Source: Lachnospiraceae bacterium
GTDB lineage: Bacteria; Bacillota; Clostridia; Lachnospirales; Lachnospiraceae
DNA length: 64,000 nucleotides
Assembly (NCBI GenBank): GCA_902363825.1
Contig: CABJBK010000011.1
Coordinates: forward strand, 39,409 to 103,408
Direction of reading: 5' to 3'
Shown: positions 1 to 64,000 of the stretch, piece after piece
Numbering within the stretch: the first letter of the stretch is position 1
How the letters are laid out: each line of letters starts with the position of its first letter
Made by a program: the position numbers and the translations under genes
Notes under the pieces: model-generated
The model's input: only the letters and a program-made list of their open reading frames with translations
Told to the model about the DNA's origin: nothing
Databases searched by the model: none

Positions 1-164
1 ACGGAAGCGATGAGCTCTGCCGGGTCATCCCCCTCCTCTATCGAGGTCTCCAGTGTTTCCTTTAAGATCGGAAGTTCTTTTTTCGCGTTAATTCCGGCAT
101 ACAAAAAGATGAACAGCAGAAACAGCACCGCGGTAACTCTCTTTTTTGAAATCAGTTCGGTCAT
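1..164 (-). CDS. N-terminal part of a membrane-anchored protein (possibly DHHW/AlgX-like), runs off the window
   Basis: An open frame starts with ATG at 164, behind the ribosome site AGGGAG, and reads leftwards without a stop to the window edge (about 54 residues). The protein begins with a short basic stretch (ISKKR), then one hydrophobic segment (VLFLLFIFLYAG), then an acidic, soluble part. This is the shape of a type II membrane-anchored extracytoplasmic enzyme. It lies 12 bases after the MBOAT gene; in bacteria the partner of such an MBOAT protein is often a DHHW/AlgJ/AlgX-type protein that completes acyl transfer outside the membrane. That identity is inferred from position only, because no catalytic motif is inside the window. 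Confidence 0.6.
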   Translation of the reverse strand, partial: MTELISKKRVTAVLFLLFIFLYAGINAKKELPILKETLETSIEEGDDPAELIAS

Positions 165-176
165 TTTTCTGTCTCC

Positions 177-1604
177 CTAAAAGTTAAAGTAGATAAACGG
201 ATTGTAGCTGCCCTTGACAAGATAGGTGACTCCGACTAAGAACACTCCCATCATAAGGATCGGATAGAACGCATTGATGGCAACCGTCGCCCCGCGCATC
301 TTTCCTTCCACGATCAGCTTGTTGTAACGCTTTCCGACCGGCATGGAAAATAAGATCCCCGCCGCGAAAAACACTCCGTATTCTTTTAAAAACATCCACA
401 CCGTATCCGTCCAGATCAGGTTCGTTCCCACGCCGAACATGGACTTTATGTATTTTCCGGCGGCGATCAGATCCGGTGAACGGAAGATCGTCCAGCCCAG
501 GTTCACGATGAACATGGTATAGAGCCATTTTATGACGCCCGGGATCCTCCGCTCCTCAAAGTTTGTGAACCGCTCAAAGACCAGACACACAAAGTTTAAA
601 AGCCCCCAGAGCAAAAACGTCCACTCCGCGCCGTGCCAGATACCGGTACACAGCCAGACCACCAGCATATTGCGGATCACCTTATCCATATTGCCCACTT
701 TGGAACCGCCAAGCGGGAAATAGACATATTCCTTAAACCAGTTGCCGAGGGAAATGTGCCATCTGCGCCAGAATTCCCCGATCGACTGGGAAATATACGG
801 ATAATTGAAGTTTTCCTCAAATTTAAAGCCAAACATCAGCCCCAGACCGATCGCCATATCGGAATAGCCCGAGAAATCGAAAAGGATCTGGAACGTATAC
901 GCAAAGGATCCGAGCCACGCAAGCGCGACCGGACAGCCGCCGTTTGTATAGGTATTAAAAATATGATCGGCGACGATCGCGAAATTGTTGGCGAGCAGCA
1001 CTTTTTTTCCGAATCCGGCAAGAAAACGGCAGACACCGACGGAAAATTTATCCCAGGTCTCCTCCCGGTGTGAGATCTGCTCATCGATCGTCGAATATTT
1101 AACGATCGGTCCCGCGACCAGCTGCGGGAAGAAGGAAATGTATAACGCCACATAAAACGGATTTTTCTGCACCCTTCCGTCCTTTCGGTAGACATCAATG
1201 ACATACGACATCGCCTGAAAGGTAAAGAACGAAATTCCGATCGGCAGTTTCAGATTTAAGAGCGGAATATCCGTGTCCATAGCCATATTCAGATTCCGGA
1301 TCACAAAATCCGTGTATTTAAAGACAAATAAAAGTCCGATATTGAGAAGCACCGTCAAAAGCAGGATCACTTTTACTTTCCGCTTCTGCTCCCGGTATTT
1401 ATCCACAAAAAGCGCCAGGATATAGTTTCCCAGAATGGATGCGAGCATGATCAGCACAAACCACGGTTCGCCCCACGCGTAAAAGAAAAGGCTCGCGATC
1501 AGAAGTACGCCGTTTTTGATGGGATAAGAGCGATGGAACAGATAGTACAAAAACAAAACCGCCGGGAAAAAATAGAATAAAAATGTAATACTCGAAAACA
1601 GCAT
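177..1604 (-). CDS. MBOAT-family O-acyltransferase (AlgI/DltB-like)
   Basis: A 475-residue polytopic membrane protein of the MBOAT family, which moves an acyl group (usually acetyl) across the membrane onto a cell-surface polymer. The length is typical of AlgI/PatA-type members. Visible signatures are FWRRWHISLGNWF in the middle of the protein and GIWHGAEWTFLLWG, which carries the conserved catalytic histidine. It starts one base after the stop of the BcsB-like gene, so it is translated with the glucan synthase genes and probably decorates the polysaccharide they make. The acyl donor and the exact polymer cannot be read from the sequence. Confidence 0.9.
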   Translation of the reverse strand: MLFSSITFLFYFFPAVLFLYYLFHRSYPIKNGVLLIASLFFYAWGEPWFVLIMLASILGNYILALFVDKYREQKRKVKVILLLTVLLNIGLLFVFKYTDFVIRNLNMAMDTDIPLLNLKLPIGISFFTFQAMSYVIDVYRKDGRVQKNPFYVALYISFFPQLVAGPIVKYSTIDEQISHREETWDKFSVGVCRFLAGFGKKVLLANNFAIVADHIFNTYTNGGCPVALAWLGSFAYTFQILFDFSGYSDMAIGLGLMFGFKFEENFNYPYISQSIGEFWRRWHISLGNWFKEYVYFPLGGSKVGNMDKVIRNMLVVWLCTGIWHGAEWTFLLWGLLNFVCLVFERFTNFEERRIPGVIKWLYTMFIVNLGWTIFRSPDLIAAGKYIKSMFGVGTNLIWTDTVWMFLKEYGVFFAAGILFSMPVGKRYNKLIVEGKMRGATVAINAFYPILMMGVFLVGVTYLVKGSYNPFIYFNF

Positions 1605-2798
1605 TTATTTCTCCCCCTTATAATATGCATCCACAAATTCTTTTTTGTATTTTCTGTGTTTGTACACATAATGTCCCAGAAACACCACGATGATCACAAC
1701 TGCTGCCACGCGCACTGCCCGGATCAGCGAATCGTCCATAAACGGGCTGTCCTCTGCCACAACCTCCGTCACCCGGTCGGTCGGAAGCATCGATGCGTCA
1801 TAGCCATTCTCTGTCTTCTGCGTCTCTGTCCAGGAGCCTTTTAACGTGATCGTCCTGCGAAATGCCTGACCGGACGCGTCTCTTGCAAATAACAGGTATG
1901 CTCCGTCCACGGCATCGTTTTTAACCGTGAGCCTTCCGTTTTCATCGATGGACATGCCCTCCGGCGCGCTGCCGTCTTCCGTTTGGATCTCATACGTCAC
2001 AGCCTCATTCTTTTTTAATTCCGTTCCCGCCATGTTGTAAAAGGCAGTGGTATAGTCGGCGATACTCTCTCCCACTGTCGGGCGCAGCACCGTATCCGCT
2101 CCGTTTACTTCAAACCAGTCAAGCGCCTGCATATCTGCATCCGGCAGGATCTGTATCGCTTCTAATGTGACCTGCGCCGTGTCATCCTCCGGCAGCACAA
2201 AGGTAAATCCAAGCCCGTAAATGCCGTCGATCTCTTCTGCCTGCTCAAATATGTCAAACGGAAGGTAGACCTGGCCGTCAAAATCCGCAGGGATCGTAAA
2301 ACTGCCGAGATCTGCCGTTGTTTCCTGCCAGATCTCATCCTCTTTTAAGACCGCTTTTTCTCCGTCGGCTACGACAGACGCTCCGCCCTCCTGCGGGGCA
2401 AGCAGCATATTCATCTTCAATTCCTCTGCCTGCTCATTGACAAGCGATAATACGACACCGCCATACCCTTTGAGATCTTTTTTCGTGTCCTGAAAGAAGG
2501 ACAGCGGATACTGCCCTTCTTTCTGTCCTTCTGTGGAAACCGACAGATGCAGCTGCTCCGTCTCCTTATCGTAATCGATCTGCGGTAAAAACTCTTCCTT
2601 CGCGTCTTCCCCCGCCTCAAATCCGTCCAGTTTCATGGAAATTTCTTTTGGCGGCTCCGCTTTTTTTGCTGCCATGACGGCAGACGGCATAAAACCGACG
2701 CATCCCGCCAGAAACAGACAGCCCATCCCCTTTTTGATCCTATTTTTCAATCTTACTTTTTCCTTATCCGACATTTTTTCTTCTATACTATAACTCAT
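1605..2798 (-). CDS. BcsB-like membrane-anchored accessory protein of the polysaccharide synthase
   Basis: A 397-residue protein with a signal-type hydrophobic segment near residues 26-44, a large extracytoplasmic beta-rich part, one transmembrane helix near residues 364-380 and a short basic cytoplasmic tail (KHRKYKKEF). I do not recognise a named domain. Its place directly after the BcsA-like gene (11-base overlap), its single C-terminal helix and its exported body match the topology of BcsB, which guides the nascent glucan through BcsA, but it is much shorter than BcsB. A second possible start lies eight codons downstream (ATG at 2774). Function is inferred from topology and context. Confidence 0.6.
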   Translation of the reverse strand: MSYSIEEKMSDKEKVRLKNRIKKGMGCLFLAGCVGFMPSAVMAAKKAEPPKEISMKLDGFEAGEDAKEEFLPQIDYDKETEQLHLSVSTEGQKEGQYPLSFFQDTKKDLKGYGGVVLSLVNEQAEELKMNMLLAPQEGGASVVADGEKAVLKEDEIWQETTADLGSFTIPADFDGQVYLPFDIFEQAEEIDGIYGLGFTFVLPEDDTAQVTLEAIQILPDADMQALDWFEVNGADTVLRPTVGESIADYTTAFYNMAGTELKKNEAVTYEIQTEDGSAPEGMSIDENGRLTVKNDAVDGAYLLFARDASGQAFRRTITLKGSWTETQKTENGYDASMLPTDRVTEVVAEDSPFMDDSLIRAVRVAAVVIIVVFLGHYVYKHRKYKKEFVDAYYKGEK

Positions 2799-5094
2799 TC
2801 ATCTCTGAAAATTCATCCAGCGCAAGTACCCGCTCTTTTTTCAGGCTTCGCTTCTGCTCATAACGCATCGCACCGCCAAAGCTGTAATCGCGGATCCACT
2901 GACTGAGCTTTTCCTGCTTCTTTGCATCCCCATGCAGCGCATCATAATTGGTAATGCGGTACAGATACATCTGATCCCCGAACTCATTCTCCAGATCAAG
3001 CTCAAGACGGATCCCTTCACAGAGCGGAACACGAAGCGTATCCTGTCTGCTTCCCGCATAGGAGACCAGCAGATATTTATAGTTATAATTTTCAATGCTC
3101 ACTTTAAGCCCGGATTCCGCGACACCGTTCGCCCGGATCGGGATCCTTGCCATCTTGCGATTCTGGAATATCTTTTTCGGCGTTCTTCCCGTGATGTTCA
3201 GCCGCAGGTCATCAAAGCTCGAGGACGATTCGTCGAGATTGACCGGCATCGAGGTAAAATTGTCATAAATGATATAGATATATTCACTTTTACTGGACAG
3301 CATATCATCAATGGAAAATACATATTTCCACTGATCTCCCTTATGCATAACAAGAACCACCCTGCCCCGCACACGGGCTTCATATTTCCGGTCATGCACC
3401 GTGATAAATACATCTTCCTCATCATCGAAATCTACCGGCTCTTTTAAGAGAACCGATATTCCGCCCTCAGAAGCGTCCTGGCTCATGCCTTCCGCTGTCA
3501 CGATCCCGTTGGTAAGCTCACATGCTTCTTTTACTTCCATTCGCTCATACTGACGGTAAGATTTTCTTCCCATGACAAAGAAAATGGACATGATGATGTT
3601 ATAGAAGTTACTGATCAGCCAGAACAGAATGACAAAGTAATCGATCCTTCCGGTATCAAACGTCCAGCGCACGCAGTTCCAGATACCGATCACCGACAGC
3701 ACTGCAAGCAGGATATGCGGGATCGCGTAATACCACGTCCGGTCCTTTTTCTCCGAACTGGTCGACTTTTTTGTGACCTTGAATTTCTTCATGGAAATTC
3801 CGAACGTCTCAAGCAGTGTCGGTATCATAAGAAACGGAAACAGCACCGTTTCGTACACATTCGTCCACTTGGTCGTGCGGATATTGCGGCTCATCATCTT
3901 GAGGCAGATGTTACTGCTCAAATACATCGGCAGCCAGAAGATGAGCACCTCGATCAGTGTACAGCGCACAACCATGACGCCGAAGGTTGCAAACAGGATC
4001 GGCGACATAATGTAGATAAAGCGTTTCCAGGACGCGTACCAGTACCAGACGGATGCCAGATAGTTCGCCCGCTGCGCAAATTTCAACTTTGGCGTAAAGA
4101 GCAAGTGCAGCTTCCGCCCGGTGCAGATACAGCCGCGCGCCCAGCGGACACGCTGTGAGATCAGTGACTTTAAATCCGTCGGTGAGAGTCCTGACGCAAG
4201 CACCTCATTTAATGCGTAACAGACATATCCCTTCTTCTGGATCAAAATTCCGGTCGCAAAATCCTCGGTGATACTCTTCTCGTAAAAGCCGCCGACATCT
4301 TCGAGCGCGCGTCTCGTAATGACGGTATTCGACCCGCCATAGATCACGCTGTTACTTTTGTTTCGCGATACCTGAACATCTTTATAGAAATAGTCCTGCT
4401 CATTCGGGATACGGTTTTCCGAAAACAGATTATACTGAAACAGATCCGGGTTATAAAAGGTCTGCGGTGTCTGGATAAATCCAAGGTGAACCTGTTCTTC
4501 CTCCGGCAGTTCGCGGTTTTTCTTCTCCTGATCCGCGAAGTACGCCATGGTCTTCATCAAAAAATTATGTTTCGGGATCATATCCGCGTCAAATGTCGCG
4601 ATATATGGGGAAGAAGTCACGGACATGGCATGATTCAGGTTTCCTGCCTTCGCGCCCTTATGCTCCTCCCTTTTGATATATCCGACATGCATCTGCGCCG
4701 CAAGCTCCTCTACTTCTTTCCGGCTTCCGTCATCACAAAAATAGATATGTACCTTACTCTTATCCGGATAATCCATATGGACGCAGCCATTGATCGTCCG
4801 GTACAAAATCTCGATCGGTTCATTGTAGGTCGCGATCAGTACATCCACCTCCGGATAGTCTTCCGGCTCTACCTTCGGGAATTTCGGATATTTGATATTA
4901 CTCATATTAAAGTAATGTACAAATGCTTCTAACATTCCGAGAATCTCAACTACCAGCAGCGCAATGCCGGCAACCAGCGAGAGTATTCCGGAATCTGTCG
5001 GAACCGTGTAAAAAATTCTCCAATACAGATACAGAAGCGTCCAGCCGATATTAAAGATCATCCAGCTCCTGAATTTGATAACTTCCTTCTTCAC
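2788..5094 (-). CDS. BcsA-like processive glycosyltransferase (GT2) with C-terminal PilZ domain
   Basis: A 768-residue membrane glycosyltransferase that polymerises a beta-glucan from a sugar nucleotide and extrudes it. The catalytic residues are all present: DDGS near residue 121, DAD near 169, TED near 276 and QRVRW near 314. N-terminal helices lie near residues 11-60 and further helices near 350-510. The PilZ domain keeps both c-di-GMP contacts, RQYER at about 514-518 and DASEGG at about 540-545, so the enzyme should be switched on by c-di-GMP. Translation starts at GTG (5094) after GGGGAAA. Cellulose is the likeliest product but another beta-glucan or glucomannan is possible. Confidence 0.88.
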   Translation of the reverse strand: MKKEVIKFRSWMIFNIGWTLLYLYWRIFYTVPTDSGILSLVAGIALLVVEILGMLEAFVHYFNMSNIKYPKFPKVEPEDYPEVDVLIATYNEPIEILYRTINGCVHMDYPDKSKVHIYFCDDGSRKEVEELAAQMHVGYIKREEHKGAKAGNLNHAMSVTSSPYIATFDADMIPKHNFLMKTMAYFADQEKKNRELPEEEQVHLGFIQTPQTFYNPDLFQYNLFSENRIPNEQDYFYKDVQVSRNKSNSVIYGGSNTVITRRALEDVGGFYEKSITEDFATGILIQKKGYVCYALNEVLASGLSPTDLKSLISQRVRWARGCICTGRKLHLLFTPKLKFAQRANYLASVWYWYASWKRFIYIMSPILFATFGVMVVRCTLIEVLIFWLPMYLSSNICLKMMSRNIRTTKWTNVYETVLFPFLMIPTLLETFGISMKKFKVTKKSTSSEKKDRTWYYAIPHILLAVLSVIGIWNCVRWTFDTGRIDYFVILFWLISNFYNIIMSIFFVMGRKSYRQYERMEVKEACELTNGIVTAEGMSQDASEGGISVLLKEPVDFDDEEDVFITVHDRKYEARVRGRVVLVMHKGDQWKYVFSIDDMLSSKSEYIYIIYDNFTSMPVNLDESSSSFDDLRLNITGRTPKKIFQNRKMARIPIRANGVAESGLKVSIENYNYKYLLVSYAGSRQDTLRVPLCEGIRLELDLENEFGDQMYLYRITNYDALHGDAKKQEKLSQWIRDYSFGGAMRYEQKRSLKKERVLALDEFSEMNEL

Positions 5095-5128
5095 TCTTTC
5101 CCCGCTTTCTATGATTTTTTATGTAGCT

Positions 5129-5157
5129 ATTATAGTTTTTTATGCACTTCACGTCAA
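5129..5157 (-). promoter_or_regulatory. Sigma-A type promoter of the polysaccharide operon
   Basis: Read on the minus strand there is TTGACG, 17 bases, then TATAAT, ending about 35 bases before the GTG start of the BcsA-like gene. Spacing and the perfect -10 box make this a good housekeeping promoter. I saw no c-di-GMP riboswitch between it and the gene; the leader is too short for one. Confidence 0.7.
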
Positions 5158-5200
5158 TATTATGCCATGGATCCCTGTTTTTTCCTTACCTGGATTTTAG

Positions 5201-5236
5201 GCAGATTTTACATGAGTCGTCTTGCAGATTTTACAT
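5201..5236. repeat. 13-bp direct repeat (GCAGATTTTACAT) before the ABC importer
   Basis: GCAGATTTTACAT occurs exactly twice, at 5201-5213 and 5224-5236, a period of 23 bases or about two helical turns. The second copy covers the -35 region of the plus-strand promoter, so the pair is a candidate operator for a dimeric or tandem-binding regulator of the ABC importer. No regulator gene is adjacent. Confidence 0.6.
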
Positions 5237-5250
5237 ACGATTTATAAAAT
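5222..5250 (+). promoter_or_regulatory. Candidate promoter of the ABC importer operon
   Basis: TTGCAG at 5222-5227 and TAAAAT at 5245-5250 are separated by 17 bases, 45 bases upstream of the lipoprotein start. The -35 box lies against the second 13-bp direct repeat, which suggests regulated use. Confidence 0.5.
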
Positions 5251-5294
5251 AACCAGCATGTGCTAATACAAAATCAAAATTACGGAGGATTATT

Positions 5295-6401
5295 ATGAAA
5301 AAGAAATTTGTAAGTACGTTACTGGTTCTCAGCGTTATGTCAACCTGTCTGCTCAGTGCCTGTGGATCAAAACCGGCATCGGAGTCTGTGGATCTCACCT
5401 CAGTTTCCCTGGATACGATCGAGGAAAAGGCGAAGGAAGAAGGAACGATCTCTTCCGTCGGAATGCCGGATGACTGGGCAAACTGGAAAGGCAGCTGGGA
5501 AAGCATCTCAAATACCTACGGTCTTGCGCATGACGATACCGACATGACTTCCGCCGAGGAATTATCCATGTTTGACAGCGAAAAGGACTCCCCGACCAAG
5601 GATATCGGTGATGTTGGTCAGGCTTTTGGTCCGACTGCCATTGATATGGATGTCGTACAGCCTTACAAAGCCTCCACCTGGGATTCCATTCCGGACTGGG
5701 CAAAAGATCCGGACGGCAAATGGACGATCTCGTATCTCGGAACCATGGGAGCCCTGGTCAATAAAAATAATGTTTCGGAAACCATCGACTCCTGGGAAGC
5801 TTTAAAGAACAGCAGCGCAAAGATCACACTGGGTGACGTGTTAAGAGGCGCAAGCTCCCAGATGGCTGTTTTATCCTGCGCCTATGCAATGGGCGGCGAT
5901 GCCGAAAATCTCGATCCTGCCTTTGATTATTTCAAGGAACTGGCAAGCGAGGGACGTATCGATGTCGGTGACGGCAGTGTCGAACGCTTGAACCGCGGCG
6001 AGATTGATGTCCTCGCAACCTGGGATTACCTGACCTTACAGTACCGCGACATCGTAGCTGAAAACAACCCGGATCTCAACATGGAATGCCACATCATGCA
6101 GGATGGCGCTGTCCAGTCGGGATACTGCCTTGTCATCAACAAATACGCGCCGCATCCGTATTCTGCCGCTTTAACTGTTGAATATCTGTTAAGCGATGAG
6201 GGACAGATCGAGCGTGCGGAAGGTTACGCAAGACCGATCCGTGAAGATGTCACACTTCCGGATGACTTAAAAGCAAAAATGATCTCTGATGACGAGTATA
6301 CCAACACCATTCCGCTGGCAGACAATGATACCGTCACCAAAGCATGTACCGAGATCGCAAGCAGATGGGAAGAAGAGATCATCCCTCTGATCGGCGAATA
6401 G
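5295..6401 (+). CDS. ABC transporter solute-binding lipoprotein
   Basis: A 368-residue secreted lipoprotein with a clear lipobox (LLSACG, cysteine near residue 23), anchored outside the membrane to deliver substrate to the permeases encoded next. The fold type (PotD/iron/phosphonate-like, periplasmic-binding class II) is suggested by the length and by the spermidine/putrescine-type partner genes. It starts at ATG after ACGGAGGATTATT, a good ribosome site, and is the first gene of a five-gene operon. The substrate is not evident; the PHP hydrolase at the operon end hints at a phosphorylated organic compound. Confidence 0.85.
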   Translation: MKKKFVSTLLVLSVMSTCLLSACGSKPASESVDLTSVSLDTIEEKAKEEGTISSVGMPDDWANWKGSWESISNTYGLAHDDTDMTSAEELSMFDSEKDSPTKDIGDVGQAFGPTAIDMDVVQPYKASTWDSIPDWAKDPDGKWTISYLGTMGALVNKNNVSETIDSWEALKNSSAKITLGDVLRGASSQMAVLSCAYAMGGDAENLDPAFDYFKELASEGRIDVGDGSVERLNRGEIDVLATWDYLTLQYRDIVAENNPDLNMECHIMQDGAVQSGYCLVINKYAPHPYSAALTVEYLLSDEGQIERAEGYARPIREDVTLPDDLKAKMISDDEYTNTIPLADNDTVTKACTEIASRWEEEIIPLIGE

Positions 6402-6415
6402 AAGTTGGTGATCCT

Positions 6416-7264
6416 ATGAAATATTTAAAGAAGAACTGGAGGAAACTGGGCTTTTTTCTGCCCTTTTTCCTTTTAATCATTTTTTTCCTGTTTGTACCGT
6501 TTTTTCAGATGTTCGCAAAGAGCTTTTCCACCGGAGAAGAACATCCCGGACTAGACTGGTATATCGAGATCTTCTCCAAAACCAGTTATCTGGTTGCGAT
6601 CAAAAACAGCGTCTGGATCGCCGTCTGCGCAACACTTCTTGGCACCGTCATTGATTTTTTCCTTGCGCTCGCACTGACCCATTCATCCAAACAAAAAAAG
6701 CGGTGGTATCTGTCACTTTTGAATCTCACTTCCACCTTCGCCGGGCTGCCTCTCACGCTGGCATTTATCACGCTCCTCGGAACGGCTGGCGTGTTTGTTC
6801 TGATCGGAAAAAATGCCGGCATTTCCTGGCTTGCCAATTACAACCTGTATTCCTTAAAGGGAATGTTCCTTATTTTTGTTTACTTCCAGATCCCGATGGG
6901 CACGCTTTTGCTGCTCCCGGCTTTTCAGGAGATCAGAAAAGAATGGAAAGAAGCCGCTTTGCTTATGAACTGCAGCGCCTTCCGTTTCTGGCGAAAGATC
7001 GGGCTTCCGATCATGATGCCCTCCATCATGGGTACCGTCAATATGCTTTTCGCAAATGCGCTGATCGCTTATACCACCCCGTATCTGTTAGTAAACAACG
7101 GTGTTCCGCTGTTGCCGATCAAGATCACCGATATGTTTGTGGGAGATGTCAGACAGCGCCCGGAACTTGGCAGTGCGTTATCCATTGTCATGCTTCTTAT
7201 CATGCTGCTTGTGCTGGCTTGCACCAACCTGGTCAAAAAATTTTTTCAGAAAGGAAGGGATTAA
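6416..7264 (+). CDS. ABC transporter permease, first subunit
   Basis: An inner-membrane permease of about 282 residues with six predicted helices. The cytoplasmic EAA loop is visible (KEAALLMNCSAFRFWRKIG, then LP). I chose ATG at 6416 because the longer frame begins inside the preceding gene and the protein MKYLKKNWRK starts with a typical basic cytoplasmic tail before the first helix. It follows the binding protein by 14 bases and abuts the second permease. Confidence 0.88.
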   Translation: MKYLKKNWRKLGFFLPFFLLIIFFLFVPFFQMFAKSFSTGEEHPGLDWYIEIFSKTSYLVAIKNSVWIAVCATLLGTVIDFFLALALTHSSKQKKRWYLSLLNLTSTFAGLPLTLAFITLLGTAGVFVLIGKNAGISWLANYNLYSLKGMFLIFVYFQIPMGTLLLLPAFQEIRKEWKEAALLMNCSAFRFWRKIGLPIMMPSIMGTVNMLFANALIAYTTPYLLVNNGVPLLPIKITDMFVGDVRQRPELGSALSIVMLLIMLLVLACTNLVKKFFQKGRD

Positions 7265-8074
7265 ATGAAAAAGAACCGTATTGCCGGATCCATCTGGCAG
7301 ATCATCGTTGCCTTATTTTTACTCCTTCCACTGACAGTTTCCTTTATCTACTCATTTGCCGGGAGATGGACTTCCATTTTTCCGGAAAATCTGACGTTCC
7401 GGTTTTATGTGGATAAATTTACCGATTCCGCCTTTTTCTTCGGAATCCTCCGCGGCATTTTTATATCGGCGCTCCCGGTCATCCTCGTGAACATCATCAT
7501 TCTGCTCACGCTTTTCGCGACGATCGTGTATTTCCCGCGCATGGAAAAATACATTCAGGTCTGCTGTATCATACCGACTACGATCAACGGCATCATTCTT
7601 GCCACTTCGATCCTGTCCACTTACGCGGGAACCGGCACCATATTTTCCAACCGGATCATCATGCTGATCTGCGCATACTGCATTTTCTGCCTTCCGCTCA
7701 CCTATCAGGGCATCCGAAACAGCCTGTACGCGGTAAACACGAAAACGCTTCTGGAAGCCGCTTCTATCCTTGGTGCCAACAAGTTTTACGGCTTTGTAAA
7801 GATCATTGTCCCTACGGTCCTGCCGGGTCTTATGAATACGGCGCTCATCAGTTTTTCCGGTCTATTCGGGGATTTCGCCCTGATCAAGATCATTGCGTCT
7901 TCACAGTATGAGACCGTACAGACCTACCTGTACAAAAACCGGAATACCGATCTGCAGTCATTCAGCGCCGGCGTTGTGATCCTTTTGGTATTAACTATGA
8001 TCATCAATCTGACCGTCCATAAATTTGCGGCAAAAAACACCCCTCAGGGGAATAAGGAGGAGCACACCAGATGA
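7265..8074 (+). CDS. ABC transporter permease, second subunit
   Basis: A 269-residue permease and the partner of the preceding one; the two form the heterodimeric channel. The EAA loop is LLEAASILGANKFYGFVKI. The start follows the previous stop directly, behind AAAGGAAGGG. Its end overlaps the ATPase start by four bases (ATGA), showing translational coupling. PotC/ThiP-like architecture fits the family of polyamine, thiamine, iron and phosphonate importers. Confidence 0.88.
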   Translation: MKKNRIAGSIWQIIVALFLLLPLTVSFIYSFAGRWTSIFPENLTFRFYVDKFTDSAFFFGILRGIFISALPVILVNIIILLTLFATIVYFPRMEKYIQVCCIIPTTINGIILATSILSTYAGTGTIFSNRIIMLICAYCIFCLPLTYQGIRNSLYAVNTKTLLEAASILGANKFYGFVKIIVPTVLPGLMNTALISFSGLFGDFALIKIIASSQYETVQTYLYKNRNTDLQSFSAGVVILLVLTMIINLTVHKFAAKNTPQGNKEEHTR

Positions 8075-9090
8075 GTTACATGGAAATCTCAAATTTAGAA
8101 AAATCTTTTGATAAAAATGAAGTATTAAAAAACATTTCGCTCACGATCGAGCAGGGCGAATTTGTAAGCCTGCTCGGCCCGTCGGGATGCGGAAAGTCCA
8201 CGCTTTTACGCTGTCTCTCCGGTCTGGAGACCATTGATGGCGGGACATTTCTTTTAGACGGAAAGGATGTTACGGAAACACCTGCCCAGACCAGAAACAT
8301 CGGAATGGTCTTTCAGCAGTACTCTCTCTTCCCGAACATGACCGTCTGGGATAATTTATCTTTTCCGCTCACGATCCAGAAAATTTCAAAATACGAGCAG
8401 AAAGAACGGATCGAGGAAGTACTAAAGATTGTTGGTCTGACCGATAAGAAAAAGGCATATCCCGGAAATCTCTCCGGCGGCCAGCAGCAGCGTGTCGCCC
8501 TCGCGAGAGCGATCGTATCCCGCCCGAAGGTTCTGCTTTTGGACGAACCGTTAAGCGCGATCGATGCCAGACTCCGCAAAAATCTGCAGATAGAGATAAG
8601 ACGCATCCAACAGGAATTAAATATCACTACCATCTTTGTCACGCACGATCAGGACGAAGCGATGCTCATGTCGGATCGCATCTGCCTTTTAAACGAGGGA
8701 AAGATTGAACAGGTCAGCACTCCGATCGAGCTTTACACCAAGCCGAAGACCCGGTTCGCGGCGAGCTTTATCGGACATTATAATGTCCTTTCCCCGGATG
8801 AATTTGTACAGGCGTTCCATACCGCGCCAACGGACAACAAAATGACTGCGATCCGCCCGGAAACGATCCAGATCTCAACCGAAAAGCCGGAAGAAAATGA
8901 CCTCATACACACTCTGTCCGGAAGGATCATAAGCAACCGCTCCGTCGGAAACACGCTGCATTACCACATCGATGTAAACGGCATCACGTTTAAAGTGGAC
9001 ACGCTGTTCCGCAGTTTTGCTTTATACAAAAATGACCAGAACGTATGGCTTTCCTTGGAAAAGCGCAACTGTCTGGCTCTCGAAGATTAA
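8071..9090 (+). CDS. ABC transporter ATPase (PotA/PhnT-like)
   Basis: A 339-residue ATPase that powers the importer. Walker A is GPSGCGKST, the signature is LSGGQQQRVALARA, Walker B is VLLLDEPLSAID and the H-loop is VTHDQDEA. The C-terminal 110 residues form the TOBE-type regulatory extension found in PotA, MalK and similar proteins. The start overlaps the permease stop (ATGA). The substrate cannot be decided from the ATPase. Confidence 0.92.
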   Translation: MSYMEISNLEKSFDKNEVLKNISLTIEQGEFVSLLGPSGCGKSTLLRCLSGLETIDGGTFLLDGKDVTETPAQTRNIGMVFQQYSLFPNMTVWDNLSFPLTIQKISKYEQKERIEEVLKIVGLTDKKKAYPGNLSGGQQQRVALARAIVSRPKVLLLDEPLSAIDARLRKNLQIEIRRIQQELNITTIFVTHDQDEAMLMSDRICLLNEGKIEQVSTPIELYTKPKTRFAASFIGHYNVLSPDEFVQAFHTAPTDNKMTAIRPETIQISTEKPEENDLIHTLSGRIISNRSVGNTLHYHIDVNGITFKVDTLFRSFALYKNDQNVWLSLEKRNCLALED

Positions 9091-9104
9091 GGAGGAATAT
9101 CTAC

Positions 9105-10178
9105 ATGAAACCTGCAACAAAAATGTTTTCCGAAACCGGTTCCTGGTACAAGGGAAATCTGCACTCTCACACGACCAATTCCGACGGACGCCTGACACCG
9201 GAGCAGTCCGCCGCGTATTACAGGGAACACGGCTATTCCTTTGTCTGCTTTTCCGAGCACGACTACTATACGGATCTCCGCACCAGGTTAGACCGCGATG
9301 ATTTCATCACGCTTCCGGGACTGGAAGCGAGTACCTACCTGATCTCATCCGAAAATCTTTCTGATCTCTTAGATCCTGAAACCAAAAAACGGGGCTACTG
9401 TGACATGACGTTTAAAGAACTCATGGAACTCCGCACCAAAAGAATCGGCGTCCGGGTCAAAAAAGCCCACCACATCCATGGCATTTTGGGAACCGGACAG
9501 ATGCAAAAAGACGCCGGAACCGATGTTTTTACCTCTGACCAGCTTTATCCGATCCGTATCTATTTTGATCACTGGGACGGGGAAACGGCCGCGCAGACCT
9601 TATCCGACAACTTAAAGAAAAAGGGCTGCTTTACTACCTACAACCATCCGATCTGGTCGCGTGTGGATATTGATGAGGTGAAAGACCTCCAGGGGATCTG
9701 GGCGATCGAATGCTACAATTATGACACGGTCAATGAATGCGCGGAAGGCGAAGACACCGTCTTCTTTGACACCATGCTCCGCCATGGAAATGAAATTTCC
9801 TGCTTTGCCTCCGACGACAACCACAACGGCGGCACTTTCGGCGACAGCTTTGGCGGCTTTGTAATGGTAAAATCCGAGAAACTGGATCATGAGAGTATTG
9901 TAAAAAATCTTTTAAACGGAAATTATTATTCGTCGAGCGGTGCCGTCATTACGCAATGGGGCATCCAAAACGGAGAAGTGTATGTAGACTGTGAAGACGC
10001 CGAGCGTGTCAATTTCATCTGCGGCGGCTGCATCGGAAGCAGCAGGACGGTCATGATGGAAAATCAGATCCCTCTGCGCCATGTATCCATCCCGCTGACC
10101 GGTCAGGAAGAATATGTGCGCATCGAAGTAAAAAACACGCTCGGTCAGACCGCCTGGACCAATCCGATCGTGTTTTAA
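9105..10178 (+). CDS. PHP-domain metallohydrolase (CehA/McbA-like)
   Basis: A 357-residue enzyme of the PHP superfamily, which hydrolyses phosphoesters or related bonds with a metal cluster. The first metal motif NLHSHTTNSDG is near the N terminus, followed by SEHDYYTD; further metal ligands appear as YNHPIW and ASDDNHNGG. ATG at 9105 was chosen over a longer in-frame start because GGAGG lies nine bases before it. It closes the ABC operon (14 bases after the ATPase), so it probably acts on the imported compound, for example by removing a phosphate. No signal peptide is seen, so it works in the cytoplasm. Confidence 0.82.
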   Translation: MKPATKMFSETGSWYKGNLHSHTTNSDGRLTPEQSAAYYREHGYSFVCFSEHDYYTDLRTRLDRDDFITLPGLEASTYLISSENLSDLLDPETKKRGYCDMTFKELMELRTKRIGVRVKKAHHIHGILGTGQMQKDAGTDVFTSDQLYPIRIYFDHWDGETAAQTLSDNLKKKGCFTTYNHPIWSRVDIDEVKDLQGIWAIECYNYDTVNECAEGEDTVFFDTMLRHGNEISCFASDDNHNGGTFGDSFGGFVMVKSEKLDHESIVKNLLNGNYYSSSGAVITQWGIQNGEVYVDCEDAERVNFICGGCIGSSRTVMMENQIPLRHVSIPLTGQEEYVRIEVKNTLGQTAWTNPIVF

Positions 10179-10185
10179 CCTGTTT

Positions 10186-10896
10186 TTAAGCCACACGCCT
10201 GCGCCTTTTCCTGACGCAAATAAACGCAGCCGCCACGATGACAACCACGCATCCGACCTGATTTGGGGAGATCACGGTATCCTTGTGTACATCCCGCAAA
10301 AAATCTGTCAGAAACTTTGCCACACTACAGAGGATGATCATCTGCGCGGCGCCGATCTTATTTTTGCATCGGAAAAACAAAAAAAACAGTTGCAGAAATA
10401 CGACCGTCTCGATCAGCTGCACCGGAATGGAATCCGCCTGAACGATCTGCCCATTCCGCAGGTATCTGACCGCAAACGGTCCCGTATAGGGGAGACCTCC
10501 ACAGCATCCGCCAAACAGACAGCCAAGCTTTGCTATGCTGTATATGAGCGGTAATGCCGTAATGCAGGTCTCCGTTATCTCTGTTCTTTTTTCCTTAAAG
10601 ATCACATTATTTAACCAAACCCCAAGAAGCATTCCTGCGGCTCCGCCAAGGCTGGTAAATCCTGCCTCGCGCGGAGTTTTTTGCTGCATCACCGACGCAA
10701 GAAAATTCCCGCACATCAGAATGGAGATCAGCTCCAGAAACAGGATATACATGATGTATTCCGTCTTTATCCCGCTGTGCTTTAAGCGGACCGCAATGTA
10801 AACCAGTCCGATCAGCACCGAACCGAAAAGACAGATCGCGTAGGGCGCAATGACCCAGCGGTCAAAGTACGATAAGTCGATTGTCATTTCCGCCAC
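10186..10896 (-). CDS. Prolipoprotein diacylglyceryl transferase (Lgt)-family membrane protein
   Basis: A 236-residue protein with about seven membrane helices. The segment KLGCLFGGCCGG and the later IPVQLIETV resemble the Lgt-family motifs (GCCYG-type loop and P.QLYE), but it is shorter than housekeeping Lgt and differs at conserved places. It may be a divergent paralog rather than the essential lipoprotein enzyme. It is directly joined to the upstream small membrane protein (one base) and converges with the PHP gene, leaving only seven bases between stops. Confidence 0.65.
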   Translation of the reverse strand: MAEMTIDLSYFDRWVIAPYAICLFGSVLIGLVYIAVRLKHSGIKTEYIMYILFLELISILMCGNFLASVMQQKTPREAGFTSLGGAAGMLLGVWLNNVIFKEKRTEITETCITALPLIYSIAKLGCLFGGCCGGLPYTGPFAVRYLRNGQIVQADSIPVQLIETVVFLQLFFLFFRCKNKIGAAQMIILCSVAKFLTDFLRDVHKDTVISPNQVGCVVVIVAAAFICVRKRRRRVA

Positions 10897-11370
10897 CTAA
10901 TGTAAGATGCATCCCAAAAGATATCCGATCTCTCCGCAGCCCCGTATTCCATAAATACAGCTGTTTATCATCACGCCACACGCTATGACTGCCACAATGA
11001 CCCCTACTACGATCAGGATGATCTGCACAATATAGATCCACATGATCACTTTTCCAAACGTACTGTCCGGATAATTCACGCGCACCACGATCATAAGCGC
11101 CATCGCCACCACAAAGCAGATAAAACGTATCCCTTCTAACAGCACCACGACACCGTTGATCCATGCTCCCTGGCTGTTGACCAGATCAACAAACGGTTGA
11201 AATATGCGGATATCTGCGATCATTACATACATGATCGAAAACAGCATCGACAGCACCGTTGGTCCGTAACACAAAACGAGGCTTAAAATACACAGCTCGT
11301 TTGCCTTCTTTTTATCCTGCGGTGTCATTATTTTTTTACTTTGATTCGGCATTCCATTATATGGTTCCAT
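10897..11370 (-). CDS. Small membrane protein of unknown function
   Basis: A 157-residue protein with a polar N-terminal tail followed by three or four hydrophobic segments, including LVLCYGPTVLSMLFSIMYV and IYIVQIILIVVGVIVAVIA. I do not recognise a family. It sits behind its own promoter at 11415-11443 and is followed without a gap by the Lgt-family gene, so the two are one transcription unit and may work together in the membrane. Confidence 0.7.
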   Translation of the reverse strand: MEPYNGMPNQSKKIMTPQDKKKANELCILSLVLCYGPTVLSMLFSIMYVMIADIRIFQPFVDLVNSQGAWINGVVVLLEGIRFICFVVAMALMIVVRVNYPDSTFGKVIMWIYIVQIILIVVGVIVAVIACGVMINSCIYGIRGCGEIGYLLGCILH

Positions 11371-11414
11371 AACAACTCCTCTCTCCCCTGATTCTTACAA
11401 ATTTTTCTATTCTT

Positions 11415-11443
11415 ATTATAAAGAAACCTTACTTCCGCGTCTA
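11415..11443 (-). promoter_or_regulatory. Promoter of the small membrane protein/Lgt-like pair
   Basis: On the minus strand TAGACG and a perfect TATAAT are separated by 17 bases, about 45 bases before the start codon at 11370. The strong -10 box and correct spacing support a housekeeping promoter. Confidence 0.6.
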
Positions 11444-11523
11444 CCCCCATTCTGCACGCGCGCATTTTGTTCTGATTAATTGTCTTCAAATGGCGTTCCT
11501 GCCATTTTCCTCGTTGCTAGTAC

Positions 11524-11576
11524 AAAAAAAAGGATATCTGCGTGTCCTTTGCGGATCATGCAGATATCCTAAAAAA
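11524..11576 (-). terminator. Intrinsic terminator of the rpsF-ssb-rpsR operon
   Basis: An 11-bp perfect inverted repeat (AGGATATCTGC and its complement at 11531-11541 and 11560-11570) is followed on the minus strand by seven T. It lies just after rpsR. The other side also carries a run of A, so it could act weakly on the opposite strand too. Confidence 0.9.
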
Positions 11577-11589
11577 TTCAAGCTCTGAA

Positions 11590-11853
11590 TTAATCTGTTA
11601 CATACGGCATTAAAGCGATATGACGTGCTCTCTTGATTGCTACAGTAAGAGCTCTCTGATGCTTTGCACAATTTCCTGTGATTCTTCTCGGAAGGATCTT
11701 TCCTCTCTCAGAGATGTATCTCTTTAACTTATTCACATCTTTGTAATCGATTGTGTTGTCTTTTCCACAGAATACGCAGACTTTCTTTCTTCTGTGCATT
11801 CCGCCTCTTCTTCTCATTGGCGCATCGCCTCTGTCTGATTTATTAAAAGCCAT
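11590..11853 (-). CDS. rpsR: 30S ribosomal protein S18
   Basis: An 87-residue protein with the S18 core ([17 protein letters not shown]) and the final segment of basic residues that contacts 16S rRNA beside S6. An N-terminal CVFCGK motif with a second Cys near ITGNCAKH is typical of zinc-type S18 forms. It is the third gene of the classic rpsF-ssb-rpsR operon, 22 bases after ssb, and is followed by a strong terminator. Confidence 0.97.
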
Positions 11854-11875
11854 GACTATTACCTCCTAATTAGAT

Positions 11876-12319
11876 TTAGTTAAATGGTAACTCTTCATCT
11901 ATTCCATCCGGAATATTCATGAAGCCATCTCCAGCCGCCGCGCTCGGTGACGGACGGTTATCTGCAGGTGCGTATCCGGCATTTTCATTGCTTGCCGCCT
12001 TGCTTTCTGCAAATTCCTGTTCTTCTACGACTACATCTGTCGTATAGACTTTCTGTCCCTCACGGTTCGTATAAGAGCCGGTCTGGATTCTTCCCGTAAT
12101 AAGGACTTTCGTTCCCTTACGGAAATATTTTTCTGCAAATTCTCCCTGACGTCCAAATGCCACACAGCCGATAAAATCTGCTGTCTGACCGTCTCCGTCA
12201 CGTCGGAATCTTCTATCTACTGCGATTGTATATCGCGCAATTGCTGTTGCCTGTTCACCCTGGGAATAACGTACCTCAGGATCTCTGGTCAAACGTCCCA
12301 TCAGTATTACTTTATTCAT
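11876..12319 (-). CDS. ssb: Single-stranded DNA-binding protein
   Basis: A 147-residue SSB. It has the N-terminal OB fold (MNKVILMGRLTRDPEVRY, SVDRRFRR-like core, VLITGRIQTGSY), a low-complexity linker, and the acidic C-terminal tip DEELPFN that docks partner proteins. Here the tip ends in an extra asparagine instead of the usual phenylalanine. Located between rpsF and rpsR, it coats single strands in replication and repair. Confidence 0.97.
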   Translation of the reverse strand: MNKVILMGRLTRDPEVRYSQGEQATAIARYTIAVDRRFRRDGDGQTADFIGCVAFGRQGEFAEKYFRKGTKVLITGRIQTGSYTNREGQKVYTTDVVVEEQEFAESKAASNENAGYAPADNRPSPSAAAGDGFMNIPDGIDEELPFN

Positions 12320-12340
12320 ACCGCGATCTCCTTCTTTTGC

Positions 12341-12631
12341 TTATGCCTCTTCCTGTCTAACGCATAAGAAACGAAGAACGTTGTCCATGATACGGACATT
12401 CTGTTCAATCTCTGCCGGAACACCTGGTTCTGCATCGAAAGCGATGAAGTAGTAGAATGCTTCACTCATTTTCTGAATGTCATAAGCAAGTTTCTTCTTG
12501 CCCCATTCATCTACATTTGTGATCGTACCACCACAACGGGTAATGTACTCTTTTGCCTTCTCAACCGTAGCTGTTCTGGCGTCATCTTCGATCTTTGCAT
12601 TAACAACAAGTGCTAACTCGTATTTGTTCAT
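12341..12631 (-). CDS. rpsF: 30S ribosomal protein S6
   Basis: A 96-residue protein with the S6 beginning MNKYELALVVNAK and the conserved end of its fold (NVRIMDNVLRFLCVR). ATG at 12631 is preceded by AGGAGG at ideal distance; a longer in-frame start upstream lacks a ribosome site and runs into the leader. S6 pairs with S18 on the 30S platform. First gene of the operon. Confidence 0.97.
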   Translation of the reverse strand: MNKYELALVVNAKIEDDARTATVEKAKEYITRCGGTITNVDEWGKKKLAYDIQKMSEAFYYFIAFDAEPGVPAEIEQNVRIMDNVLRFLCVRQEEA

Positions 12632-12704
12632 GCTGTTACCTCCTTTTGGTCTCTGGCCCCTCAACCTGTGGGGAGCAAGGAATTTATTAGTATCACGAGG
12701 TTAT

Positions 12705-12733
12705 ATGATAACATACCAGCCTGCTGCTTTCAA
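12705..12733 (-). promoter_or_regulatory. rpsF: Promoter and short leader of rpsF-ssb-rpsR
   Basis: On the minus strand TTGAAA, 17 bases, then TATCAT with an extended TGT in front. Transcription would start near 12698, leaving about 65 bases of leader. In that leader CCCC and GGGG can pair around a nine-base loop (12657-12673). Many bacteria have an S6:S18-binding leader hairpin here; I cannot confirm that this one is it. Confidence 0.7.
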
Positions 12734-12772
12734 GCATTTTCTCTGTTTTTTTATACTTTTTATCGTTTTTTC

Positions 12773-12976
12773 TTATTTTTCTTCTCCGGCATGCCGCAGT
12801 TCCCTGGTATTCTTCTCCACAAGCTTGCGCGGCACCATGATCTGATGTCCGCAGCCCATGCATTTCAGCCTGAAATCCGCTCCGACACGCAAAATCTCCC
12901 ATTCGCTGCTGCCGCAGGGATGCTGCTTCTTCAAACGCACAATATCTCCAACTTCATAAATCCGTCGTTCTTCCAT
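12773..12976 (-). CDS. DUF951-family small protein
   Basis: A 67-residue protein matching the DUF951 pattern: YEVGDIVRLKKQHPCG near the N terminus and LKCMGCGHQIMVPR in the second half, with a CxxC pair that could bind a metal. These proteins are widespread in Firmicutes next to chromosome or ribosome genes and have no defined role. It follows the sirtuin gene by five bases and is probably in the same transcript. Confidence 0.85.
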   Translation of the reverse strand: MEERRIYEVGDIVRLKKQHPCGSSEWEILRVGADFRLKCMGCGHQIMVPRKLVEKNTRELRHAGEEK

Positions 12977-12981
12977 ATTTC

Positions 12982-13704
12982 CTACACCTCTATCTTTGAA
13001 AAGATCTCGCCGATACTACCCTGCACCAGAAGATCCGCTCTCGCATCCATCGGTGTCGCAGACTTATTGACCAGCACCAGCTTATTTCCGCGGTAATAAT
13101 CAATAAGCCCTGCCGCCGGGTATACCGCAAGTGATGTGCCGCCGATGATGAGCACATCCGCTTCACTGATGTAGCGCACCGCGTCCTCAAGCGTCTTCTG
13201 GTCAAGCCCCTCTTCGTACAAAACGACATCCGGCTTGATCTGTCCGCCGCAGGCGTCACAGGTCGGGATCCCGGTGGAGTTTAAAATATATCGGGCATCA
13301 AAAAGCTTTCCGCAATGTCTGCAATAATTGCGGTGTACACTTCCGTGCAGTTCGAGCACCACTTTACTTCCTGCCGCCTGATGCAGTCCATCGATATTCT
13401 GCGTTACGATCGCCTTTAATTTTCCAGCCTGTTCAAGTTCCGCCAGTTTCTTATGCGCCGCGTTCGGTTTTGCGGTAAGGCAGAGCATTTTATCCCGGTA
13501 AAAACGGTAAAACTCCTCTGTTTTACTCATGTAAAAACTGTGGCTTAAGATCGTCTCAGGCGGATAGTCATATTTCTGATGATACAGCCCGTCCACACTG
13601 CGGAAATCCGGTATCCCACTCTCGGTTGACACGCCTGCTCCCCCAAAGAAAACAATATTATCACTGTCTGTTATGATCTTTTGTAACTGTTCGATTTCTC
13701 CCAT
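12982..13704 (-). CDS. NAD-dependent protein deacylase (sirtuin)
   Basis: A 240-residue Sir2-family enzyme that removes acyl groups from lysines using NAD+. Motifs: GAGVSTESGIPDFR (NAD site), QNIDGLH (catalytic), HGS, and the zinc cysteines CRHCG and CDACGG. GTSLAVYPAAGL and VNKS complete the Rossmann part. ATG at 13704 was chosen since AAAGGAG precedes it; the longer frame upstream has no ribosome site. Located in the cytoplasm, transcribed with DUF951. Confidence 0.93.
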   Translation of the reverse strand: MGEIEQLQKIITDSDNIVFFGGAGVSTESGIPDFRSVDGLYHQKYDYPPETILSHSFYMSKTEEFYRFYRDKMLCLTAKPNAAHKKLAELEQAGKLKAIVTQNIDGLHQAAGSKVVLELHGSVHRNYCRHCGKLFDARYILNSTGIPTCDACGGQIKPDVVLYEEGLDQKTLEDAVRYISEADVLIIGGTSLAVYPAAGLIDYYRGNKLVLVNKSATPMDARADLLVQGSIGEIFSKIEV

Positions 13705-13894
13705 AGAATCGCTCCTTTCACTCTTAAAACAATCATAGCATATTTTTCGCCCGGCTGATCTTTTATTTTCATATAACATACATTCTCCTAAAATTTCATT
13801 TTAGGGCGGAAACTCAAGAACAATACATAGATAGCACCGCGTTTATTTTTGTGCTAGAATGAAAATACGTGTCAAACGGAATGTGGAGGTAACA

Positions 13895-14533
13895 ATGGCT
13901 GGAAAAGTTATTAAAAACGGTCTTCGATGGCTGGTCATATGTATTATAGTCTTTTTAATATCAATCTTTTTACATGAATGTGGTCATGGACTTGCCAATC
14001 ATCTGCGCGGTATTTCATGCAGTACTGGATTTAACCGGGTAGGAGATATTTATAAATACCCAAAAGATGTGGATTTTCGCGCAGCGTACCGCAATGCATC
14101 CGAGAGTCTTTTGGACTTTGGAGTGCCGATAACACTTTTACTTGCATCAGCAGGAACATTCTGTGCATGCAGATTGCATGGATGGAGTCAAAAAATCAGT
14201 TGGCCGATTGCAGTTACAAACAGCATGCTGCGTCTGATTCCATGCATATATGTGCTTTTTGTTCCATTATTTACAGGGAACGTATGGAAAGAAGACGAAT
14301 ATGAAACCGGGCAGTATCTGGCACAGCTGGTCGGATGCTCTGCATTGACCTATTTGCCAGCGTTTGTTTCTGTTCTGATTTCCATAGTCTGTCTGTTTTT
14401 CCTTTTGCATAAGGGAAAGCAAAAAATGTCCCGTTGGATGATTGCAGGATATGCTCTGGTCACACTGCCTGGCTATGATCTCTCACTCTATATCGCCAAC
14501 TGGTTGGATGATTTCATCCGGATCAACTGGTAA
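13895..14533 (+). CDS. Membrane protein with HExxH motif, function unknown
   Basis: A 212-residue protein with about five hydrophobic segments. The first helix ends in FLHECGHGLANH, an HExxH motif as in site-2-type (M50) metalloproteases, but I see no second metal-ligand motif of that family. The start at 13895 follows GGAGGT at good distance. A farther ATG at 13859 is rejected because it overlaps an extended -10 box (TGCTAGAAT, 13852-13860) that is likely its promoter. Codon use and base composition look more AT-rich than neighbours, and the gene is a single plus-strand insert among minus-strand genes, so transfer is possible. Confidence 0.75.
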   Translation: MAGKVIKNGLRWLVICIIVFLISIFLHECGHGLANHLRGISCSTGFNRVGDIYKYPKDVDFRAAYRNASESLLDFGVPITLLLASAGTFCACRLHGWSQKISWPIAVTNSMLRLIPCIYVLFVPLFTGNVWKEDEYETGQYLAQLVGCSALTYLPAFVSVLISIVCLFFLLHKGKQKMSRWMIAGYALVTLPGYDLSLYIANWLDDFIRINW

Positions 14534-14539
14534 TGAGCA

Positions 14540-15499
14540 TTATTTCGCACAGGTTGTCTTTTCCTTTTTCCCCGTATAATCAAAGCGTCCGTCATTCTTT
14601 TCTTCCAATGCTTTTATCATATGGTAGGTGTACTCGTTATACGGCGTCGGTATCCCCAGTTCTTTTCCCATTTTTATCAATGCGCCTGAAAACATGTCGA
14701 TTTCCGTATGCCGCCCCGCATCAATATCCTGAAGTGTCGAGTAGCGTGCCGATGGCGGAACCGCGCTTCCGTGTACGGATGACCCGGCTGCCTTATTCAT
14801 ATCAATTCCCTTTGCCGCCGCAACCGCTTCTAACTCCTGTCTTAAGCCGTCACTGATTGCCTTCATATGTACGCTGTCCTGATAACAGCCTACGCCCGCG
14901 CCTAAGATCGCCTGTGGCAGATTGTTGCAGACATTGAGCCGGAATTTGCTCCATATCTCTTCCCTTATGTGCTCCGTGTGACGGAAATGAATCCCGGTAT
15001 CCGCAAAAAGCTCTTCCACCGCACGCACGCGGTCACTGTCATAGGGCGCACTTAGTTCGCCGAAAACGATCCCTATCGTAGTATCCGGGTCAAAGCAGTA
15101 ACCCTCACCCTCTTTGTGGGACGCCACTTTGATCAGCGAATACAGCATATGGGAGCTGCCTGCCTTTTCCGCGATCAGTTCCTCGCTGTCCACGCCGTTC
15201 ATAAGACTCATGATGACCGTATTCTCCCCTGTGACTTCCCGTATGCTCTCCAATGCCCCCGGCAGCGCTCCGTATTTTAACGCGACAACAAGCAGATCCA
15301 CGCCATGCGCTTCCTTTGGTGTCCAAACTTGCGGACGATAAGTAACACCATTGATCCTGCATCCGTTCTGTTTCAGGCGTCCGGCACGCACTCCTTCCGC
15401 GACAACACCTAACTTTAGATCGCTTTTCCCGGAAAGTCCCCAGATCACATAGGAACCAACCGCACCGGCTCCCAAAACCGCAACTGATCTTATCTTCAT
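14540..15499 (-). CDS. 2-dehydropantoate 2-reductase-like (ApbA/PanE family) oxidoreductase
   Basis: A 319-residue NADPH-dependent reductase. The Rossmann start is VAVLGAGAVGSYV. VALKYGALPGAL and MSLMNGVDSEE (the lysine-bearing and Asn-Gly segments), then FRLNVCNNLPQAIL, follow the ketopantoate reductase pattern. PanE makes pantoate for coenzyme A; several paralogs act on other 2-keto acids, so the substrate is not certain. ATG at 15499 has AGGAGG in front. No pan genes are nearby. Confidence 0.85.
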   Translation of the reverse strand: MKIRSVAVLGAGAVGSYVIWGLSGKSDLKLGVVAEGVRAGRLKQNGCRINGVTYRPQVWTPKEAHGVDLLVVALKYGALPGALESIREVTGENTVIMSLMNGVDSEELIAEKAGSSHMLYSLIKVASHKEGEGYCFDPDTTIGIVFGELSAPYDSDRVRAVEELFADTGIHFRHTEHIREEIWSKFRLNVCNNLPQAILGAGVGCYQDSVHMKAISDGLRQELEAVAAAKGIDMNKAAGSSVHGSAVPPSARYSTLQDIDAGRHTEIDMFSGALIKMGKELGIPTPYNEYTYHMIKALEEKNDGRFDYTGKKEKTTCAK

Positions 15500-15600
15500 T
15501 TGTTTTCCTCCTGCTGTGTTTTTATTCAATTTCTTTTCCCGTCACCATTACAAAAAAAACACCGCCGCAGACTCCAATGGTTCTGTAACGATGCTTTTAG

Positions 15601-15674
15601 TTGCGGGGACAGGATTTGAACCTGTGACCTTCGGGTTATGAGCCCGACGAGCTTCCAGACTGCTCCACCCCGCG
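15601..15674 (-). tRNA. Initiator tRNA-fMet (CAT)
   Basis: The cloverleaf reads on the minus strand with anticodon CAT. Two initiator signs are present: a C1 x A72 mismatch at the end of the acceptor stem and three successive G-C pairs in the anticodon stem (GGG/CCC). The CCA end is not encoded. Confidence 0.96.
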
Positions 15675-15775
15675 TCAACATTGCTTATTATAGTCCTTAT
15701 GAAAGAGAATGTCAAATTTCTTTCGCTTTCTATATAGGATATGCAGTAAAAAACCGCTTTATGACAACTTTTTTT

Positions 15776-16300
15776 CTAAAATTTTCCCGCAAGCCACACG
15801 GATGCCGCGATGCCGACTCCTGTTGCGAGCAGTGCTCCCGCAAGCGTATACCGGGTCTTCTTTATTTTTGCTGTCATAAAATATAATGACATCGTATAAA
15901 AAACATTTTCCGTTGCGCTCATCATTAAAGATGCCGCCCTGCCCAGATAAGAATCCGCTCCATACTCCTTGTAAATGTCGATCGTGAGTCCGTTTGCCGC
16001 CGAGGAGGAAAACATTTTTACCAGTGCAAGCGGCAGTAACTCGGACGGGAAATGGATCAGGTCTGTAAAAACAGAAAGCTGCTCTGCCAGAAAGTCCAAA
16101 AAACCGGATGCGCGCAGGATACCGACCGCAACCATGAGCCCGATCAGTGTCGGCAGGATACCGATCACCGTCTTAAATCCCTCCGCCGCCCCCTTGATGA
16201 ACTGGTCATAAATGTTCTGATGATTCAAAAGCCCCATTCCCACGATATAAAAAGTAAGCAGTGGGATGATCGCGTCCGACAAAAAAAGCAGCAGCTTCAT
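15776..16300 (-). CDS. spmB: SpmB-like membrane protein (nucleoside-recognition family)
   Basis: A 174-residue membrane protein matching spore maturation protein B: IIPLLTFYIVGMGL at the start, then GFKTVIGILPTLIGLMVAVG and a conserved SATENVFYTMSLYF near the end. SpmA and SpmB together are needed for spore core dehydration in Bacillus and Clostridium. No spmA is next to it here, so the partner gene must be elsewhere or absent. The start has AGGAGT upstream. Confidence 0.88.
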   Translation of the reverse strand: MKLLLFLSDAIIPLLTFYIVGMGLLNHQNIYDQFIKGAAEGFKTVIGILPTLIGLMVAVGILRASGFLDFLAEQLSVFTDLIHFPSELLPLALVKMFSSSAANGLTIDIYKEYGADSYLGRAASLMMSATENVFYTMSLYFMTAKIKKTRYTLAGALLATGVGIAASVWLAGKF

Positions 16301-16405
16301 AGAAATTCACTCCTGATCCCTGTCATTTGTTACATTCTATTCCACTGCCGCCGCTTCTTATGCATGACTTATGCCGAAATCCTCCACTGACATGCGTGCA
16401 GCCAT

Positions 16406-17176
16406 CTATTCGTTTATGATCGCGCGGATTTCTTCTCCGAGGTGTCCGTTATCCGCGACAATGTTATTGATCGTGCTGGTTAGCCGGATCGGATTTCCCT
16501 CGTAATCGGTCACATCCCCGCCCGCTTCTCTGATGAGGAGCAGCCCTGCCGCATAATCCCATATTTTTAAATTCCGCTCAAAATACGCCTCTGTGCTGCC
16601 TTCTGCCACATGCGCGAGGTCAAACGCCGCCGAACCGCTTCTTCTGATATCATCACACTGTAAAAAGATCTTTTGAAACACGGCAAAATTGTCTGCGCCA
16701 TATTCATGATAATACGGACTGGTTCCGACAGCGATCAGGCTGTGGGAAAGCTCCTTCACGGGGCTTACATGGATCGGCACGCCGTTCTTATACGCGCCTT
16801 TTCCCGCCTCAGCACAGTAAAGCTCCTCCGTGTACGGATGATAGATGATCCCGAGTACGATCTCACCTTCGCTTGCAAGCGCCACCGACACCACGCTCTG
16901 GCGGTAGTGATGGATCAGATTGGTCGTTCCGTCAACCGGATCTACGATCCACATCCTGCCTGATACCTGCTCGCCCGCATAGCTCTCTTCCCCGAGAAAT
17001 CCGATATCCGGATACATTTTTTTTAATTCCTCCGCCAGAAATTTCTGCACACCGTCATCGACCTGTGTCGCGTAATCCGCCAGTCCCTTGACACGGATAT
17101 TTCCCACCGCCTCCCTGTCCCGGAAAAACGGTTTTGTCCGCTTTACGACTTCTATAATCTTTTCTGTTTCAACCAT
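16406..17176 (-). CDS. suhB: Inositol monophosphatase family protein
   Basis: A 256-residue Mg-dependent phosphatase. The metal and phosphate motifs are GEESYAG, DPVDGTTNLIHH and WDYAAGLLLIREAGG, all in order. It hydrolyses inositol-1-phosphate or related sugar phosphates; in several bacteria the family also affects rRNA transcription (SuhB). Start ATG follows GAAGGAAAGGG. The downstream locus is decayed, so it stands alone. Confidence 0.9.
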   Translation of the reverse strand: MVETEKIIEVVKRTKPFFRDREAVGNIRVKGLADYATQVDDGVQKFLAEELKKMYPDIGFLGEESYAGEQVSGRMWIVDPVDGTTNLIHHYRQSVVSVALASEGEIVLGIIYHPYTEELYCAEAGKGAYKNGVPIHVSPVKELSHSLIAVGTSPYYHEYGADNFAVFQKIFLQCDDIRRSGSAAFDLAHVAEGSTEAYFERNLKIWDYAAGLLLIREAGGDVTDYEGNPIRLTSTINNIVADNGHLGEEIRAIINE

Positions 17177-17248
17177 ATCCCTTTCCTTCTCACTTTTCTT
17201 TTTTACGACAGAGACGCGATGCGTTCCGCTTAAGATCCGCAGTCATCT

Positions 17249-17615
17249 CTACAGATAGCGCACCGACATGCTCCCATCCGGCGCGACCGCAAAAGCCACC
17301 CCCGCATGCGGCATGAGCCCGTCTGTGTACGGCGGCACATCCGGGACATCGGTAAAATACGTTTTTGTCCCGTACGCATGAAGCATCGAAAGGACTCCCG
17401 GTGCCGCACTCTCATAGCGTCTGTCGCTGGATGCACTGATTATAGCATACTTCGGCGCAACTGCGCCAAGAAGTTCCTCATCCAGTGCGTTTGCCTGCCC
17501 GTGATGCCCCACCTTGAACGTCTCTGCACGGAGCGCTTCCCTGCGCATCTGATATCCCGTAACCTGCGTATCGCCCGGCGCATCCCAAAACGGAAGCGCT
17601 TTCTCGCCAGGATAT
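17249..17615 (-). pseudogene. Remnant of a ComEC-type metallo-beta-lactamase domain protein
   Basis: Only the last ~120 residues remain: FWDAPGDTQVTG, TFKVGHHGQANALDEE, YAIISASSDRRYESAAPGVL and a normal stop. The KVGHHG...ISA..DRRY pattern is that of ComEC/Rec2-associated and secreted MBL hydrolases. The N-terminal half with the HxHxDH site is missing. Its 5' border is fused out of frame to the permease remnant near 17605, so the reading frame has no start of its own. Confidence 0.75.
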
Positions 17616-17916
17616 ATGCCGTTGCAAGTCCAAACGATAGCGACAGCACAAGCGCCGCGACCGCGTTGATCAGACTGTTTTTTAACGCCGTGTCAAATCC
17701 CTTTTCCACGAAAAGCTGTCTGTAATGTGAAAATGTCACGTTTTTTATCGGAAATACCATTCCGCTCTGGATATCCTCCGTCGGGCTGATGGATGTTTTT
17801 ACCAGCCAGCAGATGGGAAACAGCGTGATAAAAAGCACTGCCGCAAGAATGATTCCCTTTAAGAGAAAGAAACCTCTCTTTTTCCATTTTACCAGATTCT
17901 TTCTTTTTCCTGTCAC
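17605..17916 (-). pseudogene. Truncated sugar ABC permease (MalG-like)
   Basis: Starts with GTG at 17916 behind AGGAGGGAG, overlapping the stop of the GntR remnant. The first ~105 residues are normal for a MalG-type permease: a basic tail, a first helix, FPICWLVKTSISPTED, then SLSFGLATAYILARKRF. After that the frame runs into MBL-derived sequence, and all following helices and the EAA loop are absent. A deletion has removed about two thirds of the gene. Confidence 0.8.
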
Positions 17917-18501
17917 AGGATCTCCCTCCTTATATGCCGCTTTACAAGATCGGTATTGATATAATCAAACGCGTACATCACCGGTCTGTCCTGACTGTCA
18001 AAATGAAGCTGCTCCGTCAAAATGACCGGACTGTTCAAAAAGCGTTCCGCCTCCATATCCCATTCATTTCTATGGCTGAGCCCCTTTATCGAACTCTCCG
18101 CGTAAGTAACTTTAAGCCCGCAGTCATCGGAGAGCATTTTTAGGATGCTGCCCGAAAGTCCGCCGTTCTCGCACGGTTTACCACAACGATCTTCTCATCC
18201 CCGGCCAAGCCCATTTTTCTTTGGATGTGACCGGTCGGCAGCTCATGTGTCGTGCTCCGGAACACACTGCCCGCCTGATAACCCGCGTCTTTTATCATCG
18301 TTCCGACCGAAGTGAGCAAAAGCAGCGGATTTTCCATGACCTTTTTATTTTCTGTGACATAAGTCCCCGAACCGTGGAGCGCCCCACGCCGTATTCCCGC
18401 GCAAGCTCGATCTCCCCCGGGAGCTTCTGTCCGATCTGCCATTCCCCGTTTCTGATTTTTGCCGCAAGTATTTCCGCGACCTGTTCATATCTGTACTGCA
18501 T
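17913..18501 (-). pseudogene. Broken GntR-family (UTRA domain) transcription regulator
   Basis: The start MQYRYEQVAEILAAKI (ATG 18501, AAGGA in front) and the helix-turn-helix IELAREYGVGRSTVR are intact. Next, the frame jumps: GSGTYVTENKKVMENP continues one frame over, without the second recognition-helix segment. A second break follows NRARTA, after which SGSILKMLSDDCGLKVTYAES continues in the first frame's successor and ends at 17913. Both joins look like small deletions at short repeated sequences. It probably once controlled the sugar permease gene that follows. Confidence 0.82.
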
Positions 18502-18560
18502 CAATTTCTTATCCTTCCTTGCGCAAAAGTTGTCTGACATCTTTTTCCCGACATGAAGGT

Positions 18561-18597
18561 AAAAAAAAGCCGGTCAGAAGTTCTTCTTCTAACCGAC
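18561..18597 (-). terminator. Intrinsic terminator at the end of cbiG, overlapping its stop codon
   Basis: A 12-bp stem with two G-U pairs (18569-18580 with 18586-18597) around a five-base loop is followed by eight T on the minus strand. The last three codons of cbiG form the 5' arm, so termination of translation and transcription are almost at the same place. Confidence 0.85.
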
Positions 18598-19668
18598 TGC
18601 TGCCCGTATTTTTGCAACCGCAAGCGTGATCCCGTCCCGCGCCTGCTTTTTCAATATCAGTTCTCCTCCGCCGTAGGATTCACAGCCCGCGAGTGCCGAC
18701 CGCTCACAGACATTATCCACACCGACTGTCTTTTTTACAAAATCCGAGGACGCAAACGCACCGGATATCTGTTTCAAAACCTCTGCGGAAAACGTGTGAT
18801 AGGGAACTGCCTGATGCGCTGCCCATCCCACGATACCCGCTTCCTCCTTTTTCCGGTCAATGGAAAAAATCCCGGCAACATCTTCTTCCGTAATGCCAAG
18901 CGCATCCAGGTTTTCCCGGATAAATGCCGCAATCTCGTTCTCCGTCTTTCCCCTTTTGCAGCCGATCCCAAGTACATATTCCTTTGGCTTTAGCGGAAGT
19001 ACCGCGTGGGCAAGCGCCTCTTTTTCTGTGGATATCACAAGGTCTGTCTGTCCATCCGGTGGATAAGTCTCCTGCGCGAACTCCTCCGGCAGTTCTTTAA
19101 GCAGCCCCCGAAACTTTGGTGCCACAGAGACTGTGACCGTCTCCTCCTCTAAAACTTTTTCCGAGATTTTTGCGATCCCCCGGCGGTCCAAAATTACAAG
19201 CGCATGATCCCGCGCAAATACATCCACCGCAAATTTTCCATTCACATCCGTTGCCGTTGTGATCACCGCAGTCGCAGAAAGCCGTGACGCGAGACGCTCC
19301 GCGATCTCATTTGCGCCTCCGACATGACCGGATAAGATCGGGATCACATACTGTCCGCACTCATCCACGACAAGCACCGGACTGTCCTTTAATTTGTCGC
19401 GCACCGCGCCCGCGATCGCGCGCACCGCGATTCCACACGCCCCGACAAAGATCAGCACGTTTTTTTGTTCAAACTGCTCACCTGCCCACTCCGCCAGCGG
19501 TTTTTCCAAAAAACAGATCCCATGTGCATCCGGATATTCTCTTTCGGTCTCTCCCGCTTTTTTCTGTCCGGTATAAAGCCGGATCTCGTCGTCCGCACTT
19601 AGCACATCCCGGATTTTTTCCGACAGCGCACGCCCTTTTTTTGTAAAGCTGATGACCGCCGTCCTCAT
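18589..19668 (-). CDS. cbiG: Cobalt-precorrin-5A hydrolase CbiG
   Basis: A 359-residue enzyme of the anaerobic cobalamin pathway that opens the delta-lactone of cobalt-precorrin-5A and releases acetaldehyde. The N-terminal half has the family segments LIFVGACGIAVRAIAG and ILSGHVGGANEIAERLA; the C-terminal domain has LGIGCKRGKTENEI and SIDRKKEEAG, ending in AGCESYGGGELI. Full length. Start overlaps the cbiF stop (ATGA). Confidence 0.95.
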   Translation of the reverse strand: MRTAVISFTKKGRALSEKIRDVLSADDEIRLYTGQKKAGETEREYPDAHGICFLEKPLAEWAGEQFEQKNVLIFVGACGIAVRAIAGAVRDKLKDSPVLVVDECGQYVIPILSGHVGGANEIAERLASRLSATAVITTATDVNGKFAVDVFARDHALVILDRRGIAKISEKVLEEETVTVSVAPKFRGLLKELPEEFAQETYPPDGQTDLVISTEKEALAHAVLPLKPKEYVLGIGCKRGKTENEIAAFIRENLDALGITEEDVAGIFSIDRKKEEAGIVGWAAHQAVPYHTFSAEVLKQISGAFASSDFVKKTVGVDNVCERSALAGCESYGGGELILKKQARDGITLAVAKIRAAVG

Positions 19669-20423
19669 GATCTCTTCCTCCGAAATTCCGTCTCAAAATC
19701 CGGGTCATACAGCTTTGAGCGCTCATAGCTTCGATGCGCGACCGCCTCTCCGACGAGGACGAGCGCAGTCTTTGTGATATTGTGTACACGCGCGGTCTCT
19801 TCCAGTTCTGCCAGCGTACAAAGATATGCTTCCTCCTCCGGCCAGGTCGCCTTGTATACAAGAGCCGCAGGCGTATCCGCCGGATAGCCGCCGGCGACAA
19901 GCCGCTCTGTGAGCTCCCCGAGTCTTCCGGTGCTCAGATAGATCGCCATGGATGCTCCATGTGCCGCAAAGCTCTCGATGCTCTCTCTCTCCGGAACCGG
20001 CGTTTTCCCCGCCATCCGCGTGATGATAAGCGACTGCGAGATCCCCGGAAGCGTGTATTCCAGATTTAAGGACGCCGCCGCGCCGAAGCACGCGCTGACA
20101 CCCGGACAACTCTCATAGGAAATCCCCTTTTCATCGAGGATGTCCATCTGCTCCCGCACCGCTCCGTAAATACTCGGTTCCCCCGTGTGCAGACGCACGG
20201 TCATCTTCTGTTCCTGTTCCGCCCGCTCCATCACGGCAATGACTTCCTCCAACGTCATGGTCGCGCTGTTAAAAATTTCACAATCCTTCTTCGCATAAGA
20301 AAGAAGTTCTGGATTGACCAGCGAACCTGCGTAAATGATGACATCCGCCTGTTCCAGATAGCGCCTGCCGCGCACTGTGATGAGATCCGGCGCGCCGGTT
20401 CCCGCTCCCACAAAATAAACCAT
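19665..20423 (-). CDS. cbiF: Cobalt-precorrin-4 C11-methyltransferase CbiF
   Basis: A 252-residue SAM-dependent tetrapyrrole methylase. VYFVGAGTGAPDLITVRG at the start and RLHTGEPSIYGAVREQM in the middle are the two glycine-rich binding loops; SCPGVSACFGAAAS completes the core. It methylates C11 of the corrin ring in the oxygen-independent pathway. It begins one base after cbiD with AAAGGAG upstream. Confidence 0.95.
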   Translation of the reverse strand: MVYFVGAGTGAPDLITVRGRRYLEQADVIIYAGSLVNPELLSYAKKDCEIFNSATMTLEEVIAVMERAEQEQKMTVRLHTGEPSIYGAVREQMDILDEKGISYESCPGVSACFGAAASLNLEYTLPGISQSLIITRMAGKTPVPERESIESFAAHGASMAIYLSTGRLGELTERLVAGGYPADTPAALVYKATWPEEEAYLCTLAELEETARVHNITKTALVLVGEAVAHRSYERSKLYDPDFETEFRRKRS

Positions 20424-20424
20424 A

Positions 20425-21591
20425 TCAGCCTTCTCCTTTCATGATCGCCAATCCCTGTTGTTTGATCGAAACAAGCAGTTCATGCGCATGCTCACTCGCC
20501 GCAAGCTCTCCAAATTCATTGGAATATAAAATACATTCGATCTCCATTTTCCCGGCGGCGCGCTTATTTAAGTAAAAACAGATCTTTTCCATGACACGGC
20601 GCATGACTGCTTCCAGTTTTTCCGCATCTTTCAGAAAAGCGAGTGCTTCCTCCGTCGTCACACAGCCCAGGATCTTCTTTGCCAGATCTGCCTGCACATC
20701 TTCCATAAGCGCCGCAGCCGCGAGCAGCTCCATCCGGCAGTCCGCCTCCCTCGAATGGGTATTCATGATCCCGCCCGAGACTTTGATGAGTTTGCCGATA
20801 TGACCGGTCATGAGCATGTGCGTAAATCCGTACTCCACCGCCATGTCGATCGTCTGTCCGATGAAATTGCTGCACTTGACACTGCGGTCAAGATCGTAAT
20901 CATACGTCCGTTTCATAAAATCCAACCCGTAGTTTCCCGGCGAAACCGCGACTAACTGCTCTCCAAGCGCCCGGTGCTGCCTTAGTTCCACGCGGATCGT
21001 ATCAAGCAGTGCCTGTGCGCTCATCGGTTCCACAATGCCGCTTGTTCCAAGGATGGAAATGCCTCCAACGATCCCCAGTCTCGGATTGAACGTGCTTTTT
21101 GCAAGCTCCCCGCCACCCGGCACTGAGATCTCCACCGCAAGCGCTCCATGGAAATCCAATGCCATACAAACCTCACACACCTCTTTTTCGATCATCTCTC
21201 TCGGCACATGGTTGATCGCCGCGTTTCCTACCGGCTGATCCAGCCCGGGACGGGTCACACGGCCAACGCCGCTTCCTCCGTCGATCGTGATCACAGGCTC
21301 TTTTTCCCGCACGTGCTCACTTTGATCCTCCGCGTTTATACCGTCCTGAAACGAGACTGCCGCATAGATGAGTGCCCCGGTCGTGACATCCGGGTCATCC
21401 CCGCCATCCTTTTGCACGGCGCACGAGACTTTCGTCTCCCCACGCACCGGATCACAGATCTTCGCGTGATAGAGGATGCCTTTCGGCGTTTCGATCGTGA
21501 TCTCTTTTTTCTCTTTTCCCGTTAAAAGCATATATGCTGCTGCCTTTGCCGCCGCAGCCGCACAGCTTCCCGTTGTGAATCCGTAACGCAT
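20425..21591 (-). CDS. cbiD: Cobalt-precorrin-5B C1-methyltransferase CbiD
   Basis: A protein of about 388 residues. The beginning MRYGFTTGSCAAAAAKAA is typical for CbiD, which is why I take ATG at 21591 rather than the in-frame ATG at 21612. The segments GSGVGRVTRPGLDQPVG, INHVPREMI and SVPGGGELAKSTFNPRLG follow the family order. It methylates C1 in the anaerobic corrin ring synthesis. It lies 27 bases after the U32-type gene, in the same operon. Confidence 0.94.
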   Translation of the reverse strand: MRYGFTTGSCAAAAAKAAAYMLLTGKEKKEITIETPKGILYHAKICDPVRGETKVSCAVQKDGGDDPDVTTGALIYAAVSFQDGINAEDQSEHVREKEPVITIDGGSGVGRVTRPGLDQPVGNAAINHVPREMIEKEVCEVCMALDFHGALAVEISVPGGGELAKSTFNPRLGIVGGISILGTSGIVEPMSAQALLDTIRVELRQHRALGEQLVAVSPGNYGLDFMKRTYDYDLDRSVKCSNFIGQTIDMAVEYGFTHMLMTGHIGKLIKVSGGIMNTHSREADCRMELLAAAALMEDVQADLAKKILGCVTTEEALAFLKDAEKLEAVMRRVMEKICFYLNKRAAGKMEIECILYSNEFGELAASEHAHELLVSIKQQGLAIMKGEG

Positions 21592-21618
21592 CGGTTCCCC
21601 GCTTCCTTCCATCCGTAT

Positions 21619-22590
21619 CTATAAATAATAACAGTTTTTCGTACATCCGCCCCGGAAAAGTTCGGTCCGTACCCGCTTTTGATACCGCGCTGCCTGCCCG
21701 GTTCCCATGCTTTCGACTTCCGCAAGGATCCGGATCGCCCGCCTCGCCTGCATGATGTCCCGCTTTGCATACTCCGCATAATTGCCGCGTCCCACGATCT
21801 TTAAATGCGTGACCCCCGCTTTTTTTAAGTCATATAACGCGCACAGGCCGCAACCGGTCGCCCCGGTCACATAGCCATCCGGTTCCGTTTCCACGCATAA
21901 CCCGGACCTTTCTTCCGCTGCCGCCAGACTGCTTTTCTTTCGCCCATCTATATTTCCAAGTTCATATGGCACATGGCACAGATGCGCAAACTCATCACAG
22001 TGAAAGGAATTGCAGTACGCGCCGGTAAAATGGCACATCTCGTTTAAGAAAAACGCCTCATATTCCGGGATCTCTCCCCTGCATTTTACAATGCACGCCC
22101 GCATCTGCGCAATACTGTTCTTCCGGTGAAAAATCACGCGGCGAATATCAAATTCTGCGATCTGTGCTAAAAACAGGGAATTGATCTCGGCGCATTCCCC
22201 GCTCAGATGGATATTGCAGGAGATTTTCTGTTCCCGCAGGTATAGGATCAGTGCCGGATCCGCAATGATAAACGTGTCAAATCCGATCTGCATACACGCG
22301 TCGATAAGTTCTGCGATCTCCTTATACTGCTCGCCTGTGTAATACAGGGAATTCAGGGCTAGTTTCACCGGCACACCGTAACAGTCCACCATCTTTTTTA
22401 ATATTTTCAGTTCCTCAAACGCGCCGATCTGAACGTTGTAATTCATGACTTCGCGCCGGTTTAACGGCTGCATGGTTCCGTATTTTTTACTCCAGGTAAA
22501 TGGAACATAGCCGCAGAAAAATTCATCTGCGCCAGCCTCGGCAAACGGAATGTATTCATCTAAAGAACCAAGCCCGGATACGATCTTCAC
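21619..22590 (-). CDS. U32-family (peptidase U32-like) protein with iron-sulfur-type cysteines
   Basis: A 323-residue TIM-barrel protein of the U32 family. NSLYYT, IHLSGECAEINS and VIFHRKNSI match the barrel strands; cysteines 186, 193, 198 and 205 stand where U32 proteins (such as UbiU/UbiV, RlhA) bind a 4Fe-4S cluster, and GCGLCALYDLKKAGVTHLKI is the typical last conserved block. GTG start at 22590 with GGAAGG in front. U32 proteins known in detail are oxygen-independent hydroxylases of tRNA, rRNA or ubiquinone rather than peptidases. Its place directly upstream of cbiDFG suggests a corrinoid-linked job, which is inference. Confidence 0.8.
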   Translation of the reverse strand: MKIVSGLGSLDEYIPFAEAGADEFFCGYVPFTWSKKYGTMQPLNRREVMNYNVQIGAFEELKILKKMVDCYGVPVKLALNSLYYTGEQYKEIAELIDACMQIGFDTFIIADPALILYLREQKISCNIHLSGECAEINSLFLAQIAEFDIRRVIFHRKNSIAQMRACIVKCRGEIPEYEAFFLNEMCHFTGAYCNSFHCDEFAHLCHVPYELGNIDGRKKSSLAAAEERSGLCVETEPDGYVTGATGCGLCALYDLKKAGVTHLKIVGRGNYAEYAKRDIMQARRAIRILAEVESMGTGQAARYQKRVRTELFRGGCTKNCYYL

Positions 22591-22626
22591 AACCTTCCAT
22601 CTCCTTCGTTTTTACGTCTGATATTC

Positions 22627-24006
22627 TTACATCAAATTTAGCACAATGCGGTCCGCTCCGTGCGCAATATAAGAAAAAAGCAGCGTATTTTCCGTCAGTA
22701 TCTGTGTGTCATACGAAAACAGCGAATTATATCTTCCGACCATATGCAGATGATCGGGATAGGAAAACACATAGTCCCCGCAATAACGCGGACAGGCCTC
22801 CGTCTCCCGCTGTCTGCCCCGGCTCCCTTCTCTGCACCTTGCGTAAAGCGGACAGTACTGGGACGTATTGGTCTGATAAAACGGAAAGTGGATACTGTTT
22901 TTCCCTTCCGGTAATTGTATACAGTATCCACAAGATTCTTGTTCAAAGCGCGTAATCCCATATGTTTTCTTCAGATATTCCCGGTAAAATGAACTGTTTA
23001 GCGCATTGTCCGCCGGCGGCTCATTCACACCGGAAACCCCGATCTTGTAACGCACGCGCGGATCTTTTCTCCGTTTGTTTAAAAGGACTCCAAACACCGG
23101 CTCAAACCAGGTTCCCCCCTCGCAGATCAGCGAGAGCATTCCCCAGTCGCCCGCCACGATCTCGATCCGGGTCTGCGCCCGGTCACACCATGCCGCGATC
23201 TGATCCAAAAGCTTTCTTGTATCCGCGATCCGTTCTTCCCGCAGATAGGAAAACACCAGCGTGATCTTTAAATGTTCCCGCTTCGCCTTATCGAAAAGCT
23301 CTTTTAATTTCTCCCAGTCCGGAAGCAGATGCGGACAGAACTGATTGCCAATGTAAAGGCGCCCCGGCAGATACTGCGCAAGCGGATGACGGGAAAGTCC
23401 ATGCTCTTTCCAGTAATTTTCGTAGAATACCTCTGCCGCTTCCTTTCGATATCGCTCATACAGCTCCGGACGATCCAGCTCTACCGCCAGTTCTGCCTGA
23501 TGCTCCCGCAGTGCAAAAAGAAGCCCGGACGCCTCAACCGCCTCCGTGTCGATGTCACCAAACCACGCCGCGCGCTGTTTCTCGAAATCCGTCGTGATCA
23601 CATCATCCAGCTTCGCCGGGTATCCGGTATAATCCTCCGAAAGCGCCGCATCATCGCCCGCAAGTTTCTTTTGGATATAATGGTCGTATGCCACATAGAG
23701 CTTTTGCACCGCTTTTTTGTAGCTTTCCTCCGCGATCTGTACTTCATACTCGAAATAGAACTGCCGCGCCGGATCCGCCCCCCGCTTGGACAAAATTTCT
23801 GTCACCGCCGGATGTTCCAGCACGATCCCGTCATACTGCCCCGCTCTGTCATCATAAAAATAAACTTCCAGCCGGGAAACGGTTCCGATCCGGTCCGCCG
23901 TCCGAAACACCGCCCTGTCTTCTTCCAGTTCCAGGATCCGCACTTCCAGACGCTGTCCGAAATCCTCTGTTATATAACCTGAAATCAGCGCAAACGGAAA
24001 CATCAT
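22627..24006 (-). CDS. Cysteine-rich protein, probable second U32-type partner
   Basis: A 459-residue protein that I cannot assign with certainty. The N-terminal ~210 residues (beta-rich, then helical) have no family I know. From about 213 on, RLYIGNQFCPHLLPDW, ITLVFSYLREERI and IEIVAGDWGMLSLI look like barrel strands of a U32-like fold. Six cysteines lie close together (359, 362, 385, 391, 405, 409), enough for an iron-sulfur cluster. It is followed 36 bases later by the clear U32 gene, like the UbiU-UbiV arrangement of two U32 proteins that form a complex. Confidence 0.6.
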   Translation of the reverse strand: MMFPFALISGYITEDFGQRLEVRILELEEDRAVFRTADRIGTVSRLEVYFYDDRAGQYDGIVLEHPAVTEILSKRGADPARQFYFEYEVQIAEESYKKAVQKLYVAYDHYIQKKLAGDDAALSEDYTGYPAKLDDVITTDFEKQRAAWFGDIDTEAVEASGLLFALREHQAELAVELDRPELYERYRKEAAEVFYENYWKEHGLSRHPLAQYLPGRLYIGNQFCPHLLPDWEKLKELFDKAKREHLKITLVFSYLREERIADTRKLLDQIAAWCDRAQTRIEIVAGDWGMLSLICEGGTWFEPVFGVLLNKRRKDPRVRYKIGVSGVNEPPADNALNSSFYREYLKKTYGITRFEQESCGYCIQLPEGKNSIHFPFYQTNTSQYCPLYARCREGSRGRQRETEACPRYCGDYVFSYPDHLHMVGRYNSLFSYDTQILTENTLLFSYIAHGADRIVLNLM

Positions 24007-24024
24007 TGTTATCGGATTTCCTCC

Positions 24025-24996
24025 TTACATGTACTGCCCGAGAAATGAAAAAACACTTTCCCAGTAAGCGTCTCCCAACACATACATCGCCTCGCCGTGT
24101 CCGGCCCCTTCCGCCGTCAGGCTCGTTTTGTTATCCCCCGGCTTTGCCTGATACAGGGTATCCATCATCTCATAGGGAATGAAATCATCCGCCGTTCCGT
24201 GGATGAACATCATCGGTTTTTCACAGGATGCAACCTGTTTTAACGCAGATGCCTCCTTGAACGAATACCTGGCTTTCACGGAAGAAAGCGCGCTTGCGCT
24301 ATAAAGAACCGGAAATTCCGGAAGCCCGAACCGGAGCTTTAACTCATTGGAAAAGATATCCCATACACTCGTGTAACCGCAGTCCTCAACAAATGCGCAC
24401 ACCTGATCCGGTGTATCTTCCCCGGAAGTCATCATCGTGGTCGCTGCCCCCATGGAAACTCCGTAGAGTACGATTTTTGCCGATGTATCCTGTCCGGTGA
24501 CCCAGTCCACCCAGTCAAGTACATCCTTTCTGTCAAGCCAGCCCATACCGACATAATCGCCCTCGCTGTCCCCACAGGCGCGCAGATCCGGCGAAAGCAC
24601 CTGATACCCCGCATCATAAAAATGCTGCGCCGCCGCAACACCCGCGCGGTGATCACTGCGATAACCATGCAGTGTGATCACCCACAGATGGCTGTCCGTA
24701 TTCTCATAATATACTCCGTTTAATGCCAGTCCGTCATCCGATGTGATCCCCACCGTTTCTCCCGGATGCTCCGCTAAAAATTCCTCGTTTTTTGTCTGCT
24801 GTAATGCCCGGTTGTCCGCGATCGTCTTTTCAACGCCTTCTCCCGGTGTCTCCACATCCAGTGACACTTCCCTGTCGCCGCCGTCTCCACTCCGTCCGAT
24901 CGCGTAGTTGACTAAGTAATTGCTGATAAATAAATCTGCTGCCAGTAAAATAACGACCACCGCGATCAGCAGTTTCGGTAAAATCTTTTTTCTCAT
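24025..24996 (-). CDS. Membrane-anchored alpha/beta hydrolase
   Basis: A 323-residue protein with an N-terminal membrane helix (LLIAVVVILLAADLFI) and an extracytoplasmic alpha/beta-hydrolase body. The nucleophile elbow is YGVSMGAATT; the aspartate is likely in HGTADDFIPYE and the histidine in GAGHGEAMY. It could be an esterase or acylaminoacyl-type peptidase. It is 18 bases before the U32-type pair and may share that transcript; it has its own ribosome site GGGAGG. Confidence 0.85.
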   Translation of the reverse strand: MRKKILPKLLIAVVVILLAADLFISNYLVNYAIGRSGDGGDREVSLDVETPGEGVEKTIADNRALQQTKNEEFLAEHPGETVGITSDDGLALNGVYYENTDSHLWVITLHGYRSDHRAGVAAAQHFYDAGYQVLSPDLRACGDSEGDYVGMGWLDRKDVLDWVDWVTGQDTSAKIVLYGVSMGAATTMMTSGEDTPDQVCAFVEDCGYTSVWDIFSNELKLRFGLPEFPVLYSASALSSVKARYSFKEASALKQVASCEKPMMFIHGTADDFIPYEMMDTLYQAKPGDNKTSLTAEGAGHGEAMYVLGDAYWESVFSFLGQYM

Positions 24997-25079
24997 AACG
25001 TTCCTCCCATTTGTAGTTTTATTTCATTAACTACCATCATACCATTTTTGCTGCCGGGAAATCAACTTTTGCGGGGCGC

Positions 25080-26492
25080 TTATTTTTCCCTCAAATACAC
25101 TTCCACGACCGCTCCGCCCGCTTCATTCCGGTATTCCAGATACCCGCCTTGCGCCGCCGCAAATTTCCTTACGATGGCAAGTCCAAGCCCCTGATGCGTG
25201 CTGTCGTGGCGGCTTTCATCCCCGCTGTAAAATCCCTGATCCGCGTAAATCAGATCCCGCTTTGAAAAACCTCTTCCGAAATTATGGACCGAAATTTTTA
25301 AAAATTGTTCCCCCTCTCTGCAATTTTCCGCAACCGAAAGGCGGATCCCTTTTTCCGTATCGCCATACGCAAACGCATTGCTCAGTATATTTTCAAACGC
25401 ACGGATCAAAAGCTGCCGGTCACAGATCACCCCGCCTTTTGTTTTTTCACCGGAAAACAAGACAAAACTGCCCTGCGCCGCCGCCGTCTGCCTTGCAATA
25501 TCAAAAAGCAGTTCCTTTACTTCCTCCCCCGAAAACCGTTCCTGCTGCTCGGGGAGACTGCCGCCGTCCAGTACCTGCCGCATGGCTGCAAGATAGTCCT
25601 CGATCTGCTGCACATTGGAAAGAATGTATTCCGTGCTCTCCCCTGCCTCATCCGGCAGTGTTTCCTCCGCCAGAAGCTCCGCATGCCCGCGGATCACGGT
25701 GAGCGGTGTTTTGATGTCGTGCGCCAGTGCCGCCATCTGCTCTTTTTTCTGCTGCTCCAGCTTCCACTGCTGCTCCAGCGACTCTTTTAACGCCCGCTTC
25801 ATTTTTTCAAACGAATCCATAACGGTATTGATCTCTCTGATATCCGATGCCTCGATCTCGAAATCCAGTTCCTGATCTGCGATTTTTTTCGTGACACGCT
25901 CTAACTTCTGCAATCTTTTTTTCAGTACTTTCGCAAATGTCCGCGACACAAGCACTGCATTGGCAAGAAGCAGCAGCACAAACAAAAAAAGGACAACAAC
26001 GATCAGGATCCCCTCCGCATTCGGCAGATGATCGTTTAACTTTTCATTGGCGAACTGCAAATGGAGCGCGTATTTTACAATGCAGACCTCTCCGTCTTTC
26101 CGCCGGATATACTGATAATAGAAAGCTCCTCCCGCCGATGACCGCTCCTCCTCGTAATGCTTCCACGCCGGCTCTTTTTCCTCATCCGCAAAATTTCCAT
26201 ACAGATACCATCCATCCGCATCATACACGCCGTAGCTGCACCGGTTCGGGATAAGATCGGAGGTTACCACGTCTGCCTCCGCGATCGCGTCCCGTTTCTC
26301 ATCGATCTGCTCCTCCGCATAATTTGCCGGAAGGAACAGACTGCTCAAGGGAAACAGGCAGATGACACCGATCAGAATCACAAAAATGAGCAGGATATTC
26401 ACACAGAAGATTACCGTATATCTGGTAAAAAGCCCCGCAAGCGTGACCTCTCTCTTTTTTCGTTTTATTTCCATCTGTACCCGATCCCCCAT
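25080..26492 (-). CDS. Sensor histidine kinase of the lantibiotic-type module
   Basis: A 470-residue membrane kinase. Two helices (about 25-50 and 165-185) flank an extracytoplasmic sensor region. HAMP follows, then the phosphoacceptor ALAHDIKTPLTVIRGH, an N-box (FENILSNAFAYG) and the ATP lid with GRGFSKRDLIY and HQGLGLAIVRKFA. The start at ATG 26492 has GGTGGAG in front and overlaps the regulator gene by 28 bases. It senses the stress that turns on the ABC genes beside it. Confidence 0.9.
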   Translation of the reverse strand: MGDRVQMEIKRKKREVTLAGLFTRYTVIFCVNILLIFVILIGVICLFPLSSLFLPANYAEEQIDEKRDAIAEADVVTSDLIPNRCSYGVYDADGWYLYGNFADEEKEPAWKHYEEERSSAGGAFYYQYIRRKDGEVCIVKYALHLQFANEKLNDHLPNAEGILIVVVLFLFVLLLLANAVLVSRTFAKVLKKRLQKLERVTKKIADQELDFEIEASDIREINTVMDSFEKMKRALKESLEQQWKLEQQKKEQMAALAHDIKTPLTVIRGHAELLAEETLPDEAGESTEYILSNVQQIEDYLAAMRQVLDGGSLPEQQERFSGEEVKELLFDIARQTAAAQGSFVLFSGEKTKGGVICDRQLLIRAFENILSNAFAYGDTEKGIRLSVAENCREGEQFLKISVHNFGRGFSKRDLIYADQGFYSGDESRHDSTHQGLGLAIVRKFAAAQGGYLEYRNEAGGAVVEVYLREK

Positions 26493-27124
26493 ACCGTCTC
26501 CACCGGAGAAACCTCATATTTCTGAAATTTTGCCCGGATATTTTTTATGTGCTCAGTGATCGCGGAACTGTCCGCCTCCCCGTCATATCCGAACACATGC
26601 TCATAAATCTGCTCTTTGGAAAACACCTGTCCGCGGTTTAATGCCAGATACTCACAAATTGCGTACTCGCTCTTCGTAAGGGAGATCTGCTGTCCCTTGC
26701 AGGAAATCTGCTTTGCCTGCAAAGAAATTTCCACCTCACCGATCGTGACAAGATGCTTTTTTTCCCGCAGTTCCCGCCGAAGATGCGCCGCCACACGCGC
26801 CCGCAGCTCCCCGATGCCAAACGGTTTTATGATATAGTCATCCCCGCCGACGCCAAGTCCGATCATCAGATCCTTTTCCTCGGATTTCGCCGTCACAAAC
26901 AGGATCGGACAGTCCACCTTATCCCGGATCTTCTCACAGAGCGTAAAGCCGTCGATCCCCGGCATCATCACATCCAACAGGATAAGCTGGTACTGATTTA
27001 AGTGATCCATCTCTAACTTTTCCGGATCTTCGACGGTCGTCACGTCGTATCCTTCTTTTTGCAGCGTCCGCTCGATCAGGCGCAAAATTCCCCTGTCGTC
27101 ATCGATTACAAGTATTCTAGTCAT
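26465..27124 (-). CDS. OmpR-family response regulator of the lantibiotic-type module
   Basis: A 219-residue regulator: receiver domain (ILVIDDDRGILR, phospho-Asp in LLDVMMPGIDGF, FVTAKSEEKD) and a winged-helix output domain (SLTKSEYAICEYLALN, ending GIGYRWK). ATG at 27124 lies in the stop of the permease gene (overlap of eight bases), and GGGAAGG is upstream. Its likely target is the pair of 11-bp repeats at 29381-29402 before the transporter genes. Confidence 0.92.
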   Translation of the reverse strand: MTRILVIDDDRGILRLIERTLQKEGYDVTTVEDPEKLEMDHLNQYQLILLDVMMPGIDGFTLCEKIRDKVDCPILFVTAKSEEKDLMIGLGVGGDDYIIKPFGIGELRARVAAHLRRELREKKHLVTIGEVEISLQAKQISCKGQQISLTKSEYAICEYLALNRGQVFSKEQIYEHVFGYDGEADSSAITEHIKNIRAKFQKYEVSPVETVWGIGYRWK

Positions 27125-27875
27125 CACAGTGCCTTCCCTCATAAAAATGAAACCATACCATGATTATGACACAAACGGCAGCCCCAATCAATCCACCCAT
27201 GACTGCGCTCTGCCACAGCTGCGCCTTTGTATAAACATCCGCTTCCGGGTAAAGCGCCACTGTAACATACGTCATGCTTCCCCTTGCGCCGAAAGCCGCC
27301 GGGACAAACTGCCAGATGCCATCCCCCAGTCCGGTTAAAAACAACGCCGAGACCAGACTTTCCGTCACTGCCGCTCCCATGGAGACTGCCCTTGAAAATC
27401 TTAAGTTCAAAAAAAGATGCTCCGCATACAGCGGAATGCTGCCTGCCCAGAGAAGGAGCGCCGAGACCGCATAGACCACCAGAGGAATCTCCGTATTTTT
27501 TAAGAAAGACCATTCCCCCGCCGCCAAAATGCCGACCGCACCAATCACTGCGAAAAAAGCGAGTATCAAAAGCGCCATCCACTTCGCCAGAAACGCATAC
27601 GCGCGCCGCGTCGTCGTTCCAAGAAACGTCTGAAAGTGTCCGACTTCCTCTAACGCGACACTTTTGGCACACAAAATACTGATGACCACCGGAAACGCGA
27701 TCCCGACTGCTTCAAAAAATCCCGAAACCTGCAATATCACACTCCAGTTTGATGACGCGTAATAGCATAAAAAGACCACCGCCGGCAAAACCGCCCCTGC
27801 GATATGCATGGGATAACATCCACTATGCCGCATCTTTAAAAGTTCCGCTTTCCACGCTCTCCCTGTCTCTCTCAT
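27117..27875 (-). CDS. Lantibiotic-immunity ABC permease (MutG/SpaG-like)
   Basis: A 252-residue protein with six hydrophobic segments, like the second permease of lantibiotic-immunity ABC-2 transporters (LanG). The start at ATG 27875 overlaps the preceding permease stop (ATGA); a longer in-frame extension upstream is out-of-frame reading of that gene. ALEEVGHFQTFLGTT in the first half is a typical motif region of this group. It exports or expels membrane-bound antimicrobial peptide together with its partners. Confidence 0.8.
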   Translation of the reverse strand: MRETGRAWKAELLKMRHSGCYPMHIAGAVLPAVVFLCYYASSNWSVILQVSGFFEAVGIAFPVVISILCAKSVALEEVGHFQTFLGTTTRRAYAFLAKWMALLILAFFAVIGAVGILAAGEWSFLKNTEIPLVVYAVSALLLWAGSIPLYAEHLFLNLRFSRAVSMGAAVTESLVSALFLTGLGDGIWQFVPAAFGARGSMTYVTVALYPEADVYTKAQLWQSAVMGGLIGAAVCVIIMVWFHFYEGRHCDD

Positions 27876-28639
27876 GCTTTTTCCACCTGCCTTTTGAACC
27901 ACCTGCGGCTCCCCGCCCGGAGAAGAAATAACCAGAGCACCGATGCCACCATTCCAAAAAGCACGGCACGCGGCTCCATAAGTTCCGGCTTCCACGTCAT
28001 CTGCCCCTCTTTTGCGATCAGTCCGTTTGGCAGAATCTCTAACAGTACGCACATCAGACGCGCCGTGATCCCCTGCGGCAAAAGAAAAAAAGCAGCGTCA
28101 AGCGACAGGCTGCCCGCAAGCACCATATACACTGCAAGGTGAAGCAAAAACATCAGAAATCCCCCGAACTTCTGGGACATCCATAAGCAAAACGGGATCT
28201 GCCAGAGCGAGGTAAGCCAGATCACGCCTGCCGCCACAATCTGCATCCGGACTGCCGGCATCCCCACCATGGTATAGGAAAGCATCTCCGTCAGACAAAA
28301 GTTTCCTGCCACAGCCCCTGCAAGCAAAATCCCATTTGCGATCGCAGTCATGCCTGCCGCAGTAAGGATTTTGGCATCCCACACCTTTCCAATATCCACC
28401 GGAAGCGCAAAGATCGTGCGGTTTTGCTGTTTTTTATCTTTGCCCCCGACCACAGCGCAGATGATCGCGGTCATGCCGGGAAACATTATCATATACCACC
28501 AGTTAAAGCTGTCTACGGCAAAATAATTTCCGGTAAGAAACGCTGCCAGAAGACAGGTCATAAGCGGCATTGCCACGATAAGAAAAGGCAGAAACGTATG
28601 CCGGTATTTGAGCTTTTCCGCTAAAAAATATTGTTTCAT
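27872..28639 (-). CDS. Lantibiotic-immunity ABC permease (MutE/EpiE-like)
   Basis: A 255-residue membrane protein with six predicted helices. The beginning KYRHTFLPFLIVAMPL and FNWWYMIMFPG fit the LanE permease family. It overlaps the ATPase stop by four bases and the next permease by four, so the three transporter genes are tightly coupled. Confidence 0.82.
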   Translation of the reverse strand: MKQYFLAEKLKYRHTFLPFLIVAMPLMTCLLAAFLTGNYFAVDSFNWWYMIMFPGMTAIICAVVGGKDKKQQNRTIFALPVDIGKVWDAKILTAAGMTAIANGILLAGAVAGNFCLTEMLSYTMVGMPAVRMQIVAAGVIWLTSLWQIPFCLWMSQKFGGFLMFLLHLAVYMVLAGSLSLDAAFFLLPQGITARLMCVLLEILPNGLIAKEGQMTWKPELMEPRAVLFGMVASVLWLFLLRAGSRRWFKRQVEKA

Positions 28640-29337
28640 CGCACACGCCCCCTCTCTGCAATGTCCAAAAACAGCTTTTCCAGATCCGCGCCCTGATCCA
28701 CTCTGCCCTCATATTCCAGTCTGCCATGCGATAAGATCCCGATATGATCCGCCATCTGCCGGATCTCACTTAAAATATGGCTCGAAACAAGAACCGTCAT
28801 TCCCTGCCCCGGAAAACTTTTTATGAGTTCCCTTAAGTCCCGGATCCCGACCGGATCAAGCCCGTTGGTCGGTTCATCCAGGATCAGAAGCTTCGGCTCT
28901 CCCAGCAGCGCGGTGGCGATCCCAAGCCGCTGTTTCATGCCAAGCGAAAATGCTCCCGCTTTCTTTTTCCCGGTCTGCGTAAGATCCACGGTTTGTAACA
29001 CTTTTTCGATACGGCTTTCCGGCACGCCAAGCATCAGCGCGCGCACTTTGAGATTCTCCCGGGCTGTCAGATTTTCATAGATCGGCGGTGTCTCAATCAG
29101 CGAGCCGATCTTTCCCAGATCTTTTCTGCTCCACACATGTCCGTCAAAATACAGGCTGCCCGCAGTCGGTGTCAAAATCCCCGTCATGGTTTTTAACAAC
29201 GTGGATTTTCCCGCGCCGTTTGCTCCGAGCAGGCCATATACCGAGTTTTCCGGAATCGCTAACGTCACCCGGTCCAGGGCTTTCTGCTTCCCGAACTGTT
29301 TGGAAAGCTGCTTTGTTCTTAAAATCGCTTTACTCAT
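28636..29337 (-). CDS. Lantibiotic-immunity ABC ATPase (LanF/BcrA-like)
   Basis: A 233-residue ATPase: Walker A GANGAGKST, signature FSLGMKQRLGIA, Walker B LLILDEPTNGLDP and switch VSSHILSEI. The signature LSLGMKQR-type is typical of the BcrA/LanF branch that protects against bacitracin or lantibiotics. ATG at 29337 follows GGGAGG. No lantibiotic structural or modification gene is nearby, so it works as a stand-alone defence. Confidence 0.92.
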   Translation of the reverse strand: MSKAILRTKQLSKQFGKQKALDRVTLAIPENSVYGLLGANGAGKSTLLKTMTGILTPTAGSLYFDGHVWSRKDLGKIGSLIETPPIYENLTARENLKVRALMLGVPESRIEKVLQTVDLTQTGKKKAGAFSLGMKQRLGIATALLGEPKLLILDEPTNGLDPVGIRDLRELIKSFPGQGMTVLVSSHILSEIRQMADHIGILSHGRLEYEGRVDQGADLEKLFLDIAERGRVR

Positions 29338-29368
29338 AAATTCCTCCCTGTTTCTTTTTGTGCTTACA

Positions 29369-29402
29369 GGATACCGGATGTTTCTAAGGAATTTATAAGG
29401 AA
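29369..29402 (-). promoter_or_regulatory. Promoter with 11-bp tandem repeats for the immunity transporter
   Basis: On the minus strand TTCCTTATAAA and TTCCTTAGAAA stand side by side (29402-29381), then six bases, then TATCCT as -10 (29374-29369). There is no good -35; the repeats occupy that place. Tandem 11-bp repeats at this distance are what OmpR-family dimers bind when they activate. Confidence 0.65.
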
Positions 29403-29441
29403 AATATCATTAATCTGATATTAAAAAAGAAAATCTGATAT
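29396..29441 (+). promoter_or_regulatory. Direct repeat and possible sigma-D (SigD) promoter of the binding protein-chemoreceptor pair
   Basis: AATCTGATAT occurs at 29412-29421 and 29432-29441, period 20. TAAG at 29396-29399, 15 bases, then CTGATAT at 29415-29421 is close to the motility sigma factor pattern TAAA-N15-GCCGATAT. The match is imperfect, so this is a candidate only. Confidence 0.35.
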
Positions 29442-29513
29442 ATATTTTTTTACCAGTATGATAAAAAGAGAGCAGATATTGACACAGATGTTTATTTTAC
29501 GGGAGGAATTTCT

Positions 29514-30851
29514 ATGAATCGAAGAAAAATCAGCAAATCTGTCTGGCTCCTTTTATGTACAACTTCTCTGTACGGATGTGGCAGTTCTACTGTAGAAACA
29601 AACTACACATCCAATGAAGGACAGGTTGTAAACATATATTGCTGGAATGATGAATTTAAAAGCATATACGAAAGCTACGCAGCAGATATTGCTGAATCAC
29701 ATGGCGTAGAAGTTAATTTTTTCATAATATCAGATGACGACAATGCTTATCAGATCAACTTGGATGAAGCGCTTGCAAACCAGGAGAAGGTCATTGATGA
29801 TGATCGTGTGGATCTTTTTCTCATCGAGGCGGATTATGCTGGGAAATATGTAAAATCTTCTTATACACTTGATGTAAAAAAAGACATCGGTCTGACAGAT
29901 GACGATCTGAAAAACCAGTACTCTTATACCAAAGCAATTGTAAATGATGATGGTGTGCAAAAAGGAGTTACCTGGCAGGCAACTCCCGGTCTCTTTGCTT
30001 ACCGCCGCTCCGTCGCAAAACAGGTTCTTGGCACCGATGATCCCGATCAGGTACAGCAAAAACTTTCAACCTGGGATGGTTTTGATGCCGTTGCTGACCA
30101 GATGCACAATGCTGGTTATTATATGTTATCCGGCTATGACGATTCCTATCGTCCTTTTTCCAACAATATGCAGACTCCATGGGTTGTCAATAATCAGATT
30201 CAGATCGACCCAAGCATTCAAAACTGGATCACACAGACAAAAAAATATTCCGAAAATAATTACTGCAATCACACTACTCTGTGGAGTCCTCAATGGAATC
30301 AGGATCAGGGACCTGATGGAAATGTATTCGGTTTCTTTTATTCTACATGGGGCATCAATTTCACCCTGATGAGTAACTCTCTTGCCAACTCAAACGATCC
30401 TGCTCAGGTCGGAAACGGAATCTATGGTGATTATGCAGTCTGTGAAGGACCCGAGCCCTATTACTGGGGCGGAACCTGGATGTGCGCCGCAGATGGAACC
30501 GATAACCTTCCATTTATCAAAGACTTGATGTATCGTCTAACCTGTGATGAAAAGACCATGAAACAAATCACACTTGATACCCAGGACTACACCAATAATG
30601 AAGCAGCAATGGATGAAATCGCCCAAAGTGATTATTCTTCTGATTTTCTTGGCGGTCAGAATCACATTGCCCTGTTTGCTGAAGCTGCAAAAAAAATAGA
30701 TATGAGCAATATTTCCGATTATGATAAAGACTGCAATGAAGTTATTCAGGAATCCCTTCATCCTTATTTTGACGGTGAAATTTCTCTCGATGAAGCGATC
30801 AATAATTTCTACAGTAAAATAGAATCTCTTCATCCAGAACTTTCCTATTAA
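29514..30851 (+). CDS. Solute-binding lipoprotein paired with a chemoreceptor
   Basis: A 445-residue lipoprotein (LYGCGS, cysteine near residue 23) of the extracellular solute-binding type used by sugar ABC importers. [12 protein letters not shown] near the start and the later [15 protein letters not shown] and [11 protein letters not shown] match carbohydrate-binding members. No permease or ATPase is beside it; the next gene, 23 bases on, is a chemotaxis receptor. So it probably delivers a ligand signal rather than cargo. The pair is more AT-rich than its neighbours. GGGAGG before the start. Confidence 0.8.
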
Positions 30852-30874
30852 TCTGCTTTGAAAAGAGGTACACT

Positions 30875-32605
30875 ATGAAAATTTTAAAAAATATGAGTAT
30901 AAAATTAAAGGTTATGCTGCCGATCGCAATCCTTGGGATTGCCGTACTGTTAGCTGGTATTTCCAGTCTTATAAATTCCAAACGTTTACTAAATGCAGGC
31001 GTTGTTATTTCGAATGATTGTTCCCAAAGTATCGAATTGCTCATGGATATGTCTGCCGATCTTGAATCCATGGGAAAAAATATGTATGCGCATTGCGATG
31101 CGGATAACTCCACAAGCAAAAACAATTTTAAAAACACCATTGATTCTAAAATGGAAGACATGCAGGGCTATTTTGATGAATACAAAAAGCAGCCAATGAC
31201 AGACCGTGAAAAAGAATATTTCGGTGCTATGACAGATAAATTTTCAAAATATAAGGACGGAATGGATCAGGTACTTGATGCGAGTTCCAAGGGAGACAAT
31301 CCCGGTGCTATGACAACAATTAATGTAATTCAGAAACCCGCCGAAGATTATCTTTCCAAAAAAATAGAAAGTCTGATCTCCATGCGTAAAGATGCTATGA
31401 ACTCTGCGCTCCTGGATCAGCAAAAAACTTATCTTTTCGCCAGAAATTCTGCCATTATTCTGGTTGCTGTTTCTGTTGTTATGATTTTAATTGCAACCTG
31501 GATCTGCCTGAAAGGCATTGTTGCTCCAATGCAGTACATCAGCCGCTCCCTGCAGCAAATTGTTGACAGCATTGAAAATAATGAAGGCGATCTGTCCGTC
31601 AGACTTTCCATTTCTGGAAATGATGAAATCGGAAGCGTTGGAAAAAACGTAAACGCGTTTATCCTCACACTCCAAAATATTATGAAACATATATCCGAAA
31701 GCTCCGTGGAGATGAACCGCATTGTTTCTGATGTAGATGAAAAGATTCGTTGTTCAGAGCAGAATTCAGGTGATATTTCTGTTGCAATGGAAGAACTTTC
31801 TGCCTCCATGATCTCTGTATCCGAAACCGTATCCGGTATTTCCAGCGATATGAAAGATATTGAAGACCGCGCTAAGGAACTTTCCGAAAAATCCGAGCAT
31901 CTGTTAGCTTACTCCGATACTATGGATCAAAATGCGACTACTCTCAAGCAAAGCACCATTTTAAACAAGGAAAATACAAGTAAAGTTGTCACTGACATTA
32001 TTGAAAAGCTTAAAGACGCTATTGAAAACAGCAAGCAGGTCGAACGTGTCAACGAATTAACCAACGATATTCTTGGTATTGCGGATCAGACTAACCTTCT
32101 GGCATTAAACGCATCTATCGAAGCTGCCAGAGCCGGTCAGGTTGGCCGCGGATTTGCCGTAGTTGCCTCAGAGATCGGTCATCTGTCGGAATCCAGCCGC
32201 AATGCCGCTGTCAATATCCAGTCGATCAATCAGACGATTGTCGGAACTGTAACCGAACTGATCCAGAATGCCAATGATCTTGTCGCGTATATTCAGCAGA
32301 ATATTCTTCCTGACTACGACAAATTTGTGGACGCTGGAACCCAGTACAATGATGATGCCGTTTACATCAATGGTATTGTTGAAAACTTTAATAATATGTC
32401 CTTAGAACTGCGGCAATGTACCGAACATACCATGAACTATATTGACAATATCATTGCCTCTGTAACAGAAGGATCCAAAGGCATAAATGTAGCTGCTGAT
32501 AACACCGCAAATCTTTCTGACGAAATAACTAATATCTCCGAACAGATTAAACAAAACAAGATTGTGGCGGATACCCTCAGTTCCGAGGCCAAACGATTTG
32601 TATGA
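30875..32605 (+). CDS. Methyl-accepting chemotaxis protein
   Basis: A 576-residue receptor. Helix 1 is near residues 13-33, the outer helical domain spans about 34-185 (four-helix-bundle-like), helix 2 is near 191-212, HAMP about 213-265. The signalling tip [21 protein letters not shown] at about 401-421 is intact, so it can couple to CheA/CheW. Because the lipoprotein gene is directly upstream, the outer domain probably docks the loaded binding protein. No other che genes are in the window. Confidence 0.93.
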
Positions 32606-32693
32606 TACTTTGGAAATGCGCTAAAATCATATAGAAATGTTCACCGGTTTTTGATACTATATAACAAAGATATGGAAAGGAATGATACCGGGG

Positions 32694-33677
32694 ATGCACG
32701 AAAATTTAAACTGGGCAGTACTTGGCACAGGCGTCATCGCAAACGAGATGGCACAGGCACTGCAGAAAATGGGGAAATCTTTATACGCGGTTGGAAACCG
32801 TACACACGAAAAAGCCGTCACTTTTGCGGAAAAATACGGTGTTTCAAAGGTGTATGACAAAATTGATGACATGTTTTATGATGATGCGGTTGACATCATC
32901 TATATCGCCAGCCCGCACAACACGCACTACGCGTTTATGGAGCAGGCGCTTTTGCACGGAAAACACCTTCTGGTAGAAAAGTCGATCACGTTAAACAGCA
33001 GGGAGCTTGACAAAATGATCGCGCTCGCAAACGAAAAACACCTACTCCTTGCCGAAGCCATGACCATCTGGCATATGCCGCTTTATCAAAAACTCTGGGA
33101 GATCGTAAAGAGTGGGGAACTTGGAAAAGTTCAGATCATAACCATGAATTTCGGAAGTTTTAAAGAATATGACATGAAAAACCGCTTTTTTAATATGGAT
33201 CTCGCCGGCGGCGCCATGTTAGACATCGGCGTATACGCGCTCTCGATCGTAAGAAGCTTTATGGATGAGACGCCGGACGATATCGTAAGCCAGTGGAAAG
33301 CCTCGCCGACCGGTTCGGACGAGCAGGCGACCATTCTGTTAAAAAACGGCTCCGGCCAGATGGCGACTGTCGCTCTCTCCATGCACTCCAAACAGCCCAA
33401 GCGCGCGATGATTAGCTGCGAACAGGGCTATATTGAGATCATGGAATATCCAAGAGCCGACAAGGCTGTTATCGTAGACGCAAACACCGGCAATGTGCGA
33501 GAGATCGCCTGCGGAGACACCGCAAACGCACTGTATTACGAGATGTTTGACATGGAAAACGCGGTAAAAACCGGCGACGCTTCCTCCATGCACCTCGCGT
33601 ATTCCAAAGATGTCATGGACATCATGACCAGACTGCGGAAAAGCTGGAACATGAAATATCCGGGCGAAACGTGGTAA
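32694..33677 (+). CDS. Gfo/Idh/MocA-family NAD(P)-dependent oxidoreductase
   Basis: A protein of about 327 residues. The Rossmann start is NWAVLGTGVIANEMA and the catalytic segment VEKSITLN holds the EK motif (usually EKP) with the expected lysine; IASPHNTHYAFM fits too. It oxidises or isomerises sugars, inositols or similar polyols. ATG at 32694 gives the normal N terminus; an earlier in-frame ATG at 32682 follows GGAAAGG too closely. No sugar gene is next to it, so the substrate is open. Confidence 0.87.
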   Translation: MHENLNWAVLGTGVIANEMAQALQKMGKSLYAVGNRTHEKAVTFAEKYGVSKVYDKIDDMFYDDAVDIIYIASPHNTHYAFMEQALLHGKHLLVEKSITLNSRELDKMIALANEKHLLLAEAMTIWHMPLYQKLWEIVKSGELGKVQIITMNFGSFKEYDMKNRFFNMDLAGGAMLDIGVYALSIVRSFMDETPDDIVSQWKASPTGSDEQATILLKNGSGQMATVALSMHSKQPKRAMISCEQGYIEIMEYPRADKAVIVDANTGNVREIACGDTANALYYEMFDMENAVKTGDASSMHLAYSKDVMDIMTRLRKSWNMKYPGETW

Positions 33678-33679
33678 AT

Positions 33680-34315
33680 CTATCGCCCAAGCTCATACAA
33701 CAGGGCGTTGCAGATCGCGGCAGCTACATTGCTGCCGCCTTTTCTTCCCCTGTTTATGATATAAGGCACATCTGTTTTTAAGATCAGTTCTTTCGCCGCT
33801 TCCACATTGACAAATCCAACCGGAACTCCAATGATAAACGCCGGGCGAAACTCCCCGCCTGTTATCATCTCATAGAGCCGGATCAGCGCTGTCGGCGCAT
33901 TACCGACCGCAAAGATCACAGGCTTATTTAACTGCGCCGCAAATTCCATGCTGACGGTCGCGCGGGTGACGCCCCGTTCCTTTGCCAGTGCCGCGACTTT
34001 TTCATCTGCCATAAAACAGTGCGCCTCCCCGCCGTGGCGCGCAAGCGCGCGTTTGTTGATCCCGGCAAGCGCCATATTGGTATCCGTCACAATATCCGCG
34101 CCCTGCAGGATCAGTTTTTTCGCCGTCTCGATCGCATCCGGCGCATAGACCATGGTTTTTACATAATCAAAATCCGCAGTTGTATGGATCACACGCTTGG
34201 TCACCGGCTTTTGTTCCTCCGGGATCACCAGTCCGCGCTCCTTTAATTCTTCCTCGATGATGGCAAAACTTCTCGCCTCGATCTCTCCCGGCTTTACATA
34301 TTCAATCCCTTCCAT
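33680..34315 (-). CDS. cbiC: Precorrin-8X methylmutase (cobalt-precorrin-8 type)
   Basis: A protein of about 211 residues. MEGIEYVKPGEIEARSF at the start and the catalytic histidine in VIHTTADFDY are typical; IGVPVGFVNVEAAKEL and NRGRKGGSNVAAAI end the core. It moves a methyl group from C11 to C12, making cobyrinic acid. ATG at 34315 lies one base after the cobD-like stop. It is the last gene of the 14-gene operon. The plus-strand oxidoreductase stop is two bases away. Confidence 0.95.
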   Translation of the reverse strand: MEGIEYVKPGEIEARSFAIIEEELKERGLVIPEEQKPVTKRVIHTTADFDYVKTMVYAPDAIETAKKLILQGADIVTDTNMALAGINKRALARHGGEAHCFMADEKVAALAKERGVTRATVSMEFAAQLNKPVIFAVGNAPTALIRLYEMITGGEFRPAFIIGVPVGFVNVEAAKELILKTDVPYIINRGRKGGSNVAAAICNALLYELGR

Positions 34316-34316
34316 G

Positions 34317-35372
34317 TCATGCACCTTCCCTTTCCTTTTTGTCCGCGCAGATCCCGGCAAGCGCACGAAGCAGCCTGTCATTTTCGCCGCGCGTCTTCAC
34401 CGCGATCCGGTAATATCCCGTTTTCAGTCCCCGGAAATTACTGCAGTCCCGGATCAGTATCCCCTGCTTTAACAACTCCTCATACAGCGGAAGTTCACTG
34501 TACAGTAATAAAAAATCTGCCTCTCCCGGAAAAACTCTGATCCCAAGTTTTTCTAACTGTGTCACGAGATAACTCCGCTCCTCCTTTAAAAACGTGACCG
34601 TTTTTCTGCGGTAATCCTCTTCGCCCGCCGCAGCAACACCTGCCCGCTGCGCAAAGACCGAAAGGTTCCACTCCGGCAGCTGGTCTTTGATCCGCTCTTT
34701 TACCGCTTTATTTTCACAGACCAGATAGCCGAGCCGCACGCCGGGGATCGCAAAGATTTTGGTGAACGCCCGCACTACGATGAGATTTTCAAATTCGCCC
34801 GTCCGCTTAAAAAAAGTCCGCACTTCCCATCCGTCCGTAAATTCAATAAAGCACTCATCCAAAACCACCGTGATCCCGTTGTCCCTGCAAAAAGCAATGA
34901 TCTTTTCCAGAAGCTCCGGATTTACTCTGCTTCCGGTCGGATTATTCGGATTTGCCAGAAACAAAAGATCCACGCCGTCCGCCAGTTCTCTAAAGATCGC
35001 ATCGTCCGGTGAAAAACCGTTTTCTTCGCTCATATGGTAATAACGCACTTCCGCCCCCGATGCCGCAGCCGCCTTCTCATATCCCAGAAATGACGGCACC
35101 GGGATCAGTATTTTCTCCGGTTTGAGTGCATGCATGAGCGCCACAAACAGTTCCGACGCTCCGTTGCCGCACACGATATGCTCTGTGGATACCCCCGTCA
35201 TCCGGCCGATCGCCTGCAACAGCTCCTCCGCCTCCATGTCCGGGTAGTGCGTACACTCCGATACCGCCTGCGTGAGTACCTCCCGCACACGCTCCGGTAT
35301 GCCAAGCGGATTGATGTTGACCGAGAAATCCAGTTTCACCGGATTGCGGTAAATGTCTCCTCCATGCTTCAT
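34317..35372 (-). CDS. cobD: Threonine-phosphate decarboxylase-like aminotransferase CobD
   Basis: A PLP enzyme of about 351 residues. FSVNINPLGIPERV at the start, CGNGASELF, NPNNPTGSRVNP and the PLP lysine in FTKIFAIPGVRLGYL are all present. CobD makes (R)-1-amino-2-propanol phosphate for the nucleotide loop. ATG at 35372 has GGAAGGAG upstream. Histidinol-phosphate aminotransferase is a close relative, but the operon position supports CobD. Confidence 0.9.
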   Translation of the reverse strand: MKHGGDIYRNPVKLDFSVNINPLGIPERVREVLTQAVSECTHYPDMEAEELLQAIGRMTGVSTEHIVCGNGASELFVALMHALKPEKILIPVPSFLGYEKAAAASGAEVRYYHMSEENGFSPDDAIFRELADGVDLLFLANPNNPTGSRVNPELLEKIIAFCRDNGITVVLDECFIEFTDGWEVRTFFKRTGEFENLIVVRAFTKIFAIPGVRLGYLVCENKAVKERIKDQLPEWNLSVFAQRAGVAAAGEEDYRRKTVTFLKEERSYLVTQLEKLGIRVFPGEADFLLLYSELPLYEELLKQGILIRDCSNFRGLKTGYYRIAVKTRGENDRLLRALAGICADKKEREGA

Positions 35373-35450
35373 GTTTTCGCTCCTTCCCATCCTGTCTTCC
35401 TAACCCAAATAAGCCGATGCAAACGACAGGCAATTACCTAATTCCCTGCC

Positions 35451-36428
35451 TTACCAACAGCCTGCAACAACAGCGCAGGCCACGATAAGCAGCATCAGTA
35501 AGATCGCCTCGCAGAGAAATGCCGTCACATACAAAAGCCGGTTTGCCCGTCTTATATCCGAAATCTCCACCGGTCTTACGTCATCCCCGATATAGGGCTT
35601 TTTCACGATCTTTCCGAAGTAGCTTGCGTCACCCGCCAGCCGCACGCCCAGCGCTCCTGCGCAGACCGCCTCCGTGTGCGCGGAATTCGGGCTTGCGTGT
35701 TTCCTCCGGTCACGCCGGTAAACAGACAAAGCGCGTGTTCCGTCAAAGTCTCTGCCCGCCAGATATGCCGCCGCGATCATAAGATACGCGCTGATACGCG
35801 CCGGGAGATAATTTACCACATCATCGAGCTTTGCCGCAGTGCGCCCGAACAGCAGATAACGGTCATTCTTATAACCGATCATGGAATCCATCGTGTTGAC
35901 CGCCTTATATAAAAAGCCGAGAAACGGTCCGCCGACCGCTAACGCGATCATCGGCGCGATCACCCCGTCCGAGGTGTTTTCCGCTACGGTCTCAACTGCC
36001 GCCTTTGTGACTCCCGCTTCATCGAGACATGCGGTGTCCCGCCCGACGATCATGGAAACGGCACGCCTTGCATCTTCTATTGTCCCGGTCTGTAAGGCAT
36101 CGTACACTTTCATGCTCTCGACCTTTAACGATCGGATCGCAAGGATCTGATAGGTCATAATACTTTCGACCACACAGCCCGCCACCGGCTGTATCCTGTA
36201 TACAAAATACAGAATGCCACCGGACACCACGCCGGTGATGAGAAGTACAAGCACGACCAGGACGCTGCCCCGCGCGCGCAGATTTTTCGTTTCATCGTAT
36301 AACTTTTTTTCCAAAAATGAAATGAGCCGCCCGATCAGCCGGATCGGATGCGGCAGCCAGTGCGGATCCCCAAACAGAAGATCCAGCACAAAACCCGCCA
36401 GAAACGCGATTCCATGATACACTATCAT
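35451..36428 (-). CDS. cbiB: Adenosylcobinamide-phosphate synthase CbiB
   Basis: A 325-residue membrane protein with four to six helices. It shows the family blocks LLFGDPHWLPHPIRLIG at the start, VAENTSDGVIAPM in the middle and YLPARISAYLM and KHASPNSAHTEAVCAGALG later. It attaches the aminopropanol (phosphate) arm to adenosylcobyric acid. Its start overlaps the stop of the phosphatase gene (ATGA). Confidence 0.95.
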   Translation of the reverse strand: MIVYHGIAFLAGFVLDLLFGDPHWLPHPIRLIGRLISFLEKKLYDETKNLRARGSVLVVLVLLITGVVSGGILYFVYRIQPVAGCVVESIMTYQILAIRSLKVESMKVYDALQTGTIEDARRAVSMIVGRDTACLDEAGVTKAAVETVAENTSDGVIAPMIALAVGGPFLGFLYKAVNTMDSMIGYKNDRYLLFGRTAAKLDDVVNYLPARISAYLMIAAAYLAGRDFDGTRALSVYRRDRRKHASPNSAHTEAVCAGALGVRLAGDASYFGKIVKKPYIGDDVRPVEISDIRRANRLLYVTAFLCEAILLMLLIVACAVVAGCW

Positions 36429-37066
36429 AATTTTCTTATCTCCATACCGTTTTTTCGGAGAAATTTAAGATCATCCACCGGCTCTGCCGGAAGATGAAAC
36501 CGGCACACATAGCCTTCCCCGTTTTTTACCTGAAAATCAAAATAGGCGCCCTCTGAAAACGAACTGCAAAGCGCCATGATCGTGCCGCCGTGTACGACTG
36601 CTGCCACCCGGATCTCCGTGGCACTTTCCATGGTATTTTCCGCACGCAGGTACGAGAGCGCCCTCGCAAATCCAAGGCTTGTCCGCCGAAGGAACGCTTC
36701 CCTGCTCTCCCCGCCCGGAAATGGCAGCGTCCCGCCGCTGTCGATCCACGCCTGATAGTCTGGATCTCCGTTTAGTTCCCTGTAATTCTTTCCCTCGAAT
36801 CTGCCAAAATCCATCTCTGTCCACTCCGGGATCTGCACCTGTGCCCTGCCCGGGAAAAGGATCTCCGCCGTCTGCCTGCACCGGAGCATCGGACTGACCA
36901 AAAGAAGTTCTGCCGGAATTTCTTTCTTTTTTAAAAGAAGTTCTGCCCGCCCTTCTTCCGAGAGCGCCTCATCCGTCTTTCCCAGATACCGGTGTTCTCT
37001 GTTTGCCGGTGTTGCTCCATGCCGGAGCAGAGAAAGCGTTACTTTAATCTCTGTCCGATTCCGCAT
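36425..37066 (-). CDS. cobC: Alpha-ribazole phosphatase-like histidine phosphatase CobC
   Basis: A 213-residue histidine phosphatase with the catalytic LLRHGATPANREHRYLG and the second motif VVHGGTIMAL. In this operon it should dephosphorylate alpha-ribazole 5'-phosphate or the cobalamin phosphate. The start overlaps the CobU-like gene by 28 bases and has GGAG at proper distance. Phosphoglycerate mutase-like relatives exist but context favours CobC. Confidence 0.9.
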   Translation of the reverse strand: MRNRTEIKVTLSLLRHGATPANREHRYLGKTDEALSEEGRAELLLKKKEIPAELLLVSPMLRCRQTAEILFPGRAQVQIPEWTEMDFGRFEGKNYRELNGDPDYQAWIDSGGTLPFPGGESREAFLRRTSLGFARALSYLRAENTMESATEIRVAAVVHGGTIMALCSSFSEGAYFDFQVKNGEGYVCRFHLPAEPVDDLKFLRKNGMEIRKL

Positions 37067-37440
37067 ATGACACGCTCCACCCTTTCTGATTCTGCCGCAA
37101 TGGAGATTAAGATCCTGCCAAGCCTGTCGCGGTATTCCCGCTCAGCCCGCTTCATCGGCACAATGCCGTTTCCGACTTCATCCGCAACGATCACGCAGTC
37201 TGGGTGTGCCTTAAGCCATGCCGCCGCGACCGCCTCCGCGTCTTTTCCAGCCAGAAGGAGCCGCCGGATCCACAGATGAAAATGCAAAAACAGCACGCGC
37301 TCCGGCTGCGCGGTCAGATCCGCGTCTTCAAATCCAAGCCCGGTCGTTTCGCCGTCTATGACCACCAGCGGTTCCCCTTTATATTTCCTTTTTACATAAT
37401 CTGTCTTTCCCTGCGCGTAACCGCCCACATAAAGTTCCAT
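37039..37440 (-). CDS. CobU-like P-loop protein, short second copy
   Basis: A 133-residue protein with Walker A GGYAQGKTDY near its start, and VIVADEVGNGIVP and RLGRILISIAAESERV near the end, the closing blocks of CobU-type cobinamide kinase/guanylyltransferases. It lacks the central part with the guanylylated histidine. A complete cobU lies two genes upstream. So it may be a regulatory or specialised nucleotide-binding subunit. ATG at 37440 overlaps the cobS stop region (one base apart). Confidence 0.75.
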   Translation of the reverse strand: MELYVGGYAQGKTDYVKRKYKGEPLVVIDGETTGLGFEDADLTAQPERVLFLHFHLWIRRLLLAGKDAEAVAAAWLKAHPDCVIVADEVGNGIVPMKRAEREYRDRLGRILISIAAESERVERVICGIGQRLK

Positions 37441-37441
37441 C

Positions 37442-38203
37442 CTAACATCTCCCTCCAACTGCTGCCGCAACCGCAACCGCCGCCTCACAGATCATCACAA
37501 AATAGCCCGCGGTATCTCCGGTGATCCCGCCAAGTTCATGATAACTCCTGTAACGATAATAAAGGAAACTTCCTGCCGCCGCGATCAGCACAAGCACTCC
37601 CATCTTTCCACACAAGATAATAAGAAGCACTGCGCAGAGTATCAGCTGCAGATAGAGCGAAACCCGCACCGCCCGCTTTGCCGCGCTGTCCGCAAAGGTA
37701 TAAAGAAGCCCGTTATTTTTTGCGGATCGAAACGTGACCACACCGATCCCGCTAAGACAGCGGGAGATCACATAACCAAAGCCAAGCGCAAGCAGGGCAC
37801 GTCCATCCTTTATCTCCGAAAATGCCGCAAGGTAGATCAGATAATAAAGCACCAGCATGAGCACCGAAAACGCTCCGATATGGGAATCCTTTAAGATCTC
37901 TAATTTTTCTTCCCGCTCTTTATAGGAATGAAACGCATCCATCGTGTCCATAAATCCATCCGCATGAAATCCGCCGGTGACGAGCAGCGGAAGTGCCGTT
38001 CCGATACAGGTAAACGCAAGATTTCCAATGGAAAGACGCTTACAGATGTAACTCCAGAGCAGCAAAAGCGCTCCGGTCACCACACCGATCCATGGAAAAA
38101 AACAGAGGACATACTTCATATCGTCCTCCTCCCATGCAAACTGCGGCACCGGAATTTTGGAGTACAGCGAAAATGAAATACAGAGTGATTTTAAGATCCG
38201 CAT
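37442..38203 (-). CDS. cobS: Adenosylcobinamide-GDP ribazoletransferase (cobalamin synthase)
   Basis: A 253-residue membrane enzyme with seven or eight helices. FSLYSKIPVPQF and GGFHADGFMDTMDAFHSYKE are the family hallmark, the latter with the metal-binding acidic residues. It joins adenosylcobinamide-GDP with alpha-ribazole to make the final cobalamin. Start overlaps cobU by 13 bases. Confidence 0.94.
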   Translation of the reverse strand: MRILKSLCISFSLYSKIPVPQFAWEEDDMKYVLCFFPWIGVVTGALLLLWSYICKRLSIGNLAFTCIGTALPLLVTGGFHADGFMDTMDAFHSYKEREEKLEILKDSHIGAFSVLMLVLYYLIYLAAFSEIKDGRALLALGFGYVISRCLSGIGVVTFRSAKNNGLLYTFADSAAKRAVRVSLYLQLILCAVLLIILCGKMGVLVLIAAAGSFLYYRYRSYHELGGITGDTAGYFVMICEAAVAVAAAVGGRC

Positions 38204-38745
38204 GGCTCTTTTCTCCCTTCCTTTAAACTGACCGGAAGCCCGACCACGACCTCGGCCGCCTCATCCGCTTCCCTGAGCAGACACTGATTGATCTCGCCGA
38301 GCGTTCTTATATATGCAAGCGTATCCGCATCATAGGGCACGCCATCCTCAAACACGTTATTGGTCACGATGACAAGCCGGGATGCCGCCTCCCGCAGCGC
38401 GCGCATTTCCGACAGGATCTTTTCTTTCACCTGTCCGCCGGGCACTATGCCATCCGCGCGAAACATCTCGTTTGCCACAAGGTTGGACATACATTCCAGC
38501 AATACCGCACTGCCGGGTTTGATCTGCTCCGCCGCCTTTTTGATATCACGCGGCTGCTCGATCGTTAAAAATCCTTTTCCCTGCCTTGCCGCCCTGTGCT
38601 TCTCTTTTCTCTTTTCGCCTTCCTCGTCAAAAATCTGCATGGTCGCAAGGTAATACTTTTCGGTAACGCCCGTAAAGCACTCCATAAGCTGCTCCGCATA
38701 CGCAGACTTTCCACTGCCGCTTCCGCCGATGATCAGATAAACCAT
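38191..38745 (-). CDS. cobU: Adenosylcobinamide kinase / guanylyltransferase
   Basis: A 184-residue bifunctional enzyme. Walker A is GGSGSGKSAYAEQLM; the guanylylated histidine is in KHRAARQGKGFLTIEQPRD; VIVTNNVFEDGVPYDADTL (Asn-Glu type block) and LGEINQCLLREADEAAEVV close the fold. It phosphorylates and GMP-activates cobinamide before CobS. Full length, located 11 bases after cobT. Confidence 0.94.
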   Translation of the reverse strand: MVYLIIGGSGSGKSAYAEQLMECFTGVTEKYYLATMQIFDEEGEKRKEKHRAARQGKGFLTIEQPRDIKKAAEQIKPGSAVLLECMSNLVANEMFRADGIVPGGQVKEKILSEMRALREAASRLVIVTNNVFEDGVPYDADTLAYIRTLGEINQCLLREADEAAEVVVGLPVSLKEGRKEPCGS

Positions 38746-38756
38746 AGTTTCCTCAC

Positions 38757-39815
38757 TTAAAAACGGACATACTGTTCGACTGAAATGTCCGAAAATGTTG
38801 TTCTGGTTTCGTACAATGTCATTGCCATATCAAGTAGCGCAAACATCATGACTGCGCCGGTTCCTTCCCCGAGCGCCAGAGACGCGTCGATGACCGGGGT
38901 AAGCGCAAGCTCCTCAAGCATCCGTGCCGCCGCCGGTTCTTTGCTCTTATGTGACGGGATCATATAGGCGCGGGTTCCCGGAACCAGCCGCTCCGCCACA
39001 AGTGCCGCCACCGTGCTGATAACGCCGTCCAGAACCACCGGGATCTGATAAAGCGCGCCGCCGATAAACACGCCGGCAAGCCCCGCAATGTCCAGTCCGC
39101 CCACCGTGGACAGAATGCGAAAGGTCTCATTTTTTCCAAAATCATATTTTTGTAACGCTTCCGCTATGACCTGTCGTTTCCTTAAAAGCCCCGCATCACT
39201 TAACCCCGCGCCTCTGCCGGTGATCTCCTCCACTGCACAGCCGGAGAGCGCCGCCGCCACCGCACTGCTTGTCGTGGTATTTCCGATCCCCATTTCTCCG
39301 GTCGCGAGCAGGGAATATCCCTCCGCTTTGAAGCGACGCACAAGCTCCATTCCGACCTCGATCGCCGCTAACGTCTCCGCCTCTGTCATCGCCGGTTCCA
39401 TTAAGAAATCCCTCGTTCCGGATCTTATCTTTTGATCCAGCACGCCATCGATCTTTTCCGTACTGTTGATCCCAATATCCACCGGAAACACGTCCGCCCC
39501 GATGCTTTTTGCCATCTTTCCGACCGAGGATGCCTGCTTTCCCATGGATGCCGCGACTGCCGCCGTGACTTCCTGCCCCGACTGGCTCACGCCCTCTGCC
39601 ACAATGCCGTTATCCGCGCACATGACGATCACCGCCTTTTTTGTGAGGTCAAAATCCGCTGTGCCAAGTGCCGCGCCGAGCTTTGCGGTCAGTGCTTCAA
39701 ATGCTCCAAGCCCGTCGAGCGGCTTCGCGACCGCGTCCCAGTTTGCCTGTACCTGTTTTTTTATCTCCTCCGATGGACATCTGATCTCCAACTGCTGAAG
39801 TTCTTCCTTTGTCAT
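38757..39815 (-). CDS. cobT: Nicotinate-nucleotide-dimethylbenzimidazole phosphoribosyltransferase
   Basis: A 352-residue enzyme that makes alpha-ribazole phosphate from the lower-ligand base. [18 protein letters not shown] is the signature; [21 protein letters not shown] and [15 protein letters not shown] are also typical, with the catalytic glutamate near the C terminus (LGEGTGAVM). It overlaps the cobyric acid synthase gene by four bases. It decides which base can become the lower ligand. Confidence 0.95.
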
Positions 39816-41299
39816 GGTGTCTCCGTTATCCTCGCTTCCCGCAAAATCGAATAAATATGATCCATATCCAGATATTCCCGCAGAGTATCTGCCAGTTTAT
39901 TATACTGCGTTTCCTTAAAGGCTGCATAGTCCATCATTTCACCGGTGTCGCACGAAATCCCCTTCCGCTCTGCCAACGCCGCAATGACTTCTCCCGCAAT
40001 TCCGTTTTCGTCAAAGATCCCGTGCAGATAGGAACCGTACACATTCCCTTTGGAAAGTACGACCGGAAGCTTATTCTCCGAAGCTTCCCCGCATCCTTTC
40101 GTGTCTCCCATATGGATCTCATAGCCCCATGCCTTTTTCCCGGAAAGCCCGGAAAGCACGCCTGAGATCTCTGGCAGTACCACTTCTTCCTGCGTGCGTG
40201 TCTTTTCCTTTTTTAATACCGTCCGGGTCGGCAAAAGCTCCATGCCGCGCATTTTTCCGCCTTCTTCCACGCCGTAGGGATCTTCGATACACTCCCCTAA
40301 CATCTGGTAGCCGCCGCAAATTCCAAAGATCACGGTCGTCGCCGCCTTCTTTTTGATCGCCACTTCCAGTCCGTTTTCGCGCATCCACTTTAGATCCCCC
40401 ATCGTGTTCTTACTGCCCGGAAGCAGGATCAGATCCGGATCTGACAGTTCTGCCGTGCCGGTCACATACCGCACCGATACATCCGGGTTCTGCTCAAACA
40501 CATCAAAATCCGTAAAATTTGAAATGCGTGGAAAATGAATGACCGCAAGATCGATCGCTCCTTTTCTTTTTTTCGCGAAACGGTCGGTCAGACTGTCTTC
40601 ATCTTCCAGTGACAGGTGCATATATGGCACCACGCCCGCCACCGGCACATGACCTTTTTCCTCAAGCATCCGGATCCCCGGATCCAAAATACTCTTATCG
40701 CCCCGGAATTTATTGATGATAAGCCCGCATACCCGGTCTCTTTCCCTCTCCTCCAGCAAGAGGAGCGTGCCGAGCAGCTGCGCGAATACGCCGCCCCGGT
40801 CGATATCTCCCGCCAGAAGCACCGGCGCATCGACCAGTTCCGCCATTCCCATGTTTACGATATCATTTTCTTTCAGATTGATCTCCGCAGGACTTCCCGC
40901 CCCCTCGATCACGATGATATCCGCCTGTTCGGACAGCTTTAAAAACGCCTTTTTAATCTCGGGAACCAGCTTTTTTTTGTAGGCAAAATATTCTTTTGCC
41001 GGCATATTTCCAAGCACCTCGCCGTTTACGATCACCTGTGAGCCGACATCCGTCGTCGGTTTTAAAAGGATCGGATTCATACACACGGACGGCTCGATTC
41101 CTGCCGCTTCCGCCTGCATGACCTGTGCGCGTCCCATCTCAAGTCCTTCCTTTGTGATAAAGGAGTTGAGTGCCATGTTCTGCGACTTAAACGGCGCGGT
41201 GCGATAGCCATCCTGCGCAAAGATCCGGCAGAGTCCGGCGCAGAGCAGACTTTTTCCAACCCCGGACATCGTTCCCTGTATCATGATCACTTTTGCCAT
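39812..41299 (-). CDS. cbiP: Cobyric acid synthase (adenosylcobyrinate amidotransferase)
   Basis: A 495-residue, two-domain amidotransferase that amidates side chains b, d, e and g in turn. The N-terminal synthetase part starts [35 protein letters not shown] is the ligand region. The class I glutaminase nucleophile is in [12 protein letters not shown] and the C-terminal histidine in SYLHGIFDE. Gene cobQ in the other nomenclature. The start overlaps the ABC ATPase by 13 bases. Confidence 0.96.
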
Positions 41300-42405
41300 G
41301 TCAATTCTCCTTCCACTGATTTTCCAAGACTTTTTGCATACAAGAAGAGCTCCCGGTCTGCCTGATTGAACGCGCCAAAATCAGGAAACAGACATAGCAC
41401 CCGCCCGCACTGATCGATCTCACGCTTTGCTGCCGCAAGCGTCTCTGCGGTGACTGTTTCAAACGCTTCCTCCGCGATCACCTTTGCCGCCAGTGCGCAC
41501 GCCACCGGGTAATCGATGTCATTTTTCCACAGGATTCCCGTGGAAAACGGTATTTTTTCCCGCTGAAGCCTGCGATAGACAGGCGCGCCGTTTCCGCCGC
41601 CCGCGATCACAAAAACTTCCGGCTTTCCGGTCACACGGGGAAGCTCCGCTCTGCCGGACGCTTCATCAAATGTGCCTTCCGTAATATCATAAAGCTCACT
41701 CATATACCCCGGCGTGAACACCTCCTCCGGCGTTCCAAACCGCCCGGCATATGCGCCTTTGACACACAGCACACGGTCGGAGACCCGCTCGGCGAGATCC
41801 AGCTCATGCAGTGACATGATGACTGTCCGCTTCTTCGTCTTTGCCATCTCCTGCAAGATCGATAAAAATTCCAGTTTATAACGGATATCGAGATAAGACG
41901 TCGGTTCGTCGAGTACTAAAATCTCCGGCTCCTGCGCGATCGCACGCGCCAGCATCACACGCTGTCTCTCTCCGTCGCTAACCGAATGAAAATCCTTTTT
42001 TGCAAGCGCCGTGGTTCTTGTAAGCTCCATCGCCTCCCGCACAACGGCATGATCTTTCTCGGAAAGCACACCAAGACGCCCGGTATAAGGATAACGTCCG
42101 GTCTCTACGACATCCTCACAGGTCATAAGCTCGGTGCGCACCTGCTCGGTCAGAACAACAGACATCTTCTTTGCCAGTTCTGCCGCCTCCATCCGCTCAA
42201 TGCTCTCTCCGTCCAAAAGCACGGTTCCGGCGATCAACGAAAGCTGCCCGATGATACTTTTTAATATGGTAGATTTTCCCGCGCCGTTTGGCCCGATCAG
42301 TGTTAAGATCTCACCCTTTTTTACATTCAGTGTGATATCTTTTATCAGTGGCTTTCCGTCGTATCCAACCGTCATCTGACTGGCAGAAAAATAGTAAGTT
42401 TCCAT
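41287..42405 (-). CDS. btuD: Corrinoid/iron-siderophore-type ABC ATPase with extra C-terminal domain (BtuD-like)
   Basis: A 372-residue ATPase. The first ~255 residues are a normal FecE/BtuD ATPase: [41 protein letters not shown] and MSLHELDLA. The last ~110 residues (from [19 protein letters not shown]) form an extra alpha/beta domain with a glycine-rich loop and a second [13 protein letters not shown] part. Such a tail is not part of the transporter cycle. Position next to the permease and cbiP supports corrinoid import. Confidence 0.88.
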
Positions 42406-42410
42406 GCTGT

Positions 42411-43451
42411 TTATCTTACCTCCCTTTTCTGGCGTATCATGACAAAGATCACGACCGGCGCACCAAATACCGCTGTCACGGTGCTGATGGAAAGCTCGGT
42501 CGGCGCAAACAGCGTACGCGCGATTAGGTCACAGAACAGACAGCAGATGCCGCCACCCAAAAAGCACGCCGGGATCATAAGGATCGGTTTTGCCGTCCGA
42601 AACAGATTTTTAATGAGCTGCGGAACCGCAATCCCGACAAAGGACACCGGACCTGCAAACGCGGTCACACACGCGGACAAAATACTGGAGAGCAGTACCA
42701 GAAGCACGCGGAACAGCCGGATGTTGACTCCCATATTTTTCGCATAGGATTCCCCGAGCTGATAAGCGCCCATCGGCTTGGACAAAAAAAACGTCACTGC
42801 GCCTGTCAGAAGAACAACCACCGACATGACCCGGATATTTCCCCAGGAAATACCGGAAAAACTGCCCATTGACCAGTTGTGGAGATTTACAATATCGGAA
42901 TCATCCGCGAATGTCACGACAAAATCCGTGACAGCCGAGCAGATATATCCGATCATGACACCACTCACCACAAGCATTGACATCTGCCGCAGTTTTTTTG
43001 AGATCAGAAGTACAAATCCCATGGAGATCATCGCTCCCGCGAACGCCGCAAGGATCAGCGCAAACGAACTGATCTTTAACGCATTTCCGAGGAAAAATAC
43101 CATGACGAGCGCGACTACGAGCTTCGCGCCGGAAGAAATGCCGAGCACGAACGGCCCCGCAAGCGGGTTGTGAAAAAACGTCTGAAGCAGATACCCGGAG
43201 AGCGCAAGCGCGCCGCCTAAAATGACCGCCGCAAGTGCCCGCGGAAAACGGATCTGCAAAATGATGTTTTTCACCGTCTCACCCGCTTCTTTCCCGCCAA
43301 GGATGGAAACCACCTCGGACAGCGGGATATTCACACTACCGATACAGATATTACATGCCACAAGAATGAGAAGCAGCAAAATAAGACCTGCGTACAAAAC
43401 CGCATATGCCTTTTTTTTACTGCAGCCGGAATAAAAACGTATAGGTTTCAT
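42411..43451 (-). CDS. btuC: FecCD/BtuC-family ABC permease
   Basis: A 346-residue permease with about ten helices. RFPRALAAVILGGALALSG near residue 70 and GPVSFVGIAVPQLIKNLFR late in the protein are the signature blocks of iron-siderophore and vitamin B12 permeases. AGGAG is well placed before ATG 43451, which overlaps the binding protein gene by 35 bases. Confidence 0.92.
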   Translation of the reverse strand: MKPIRFYSGCSKKKAYAVLYAGLILLLLILVACNICIGSVNIPLSEVVSILGGKEAGETVKNIILQIRFPRALAAVILGGALALSGYLLQTFFHNPLAGPFVLGISSGAKLVVALVMVFFLGNALKISSFALILAAFAGAMISMGFVLLISKKLRQMSMLVVSGVMIGYICSAVTDFVVTFADDSDIVNLHNWSMGSFSGISWGNIRVMSVVVLLTGAVTFFLSKPMGAYQLGESYAKNMGVNIRLFRVLLVLLSSILSACVTAFAGPVSFVGIAVPQLIKNLFRTAKPILMIPACFLGGGICCLFCDLIARTLFAPTELSISTVTAVFGAPVVIFVMIRQKREVR

Positions 43452-44574
43452 CGGTATTCTCCTCTCCTTCTAACATCGTGTGGATATCACCGGTCATCGT
43501 GCCAAGCTCCATGGATCTCTGATAGAGATTCTGCGTTGTGCAAAAGACATTTCCGTCCTTTACCGCCTTGAAATCGGACAGAAGATCACTCTTTGCGAGA
43601 AGCGCGTCCAATGATTTTACCTCGCCCTCGATCGTACTGTTGTAGATCAGATAGTCCGCGTCCTTCGCGCGCGCGTAAAATTCTTCCATCTGCATATTGA
43701 CTGACGAGGATGCATCAGTATCGGCTCCGAGGTCAGAAAAAATATAGTTTCCGCCCGCAAGTTCGATCATTTTGGGGACATAGTCACCGGATTTGCGGAC
43801 GTTGACACTGCCATTTGACGTGATATAGAAAAACGCTACGGTCTTTCCGGTATTTTCTCCGTCAGATGCCGCCGCCACGGCGTCTTTTTGCTCCGCGAAC
43901 ACCTGCTCCGCCACATCTTCCTTTCCCTCGAGCACGCCATATAATTTCACCCACTCCGCCCTCCCGAGCGGATGTGTCTCATAGCTGGAGTGATCGACCA
44001 GTACCGGAATCCCGAATTTTTCCAGATTTTCCTTAATCTCTGGGGAATGGTAGATCATCGTTGACTGGATCGACAGATTGCATCCGGTGTCTAAGATCTG
44101 CTCATAGTCCGGTGCGCTGTATTTTCCCGCATAAAGGATACTTCCATTATCCATTGCCTGCCTTGCCTCGTCAATATACCATCCGTCTTTTTTTGTCCCG
44201 GAAAGGCTGATCGCATCGAGCGCATCGAGCGACCGGAACATGTCCATCGTTGCAGATGCCACAAGATAAATGTGATCGACCGGCTGTTTTAACACCACGA
44301 TATCGGAATCGAGATCATCCGGCGCCTCTTCCTTTTGCGGCACAACCAAAAAACGGCTGCCATCTGATATTGTAATCAGCGCCAAGCCGTCATTATAGTA
44401 ATCCACTGCAAACTCTTTTGCGTAATCAAGCTGCATTCTGTGATCGTAAGTAAGAGATGCGCTGATGTTTTCATCCACAGCAAGGCTTCCGGCATCCTCC
44501 TTTTGTCCGCAGGATGTCAGAAGCACTGCTGCCATTATGAAAATCAAAAAAAGTATCTGCTTTTTTCGTATCAT
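43417..44574 (-). CDS. btuF: BtuF/FecB-like substrate-binding lipoprotein
   Basis: A 385-residue lipoprotein with lipobox LLTSCG. The body has two lobes as in class III binding proteins: DHIYLVASATMDMFRSLD, GKYSAPDYEQILDTGCNLSI and a C-terminal part beginning about TVAFFYITSNGS, which includes YVPKMIELAGGNYIFSD. It would catch corrinoid or another metal tetrapyrrole from the surface protein encoded just upstream. Begins one base after that gene's stop. Confidence 0.88.
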   Translation of the reverse strand: MIRKKQILFLIFIMAAVLLTSCGQKEDAGSLAVDENISASLTYDHRMQLDYAKEFAVDYYNDGLALITISDGSRFLVVPQKEEAPDDLDSDIVVLKQPVDHIYLVASATMDMFRSLDALDAISLSGTKKDGWYIDEARQAMDNGSILYAGKYSAPDYEQILDTGCNLSIQSTMIYHSPEIKENLEKFGIPVLVDHSSYETHPLGRAEWVKLYGVLEGKEDVAEQVFAEQKDAVAAASDGENTGKTVAFFYITSNGSVNVRKSGDYVPKMIELAGGNYIFSDLGADTDASSSVNMQMEEFYARAKDADYLIYNSTIEGEVKSLDALLAKSDLLSDFKAVKDGNVFCTTQNLYQRSMELGTMTGDIHTMLEGEENTDETYTFLFRLQ

Positions 44575-44575
44575 C

Positions 44576-45586
44576 TTACTTCTTCTTTCTTTTCCAGATC
44601 ATATAGCCAATACCGGTTCCCGCAAGGAAACAGACTGCAAAGATCCCGACGATATACGGAATGGAAACTCCGTCTTTTTTTGCGGAATCCTCATCAAACG
44701 TCAGCGTGTAGGTGATCTCATGCGGCTCACTCATCGCCGTTGTATCCGCAATGACCGTCATTTCCTCATTCCATGCCGTGACCGGGATCTCAAATGTGGA
44801 ATTTCCGTCTTTATTTACCGGATCATAGGTCGTATCCCCAACGATCATATAATCGTAATTCGGGCTGCTCCACTCGATCGTCGCGGTTGCGGTATGATCT
44901 TTCACTGTAACCTTCGCCGGAGATGTAATGGACGCTCTGCCGCTTCCTCCGGAAAGTACAACGTCTACCTGGTAAGTGCCATCCGAAAGAGATGTCTCCT
45001 CCGGTTCGCTCTCCGTTGCTGCCTCTGCAGCCGGTGTCAGATCCACGAGAAGCGCGTCCGCCGGGAGACTTTCTGCGTCAAATACCAGCGTTCGGTCATA
45101 CCATTTCTCCTTACGCTTGCTGAATGCGGCACAGTCGATCTTCTGATTTAACGCCTCGACCGGAACCGTGTAGGTATATGCGCCATCCGCATCCTCCACA
45201 TATCCGATATATGCCGACGCATCCGCTGCCACCGCTTCCTCTCCGGTTCCCATAAATAACTGCAGGTAACCGGTTCCGCCTAATGTGAGCACTGCGCTCA
45301 TACTGCCGTCTTGCACGGTAAGCTCTGCCTTTACGATACGAAACATGGAGGAGGAGGATTCCACATTGATCTCATAAGTGCCATCCTTTACCTCACTTCC
45401 GGTAACCGGTACCATAGTATCGCTGCCGACTTCCTCGACGCCTGCCATCTCTTCCGACGTCGCGACCATTCCTTCCGTGCCCGCTTCTGTATTTATTTCT
45501 TCTGCAAAAACAGCTTTCGGGGAGACGCAAAATGCGCTGCTCCCCAAAATCACTGCTGCAAAAAATATAGCTATTTTCTGCTTCAA
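44576..45586 (-). CDS. Surface protein with two NEAT-like repeats and a C-terminal membrane anchor
   Basis: A 336-residue exported protein. A signal peptide ends near residue 28 (AVFAEE), then come an acidic linker, two repeats of about 105 residues starting DGTYEINVES (about 66) and DGTYQVDVVL (about 198), then one membrane helix and KRKKK. Each repeat follows the outline of NEAT domains: DGTY start, AELTVQDG or AKVTVKDH strand, a closing LTFD or LVFD. I could not identify the heme-type tyrosine with certainty. It starts at TTG (45586) with AGGAG nine bases before it. Lying between the chelatase and the binding protein, it likely captures a tetrapyrrole. Confidence 0.68.
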   Translation of the reverse strand: MKQKIAIFFAAVILGSSAFCVSPKAVFAEEINTEAGTEGMVATSEEMAGVEEVGSDTMVPVTGSEVKDGTYEINVESSSSMFRIVKAELTVQDGSMSAVLTLGGTGYLQLFMGTGEEAVAADASAYIGYVEDADGAYTYTVPVEALNQKIDCAAFSKRKEKWYDRTLVFDAESLPADALLVDLTPAAEAATESEPEETSLSDGTYQVDVVLSGGSGRASITSPAKVTVKDHTATATIEWSSPNYDYMIVGDTTYDPVNKDGNSTFEIPVTAWNEEMTVIADTTAMSEPHEITYTLTFDEDSAKKDGVSIPYIVGIFAVCFLAGTGIGYMIWKRKKK

Positions 45587-45599
45587 ACCTCATTACTCC

Positions 45600-46586
45600 T
45601 TATTCTGCAAGACTGTCGATCGCTGCCTGTGTATGTGATACATAGATGTTCTGGATCGCTTCATCCTGTCCAAGTCCCTCGATGATGCAGTTTACTTCGT
45701 AACCTGCTGCTTCAAACTGGGATTTCCAGGAATCATCCTCATCGCCTGCCATATCATTGTTTGCGTGATCACCTGCTACTACCATGAGCGGCTTTAATAC
45801 CACTTTTTTGTATTTTCCAGCTTCATTGATCTGGTTGATCAGATCCTCTACGGACGGAGTCGCTTCTACGGTTCCGATGTAGTAATTTTCAAATCCGTCT
45901 GCGGTAAGTACTTCCTGCAGTTTTGCGTAATCTGCGTTGGAATCTGCTTCTGTTCCATGACCCATAAAGCAGATCGCAGTCTCACCATCATCATAGGAAG
46001 CGGTTTCTGCTGTGATTGCCTGTGCCACTGCTTCGTAATCCGCATCGCTGGATAAAAGCGGATCTGCAAGTACAACCTGGTCAAATTTATCCTTGTAACC
46101 TTCAAGCGCGTCATTTAAATCTGTATATTCAAATCCGCTCATCAGATGGGTCGGCTGAACAACCAGTGTCTTTACGCCGTCTGCTACTGCGCGGTCAAGC
46201 GCTTCTTCTACGTTATCGATCTCCAGTCCGTCACGTTCCTTTAATTTGTCGATGATGATCTGGCTGGTAAATGCTCTGCGCACTTCATATTCCGGGAATG
46301 CTGCTGTAACCGCATTTTCGATCGCACCGATCGTAATGTCTCTGCTGTCGTTATAGCTTGTTCCGAAACTTACTACTAAAATCACTTTATCACCTGCGTT
46401 TTCTGTGTTCTGCTCGGTAGAAGCTTCTGCTACTGCTTCCTCTGTGCTCTTTTCTTCGGTTGCCTGTACGCTTTCCTTTGCGTCTGTTGTCGTAGCAGCG
46501 GTATCATCTGCCTTGCTGCCGCATCCTGCGAGCAGAAACGCTCCGGTCAGGGCTGCTGTGAGTAACACTGCGATTTTCTTTTTCAT
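45600..46586 (-). CDS. cbiK: Exported CbiK-type cobaltochelatase lipoprotein
   Basis: A protein of about 328 residues. Unlike the cytoplasmic CbiK of enterobacteria it has a lipoprotein signal (FLLAGCG) and a low-complexity linker of about 50 residues. The chelatase body has VILVVSFGTSYNDSRD, VVQPTHLMSGFEY and the C-terminal CFMGHGTEADSNADYAKL and PLMVVAGDHANNDMAG, with the histidines of the metal site. ATG at 46586 follows GGAGG. First gene of the operon, directly under the B12 riboswitch. Periplasmic CbiK forms (as in Desulfovibrio) may serve metal or heme handling rather than B12 synthesis. Confidence 0.88.
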   Translation of the reverse strand: MKKKIAVLLTAALTGAFLLAGCGSKADDTAATTTDAKESVQATEEKSTEEAVAEASTEQNTENAGDKVILVVSFGTSYNDSRDITIGAIENAVTAAFPEYEVRRAFTSQIIIDKLKERDGLEIDNVEEALDRAVADGVKTLVVQPTHLMSGFEYTDLNDALEGYKDKFDQVVLADPLLSSDADYEAVAQAITAETASYDDGETAICFMGHGTEADSNADYAKLQEVLTADGFENYYIGTVEATPSVEDLINQINEAGKYKKVVLKPLMVVAGDHANNDMAGDEDDSWKSQFEAAGYEVNCIIEGLGQDEAIQNIYVSHTQAAIDSLAE

Positions 46587-46674
46587 AATGATTTCCTCCA
46601 AATTTTTATTATGAACGGTATACAAAATCAAAGCCCTGCCATAAATGCTCTTTTTCCGGCTGTTTCTCCATAAG

Positions 46675-46709
46675 AAAAAAACGCCCATTTACAAACAAAA
46701 TGTAAATGG
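46675..46709 (-). terminator. Riboswitch-controlled attenuator
   Basis: A 9-bp perfect stem (46685-46693 with 46701-46709) with a seven-base loop is followed on the minus strand by GCG and seven T. It lies between the cobalamin aptamer and cbiK, where it would stop transcription when B12 is bound. Confidence 0.88.
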
Positions 46710-46744
46710 ACTGCAGATTCAAAAGATCTTCTCTGTCGTACAAC

Positions 46745-46955
46745 CAATTACTCGTGGCCTGGGACCCTGTCCCTGTACACCACAGCAGGCAGGTCTCCTG
46801 GCTCATAGATCCACACACAATGCCTGTCTTCCCGGTCTCCCAGTGACGTCTGCGGCATGCGCTCCCTAAATACAGTGACGAGTTCGTACAGGATTCACAC
46901 CTGTTTCCCTTTTCACCAGATCAAAACATCCGTTTTATCTGACACCTGCTGTTTT
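46745..46955 (-). ncRNA. Cobalamin (B12) riboswitch
   Basis: On the minus strand the aptamer shows the conserved AAAAGGGAAACAGGTGTGAA (right of centre), then CATGCCGC and CACTGGGAGACCGGG blocks and finally the B12 box GAGCCAGGAGACCTGCC at about 46788-46804. Order and spacing fit the class I cobalamin aptamer. Together with the attenuator it controls the whole 13-kb cobalamin operon. Confidence 0.95.
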
Positions 46956-46971
46956 TGTTCAATTAGTTCGT

Positions 46972-47000
46972 AATATAGCACATCCACAGGAAAAAAGCAA
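46972..47000 (-). promoter_or_regulatory. Promoter of the cobalamin riboswitch operon
   Basis: On the minus strand TTGCTT, 17 bases, then TATATT with an extended TGC in front. Transcription would begin about 46965, just before the aptamer. Confidence 0.7.
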
Positions 47001-47021
47001 TGTTTATTCCAGATTTTGTCT

Positions 47022-47092
47022 CGAACATATTTTCGATTTTCTCTTGCATTTTGGTTCGCATCATGCTATGATGGTTTTAGAACATTTGTTCT
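47022..47092 (+). promoter_or_regulatory. Promoter of the radical SAM gene pair with two LexA-box-like sites
   Basis: TTGCAT (47044-47049), 17 bases, then TATGAT (47067-47072) with extended TGC. Over the start point lies AGAACATTTGTTCT (47079-47092), a palindrome with the GAAC-N4-GTTC core of the Firmicutes LexA (Cheo) box. Upstream of the -35 is CGAACATATTTTCG (47022-47035), one base off the consensus CGAACRNRYGTTYG. Together they predict SOS control. Confidence 0.72.
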
Positions 47093-47165
47093 TTTCTATA
47101 AATGAAACCTGATGATAATACCGTGTTCCGATTGATCCTGACGAACACAGAGAAGGAGACCTGAC

Positions 47166-48563
47166 ATGCAGATTCCAAAACAAATGACCGTCATGGAAAA
47201 ATTACAGATCTTATCCGACGCCGCCAAATATGACGTTGCGTGTACTTCGAGCGGCGTAGACCGGAAGGGAAACGGTCACGGCATGGGAAACTGCATTGCG
47301 CCCGGCATCTGTCATACATTTTCGGGGGACGGAAGATGCGTTTCCCTGTTAAAGATCCTTTTTACCAACGAATGTATCTTCAACTGTTCCTATTGCCAGA
47401 ACAACTGCATGAATGACATTCCGCGCGCCTCGTTCACTCCGGATGAAGTCAGTTCCCTTACCATGGAATTTTACCGGCGCAATTATATCGAAGGACTTTT
47501 TTTAAGTTCCGGTATTCTGGTGAGCCCGAACTACACGATGGAGCTGATCTATCAGACGCTCTACCAGCTCCGCATAAAGCATCACTTTAACGGATATATC
47601 CATGTAAAGGCGATTCCTGGTGCCGACCCCGCCCTGATCGAGCGCACCGGCTTTCTTGCTGACCGCATGAGCATCAATCTGGAGCTTCCGACCTCAGACT
47701 CCCTGCATACGCTTGCCCCGTGCAAATCCAGACGCACGATCTTAACACCCATGCGTCAGATCCAGAACGGCATCCGAAACGACAGGCTGCTTCTTTCCGA
47801 CGGTGCTTCTTCTGCTGACGCTTCCTCTGCCGGATCTGTCTTTCCTCCGGCAGTTTCCGGTAATCCGCACATGGATCTGTCCGCTCCGTCCTCCCGCTTT
47901 GTTCCGGCCGGTCAGAGCACCCAGATGATCATCGGTGCCACCCCGGAAAATGACTATCAGATCATGAGCGTGGCAGAAGGGCTTTATCAGAAGTTTGATT
48001 TAAAACGTGTCTTTTATTCTGCCTTTGTAAATGTCACCGAGGATTCGAGTCTCCCGGTTCTGCCCGGCGGCCCGCCGCTTCTGCGGGAACACCGCCTGTA
48101 TCAGGCGGACTGGCTGCTGCGCTACTATCACTTTTCGGTAAACGAACTGCTCTCGGAGGACAACCCGAACTTCAATATTTATCTTGATCCGAAATGTGAC
48201 TGGGCACTACGCCATCTGGAGTATTTCCCGGTGGAGATCAATCGCGCAGATTATAAGACCCTGCTCCGTGTTCCGGGCATCGGTGCCAAATCCGCCAAAC
48301 GCATCCTCCAGGCAAGACGCTCTGCCAGACTGGACTTCCCGGATTTAAAGAAGATGGGCGTTGTCTTAAAACGCGCGCTTTACTTTATCACCTGCTCCGG
48401 CAAAATGATGTACCGCACCAAATTAGAAGAAAACTACATCTGCAAAAACCTGCTACGGGATAAGACACAGATCCCGCGTGAGATCCGCGAGAGCGGTTAT
48501 AAACAGATTTCTTTATTTGATGTCGGTATGACAGAACCACCGCAGCTTTGTTCTGCGAAATGA
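47166..48563 (+). CDS. Radical SAM DNA modification/repair-type protein with helix-hairpin-helix
   Basis: A 465-residue protein. The radical SAM cluster motif is C70-x3-C74-x2-C77 in ECIFNCSYCQNN. The C-terminal part contains the DNA-binding helix-hairpin-helix INRADYKTLLRVPGIGAKSAKR (PGIG hairpin). This matches the protein family known as putative DNA modification/repair radical SAM protein, which occurs with the next gene. An unusual Ser/Ala-rich stretch (about residues 215-245) interrupts the barrel. It lies behind LexA-type boxes. Substrate is unknown. Confidence 0.87.
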   Translation: MQIPKQMTVMEKLQILSDAAKYDVACTSSGVDRKGNGHGMGNCIAPGICHTFSGDGRCVSLLKILFTNECIFNCSYCQNNCMNDIPRASFTPDEVSSLTMEFYRRNYIEGLFLSSGILVSPNYTMELIYQTLYQLRIKHHFNGYIHVKAIPGADPALIERTGFLADRMSINLELPTSDSLHTLAPCKSRRTILTPMRQIQNGIRNDRLLLSDGASSADASSAGSVFPPAVSGNPHMDLSAPSSRFVPAGQSTQMIIGATPENDYQIMSVAEGLYQKFDLKRVFYSAFVNVTEDSSLPVLPGGPPLLREHRLYQADWLLRYYHFSVNELLSEDNPNFNIYLDPKCDWALRHLEYFPVEINRADYKTLLRVPGIGAKSAKRILQARRSARLDFPDLKKMGVVLKRALYFITCSGKMMYRTKLEENYICKNLLRDKTQIPREIRESGYKQISLFDVGMTEPPQLCSAK

Positions 48564-48574
48564 GGTATTTCCCA

Positions 48575-49390
48575 ATGTATGTATTTGTATGTCATGATGA
48601 CCCGGACAGTATTTTTACTGCCATATATGATGCCTGGGCAAGCCGCCTGGGACATAAAAATATCCGCATTCTCGCGAAAGAACCGGAAAATTATGAACTC
48701 TTCTGTGAATATATCCATGTAACCACAAATGCCGAAAAGAGCCGGAAAGTTGCCGATACCATACGGCGCCGGCTTGGAGCTGCCGCCTCCCCGGTCCTGT
48801 TTCAGGCGATCATGGCAGATGAGAGCGGCATTGCCGGATCCGGACGCAGGTCGTCGTCCTCATCTTTTTCCATTACAAAGGCGGACGCGCTCTACCGCAC
48901 GCTGCTGCTCGCCTTCTCCATGGAGTATCCGGATCGCGTCCTCGAGTGTATCGGCAATCCCTACGTTCTCTATCTGTTTGAACTTTCAAGAAGTGTACAA
49001 AACGAAGCGCACCACCTGCTCGGCTTTCTGCGCTTTAAAGAACTGCGCTCCGGCATCCTGTTTTCTGAGATCCACCCGAAAAATGATGTCCTCCCAATCC
49101 TGGGGGAACACTTTTGTGACCGGCTGCCGCAGGAAAATTTTATGATCTATGACGGAACACGGAAACTGGCACTGATCCACCGCGCCGGGGCTTTCGATTT
49201 TCTGATTGCCGATGCTTCCGCACTGGATCAGAATCTGATCCAAAACTACTCCGATTCCGAACTCGAATACCAGAAGCTCTGGTGTGGTTTCTTTGAAAGC
49301 ATTACAATCGAAGCCCGCAAAAATCCGGCACTTCAGAATCAGAACATTCCGAAACGTTTCCAAAAAGATACGGTGGAATTTCAAAACTGA
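48575..49390 (+). CDS. Partner protein of the radical SAM enzyme, DNA metabolism type (DUF4130-like)
   Basis: A 271-residue protein. VCHDDPDSIFTAIYDAW at the start and VQNEAHHLLGFLRFKEL in the second half are the conserved blocks of the family that is almost always beside the radical SAM protein; some relatives are fused to a uracil-DNA glycosylase domain, which is absent here. ATG at 48575 follows GAGGT. The gene begins 12 bases after the first gene's stop, so the two proteins are made together. Confidence 0.83.
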   Translation: MYVFVCHDDPDSIFTAIYDAWASRLGHKNIRILAKEPENYELFCEYIHVTTNAEKSRKVADTIRRRLGAAASPVLFQAIMADESGIAGSGRRSSSSSFSITKADALYRTLLLAFSMEYPDRVLECIGNPYVLYLFELSRSVQNEAHHLLGFLRFKELRSGILFSEIHPKNDVLPILGEHFCDRLPQENFMIYDGTRKLALIHRAGAFDFLIADASALDQNLIQNYSDSELEYQKLWCGFFESITIEARKNPALQNQNIPKRFQKDTVEFQN

Positions 49391-49404
49391 AACTCCACCG
49401 TATC
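49362..49404 (-). terminator. Hairpin between the convergent genes, terminator of tatD
   Basis: A long inverted repeat (11 perfect pairs GATACGGTGGA, then one mismatch and more pairs) spans the end of the DNA-metabolism gene and its stop codon. On the minus strand it is followed by CTTTTT, so it terminates the metG-tatD transcript. Plus-strand termination is less clear. Confidence 0.75.
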
Positions 49405-49417
49405 CGGTATCTCTGTT

Positions 49418-50203
49418 TTACTTTACCCGCGCAAACAGCTTTTTCGCATTTGCGTTCGTTGTCTGTAATACTTCTTCTGTTGAAATACTTTTAATTTCCG
49501 CGATTTTTTCTACAACATACGGAATAAAAAGCGAACTGTTCCGCTCGCCCCGGTGCGGTTCCGGCGCCATATACGGACAATCCGTTTCCAGCAGGATCCG
49601 CTCCAGCGGAATCTCTTCGACCACTGCCCGAAGCTTCTTCGCGTTCTTAAACGTCAGCACTCCGCCTACGCCGATATCATAGCCCATCTTTAAAAATTCA
49701 CGCGCCATCTCTACCGAATAGGAGTAACAATGGATCACGCCCGGCATTTCACGCATCGGCGTTTCTTTTAAGATCTGCATGGTATCCTCTGCGGCATCCC
49801 TGGAGTGGATGATGACCGGAAGATCCTTCTCTTTTGCCAGTTCCAGCTGGCGTTTGAACCAGTAACGCTGATTCTCCTGCACCTGCGGCTCTTTATCCCA
49901 GTAATAGTCCAGTCCGATCTCCCCGACTGCCACCGCCTTTTTGTGCTCCGCAGCCTGCTCGATCGCCTTAAAATTTTCCTCGTTTAACTCTGTCACATCA
50001 CTCGGATGCACCCCGACCGCCGCATAAATAAAGTCATACTGCTCCGCGAGGGCAATGCTCTTTTCCGTCGTCTCAAGACTGGAACCGACATTGATCACAT
50101 ATTCAATGTCATGTTCCGGCAGGGATGCAATAAGTGCCTCCCTGTCCGCATCAAATTTTGCATCCTCATAATGCGCATGTGTCTCAAATATCTTACTATG
50201 CAA
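49418..50203 (-). CDS. tatD: TatD-family metal-dependent deoxyribonuclease
   Basis: A 261-residue TIM-barrel hydrolase. Metal ligands: ETHAHYEDAKFD at the start, AVGEIGLDYYW, PVIIHSRDA and VIHCYS; the final LLETDCPYMAPEPHRG is the signature. TTG at 50203 is the start, with GGAG six bases before it, overlapping the metG stop by eight bases. It has 3'-exonuclease and AP endonuclease activity in relatives. metG-tatD is a usual pair in Firmicutes. Confidence 0.93.
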   Translation of the reverse strand: MHSKIFETHAHYEDAKFDADREALIASLPEHDIEYVINVGSSLETTEKSIALAEQYDFIYAAVGVHPSDVTELNEENFKAIEQAAEHKKAVAVGEIGLDYYWDKEPQVQENQRYWFKRQLELAKEKDLPVIIHSRDAAEDTMQILKETPMREMPGVIHCYSYSVEMAREFLKMGYDIGVGGVLTFKNAKKLRAVVEEIPLERILLETDCPYMAPEPHRGERNSSLFIPYVVEKIAEIKSISTEEVLQTTNANAKKLFARVK

Positions 50204-52157
50204 TTTCCGCTCCTGACGGCATTGGCTTCTCAGAAGTCATAAGAGACAGATTTCCGTCCGCATCTTCTGCGCACAGCAGCATTCCTTCTGAGAGAACTCC
50301 TGCCAGTTTTGCCGGTTTTAAGTTTACAAGTACCATGACCTTTTTACCCACCATTTCTTCCGGGGTATAGTACTTATGGATGCCGGAAACGATCTGCTTT
50401 ACGCTGCTTCCGACCTTTACCTTGGAGCAGAGCAGTTTTTTGGACTTCGGAACTGCCTCACACGCGATCACTTCTCCGATCTGGAACTGCAGTTTTTCAA
50501 AATCTTCAAAGGTGATCTCCGGTTTTGCCTCGATGTCGATTCCGCCTTCTTCGCCTGCGGCTGCTTCACTTTCCTCTTTCTTCGGATGAAGCTCTTCCAC
50601 TTTCTTCATAACTTCTTCGATATCCAGACGCGCAAAGAGGATCTCCGGTGTCTCAGTCACTTTGGTTCCGCTTACATAATGACCGAAGGTACCCAGCTCA
50701 TCAAACGGAATCTCCTTGGTATTTAACTGTGCGAAGATCTTTTCCGCTGTATCCGGCATAAAGCTCTTTAAGAGCGTTGCTCCCATGGTGATGCCCTCTA
50801 CCAGGTTGTATAATACCGTCTCAAGACGCGGCTTGGTCGCATCATCCTTTGCAAGGATCCACGGCGTTGTCTCATCGATATATTTGTTGCAGCGCTTAAA
50901 AAGATTGAAGATTTCCGTGATCGCATCCGCTACACGAAGATCCGCCATCTTCTTCTCTACCTTTCCAACGGTCTCTGTCGCTACTTTCTTTAAGTCATCA
51001 TCTACTGCTTCGCTCACCTTGGTATCCGTTACCACACCGCCAAAATACTTGTTGCTCATGGAGATGGTACGGTTTACAAGGTTTCCGAGTGTGTTCGCAA
51101 GATCAGAGTTAATTCTCTCTACTAAAAGATCCCAGGTGATCACACCGTCATTGTCAAATGGCATCTCATGCAGTACAAAATAGCGCACCGCGTCTACACC
51201 AAAGAAAGCTACCAGTTCATCCGCATACAGGACATTTCCTTTTGATTTACTCATCTTGCCATCTCCAAGCAACAGCCACGGATGTCCGAATACCTGCTTT
51301 GGCAGTGGCAGATCGAGTGCCATCAGAAAGATCGGCCAGTAGATCGTATGGAAACGGATAATGTCCTTTCCGATCAGATGAAGATCCGCCGGCCAGTTTT
51401 TATTAAACAGCTCCGAGGAATTGCCATCCGCGTCATATCCGATCTTGGTGATATAGTTTGTCAGCGCATCCAGCCATACATAAACGACATGCTTCGGATC
51501 AAAATCTACCGGGATTCCCCATTTAAAGGAAGTTCTGGATACACAAAGATCCTGAAGTCCCGGAAGCAGGAAATTGTTCATCATCTCATTTTTTCTGGAA
51601 ACCGGCTGGATAAATTCCGGATGTGTATTGATGTGCTCGATCAGGCGATCCGCATACTTGCTCATTTTAAAGAAATATGCCTCCTCCTTTGCCGGCTTTA
51701 CTTCACGGCCGCAATCCGGGCACTTTCCGTCCACTAACTGTGACTCTGTCCAGAAAGATTCACACGGTGTACAGTAAAGTCCCTCATAGGATCCCTTGTA
51801 AATGTCACCTTTATCGTAGAGCTTCTTAAAGATCTTCTGAACCTGTTTCTTGTGATCCGCGTCGGTAGTACGGATAAAATTATCATAGGAAGCATTCATC
51901 AGATCCCAGATCTTCTTTACCTCCGCAGATACCTGATCCACATATTCCTGCGGTGAGATTCCGGCTTCCTCTGCCTTTAACTCGATCTTCTGGCCATGCT
52001 CATCGGTTCCTGTCTGGAAATAGACATCATAACCCTCCTGTCTTTTGTAACGCGCGATCGCATCTGCAAGCACGATCTCATAAGTATTTCCGATGTGCGG
52101 TTTGCCGGATGCGTATGCGATTGCAGTTGTCATATAAAATTTTCCTTTGTCTGCCAT
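50196..52157 (-). CDS. metG: Methionyl-tRNA synthetase
   Basis: A 653-residue class I synthetase. YASGKPHIGNTYE holds the HIGH motif; zinc cysteines are in CTPCESF and CPDCG; KMSKS appears as GDGKMSKSKGNVL. After about 540 a C-terminal tRNA-binding domain (FEKLQFQIGEVIACEAVPKSKKLL) follows. It lies behind a T-box leader and is co-transcribed with tatD. Full length for the type with tRNA-binding tail. Confidence 0.97.
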   Translation of the reverse strand: MADKGKFYMTTAIAYASGKPHIGNTYEIVLADAIARYKRQEGYDVYFQTGTDEHGQKIELKAEEAGISPQEYVDQVSAEVKKIWDLMNASYDNFIRTTDADHKKQVQKIFKKLYDKGDIYKGSYEGLYCTPCESFWTESQLVDGKCPDCGREVKPAKEEAYFFKMSKYADRLIEHINTHPEFIQPVSRKNEMMNNFLLPGLQDLCVSRTSFKWGIPVDFDPKHVVYVWLDALTNYITKIGYDADGNSSELFNKNWPADLHLIGKDIIRFHTIYWPIFLMALDLPLPKQVFGHPWLLLGDGKMSKSKGNVLYADELVAFFGVDAVRYFVLHEMPFDNDGVITWDLLVERINSDLANTLGNLVNRTISMSNKYFGGVVTDTKVSEAVDDDLKKVATETVGKVEKKMADLRVADAITEIFNLFKRCNKYIDETTPWILAKDDATKPRLETVLYNLVEGITMGATLLKSFMPDTAEKIFAQLNTKEIPFDELGTFGHYVSGTKVTETPEILFARLDIEEVMKKVEELHPKKEESEAAAGEEGGIDIEAKPEITFEDFEKLQFQIGEVIACEAVPKSKKLLCSKVKVGSSVKQIVSGIHKYYTPEEMVGKKVMVLVNLKPAKLAGVLSEGMLLCAEDADGNLSLMTSEKPMPSGAEIA

Positions 52158-52189
52158 CTTTTTATCTCCTCTTTTTCTTATTGCTATAA

Positions 52190-52450
52190 TATAAAAAAAA
52201 CGCCCTCACTTCCGGATCTTCCGGAAATGAAGACGGAATCAACCGTGTTACCACTTCACTTTACTCCTACCTCGCGGTAAAAGCCTCATCAGGTACAGCA
52301 TCTGTTAAAAACGATGCGATACTCTCCGCTGTAACAGGCGGTCCTGTCAGAACTTATCCATCACGGTTCAGCCCTGCCACTCCAAAGCCATCTTCTATCT
52401 GCCTGCCTATACCCCGCTCTCAGCAATCCGGGACTCTCTGTCATATTTTT
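52190..52450 (-). ncRNA. T-box leader of metG
   Basis: Read on the minus strand the leader has the T-box sequence GTGGTAACACGG (around 52235-52250), then a strong terminator hairpin CTTCATTTCCGG / CCGGAAGTGAGG followed by eight T. Candidate specifier ATG lies at 52389-52391 in the loop GAAGATGG. This fits an uncharged tRNA-Met sensor, although the specifier assignment is not proven. Confidence 0.8.
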
Positions 52451-52494
52451 GCAGATATACTCTCTTTTTCAACGTGTTTACATTCGCTTTATTA

Positions 52495-52523
52495 AAACTA
52501 TCACAGTCTTTTTCACTTGTCAA
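52495..52523 (-). promoter_or_regulatory. Candidate promoter of the metG leader
   Basis: On the minus strand TTGACA, 17 bases, then TAGTTT, just upstream of the T-box leader. The -35 is perfect, the -10 is weak. Confidence 0.5.
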
Positions 52524-52531
52524 CTTTTTAC

Positions 52532-52897
52532 TCAGTCTTCAAAAAAGTCGTCCAGCTTTGTTCCGCAGCTTGCGCAGAAGCTTGCGTCCTCTGCAACTTC
52601 CGCTCCGCAGTTCGGACATTTCTTTGCTCCCTTTAAGTTCATAAGCTGTGTTTTCATATCTGATATCGCGCTTAAAGCCTCTTCAATGACGTTGCACTCT
52701 TCATAATCCAGAATGTCGTCATCCTTATGCGCTTCATAATATTTCTTTCCGATCAGCGCATACTGTTTCTCCACAAAGTCTTCCTTTGCGCGGATATCCA
52801 TCTTTAATTTTGCCACACTTGAAAGTTCTTTTGCCTTCTCTGTTACATCTTTTCCGGCGCTCACGATCGTATCACCGATTTTTTCAAAAATTTCCAT
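52532..52897 (-). CDS. Zinc-ribbon domain protein
   Basis: A 121-residue protein. The first ~90 residues form a helical, coiled-coil-like region (EIFEKIGDTIVSAGKDVTEKAKELSSVAKLKMD); the end is a zinc ribbon with CPNCG and CASCG and an acidic tail. ATG at 52897 follows GGAGGG; an in-frame TTG farther upstream lacks a site. Such proteins are common in Clostridia, with no known task. It stands between the antiporter and metG without an obvious link. Confidence 0.85.
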   Translation of the reverse strand: MEIFEKIGDTIVSAGKDVTEKAKELSSVAKLKMDIRAKEDFVEKQYALIGKKYYEAHKDDDILDYEECNVIEEALSAISDMKTQLMNLKGAKKCPNCGAEVAEDASFCASCGTKLDDFFED

Positions 52898-52968
52898 CAG
52901 GCATCCCTCCTTTACCAATTTTTTATATTATAGTCTCTTTTTCCCGGATTTTCAATCATTTTGCATGC

Positions 52969-53943
52969 CTAACGCTTGCAGATATATACCATATAAACCG
53001 CATAGACCAAAAGCATTACAATGCCTTCCCCGCGCGTGAGTTTCTTTTTGCTCTGCGCAAAGAACCATACTTCCAGGCTCATGAAAATGAGCAGTATGAT
53101 ATCTATGATATTTTCCCGGATAAACTGGATCGGGCTTATCGCAGCCGCGATTCCGAGTACAAACAGGATGTTAAAGATATTCGATCCGATCACATTTCCG
53201 AGTGCCATATCCACTTCGTTTTTGCGTGCCGCAACAATAGAAGTCACAAGTTCCGGCAAAGATGTTCCGAGTGCCACGATCGTAAGACCGATCAGCGTCT
53301 GGCTCAGGCCAAATTCTGCCGCGATCACGGACGCGCCGTCAACGACCGCATCTCCACCAAGCGCAATACCGATTGCTCCAACGATGATAAATACGATACA
53401 TTTCCATACCGGAAGGATCTCTACTTCATCCGCGATCTCCTGATCTTCTTTTTCTGCCGCCGTAACACCGCCGTCCCGTCTTGCCTTTAACGCGGATTTT
53501 ACCATGATCACCAAAAATACCGCAAAGACCACGAGTAAAATGATTCCGTCCACTCTGCCAAGCGTCATTCCAAAATATCCGAGCACAAGTAACAGTCCCG
53601 CTACGATGATTGAAAACGGAAGGTCACGCTTTAACGTGTCTCTCTGTACTGCGAGCGGTGTAAAAAGCGCGCATACCCCGCAGACGACCATCAGATTAAA
53701 AATATTTGAACCTACGGCATTGCTGACTGCCAGCGAATTGTTATTCGTAATCGATGCCGTCACACTGACTGCACACTCCGGCAGACTGGTTCCCATTGCA
53801 ACGACCGTCATACCGATGATGATCGATGGTACCCGCAGACGCTTCGCCACACTTGCGCTTCCGTCTACGAAAAAGTCTGCCCCTTTGATCAAAAAAATAA
53901 AACCAACGATCAGTGTGATAATTGCCACGATCAATTCTCTCAT
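52969..53943 (-). CDS. Calcium/sodium antiporter (CaCA, YrbG-like)
   Basis: A 324-residue membrane protein with two inverted repeats of five helices each. The ion-binding alpha repeats are GTSLPECAVSVTASI and GTSLPELVTSIVAA, each followed by VGSNIFNLMVV or GSNIFNILFV. It exchanges cations across the membrane, probably Ca2+ for Na+ or H+. ATG with AAAGGAG upstream. Next to mntP, it forms a metal homeostasis island. Confidence 0.92.
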   Translation of the reverse strand: MRELIVAIITLIVGFIFLIKGADFFVDGSASVAKRLRVPSIIIGMTVVAMGTSLPECAVSVTASITNNNSLAVSNAVGSNIFNLMVVCGVCALFTPLAVQRDTLKRDLPFSIIVAGLLLVLGYFGMTLGRVDGIILLVVFAVFLVIMVKSALKARRDGGVTAAEKEDQEIADEVEILPVWKCIVFIIVGAIGIALGGDAVVDGASVIAAEFGLSQTLIGLTIVALGTSLPELVTSIVAARKNEVDMALGNVIGSNIFNILFVLGIAAAISPIQFIRENIIDIILLIFMSLEVWFFAQSKKKLTRGEGIVMLLVYAVYMVYICKR

Positions 53944-54005
53944 TCCATTTCTCCTTTTCTCTTATTGGTTTTTGTGGATCTTCCCACAAACCGGTAAAAT
54001 ATTAT

Positions 54006-54587
54006 TTACAATGCAAGGATACCCAGATGCTCCAGTAAAATCTTAAGTCCGAGCAGCACAAGGATCAGTCCGCCGACAAACTCCGCTCTGTTTTTGTACT
54101 TGCTTCCGAAGAAATTGCCGATATAAACGCCGCCGACCGAGATCACAAATGTCGTACATCCAATGATCGAGATCGCTTCCACGATCGGAGTTCCGAGAAA
54201 CGCAAAGGTAATTCCTACAGCCAGCGCATCGATACTTGTCGCTACCGCAAGCACAAACATCTCTTTTATATTTAACGGCACATCCTCTTTTTTTACAACC
54301 CCATCTTCTTCTTTTTTTAGGGATTCTACCATCATTTTTCCACCGATAAATCCAAGCAGCACAAAAGCCACCCAGTGATCGATGCTCTTGATGTAATGTT
54401 CAAACTGTCTGCCGAGCACCCAGCCGATAAAAGGCATCAGTGCCTGAAATCCTCCAAAGAACAGTCCGATCGTCACGGTCTGCTTCTTGTTTACCTTGAC
54501 CATGCCAAGACCCTTACAGACTGACACCGCGAACGCGTCCATCGACAATCCGATTCCCATTAAAAACAATTCAATAAATAATGCCAT
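54006..54587 (-). CDS. mntP: Manganese efflux pump MntP
   Basis: A protein of about 193 residues with six helices. GIGLSMDAFAVSVCKGL at the start and ATSIDALAVGITFAFLG in the second half carry the two conserved MDA/IDA aspartates of MntP. ATG at 54587 follows GAGGGTG. The gene is preceded by a manganese riboswitch, which turns on export when Mn2+ is high. Confidence 0.94.
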   Translation of the reverse strand: MALFIELFLMGIGLSMDAFAVSVCKGLGMVKVNKKQTVTIGLFFGGFQALMPFIGWVLGRQFEHYIKSIDHWVAFVLLGFIGGKMMVESLKKEEDGVVKKEDVPLNIKEMFVLAVATSIDALAVGITFAFLGTPIVEAISIIGCTTFVISVGGVYIGNFFGSKYKNRAEFVGGLILVLLGLKILLEHLGILAL

Positions 54588-54654
54588 TTGATTCACCCTC
54601 ATTTCGTTTTTCTCCCCGAGTTTACGCAGCTTTGTCCATTTTCATAATATGTGT

Positions 54655-54696
54655 AAAAAAAAGCCCATGTATGCCCTTTTTTTCAGGCACACATGA
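54655..54696 (-). terminator. Expression-platform terminator of the manganese riboswitch
   Basis: Ten base pairs with one G-U (54666-54675 with 54686-54695) and a loop of ten bases are followed by eight T on the minus strand. It lies between the aptamer and mntP; ligand binding should prevent it. Confidence 0.82.
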
Positions 54697-54708
54697 GTCT
54701 CATTCTTT

Positions 54709-54796
54709 AAGATTTGCCAGGTCCGCCGGACCAGTCTGTTGACAAACCACGCTTTTTTAACTGCTTGCGCGAACTACTCCCTCAAGGAAATCTTTC
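54709..54796 (-). ncRNA. yybP-ykoY (Mn2+) riboswitch aptamer
   Basis: Read on the minus strand: AAAGATTT pairs with AAATCTT as P1; between them GGGAGTAG, then GTCAACA and finally CTGGCAAATCTT, which follow the known conserved positions of this aptamer. It regulates mntP, as this class often does. The sequence was compared by eye only. Confidence 0.78.
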
Positions 54797-54815
54797 GTTT
54801 TTAGAAATTTCTTTT

Positions 54816-54844
54816 AATATACCGAACTAATGATAAAATGTCAA
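54816..54844 (-). promoter_or_regulatory. Promoter of the mntP riboswitch transcript
   Basis: On the minus strand TTGACA, 17 bases, then TATATT, about 20 bases before the aptamer. Strong housekeeping match. Confidence 0.78.
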
Positions 54845-54921
54845 TCCTAATTGATAAAAAGCTGGCAGTTGTACTAAAATAAATACATAATCTTCCATAA
54901 AACTTAGAAAACATTTTTCTG

Positions 54922-54951
54922 TTGACAAACTTCCTTTTCCATGTTTATAAT
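54922..54951 (+). promoter_or_regulatory. Promoter of the tyrS T-box transcript
   Basis: A perfect TTGACA at 54922-54927 and perfect TATAAT at 54946-54951 with an 18-base spacer. Transcription would begin around 54958. Confidence 0.82.
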
Positions 54952-54974
54952 GGCGTTAGTTTCAAATTAAAAAA

Positions 54975-55255
54975 GGCAGTGACAGGAACAAGTAGATTTA
55001 AGTGAAACAGACAGAAAGCAGCCGGTAGATGAGAGGCGCGTGGGAAGCTTATTTTGAATACCTCCTCAAGCCTTGCACCGAAATCCGCTTATGGATCACA
55101 TTTCATAGACGTACAGTAGGCTGCAACGTTTTGCACCCGTTATCGTGCAAAAGTATTGATTGATACTTGCTGAGACAGGAAGCGTGAGCTTTCCTGTAAA
55201 CTAAGGTGGTAACACGAGCAGATACCTCGTCCTTTGATGGGACGGGGTTTTTTTA
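54975..55255 (+). ncRNA. T-box leader of tyrS
   Basis: The leader ends in the T-box AAGGTGGTAACACG (55203-55216) and a terminator hairpin (55225-55247) with a T run. The specifier loop is GAATACC, with TAC for tyrosine at 55059-55061. So uncharged tRNA-Tyr is sensed and tyrS is read through when tyrosine is low. Confidence 0.93.
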
Positions 55256-55285
55256 TTCAATTTTTTATGAAAAAGGAGAGCAAAA

Positions 55286-56509
55286 ATGACAGTATATGAC
55301 GAATTAGTTGCCCGCGGTCTGATCGCCCAGGTAACCGATGAAAAAGAGATCAAAGAACTCGTAAACAACGGAAAGGCCGTTTTCTACATTGGCTTCGACC
55401 CGACCGCAGACAGCCTTCATGTCGGACACTTTATGGCACTCTGCCTGATGAAACGTCTCCAGATGGCAGGCAACAAACCGATCGCTTTGATCGGCGGCGG
55501 TACCGCAATGATTGGTGATCCGTCCGGACGTACCGATATGCGTCAGATGATGACCAAAGAGACGATCAACCACAACGTAGAATGCTTCAAAAAGCAGATG
55601 AGCCGTTTCATCGATTTCTCCGATGACAAAGCGCTTTTGGTAAACAATGCGGACTGGCTCTTAGATCTGAACTATGTCGATGTACTGCGCGATATCGGAC
55701 CGCATTTCTCTGTAAACCGCATGCTCACCGCAGAGTGCTACAAACAGCGTATGGAACGCGGTCTGAGCTTCCTGGAATTTAACTACATGATCATGCAGAG
55801 TTTCGACTTCTACACCCTGTTCCAGAAATATGGCTGTAACATGGAATTCGGCGGGGATGACCAGTGGAGCAACATGCTCGGCGGTACCGAACTGATCCGC
55901 CGTAAGCTTGGAAAAGACGCTTACGCCATGACGATCAACCTCTTATTAAATTCCGAAGGAAAAAAGATGGGCAAAACCCAGTCCGGCGCTGTATGGCTTG
56001 ATCCGAACAAGACATCTCCGTTTGAATTTTACCAGTACTGGAGAAATGTCTCCGACGCTGACGTTTTAAAATGCCTGCGCATGCTCACTTTCCTGCCGTT
56101 AGAACAGATCGATGAGATGGACAAATGGGAAGGCAGCCAGTTAAATCAGGCAAAAGAGATCCTTGCATTCGAGCTGACCAAGCTGGTACATGGCGAAGAA
56201 GAAGCGAAAAAAGCCGAGGAAGGTGCGAAAGCTCTGTTTGCCGGCGGTGGAAATACCGACAATATGCCGACTACCGTTCTTGCCGCGGACGATTTCCGTG
56301 AAGATGCAATCGATATCTTAACGCTTCTCGTAAAATCTGGGTTAAGCGCTTCCAGAAACGAAGCACGCCGTGCCGTAGAACAGGGCGGTGTCTCCTTAGA
56401 CGGCGAAAAAGTAACCGATATCAAAGCTGCTTTTGAAAAAACCACTTTTTCCGGTGATGGCGTCGTAGTAAAACGTGGAAAGAAAAACTTCCGCAAGATC
56501 ACTTTATAA
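55286..56509 (+). CDS. tyrS: Tyrosyl-tRNA synthetase
   Basis: A 407-residue class I synthetase of the TyrRS type. [17 protein letters not shown] carries the HIGH-type motif, [10 protein letters not shown] the KMSKS-type motif and [11 protein letters not shown] the tyrosine-binding DQ. The S4-like C-terminal domain ([18 protein letters not shown]) is complete. AAAGGAGAG precedes the ATG. Followed by its own terminator. Confidence 0.97.
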
Positions 56510-56545
56510 TAAAAATTCATGTAACATTTATTACAATAACAGAAA

Positions 56546-56602
56546 GACCGACCCAGGCGTCAGAATTCCTTTTCCGGCGACCTGCGGTCGGTTTATTTTT
56601 TT
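56546..56602 (+). terminator. Terminator downstream of tyrS
   Basis: ACCGACC (56547-56553) pairs with GGTCGGT (56586-56592), extended by CAGG/CCTG on the inside, and is followed by a T-rich run. It separates tyrS from the convergent ABC permease, whose stop lies in the T run. Confidence 0.78.
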
Positions 56603-58970
56603 ACTCTGTAATTAAGATCCTCGGCTCCACTTTTTTGATCTGTCCGGACAGAAGAAACGCAACGATCATAAAGATCAACGTTACGATAGCTGCCGGCCGG
56701 ATCATTGCCACCGGATCAAGCTTTGAGGAGAATGCCGCAATCCCGCAGCGCTGCAGAAATACTCCAACGATCGGATCCGTAAACAGCGCACTGGAAATGA
56801 TCCCGCCTATCCCTCCGATGGCGGAGACGATCCCAAAACGCAGTGCAAACATGATACGAAGTCTGCGTGAGGTAAACCCAAGAGACTTATAAATGCCCAG
56901 ATCATTTTTCTCCTGATACAGGATACGGCTTCCGGTCATGGCGATCACCACAAATATGAACAGAACCGAAATGACATACATCAGCTTTCGAAATGCCTGC
57001 AGCGCCGATACGATACCGTCAAGCCCCGACCAGGAATCCGGATTATCTATCTGAATCCGGTCTCCATATGTTTCCTTCAATTCCTGGATCACCGACTTCG
57101 CTTTATCCGGATCTTTTAACACATAGTAGGTATAATACCGGTTTTCCTCCGTCAGCCCGAACTTTTCCGCCCCTTCTTTGCTGATCCCGAAATTTGCTCC
57201 CATATCATTGGCACACTGGTACACGCCGCTTATGATAAATTCCTCTGTTTTTCCATCATAATCGACCTCCACAACATCTCCGATATCTTTTCCAATTTCC
57301 TTTGTTACCGTTTCCGTAACTAATATTTCATCTCCGTATTTGCATATCCGTCCACGCAGCAGATGATAAAGCTCCGGTTTTTCATTCACATTCATCAGGT
57401 AATCGATCTGATCCACCGAAGCATTCTTCATGACATACAAAAAAGAATCTTTGATTCCGGCCTTCTTTTGCATCCAGTCCTCGATCTCTTTTTTCAGCTC
57501 CTGCTCATCCGACCCATCATCCGTATACTTTATTCCGATATCATAAGATACTGTATTAAATTCCTGCATGAGACCATCTCCATCCGGTCCGAGCCACGCT
57601 CCGAGCCTTGCAGTCAGCGACAGGAAAAATACGAGCAGAGCCGTCACGATTCCTGCACTGATATACTGTTTTTTGCCGGAAAGCATCTGGCGGAACGCGA
57701 GATGAAAAGAAAGCCCCCGCTTATAGATCCCCGTTGTCATTCTGCTCTTAAAATGTACATCCTGTATTCCTCCGCGGATCGCGCGAATTGGCGTAATTTT
57801 GCCTACTTTTGCTGTTTTTGTAAAAATAACAACGAAAAGCAGCAATAAGATCACTCCGAGTGATGCTGCGCATATCCCTGCCGGCAGTGTTGCCGGGATC
57901 ATCAGCCCGGTTGCCGGTATGATCAGACGATCGATATACCGCACCACCGGATACGCAGCCGGTATTCCGCATGCCATTCCAAGTACGATGGAGAAAAGAT
58001 ACTGATACATTTTTATCCGGCGCAGATCTTTGTTTGTAAAACCGATCGCCTTTAAAACACCCATGTTGGTATAATCCTGCTCGATTCCGGTCGTGATACT
58101 GTGGCTCAATACCACAACCGCCACAACGACGAGTACCGTCACAAATACGAGGAAGAAACCGACAAAAATATTTTGTGCAATCAGCATATATCCTTCTATG
58201 GTCGTTTTGGAATAAGATCTATAGGTGTAGTTTTTCAGATCCGTATTCTCATTGAGTTCCTTTATAAATTCTTTTGTCTTCTGTCCGCTGTCTTTTTTCT
58301 GAAAAATATGCAGCATTTCCGCATCCGCAACGGTAGACGCTTCCCCTGCCATAAGCACATTCTGTTCGAGTTCTTCCATTGAAGCCTTATTGATCAGCAT
58401 GGTTTTCACCCCCATCATGGAACTTCCCGCAAACGGGTCTTCAAAAAATCCCCTAATCGTAAAACGCATTTGCTTTTCCTCACCGGCGATCTGGATCTCT
58501 ACCGAATCTCCGATGTCTACTCCATACATCGTGATAAACGATGGGGATACATACATTTCTCCGTCTTTTGGCTCTTTCGGATTTTTCTGTATCCCGGTAA
58601 GATCTTCCTTATAAATATAATAATCATAATTTTCCGGTTCGTAGACTGCAAGCATTCCGTTATTCTGCGTTTGTTTTTTTCCAGCCTTATACAATACCTG
58701 TTTGATCTTCTGCCGCTCCGTTTTCTCTGTACCGCGAAGTTCCTCAATCTGATCGATCAGCTCCTCTACGCCCGGCTGCTCGATGATCCAGCTTGTCACA
58801 TCACCGTAACCGACACGGTCTAACTGTTCGCTCTCATATACCCTGCTGTTCTGCCCGACCGCAAGTACTGCACAGAGTGCCATCGTAATGATAAAAACAA
58901 GGATCAGCATACCAAAAAAAGCGCCTTTTTGCTTTTTGATATTCTTTTTTAACAATAATATATACTTCAT
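56601..58970 (-). CDS. FtsX-type ABC exporter permease
   Basis: A 789-residue permease with an N-terminal helix, a large extracytoplasmic domain and two FtsX-like helical bundles (around 270-400 and 680-780). LSHSITTGIEQDYTNMGVLK and LYQEKNDLGIYKSLGFTSR are the cytoplasmic loop motifs of the two halves. Family members pump peptides or lipids, or transmit signals to cell-wall enzymes. Begins 13 bases after the ATPase. The likely regulator is the two-component system at 60392-62280. Confidence 0.9.
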   Translation of the reverse strand: MKYILLLKKNIKKQKGAFFGMLILVFIITMALCAVLAVGQNSRVYESEQLDRVGYGDVTSWIIEQPGVEELIDQIEELRGTEKTERQKIKQVLYKAGKKQTQNNGMLAVYEPENYDYYIYKEDLTGIQKNPKEPKDGEMYVSPSFITMYGVDIGDSVEIQIAGEEKQMRFTIRGFFEDPFAGSSMMGVKTMLINKASMEELEQNVLMAGEASTVADAEMLHIFQKKDSGQKTKEFIKELNENTDLKNYTYRSYSKTTIEGYMLIAQNIFVGFFLVFVTVLVVVAVVVLSHSITTGIEQDYTNMGVLKAIGFTNKDLRRIKMYQYLFSIVLGMACGIPAAYPVVRYIDRLIIPATGLMIPATLPAGICAASLGVILLLLFVVIFTKTAKVGKITPIRAIRGGIQDVHFKSRMTTGIYKRGLSFHLAFRQMLSGKKQYISAGIVTALLVFFLSLTARLGAWLGPDGDGLMQEFNTVSYDIGIKYTDDGSDEQELKKEIEDWMQKKAGIKDSFLYVMKNASVDQIDYLMNVNEKPELYHLLRGRICKYGDEILVTETVTKEIGKDIGDVVEVDYDGKTEEFIISGVYQCANDMGANFGISKEGAEKFGLTEENRYYTYYVLKDPDKAKSVIQELKETYGDRIQIDNPDSWSGLDGIVSALQAFRKLMYVISVLFIFVVIAMTGSRILYQEKNDLGIYKSLGFTSRRLRIMFALRFGIVSAIGGIGGIISSALFTDPIVGVFLQRCGIAAFSSKLDPVAMIRPAAIVTLIFMIVAFLLSGQIKKVEPRILITE

Positions 58971-58983
58971 TCTGACTCACCCC

Positions 58984-59745
58984 CTACCATGACATGGAGG
59001 AGAGCCATGCGTCTACCTGCTTTTCCCTGTTTTTCGTGTCTTTGCTCTCATAAGGCGGCATTTCCATTTCGCCGCTTATCTTTCCATCCTCCAGATAGAG
59101 AAAACGGTTTGCATGAATCGCTGCGCGGATATCGTGTGTTACCATCAAAATGCTCTGACCCTGCCGGTTCAGCTCCGTCAAAAGATCCAGCACATCTTCG
59201 GTATTGCGCTTGTTTAATGCCCCGGTCGGCTCATCCGCAAAAATGATCTCCGGCTCATTCATCATCGCACGGGCGATCGCTGCACGCTGTGCCTCTCCAC
59301 CAGACACCTGGGAAGGCAGACGATCTTTTGCGTGTTCCACATGTGTCTGTGTAAGCAGCGCAAGCGCGCGTTCCCGCACTTCCTTCGTGCTCTTCTTCTG
59401 CCCCAGATAGCCGACCACAGCAGCATTTTCCAGAAGTGTCAGATTACTGATCAGATGCATCTGCTGAAAAATAAAACCGAATTCCTTTGCACGGATATCT
59501 GCCATCTGTTTTTCCGCGTAGGAATTAAGCTCCTTATCTTTATAATAGATTTTGCCGTTCGTTGCTGTATCCATTCCGCTCAACGTATACAAAAGTGTCG
59601 ATTTTCCGGCTCCCGAAGATCCCATGATGACCGTAAAATCTCCCTTGTAAATCTCTAAATTTATCATATCGAGTACATGATTCTGTCCACCGTTGTTCGC
59701 AAAACTTTTGCACAGATCAACAGCCTTTAAAATTTGTGTTTTCAT
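58984..59745 (-). CDS. MacB/LolD-type ABC ATPase
   Basis: A 253-residue ATPase with Walker A MGSSGAGKSTLLYTLSG, signature VSGGEAQRAAIARAM, Walker B IIFADEPTGALN and switch MVTHDIRAAI. It pairs with the FtsX-type permease. GAAAGGA precedes the ATG. The promoter region has tandem repeats for a response regulator. Confidence 0.93.
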   Translation of the reverse strand: MKTQILKAVDLCKSFANNGGQNHVLDMINLEIYKGDFTVIMGSSGAGKSTLLYTLSGMDTATNGKIYYKDKELNSYAEKQMADIRAKEFGFIFQQMHLISNLTLLENAAVVGYLGQKKSTKEVRERALALLTQTHVEHAKDRLPSQVSGGEAQRAAIARAMMNEPEIIFADEPTGALNKRNTEDVLDLLTELNRQGQSILMVTHDIRAAIHANRFLYLEDGKISGEMEMPPYESKDTKNREKQVDAWLSSMSW

Positions 59746-59778
59746 TTTTTTGTCCTTTCTGTTATATCGATTGACTAT

Positions 59779-59812
59779 GTTATAACAAAAAAGTTTTTAA
59801 GAAGTCTTTAAG
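59779..59812 (-). promoter_or_regulatory. Promoter with 11-bp tandem repeats for the FtsX-type exporter
   Basis: On the minus strand CTTAAAGACTT and CTTAAAAACTT are directly adjacent (59812-59791), then six bases, then TATAAC as -10 (59784-59779). No usual -35 is seen. The layout equals that of the other ABC module at 29369-29402, which suggests activation by an OmpR-family regulator. Confidence 0.65.
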
Positions 59813-59858
59813 AGATTTCTTTTTTGCATATTTTTCTTTTTCTGTCATAAGATATACT

Positions 59859-60380
59859 ATGAAAAATATGAATTTTTTAAAATCTAATATGATCCTCGGA
59901 ACTGTTTTTGTTCTGATCACCGGCACGATCTCTCATTTCATTTATGACTGGTCGGGTCAAAACTACATACTCGGACTGATTTTTCCGACAAACGAATCCA
60001 CCTGGGAACACATGAAGCTGGTCTTTTTTCCCATGCTTCTCTGCGCGTTTTTTCTGAACCGCCGGCTTATGGCAGATTATCCCTGTATCACCAGCGCTCT
60101 GCTTGCTGGCATTTTACTCGGGACTTTTCTGATCCCGGTTCTTTTTTACAGCTATTCCGGTATTCTGGGAAATCATTTTCTCTGGCTTGATATTGCTGTT
60201 TTTGCGCTCAGTGTGATCCTCGCTTTTGGGGCTTCTTACCGCCTCACTTTATCCTGCCGGGCAAAAAATTACGGAAATCTGTTCGGGCCGCTTGTCTTTG
60301 TTGTCCTGCTTTGCTTTCTCTTTTTCACCTATCATGCACCGGCTCTCGGTCTTTTTACGGATCCGACAAAACAGTTTTAA
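59859..60380 (+). CDS. DUF6512-like membrane protein
   Basis: A 173-residue protein with five predicted helices and the motif FPTNESTWEHMKLVFFP between helices 1 and 2, which I associate with the DUF6512 group of Firmicutes membrane proteins. There is no ribosome site before the first ATG; a TATACT -10-like box lies directly ahead of it, so the mRNA may be nearly leaderless or start at the next ATG (59868). Function unknown. Confidence 0.75.
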   Translation: MKNMNFLKSNMILGTVFVLITGTISHFIYDWSGQNYILGLIFPTNESTWEHMKLVFFPMLLCAFFLNRRLMADYPCITSALLAGILLGTFLIPVLFYSYSGILGNHFLWLDIAVFALSVILAFGASYRLTLSCRAKNYGNLFGPLVFVVLLCFLFFTYHAPALGLFTDPTKQF

Positions 60381-60391
60381 CAAAACCTGCT

Positions 60392-61573
60392 TTAGCGGAT
60401 TTTTTCTCCCGGCACATCCGCAAGCTCAAATGTTACGACTGCGTCAAGTCCGTCGGCATGGTTCCTTAACTTCAATTCTCCATCCATCCGTTTTAAAATA
60501 TAAGTGACGATATAAAGACCAAGTCCGGAGCCCGGTGCATCTCCAGTATTTTTCCCGCGATAAAATTTTTCACAGATAAAAGGCATATCCTGCGGCAGGA
60601 TCCCTTTTCCATGATCACGCACATGGATCTCATACTTTCCGTCCCGGATCTGCGCGCTCACTTCGATCTTTGTCCCCGGCGCGTATTTTCTTGCATTGTT
60701 CAGTAAGTTTTCAATCACCTGCGCAAGCCGCTTTTCATCCAGACAAAGCTCTGCCCTCGGAAACGGCGTATCCAAAACGACCTCTTCATACGCAAAATCC
60801 CTGCAGATTTCTTCCAAAACCGTATCCATCTGGATCTGCCGCTTTTCTATTTCCAGATGTTCCAGTTCCGAAAGCGAGTGCAGCACCAGATCGTTGGTCA
60901 GCCCTGTTACCTCATCACACTTTTTTAGGATCACCGATGCATACTGCTGTCTCTTCTCATAACCGGATTCCAGATTCGCCTCAAGCGCCTCGGCATAGGC
61001 ACGGATTGATGCGATCGGTGTTTTAATATCGTGCGAAAGTGTCGCAATGATCGTCTTATTTTCCTGTATCGCATATTCCTCACGTTTTCTTGCGCGGATC
61101 AGTTCCTCGCGCATATGATCGAACGCCCAGGTAAATGCCCCGAAGAAGTTTGTTCTTTCATAGTCCAGCGAAACGTCAAGATTTCCTTTTGCCAGTTCCC
61201 CCGCATACTGCTCCAGTTTTTGAAATGGCGCAAGCATCTTTCTATATAAATAGAAAAAAATAAACAGCATATAGAAAAAGATGATCACCCCACAGGTAAC
61301 CGTCACCTGAATTGTATATGATCTTTTGCCTTCCGGCGTATCTTCCTTCAATGTTTCACGAAGCGCCTCAATCTCTGCCTGCGCCGGATTACTGCCATCC
61401 TCATTTTTTGTGAGCTGTTCCACCTCATTTAAGAGAACAAGCTTCTCTCCCCGGTCTGCCACGATCTCTTTTCTCTGCATAAATAAGAGATAACCAGCAC
61501 AGATCAAAAGCCAGACCGCCGTTATTACAAACACACTTCGCAAAAGTTGTTTTTTCAATGGTATCCTCCTCAT
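60392..61573 (-). CDS. Sensor histidine kinase
   Basis: A 393-residue kinase. Two helices (about 13-33 and 92-112) flank a small outer domain. HAMP, then LSHDIKTPIASIRAYAE (phospho-His), IENLLNNARKYAPG (N box), DHGKGILPQDMPFI and SGLGLYIVTYIL follow. ATG at 61573 with GGAAG in front; a longer upstream frame overlaps the regulator and is rejected. It works with the next regulator and perhaps the lipoprotein upstream. Confidence 0.92.
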   Translation of the reverse strand: MRRIPLKKQLLRSVFVITAVWLLICAGYLLFMQRKEIVADRGEKLVLLNEVEQLTKNEDGSNPAQAEIEALRETLKEDTPEGKRSYTIQVTVTCGVIIFFYMLFIFFYLYRKMLAPFQKLEQYAGELAKGNLDVSLDYERTNFFGAFTWAFDHMREELIRARKREEYAIQENKTIIATLSHDIKTPIASIRAYAEALEANLESGYEKRQQYASVILKKCDEVTGLTNDLVLHSLSELEHLEIEKRQIQMDTVLEEICRDFAYEEVVLDTPFPRAELCLDEKRLAQVIENLLNNARKYAPGTKIEVSAQIRDGKYEIHVRDHGKGILPQDMPFICEKFYRGKNTGDAPGSGLGLYIVTYILKRMDGELKLRNHADGLDAVVTFELADVPGEKIR

Positions 61574-61590
61574 TTTGTCTGCTTCCCGCT

Positions 61591-62280
61591 TTACTTTTCT
61601 TCCGCACACAGACAATATCCCACGCCCCAGACCGTCTTTATCCATTTTGGTTCTGCGGCATTGTCCTCTAATTTTTCCCTGAGCCAGCGGATATGTACCG
61701 CGACCGTGGCAATTTCCGCCTCCGAAAAAGCGCCCCACACTTCATGGAGCAATTCTTCTTTCTTTACCACCTGATTTTTATGTCTGCAAAGATAAGCCAG
61801 CACATCAAATTCTTTCAATGCCAGCTTTACTTCTTTTCCACCACGTTCTACTTTTCGCATACCGATATCCACACGGACCGATCCAAACTCGTAGATACTT
61901 TCCCGTTCCTCTGTTCCGTAAGTACGCCGCATCAGCGTATTGACGCGCGCGATCAGTTCTTTTAACGAATACGGCTTTGCCAGATAGTCATCTCCGCCCA
62001 TCTCAAGTCCTGTGATCTTATCATCTTCACTTGTGCGTGCGCTGGCAAATATGACCGGAACCTTTGATACTCTTCTTAGTTCCTTTAGCACTTCAAATCC
62101 CGTTCCGTCCGGCAGATTAATGTCCAGTATCATTAACGAAAATTGTTCCTTCTTTAAAATTTCAAATGTTTCTTCGCAGCTTTCCACAATCTTTACTTCG
62201 TATCCATATGTTTTCAACATATCCCGGATAATTTCCGCAAGATCCCGGTCATCATCTACCAGTAAAATCTTTTTCTCCAT
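61591..62280 (-). CDS. OmpR-family response regulator
   Basis: A 229-residue regulator: receiver with ILLVDDDRDLAEII, phospho-Asp in MILDINLPDGTGF and FASARTSEDD, and winged-helix LALKEFDVLAYLCRH with end GVGYCLCAEEK. GGGAGCAGG in front of ATG 62280. It is a likely controller of the FtsX exporter promoter at 59779-59812. Confidence 0.93.
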   Translation of the reverse strand: MEKKILLVDDDRDLAEIIRDMLKTYGYEVKIVESCEETFEILKKEQFSLMILDINLPDGTGFEVLKELRRVSKVPVIFASARTSEDDKITGLEMGGDDYLAKPYSLKELIARVNTLMRRTYGTEERESIYEFGSVRVDIGMRKVERGGKEVKLALKEFDVLAYLCRHKNQVVKKEELLHEVWGAFSEAEIATVAVHIRWLREKLEDNAAEPKWIKTVWGVGYCLCAEEK

Positions 62281-62322
62281 ACCTGCTCCCGCTTTATGCT
62301 TCTACCTCAGACTACTCTCAGA

Positions 62323-63420
62323 TTACTGTTCGGAGTCATAACTTGTATCACGAACATACGTCGTTCCATTGTAAATGATCTTATCTTTATCCACATATTC
62401 CATGGTAATTTCCCCGTTTTGTGGATTTCTTCTCGCAAAAATCACCTTATTGTTGTTATATGCAACGATCGACTCGTAATTAAAGGCATCCCCCTTGTTT
62501 TGTGAAAGAAAAAGACTGTTTCCCTTTCCATCCAGACTGTCTCCATATGCATACAGATATAAGATATCCGCGTCTTCTTTCGATGCATCTTCTCCCTGCG
62601 CCACATATACGCCGGTAAATTTAGAAGAGATCTCGTTATAATCGATTGTTACGTTATCGGTCAAAAGACTTGCAGAAAGTTTTTCCGGTTCTCCGGTAGG
62701 CGCCTCAAAATCTAATATCTTCCATTCTCCCTGACTTAACGCAAATGAAACCGTATATATGGCACTCATATTCCTCTGAAGCGAATCCGTGCCGGTTGCC
62801 TCTGCCTCCGGTATATCTGCCCACTGATCTACCGCCATCCGCAGATTCATCCGAATAATATCTGCGGTATTCTTTTCATAATGAAATACATCACTCTTAA
62901 AATTATGTCCCTGATCCGAAACCGAAACGATATAGTGAAGTTCCCCTTTTTCGTAAGATTTGTCTGCGCCGGAAATAATTCCTGCGTTTAACATATCTTC
63001 CACCAATGTATTTACTCCATCTCTGGACACCGCTCCGCTTACATCCGCAAAACTTTCCGGTACCTCTTTTATCACATTCTCGGAGGAACCTTCCTTGCCA
63101 TCAACAATCAGATCCTGTGCCGCCTGTTCGATCACCGGCTGCACCAACGCACAAAGTTCTTCTACCGTAACATAATTTCCGGTCTCACTTTTCATTGCCG
63201 CATCCGCTTCTGTTTTGTTTTCCACAGCAGTAATCTCTGCTTCCGAATTATCCACAACCTGCATCTGTTGTTCTGTGGATGACTCCGTCTTTGAGCTTCC
63301 ATTTACGGTATCTGTGCCGGTTCCCTGCTCTCCTTCTAAAACCGATGACTTTCCTCCACATCCCAAAACCGTTGTAAGTAAAAGCATCCCCATACATACA
63401 CTGACTATTCTTTTTTTCAT
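62323..63420 (-). CDS. Lipoprotein of unknown function
   Basis: A 365-residue secreted lipoprotein (lipobox TTVLGCGG, cysteine near residue 21). A Ser/Thr/Glu-rich linker of about 60 residues precedes a folded domain; DVFHYEKNTADIIRMNLRMAVDQW and the end FARRNPQNGEITMEYVDKDK are its most distinctive parts. I do not recognise a family. It stands 42 bases before the response regulator on the same strand, so it may be the sensor's extracytoplasmic partner. Confidence 0.78.
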   Translation of the reverse strand: MKKRIVSVCMGMLLLTTVLGCGGKSSVLEGEQGTGTDTVNGSSKTESSTEQQMQVVDNSEAEITAVENKTEADAAMKSETGNYVTVEELCALVQPVIEQAAQDLIVDGKEGSSENVIKEVPESFADVSGAVSRDGVNTLVEDMLNAGIISGADKSYEKGELHYIVSVSDQGHNFKSDVFHYEKNTADIIRMNLRMAVDQWADIPEAEATGTDSLQRNMSAIYTVSFALSQGEWKILDFEAPTGEPEKLSASLLTDNVTIDYNEISSKFTGVYVAQGEDASKEDADILYLYAYGDSLDGKGNSLFLSQNKGDAFNYESIVAYNNNKVIFARRNPQNGEITMEYVDKDKIIYNGTTYVRDTSYDSEQ

Positions 63421-63506
63421 TTTTCATCCTCCCTTTATTTCCATTATCGTTATTTATCATTTTTTTCTACTTTTATTATAATAGATATTTCAAATAATAT
63501 ATATAG

Positions 63507-63540
63507 AAAAAAAAGAGACTTAAAAAATTAAGTCTCTTTT
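63507..63540 (-). terminator. Terminator of the rRNA-tRNA operon
   Basis: AAGAGACTTAA and its complement flank a short A/T loop; on the minus strand eight T follow. It lies just after tRNA-Cys and ends the 23S-tRNA transcript. Confidence 0.88.
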
Positions 63541-63542
63541 CG

Positions 63543-63613
63543 AGGCGACTAACGGATTTGAACCGATGATCAGGGAGTTGCAGTCCCACGCCTTACCACT
63601 TGGCTAAGTCGCC
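63543..63613 (-). tRNA. tRNA-Cys (GCA)
   Basis: Complete cloverleaf on the minus strand with anticodon GCA and the U73 discriminator typical of tRNA-Cys. The CCA end is not encoded. Last tRNA after the 23S gene. Confidence 0.96.
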
Positions 63614-63666
63614 ATACTTTATTATATTCTATCAAAACAGGAATTATACGTCAAGTAAATCCTGGA

Positions 63667-63738
63667 TGACTCCGACGGGAATCGAACCCGTGTTACCGCC
63701 GTGAAAGGGCGATGTCTTAACCGCTTGACCACGGAGCC
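63667..63738 (-). tRNA. tRNA-Glu (TTC)
   Basis: Complete cloverleaf on the minus strand; anticodon TTC in CTTTCAC. Acceptor stem has one G-U pair. CCA not encoded. Confidence 0.96.
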
Positions 63739-63781
63739 GTTCTCTCTTGTTTGCTTCTTTCCTCTTTTCGGAAAAAAAAAG

Positions 63782-63853
63782 CTCCCCGAGTAGGGCTCGA
63801 ACCTACAACATCACGGTTAACAGCCGTGCGCTCTACCATTGAGCTATCGAGGA
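63782..63853 (-). tRNA. tRNA-Asn (GTT)
   Basis: Complete cloverleaf on the minus strand; anticodon GTT in CTGTTAA, discriminator G73 as usual for tRNA-Asn. CCA not encoded. It is the first tRNA after the 23S gene. Confidence 0.96.
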
Positions 63854-63930
63854 TTATTCATATACTTTCAAAATTTCACACAGATCCGTGATACCGCTTA
63901 CTCTTACATCTGGCTTTCGCCTGATGTTTC

Positions 63931-64000
63931 TTGGTCAAGCCCTCGACCGATTAGTAACAGTCAGCTCCATGCGTTGCCGCACTTCCACCTCTGCCCTATC
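63931..64000 (-). rRNA. 23S ribosomal RNA, 3' end, cut by the window
   Basis: The minus strand reads the conserved 23S 3' end (GATAGGGCAGAGGTGGAAG, then CATGGAGCTGACTGTTAC, TAATCGGTCGAGGGCTTGAC). The gene continues beyond the right edge. The exact 3' base is placed near 63931 by comparison with known 23S ends. The 77 bases from here to tRNA-Asn hold no 5S gene. Confidence 0.93.

Follow-up and report, generated by a model that had tools for sequence, protein, structure and literature searches.

The window, i.e., the whole stretch of 64,000 nucleotides that was analyzed, contains a tight run of five minus-strand genes, in which two genes that we refer to as V and U are followed by cbiD, cbiF and cbiG. 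The genes of this run are as follows:

22627 to 24006, minus strand: V, a PilZ-like/U32-like fusion and putative UbiV-like subunit (459 residues; AlphaFold2 (AF2) model)
21619 to 22590, minus strand: U, a U32 protein and putative UbiU-like subunit (323 residues; PF01136)
20425 to 21591, minus strand: cbiD (TIGR00312, 431 bits; cut-off 200)
19665 to 20423, minus strand: cbiF/cobM (TIGR01465, 330 bits; cut-off 260)
18589 to 19668, minus strand: cbiG (PF01890 and PF11760, both over cut-off)

The open reading frames, their order, strand and coordinates agreed with a preliminary description of this DNA, as did the 27 bases between the U stop codon and cbiD when the cbiD start is taken at 21591. The open reading frame list gives an ATG at 21612, whereas the start at 21591 (MRYGFTTGSC) is likelier and is the same as that of the homologue in locus L115. 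An alpha/beta hydrolase gene (24025–24996) precedes V on the same strand, at a distance of 18 bases. Its relatives, with 39–44% identity, were found near V-U in 5 of 55 loci (L011, L015, L018, L019 and L025; all Clostridium), where they lie downstream of V-U on the other strand. At the end of cbiG, we observed a terminator-like hairpin of 13 pairs on the minus strand (18568–18598). Terminator-like sites, of which this is one, were more numerous than in shuffled sequences (13 versus 6.4), and the promoter scan stayed at chance level (8 found, 6.1 expected).

U was found to be a member of the Peptidase_U32 superfamily, matching PF01136 with an E-value of 4.8e-21 and 75.6 bits (cut-off 22.4). It reached 53 bits against the UbiU equivalog model NF047963, which is under the cut-off of 440, and 33.8 bits against the TrhP model (cut-off 534). 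Seven cysteines of U were invariant in the 47 aligned sequences, and the conserved cysteines are located as follows:

21976 to 22035, minus strand: cysteines 186, 193, 198 and 205 (C-X6-C-X4-C-X6-C); C186, C193 and C205 in 47/47 sequences, C198 in 45/47
21841 to 21852, minus strand: cysteines 247 and 250 (47/47)
21631 to 21645, minus strand: C-terminal cysteines 316 and 320 (47/47)

The first four had been assigned to exactly these positions in the preliminary description. In the U model, the stretch from C186 to C205 showed mostly low pLDDT. Upon comparison with the UbiU-type spacing CX6CX16CX38C, the CX6C element was present in U and the later cysteines were spaced differently; in MAFFT alignment A3, C186 was the only U cysteine that fell on a UbiU ligand. 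Searches of PDB sequences with U revealed no convincing relative.

In contrast to U, V gave no match to Pfam or NCBIfam at an E-value of 1, and none to the UbiV equivalog model NF047965 (cut-off 275 bits). The U32 (PF01136) and PilZ models were also absent from the Pfam matches at an E-value of 10 when V and 18 homologues were scanned singly, and the homologues matched only 11 unrelated families, with E-values of 0.0048 or worse. The AF2 model of V, with a mean pLDDT of 94.2, revealed the following two parts:

23662 to 24006, minus strand: V residues 1–115, a PilZ-like domain lacking the usual c-di-GMP motifs (match of the AF2 model to PilZ domains)
22630 to 23520, minus strand: V residues 163–459, a U32-like barrel with C224, C385, C405 and C409

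The top structural match of the modeled barrel was the solved U32 protein 5d88. The term U32-type had first been given to V as a guess from sequence, with no family match behind it, and the model now backs it. V was also described as having 459 residues and six clustered cysteines, and we found these at 359, 362, 385, 391, 405 and 409, among nine in total. C224, C385, C405 and C409 were invariant in all 79 V sequences and fell on the cluster ligands C39, C180, C193 and C197 of E. coli UbiV in alignment A8, in which the last cysteine of the quartet was missing from two of the four short V-like rows; in alignment A4, C391 fell on UbiV C180 instead of C385. The direct sequence link between V and UbiV was not significant on its own, and of the profiles tried, only that of V pooled with short V-like proteins beat shuffled sequences against UbiV, and it did so modestly. 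The V and U profiles gave no clear match to each other, PDB sequence searches with V and with the short V family gave no convincing relative, and none of the 38 pattern matches in viral contigs was a relative of V. The predicted fold and the cysteines suggest that V is a remote U32 relative, and the fold, together with the alignment of the quartet with the UbiV ligands, points to a UbiU/UbiV-like pair that is probably of the Fe-S kind and has an added PilZ-like domain.

PilZ domains bind c-di-GMP through the motifs RxxxR and [DN]xSxxG. This signature was missing from nearly all V N-terminal parts, as RxxxR occurred in 8/79 and [DN]xSxxG in 2/79 of them, and a docking role of the domain is therefore as likely as nucleotide sensing. 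No description of a PilZ-U32 fusion was found in the open-access literature of the one library searched, where the one match for PilZ together with U32 peptidase was a paper on a denitrification regulon (PMC6710368). Additionally, we observed a metagenome protein of 359 residues (P0038) with 98% identity to V over 72% and a CbiB-type PF03186 match, which possibly comes from a chimeric contig.

A scan of genome contigs revealed 55 V loci, including loci from Roseburia, Blautia and many Clostridium. Both genes were present in 52 of these loci and were adjacent in 49 of them; no U was found in the remaining three of the 55 (L001, L035 and L043, the last with 10 kb after V). The conservation of the cysteines and the adjacency of the genes indicate that the pair is more than chance. 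Almost 5 kb separate V and U in Roseburia inulinivorans (L047/L121), so strict adjacency is not required. V was present in 16/397 genomes from the family of Roseburia porci (G001) and in 33/206 from the family of G014, counts that may be low, the candidates having been scored partly for many G001-family and few G014-family genomes; the 16 include a short V-like protein (G402) and a V in two pieces (G413). The distribution is thus patchy. V is interrupted by one TAA in G016 (L016/L065) and consists of two open reading frames in L053 and L016, and the gene may therefore be dispensable in these genomes. We found no wide conserved neighborhood and no gene regularly alongside V-U in the 55 loci; the tight neighbors, of which 20 of 30 were scanned, included a phosphoesterase, hydrolases, TrmO, a Nudix protein and a glycoside hydrolase. 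Prephenate dehydratase was tried as a marker and was uninformative. The family name Peptidase_U32 would make U and V peptidases; we regard this as highly improbable, since the invariant cysteines and the pairing fit the Fe-S U32 proteins in the available portion of PMC6747719.

The preliminary description had proposed that the pair may be an anaerobic hydroxylase or carrier with a corrinoid, or the lower ligand of one, as its target. The tight same-strand run from V to cbiG, with its short U to cbiD spacing, favors such a role, in which V-U would hydroxylate a corrinoid intermediate or a lower-ligand precursor as part of the cobamide pathway. However, CbiD, CbiF and CbiG were found in the flanks of 0/55 V loci (tblastn, E-value 1e-8), where at least 3 kb downstream was searched in 45/55 and at least 3 kb on both sides in 40/55; the homologues thus lie mostly away from cobalamin genes, the outcome that the preliminary description had named as speaking against its proposal. 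In the family of G001, CbiD was somewhat but not significantly commoner in V genomes (12/16 versus 218/381 others; Fisher p 0.20; 10/14 without G402 and G413), and in the family of G014 the proportions were similar (23/33 versus 116/173; p 0.84). V was unmatched in 218/230 and 116/139 of the CbiD genomes of the two families, respectively. CbiD was found in 36/49 V genomes and had no match in 13/49, some of them fragmentary assemblies, with absence meaning none among the matches listed. In eight genomes among the matches listed, full-length V and cbiD shared a contig at distances of 115 kb to 3.1 Mb. In G446, V-U lies approximately 6 kb downstream of cbiK-NEAT-btuF-btuC-btuD, which mildly favors a cobalamin link; one of the intervening genes lies on the other strand, and cbiD is 162 kb from V-U. 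A link between U32, cbiD and cobalamin was not found in the open-access library searched.

To account for the position of V-U beside cbiD, we compared the gene order of the window with that of relatives. The relevant features are as follows:

46771 to 46964: cobalamin riboswitch, ahead of a long minus-strand cob operon
33680 to 34381, minus strand: cbiC, which closes the main cob operon (NCBIfam cobalt-precorrin-8 / precorrin-8X methylmutase, below cut-offs)
21613 to 33679, no strand assigned: block of approximately 12 kb that separates cbiC from cbiD and has V-U at its cbiD end (gene order versus relatives)

The order of the operon, with genes named from best matches and several under NCBIfam cut-offs, is cbiK, NEAT-like, btuF-like, btuC, btuD, cobQ, cobT, cobU, cobS, a second cobU-like gene, cobC, cbiB, cobD and cbiC. 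In this riboswitch-led operon (33680–46964), the NEAT-like gene is flanked by cbiK and the btuF-like gene, and there are two CobU-like genes (38191–38745, and a partial match at 37039–37488). In the annotated stretches, we saw no cbiL, cbiH, cbiE/T, cbiJ or cbiA. The nearest relative among the genomes examined was G001, whose V is 58% identical. In the genus of G001, CbiD was found in 29/62 genomes, and cbiC was directly upstream of cbiD on the same strand in 28/30 loci, none of which had U or V upstream of cbiD; of the remaining two, one is a contig end and the other has a fragmented cbiD. Locus L117 shows the run cbiC-cbiD-cbiF-cbiG. L115, a locus of G001 itself, retains cbiC-cbiD, but cbiF and cbiG are not next, which indicates that the operon breaks elsewhere too.

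The block contains a GFO/IDH oxidoreductase, an MCP, a sensor kinase, a response regulator, an ABC ATPase, the alpha/beta hydrolase and three genes without a Pfam match. Its plus-strand segment at 29514–33677 (MCP and GFO/IDH oxidoreductase) has a G+C content of 0.42 versus 0.51–0.54 around it and is perhaps acquired DNA. Comparison of the two block ends (351 versus 401 bases) revealed no repeat longer than a 10-base inverted match. V-U most likely stands beside cbiD only because the cbiC-cbiD junction is missing in the window. The simplest account, and the most likely one, is that, in the lineage of the window, the 12-kb block separated cbiC from the rest of a cbiC-cbiD-cbiF-cbiG run, which would have left cbiDFG stranded directly behind V-U, perhaps on the V-U promoter; an assembly error may also lie behind the arrangement. 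Corrinoid function was rejected as the main reading on the basis of the empty flanks, the lack of significant co-occurrence and the cbiC-cbiD junction in relatives, and we consider it quite improbable. The part of the proposal that stood is a U32, probably Fe-S, UbiU/UbiV-type pair that may hydroxylate without oxygen. The window illustrates how a pathway link can be wrongly suggested when an operon is broken.

As oxygen-independent hydroxylases, U32 proteins form a young class, and few of their substrates are known. We consider it fairly probable that V-U is a conserved two-gene clostridial unit encoding a two-subunit UbiU-UbiV-like U32 enzyme for the oxygen-independent hydroxylation of a non-corrinoid substrate, with the adjacency to cbiDFG as a by-product. 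Each subunit would be a barrel whose conserved cysteine set we read as a [4Fe-4S] site, and the N-terminal PilZ-like domain of V would be a regulatory or docking module. The pair would hydroxylate its substrate without oxygen, with prephenate as the probable oxygen donor, as proposed for characterized U32 hydroxylases in the available portions of PMC11574389 and PMC10470549.

RNA would be the first guess for the substrate because two characterized U32 hydroxylases act on RNA. That V-U hydroxylates tRNA or rRNA like TrhP or RlhA is a possible special case, which we hold only tentatively. The weak TrhP match of U points this way, as do the tRNA-related genes near some loci: L033 has TrmO at a distance of 9 bases on the downstream side, in L047 an aminoacyl-tRNA synthetase gene immediately precedes V, and a tRNA-dihydrouridine synthase lookalike occurs in the flanks of 8/55 loci, six of them Clostridium (plain count). 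However, the neighbors of V-U are otherwise unrelated, and the patchy distribution would be odd for a core RNA modification.

A peptide or protein substrate was considered in light of rare sister pairs (L080, L081, L082, L083 and L084), in which a short V-like protein of 258–316 residues without the PilZ-like part is encoded beside a U32 gene. Some of these lie beside peptide-maturase-type radical SAM genes: in L083 (3097–6269), a radical SAM/SPASM gene that is HxsB-like (194 bits, below cut-off) comes after U and V, and in L084 (4000–8361), the pair is closely preceded by two radical SAM genes. L082 has a C39-peptidase-like gene, and a transporter-like gene was also observed after the pair in L083. 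The sister pairs may be U32 hydroxylase pairs that act in the modification of peptides. Yet radical SAM genes were present in just 2/5 sister loci among the neighbors scanned, and there were none among the scanned tight neighbors of V-U, which makes peptide or protein modification by V-U itself improbable.

On the preferred reading, in which V-U would hydroxylate a non-corrinoid substrate without oxygen, what is new is a UbiU/UbiV-type pair in which the larger subunit goes unnamed in Pfam and NCBIfam. It is unlikely, though conceivable, that V-U represents a novel, switchable class of oxygen-independent hydroxylase, in which V would sense a nucleotide or partner protein via the PilZ-like domain and toggle clostridial hydroxylation. 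The PilZ-fused V lets one ask whether U32 enzymes can be regulated, and the presence of V-U in Blautia, Roseburia and many Clostridium makes it a defined target in the search for a new anaerobic oxidation.

Among known systems, V-U is most readily compared with UbiU-UbiV of E. coli, which acts in anaerobic ubiquinone synthesis; to our knowledge, clostridia are not known as ubiquinone makers. Both systems have adjacent genes with one UbiU-like and one UbiV-like barrel, the V quartet falls on the UbiV ligands, and the CX6C pair is common to U and UbiU. In contrast, V-U is below the NCBIfam cut-offs, V has an N-terminal extension of at least 160 residues with the PilZ-like domain, the gene order is V-U instead of U-V, and U has extra invariant cysteines. 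According to the available portion of PMC6747719, UbiU pairs with UbiV in a heterodimer in which each subunit carries one [4Fe-4S] cluster. The fold of V residues 1–115 is like that of the PilZ domains of Alg44, MrkH, YcgR and MotI, whereas V differs from these in its lack of a PilZ Pfam match and, in nearly all homologues, of both c-di-GMP motifs. TrhP and RlhA are single-protein enzymes; these RNA hydroxylases are U32 proteins like U, although they act without a V partner and U is far below the TrhP cut-off. Finally, MK0906 (PDB 5d88), called uncharacterized in the available portion of PMC11574389, has a barrel fold that matches both models, of V and of U (8 and 11% identity).
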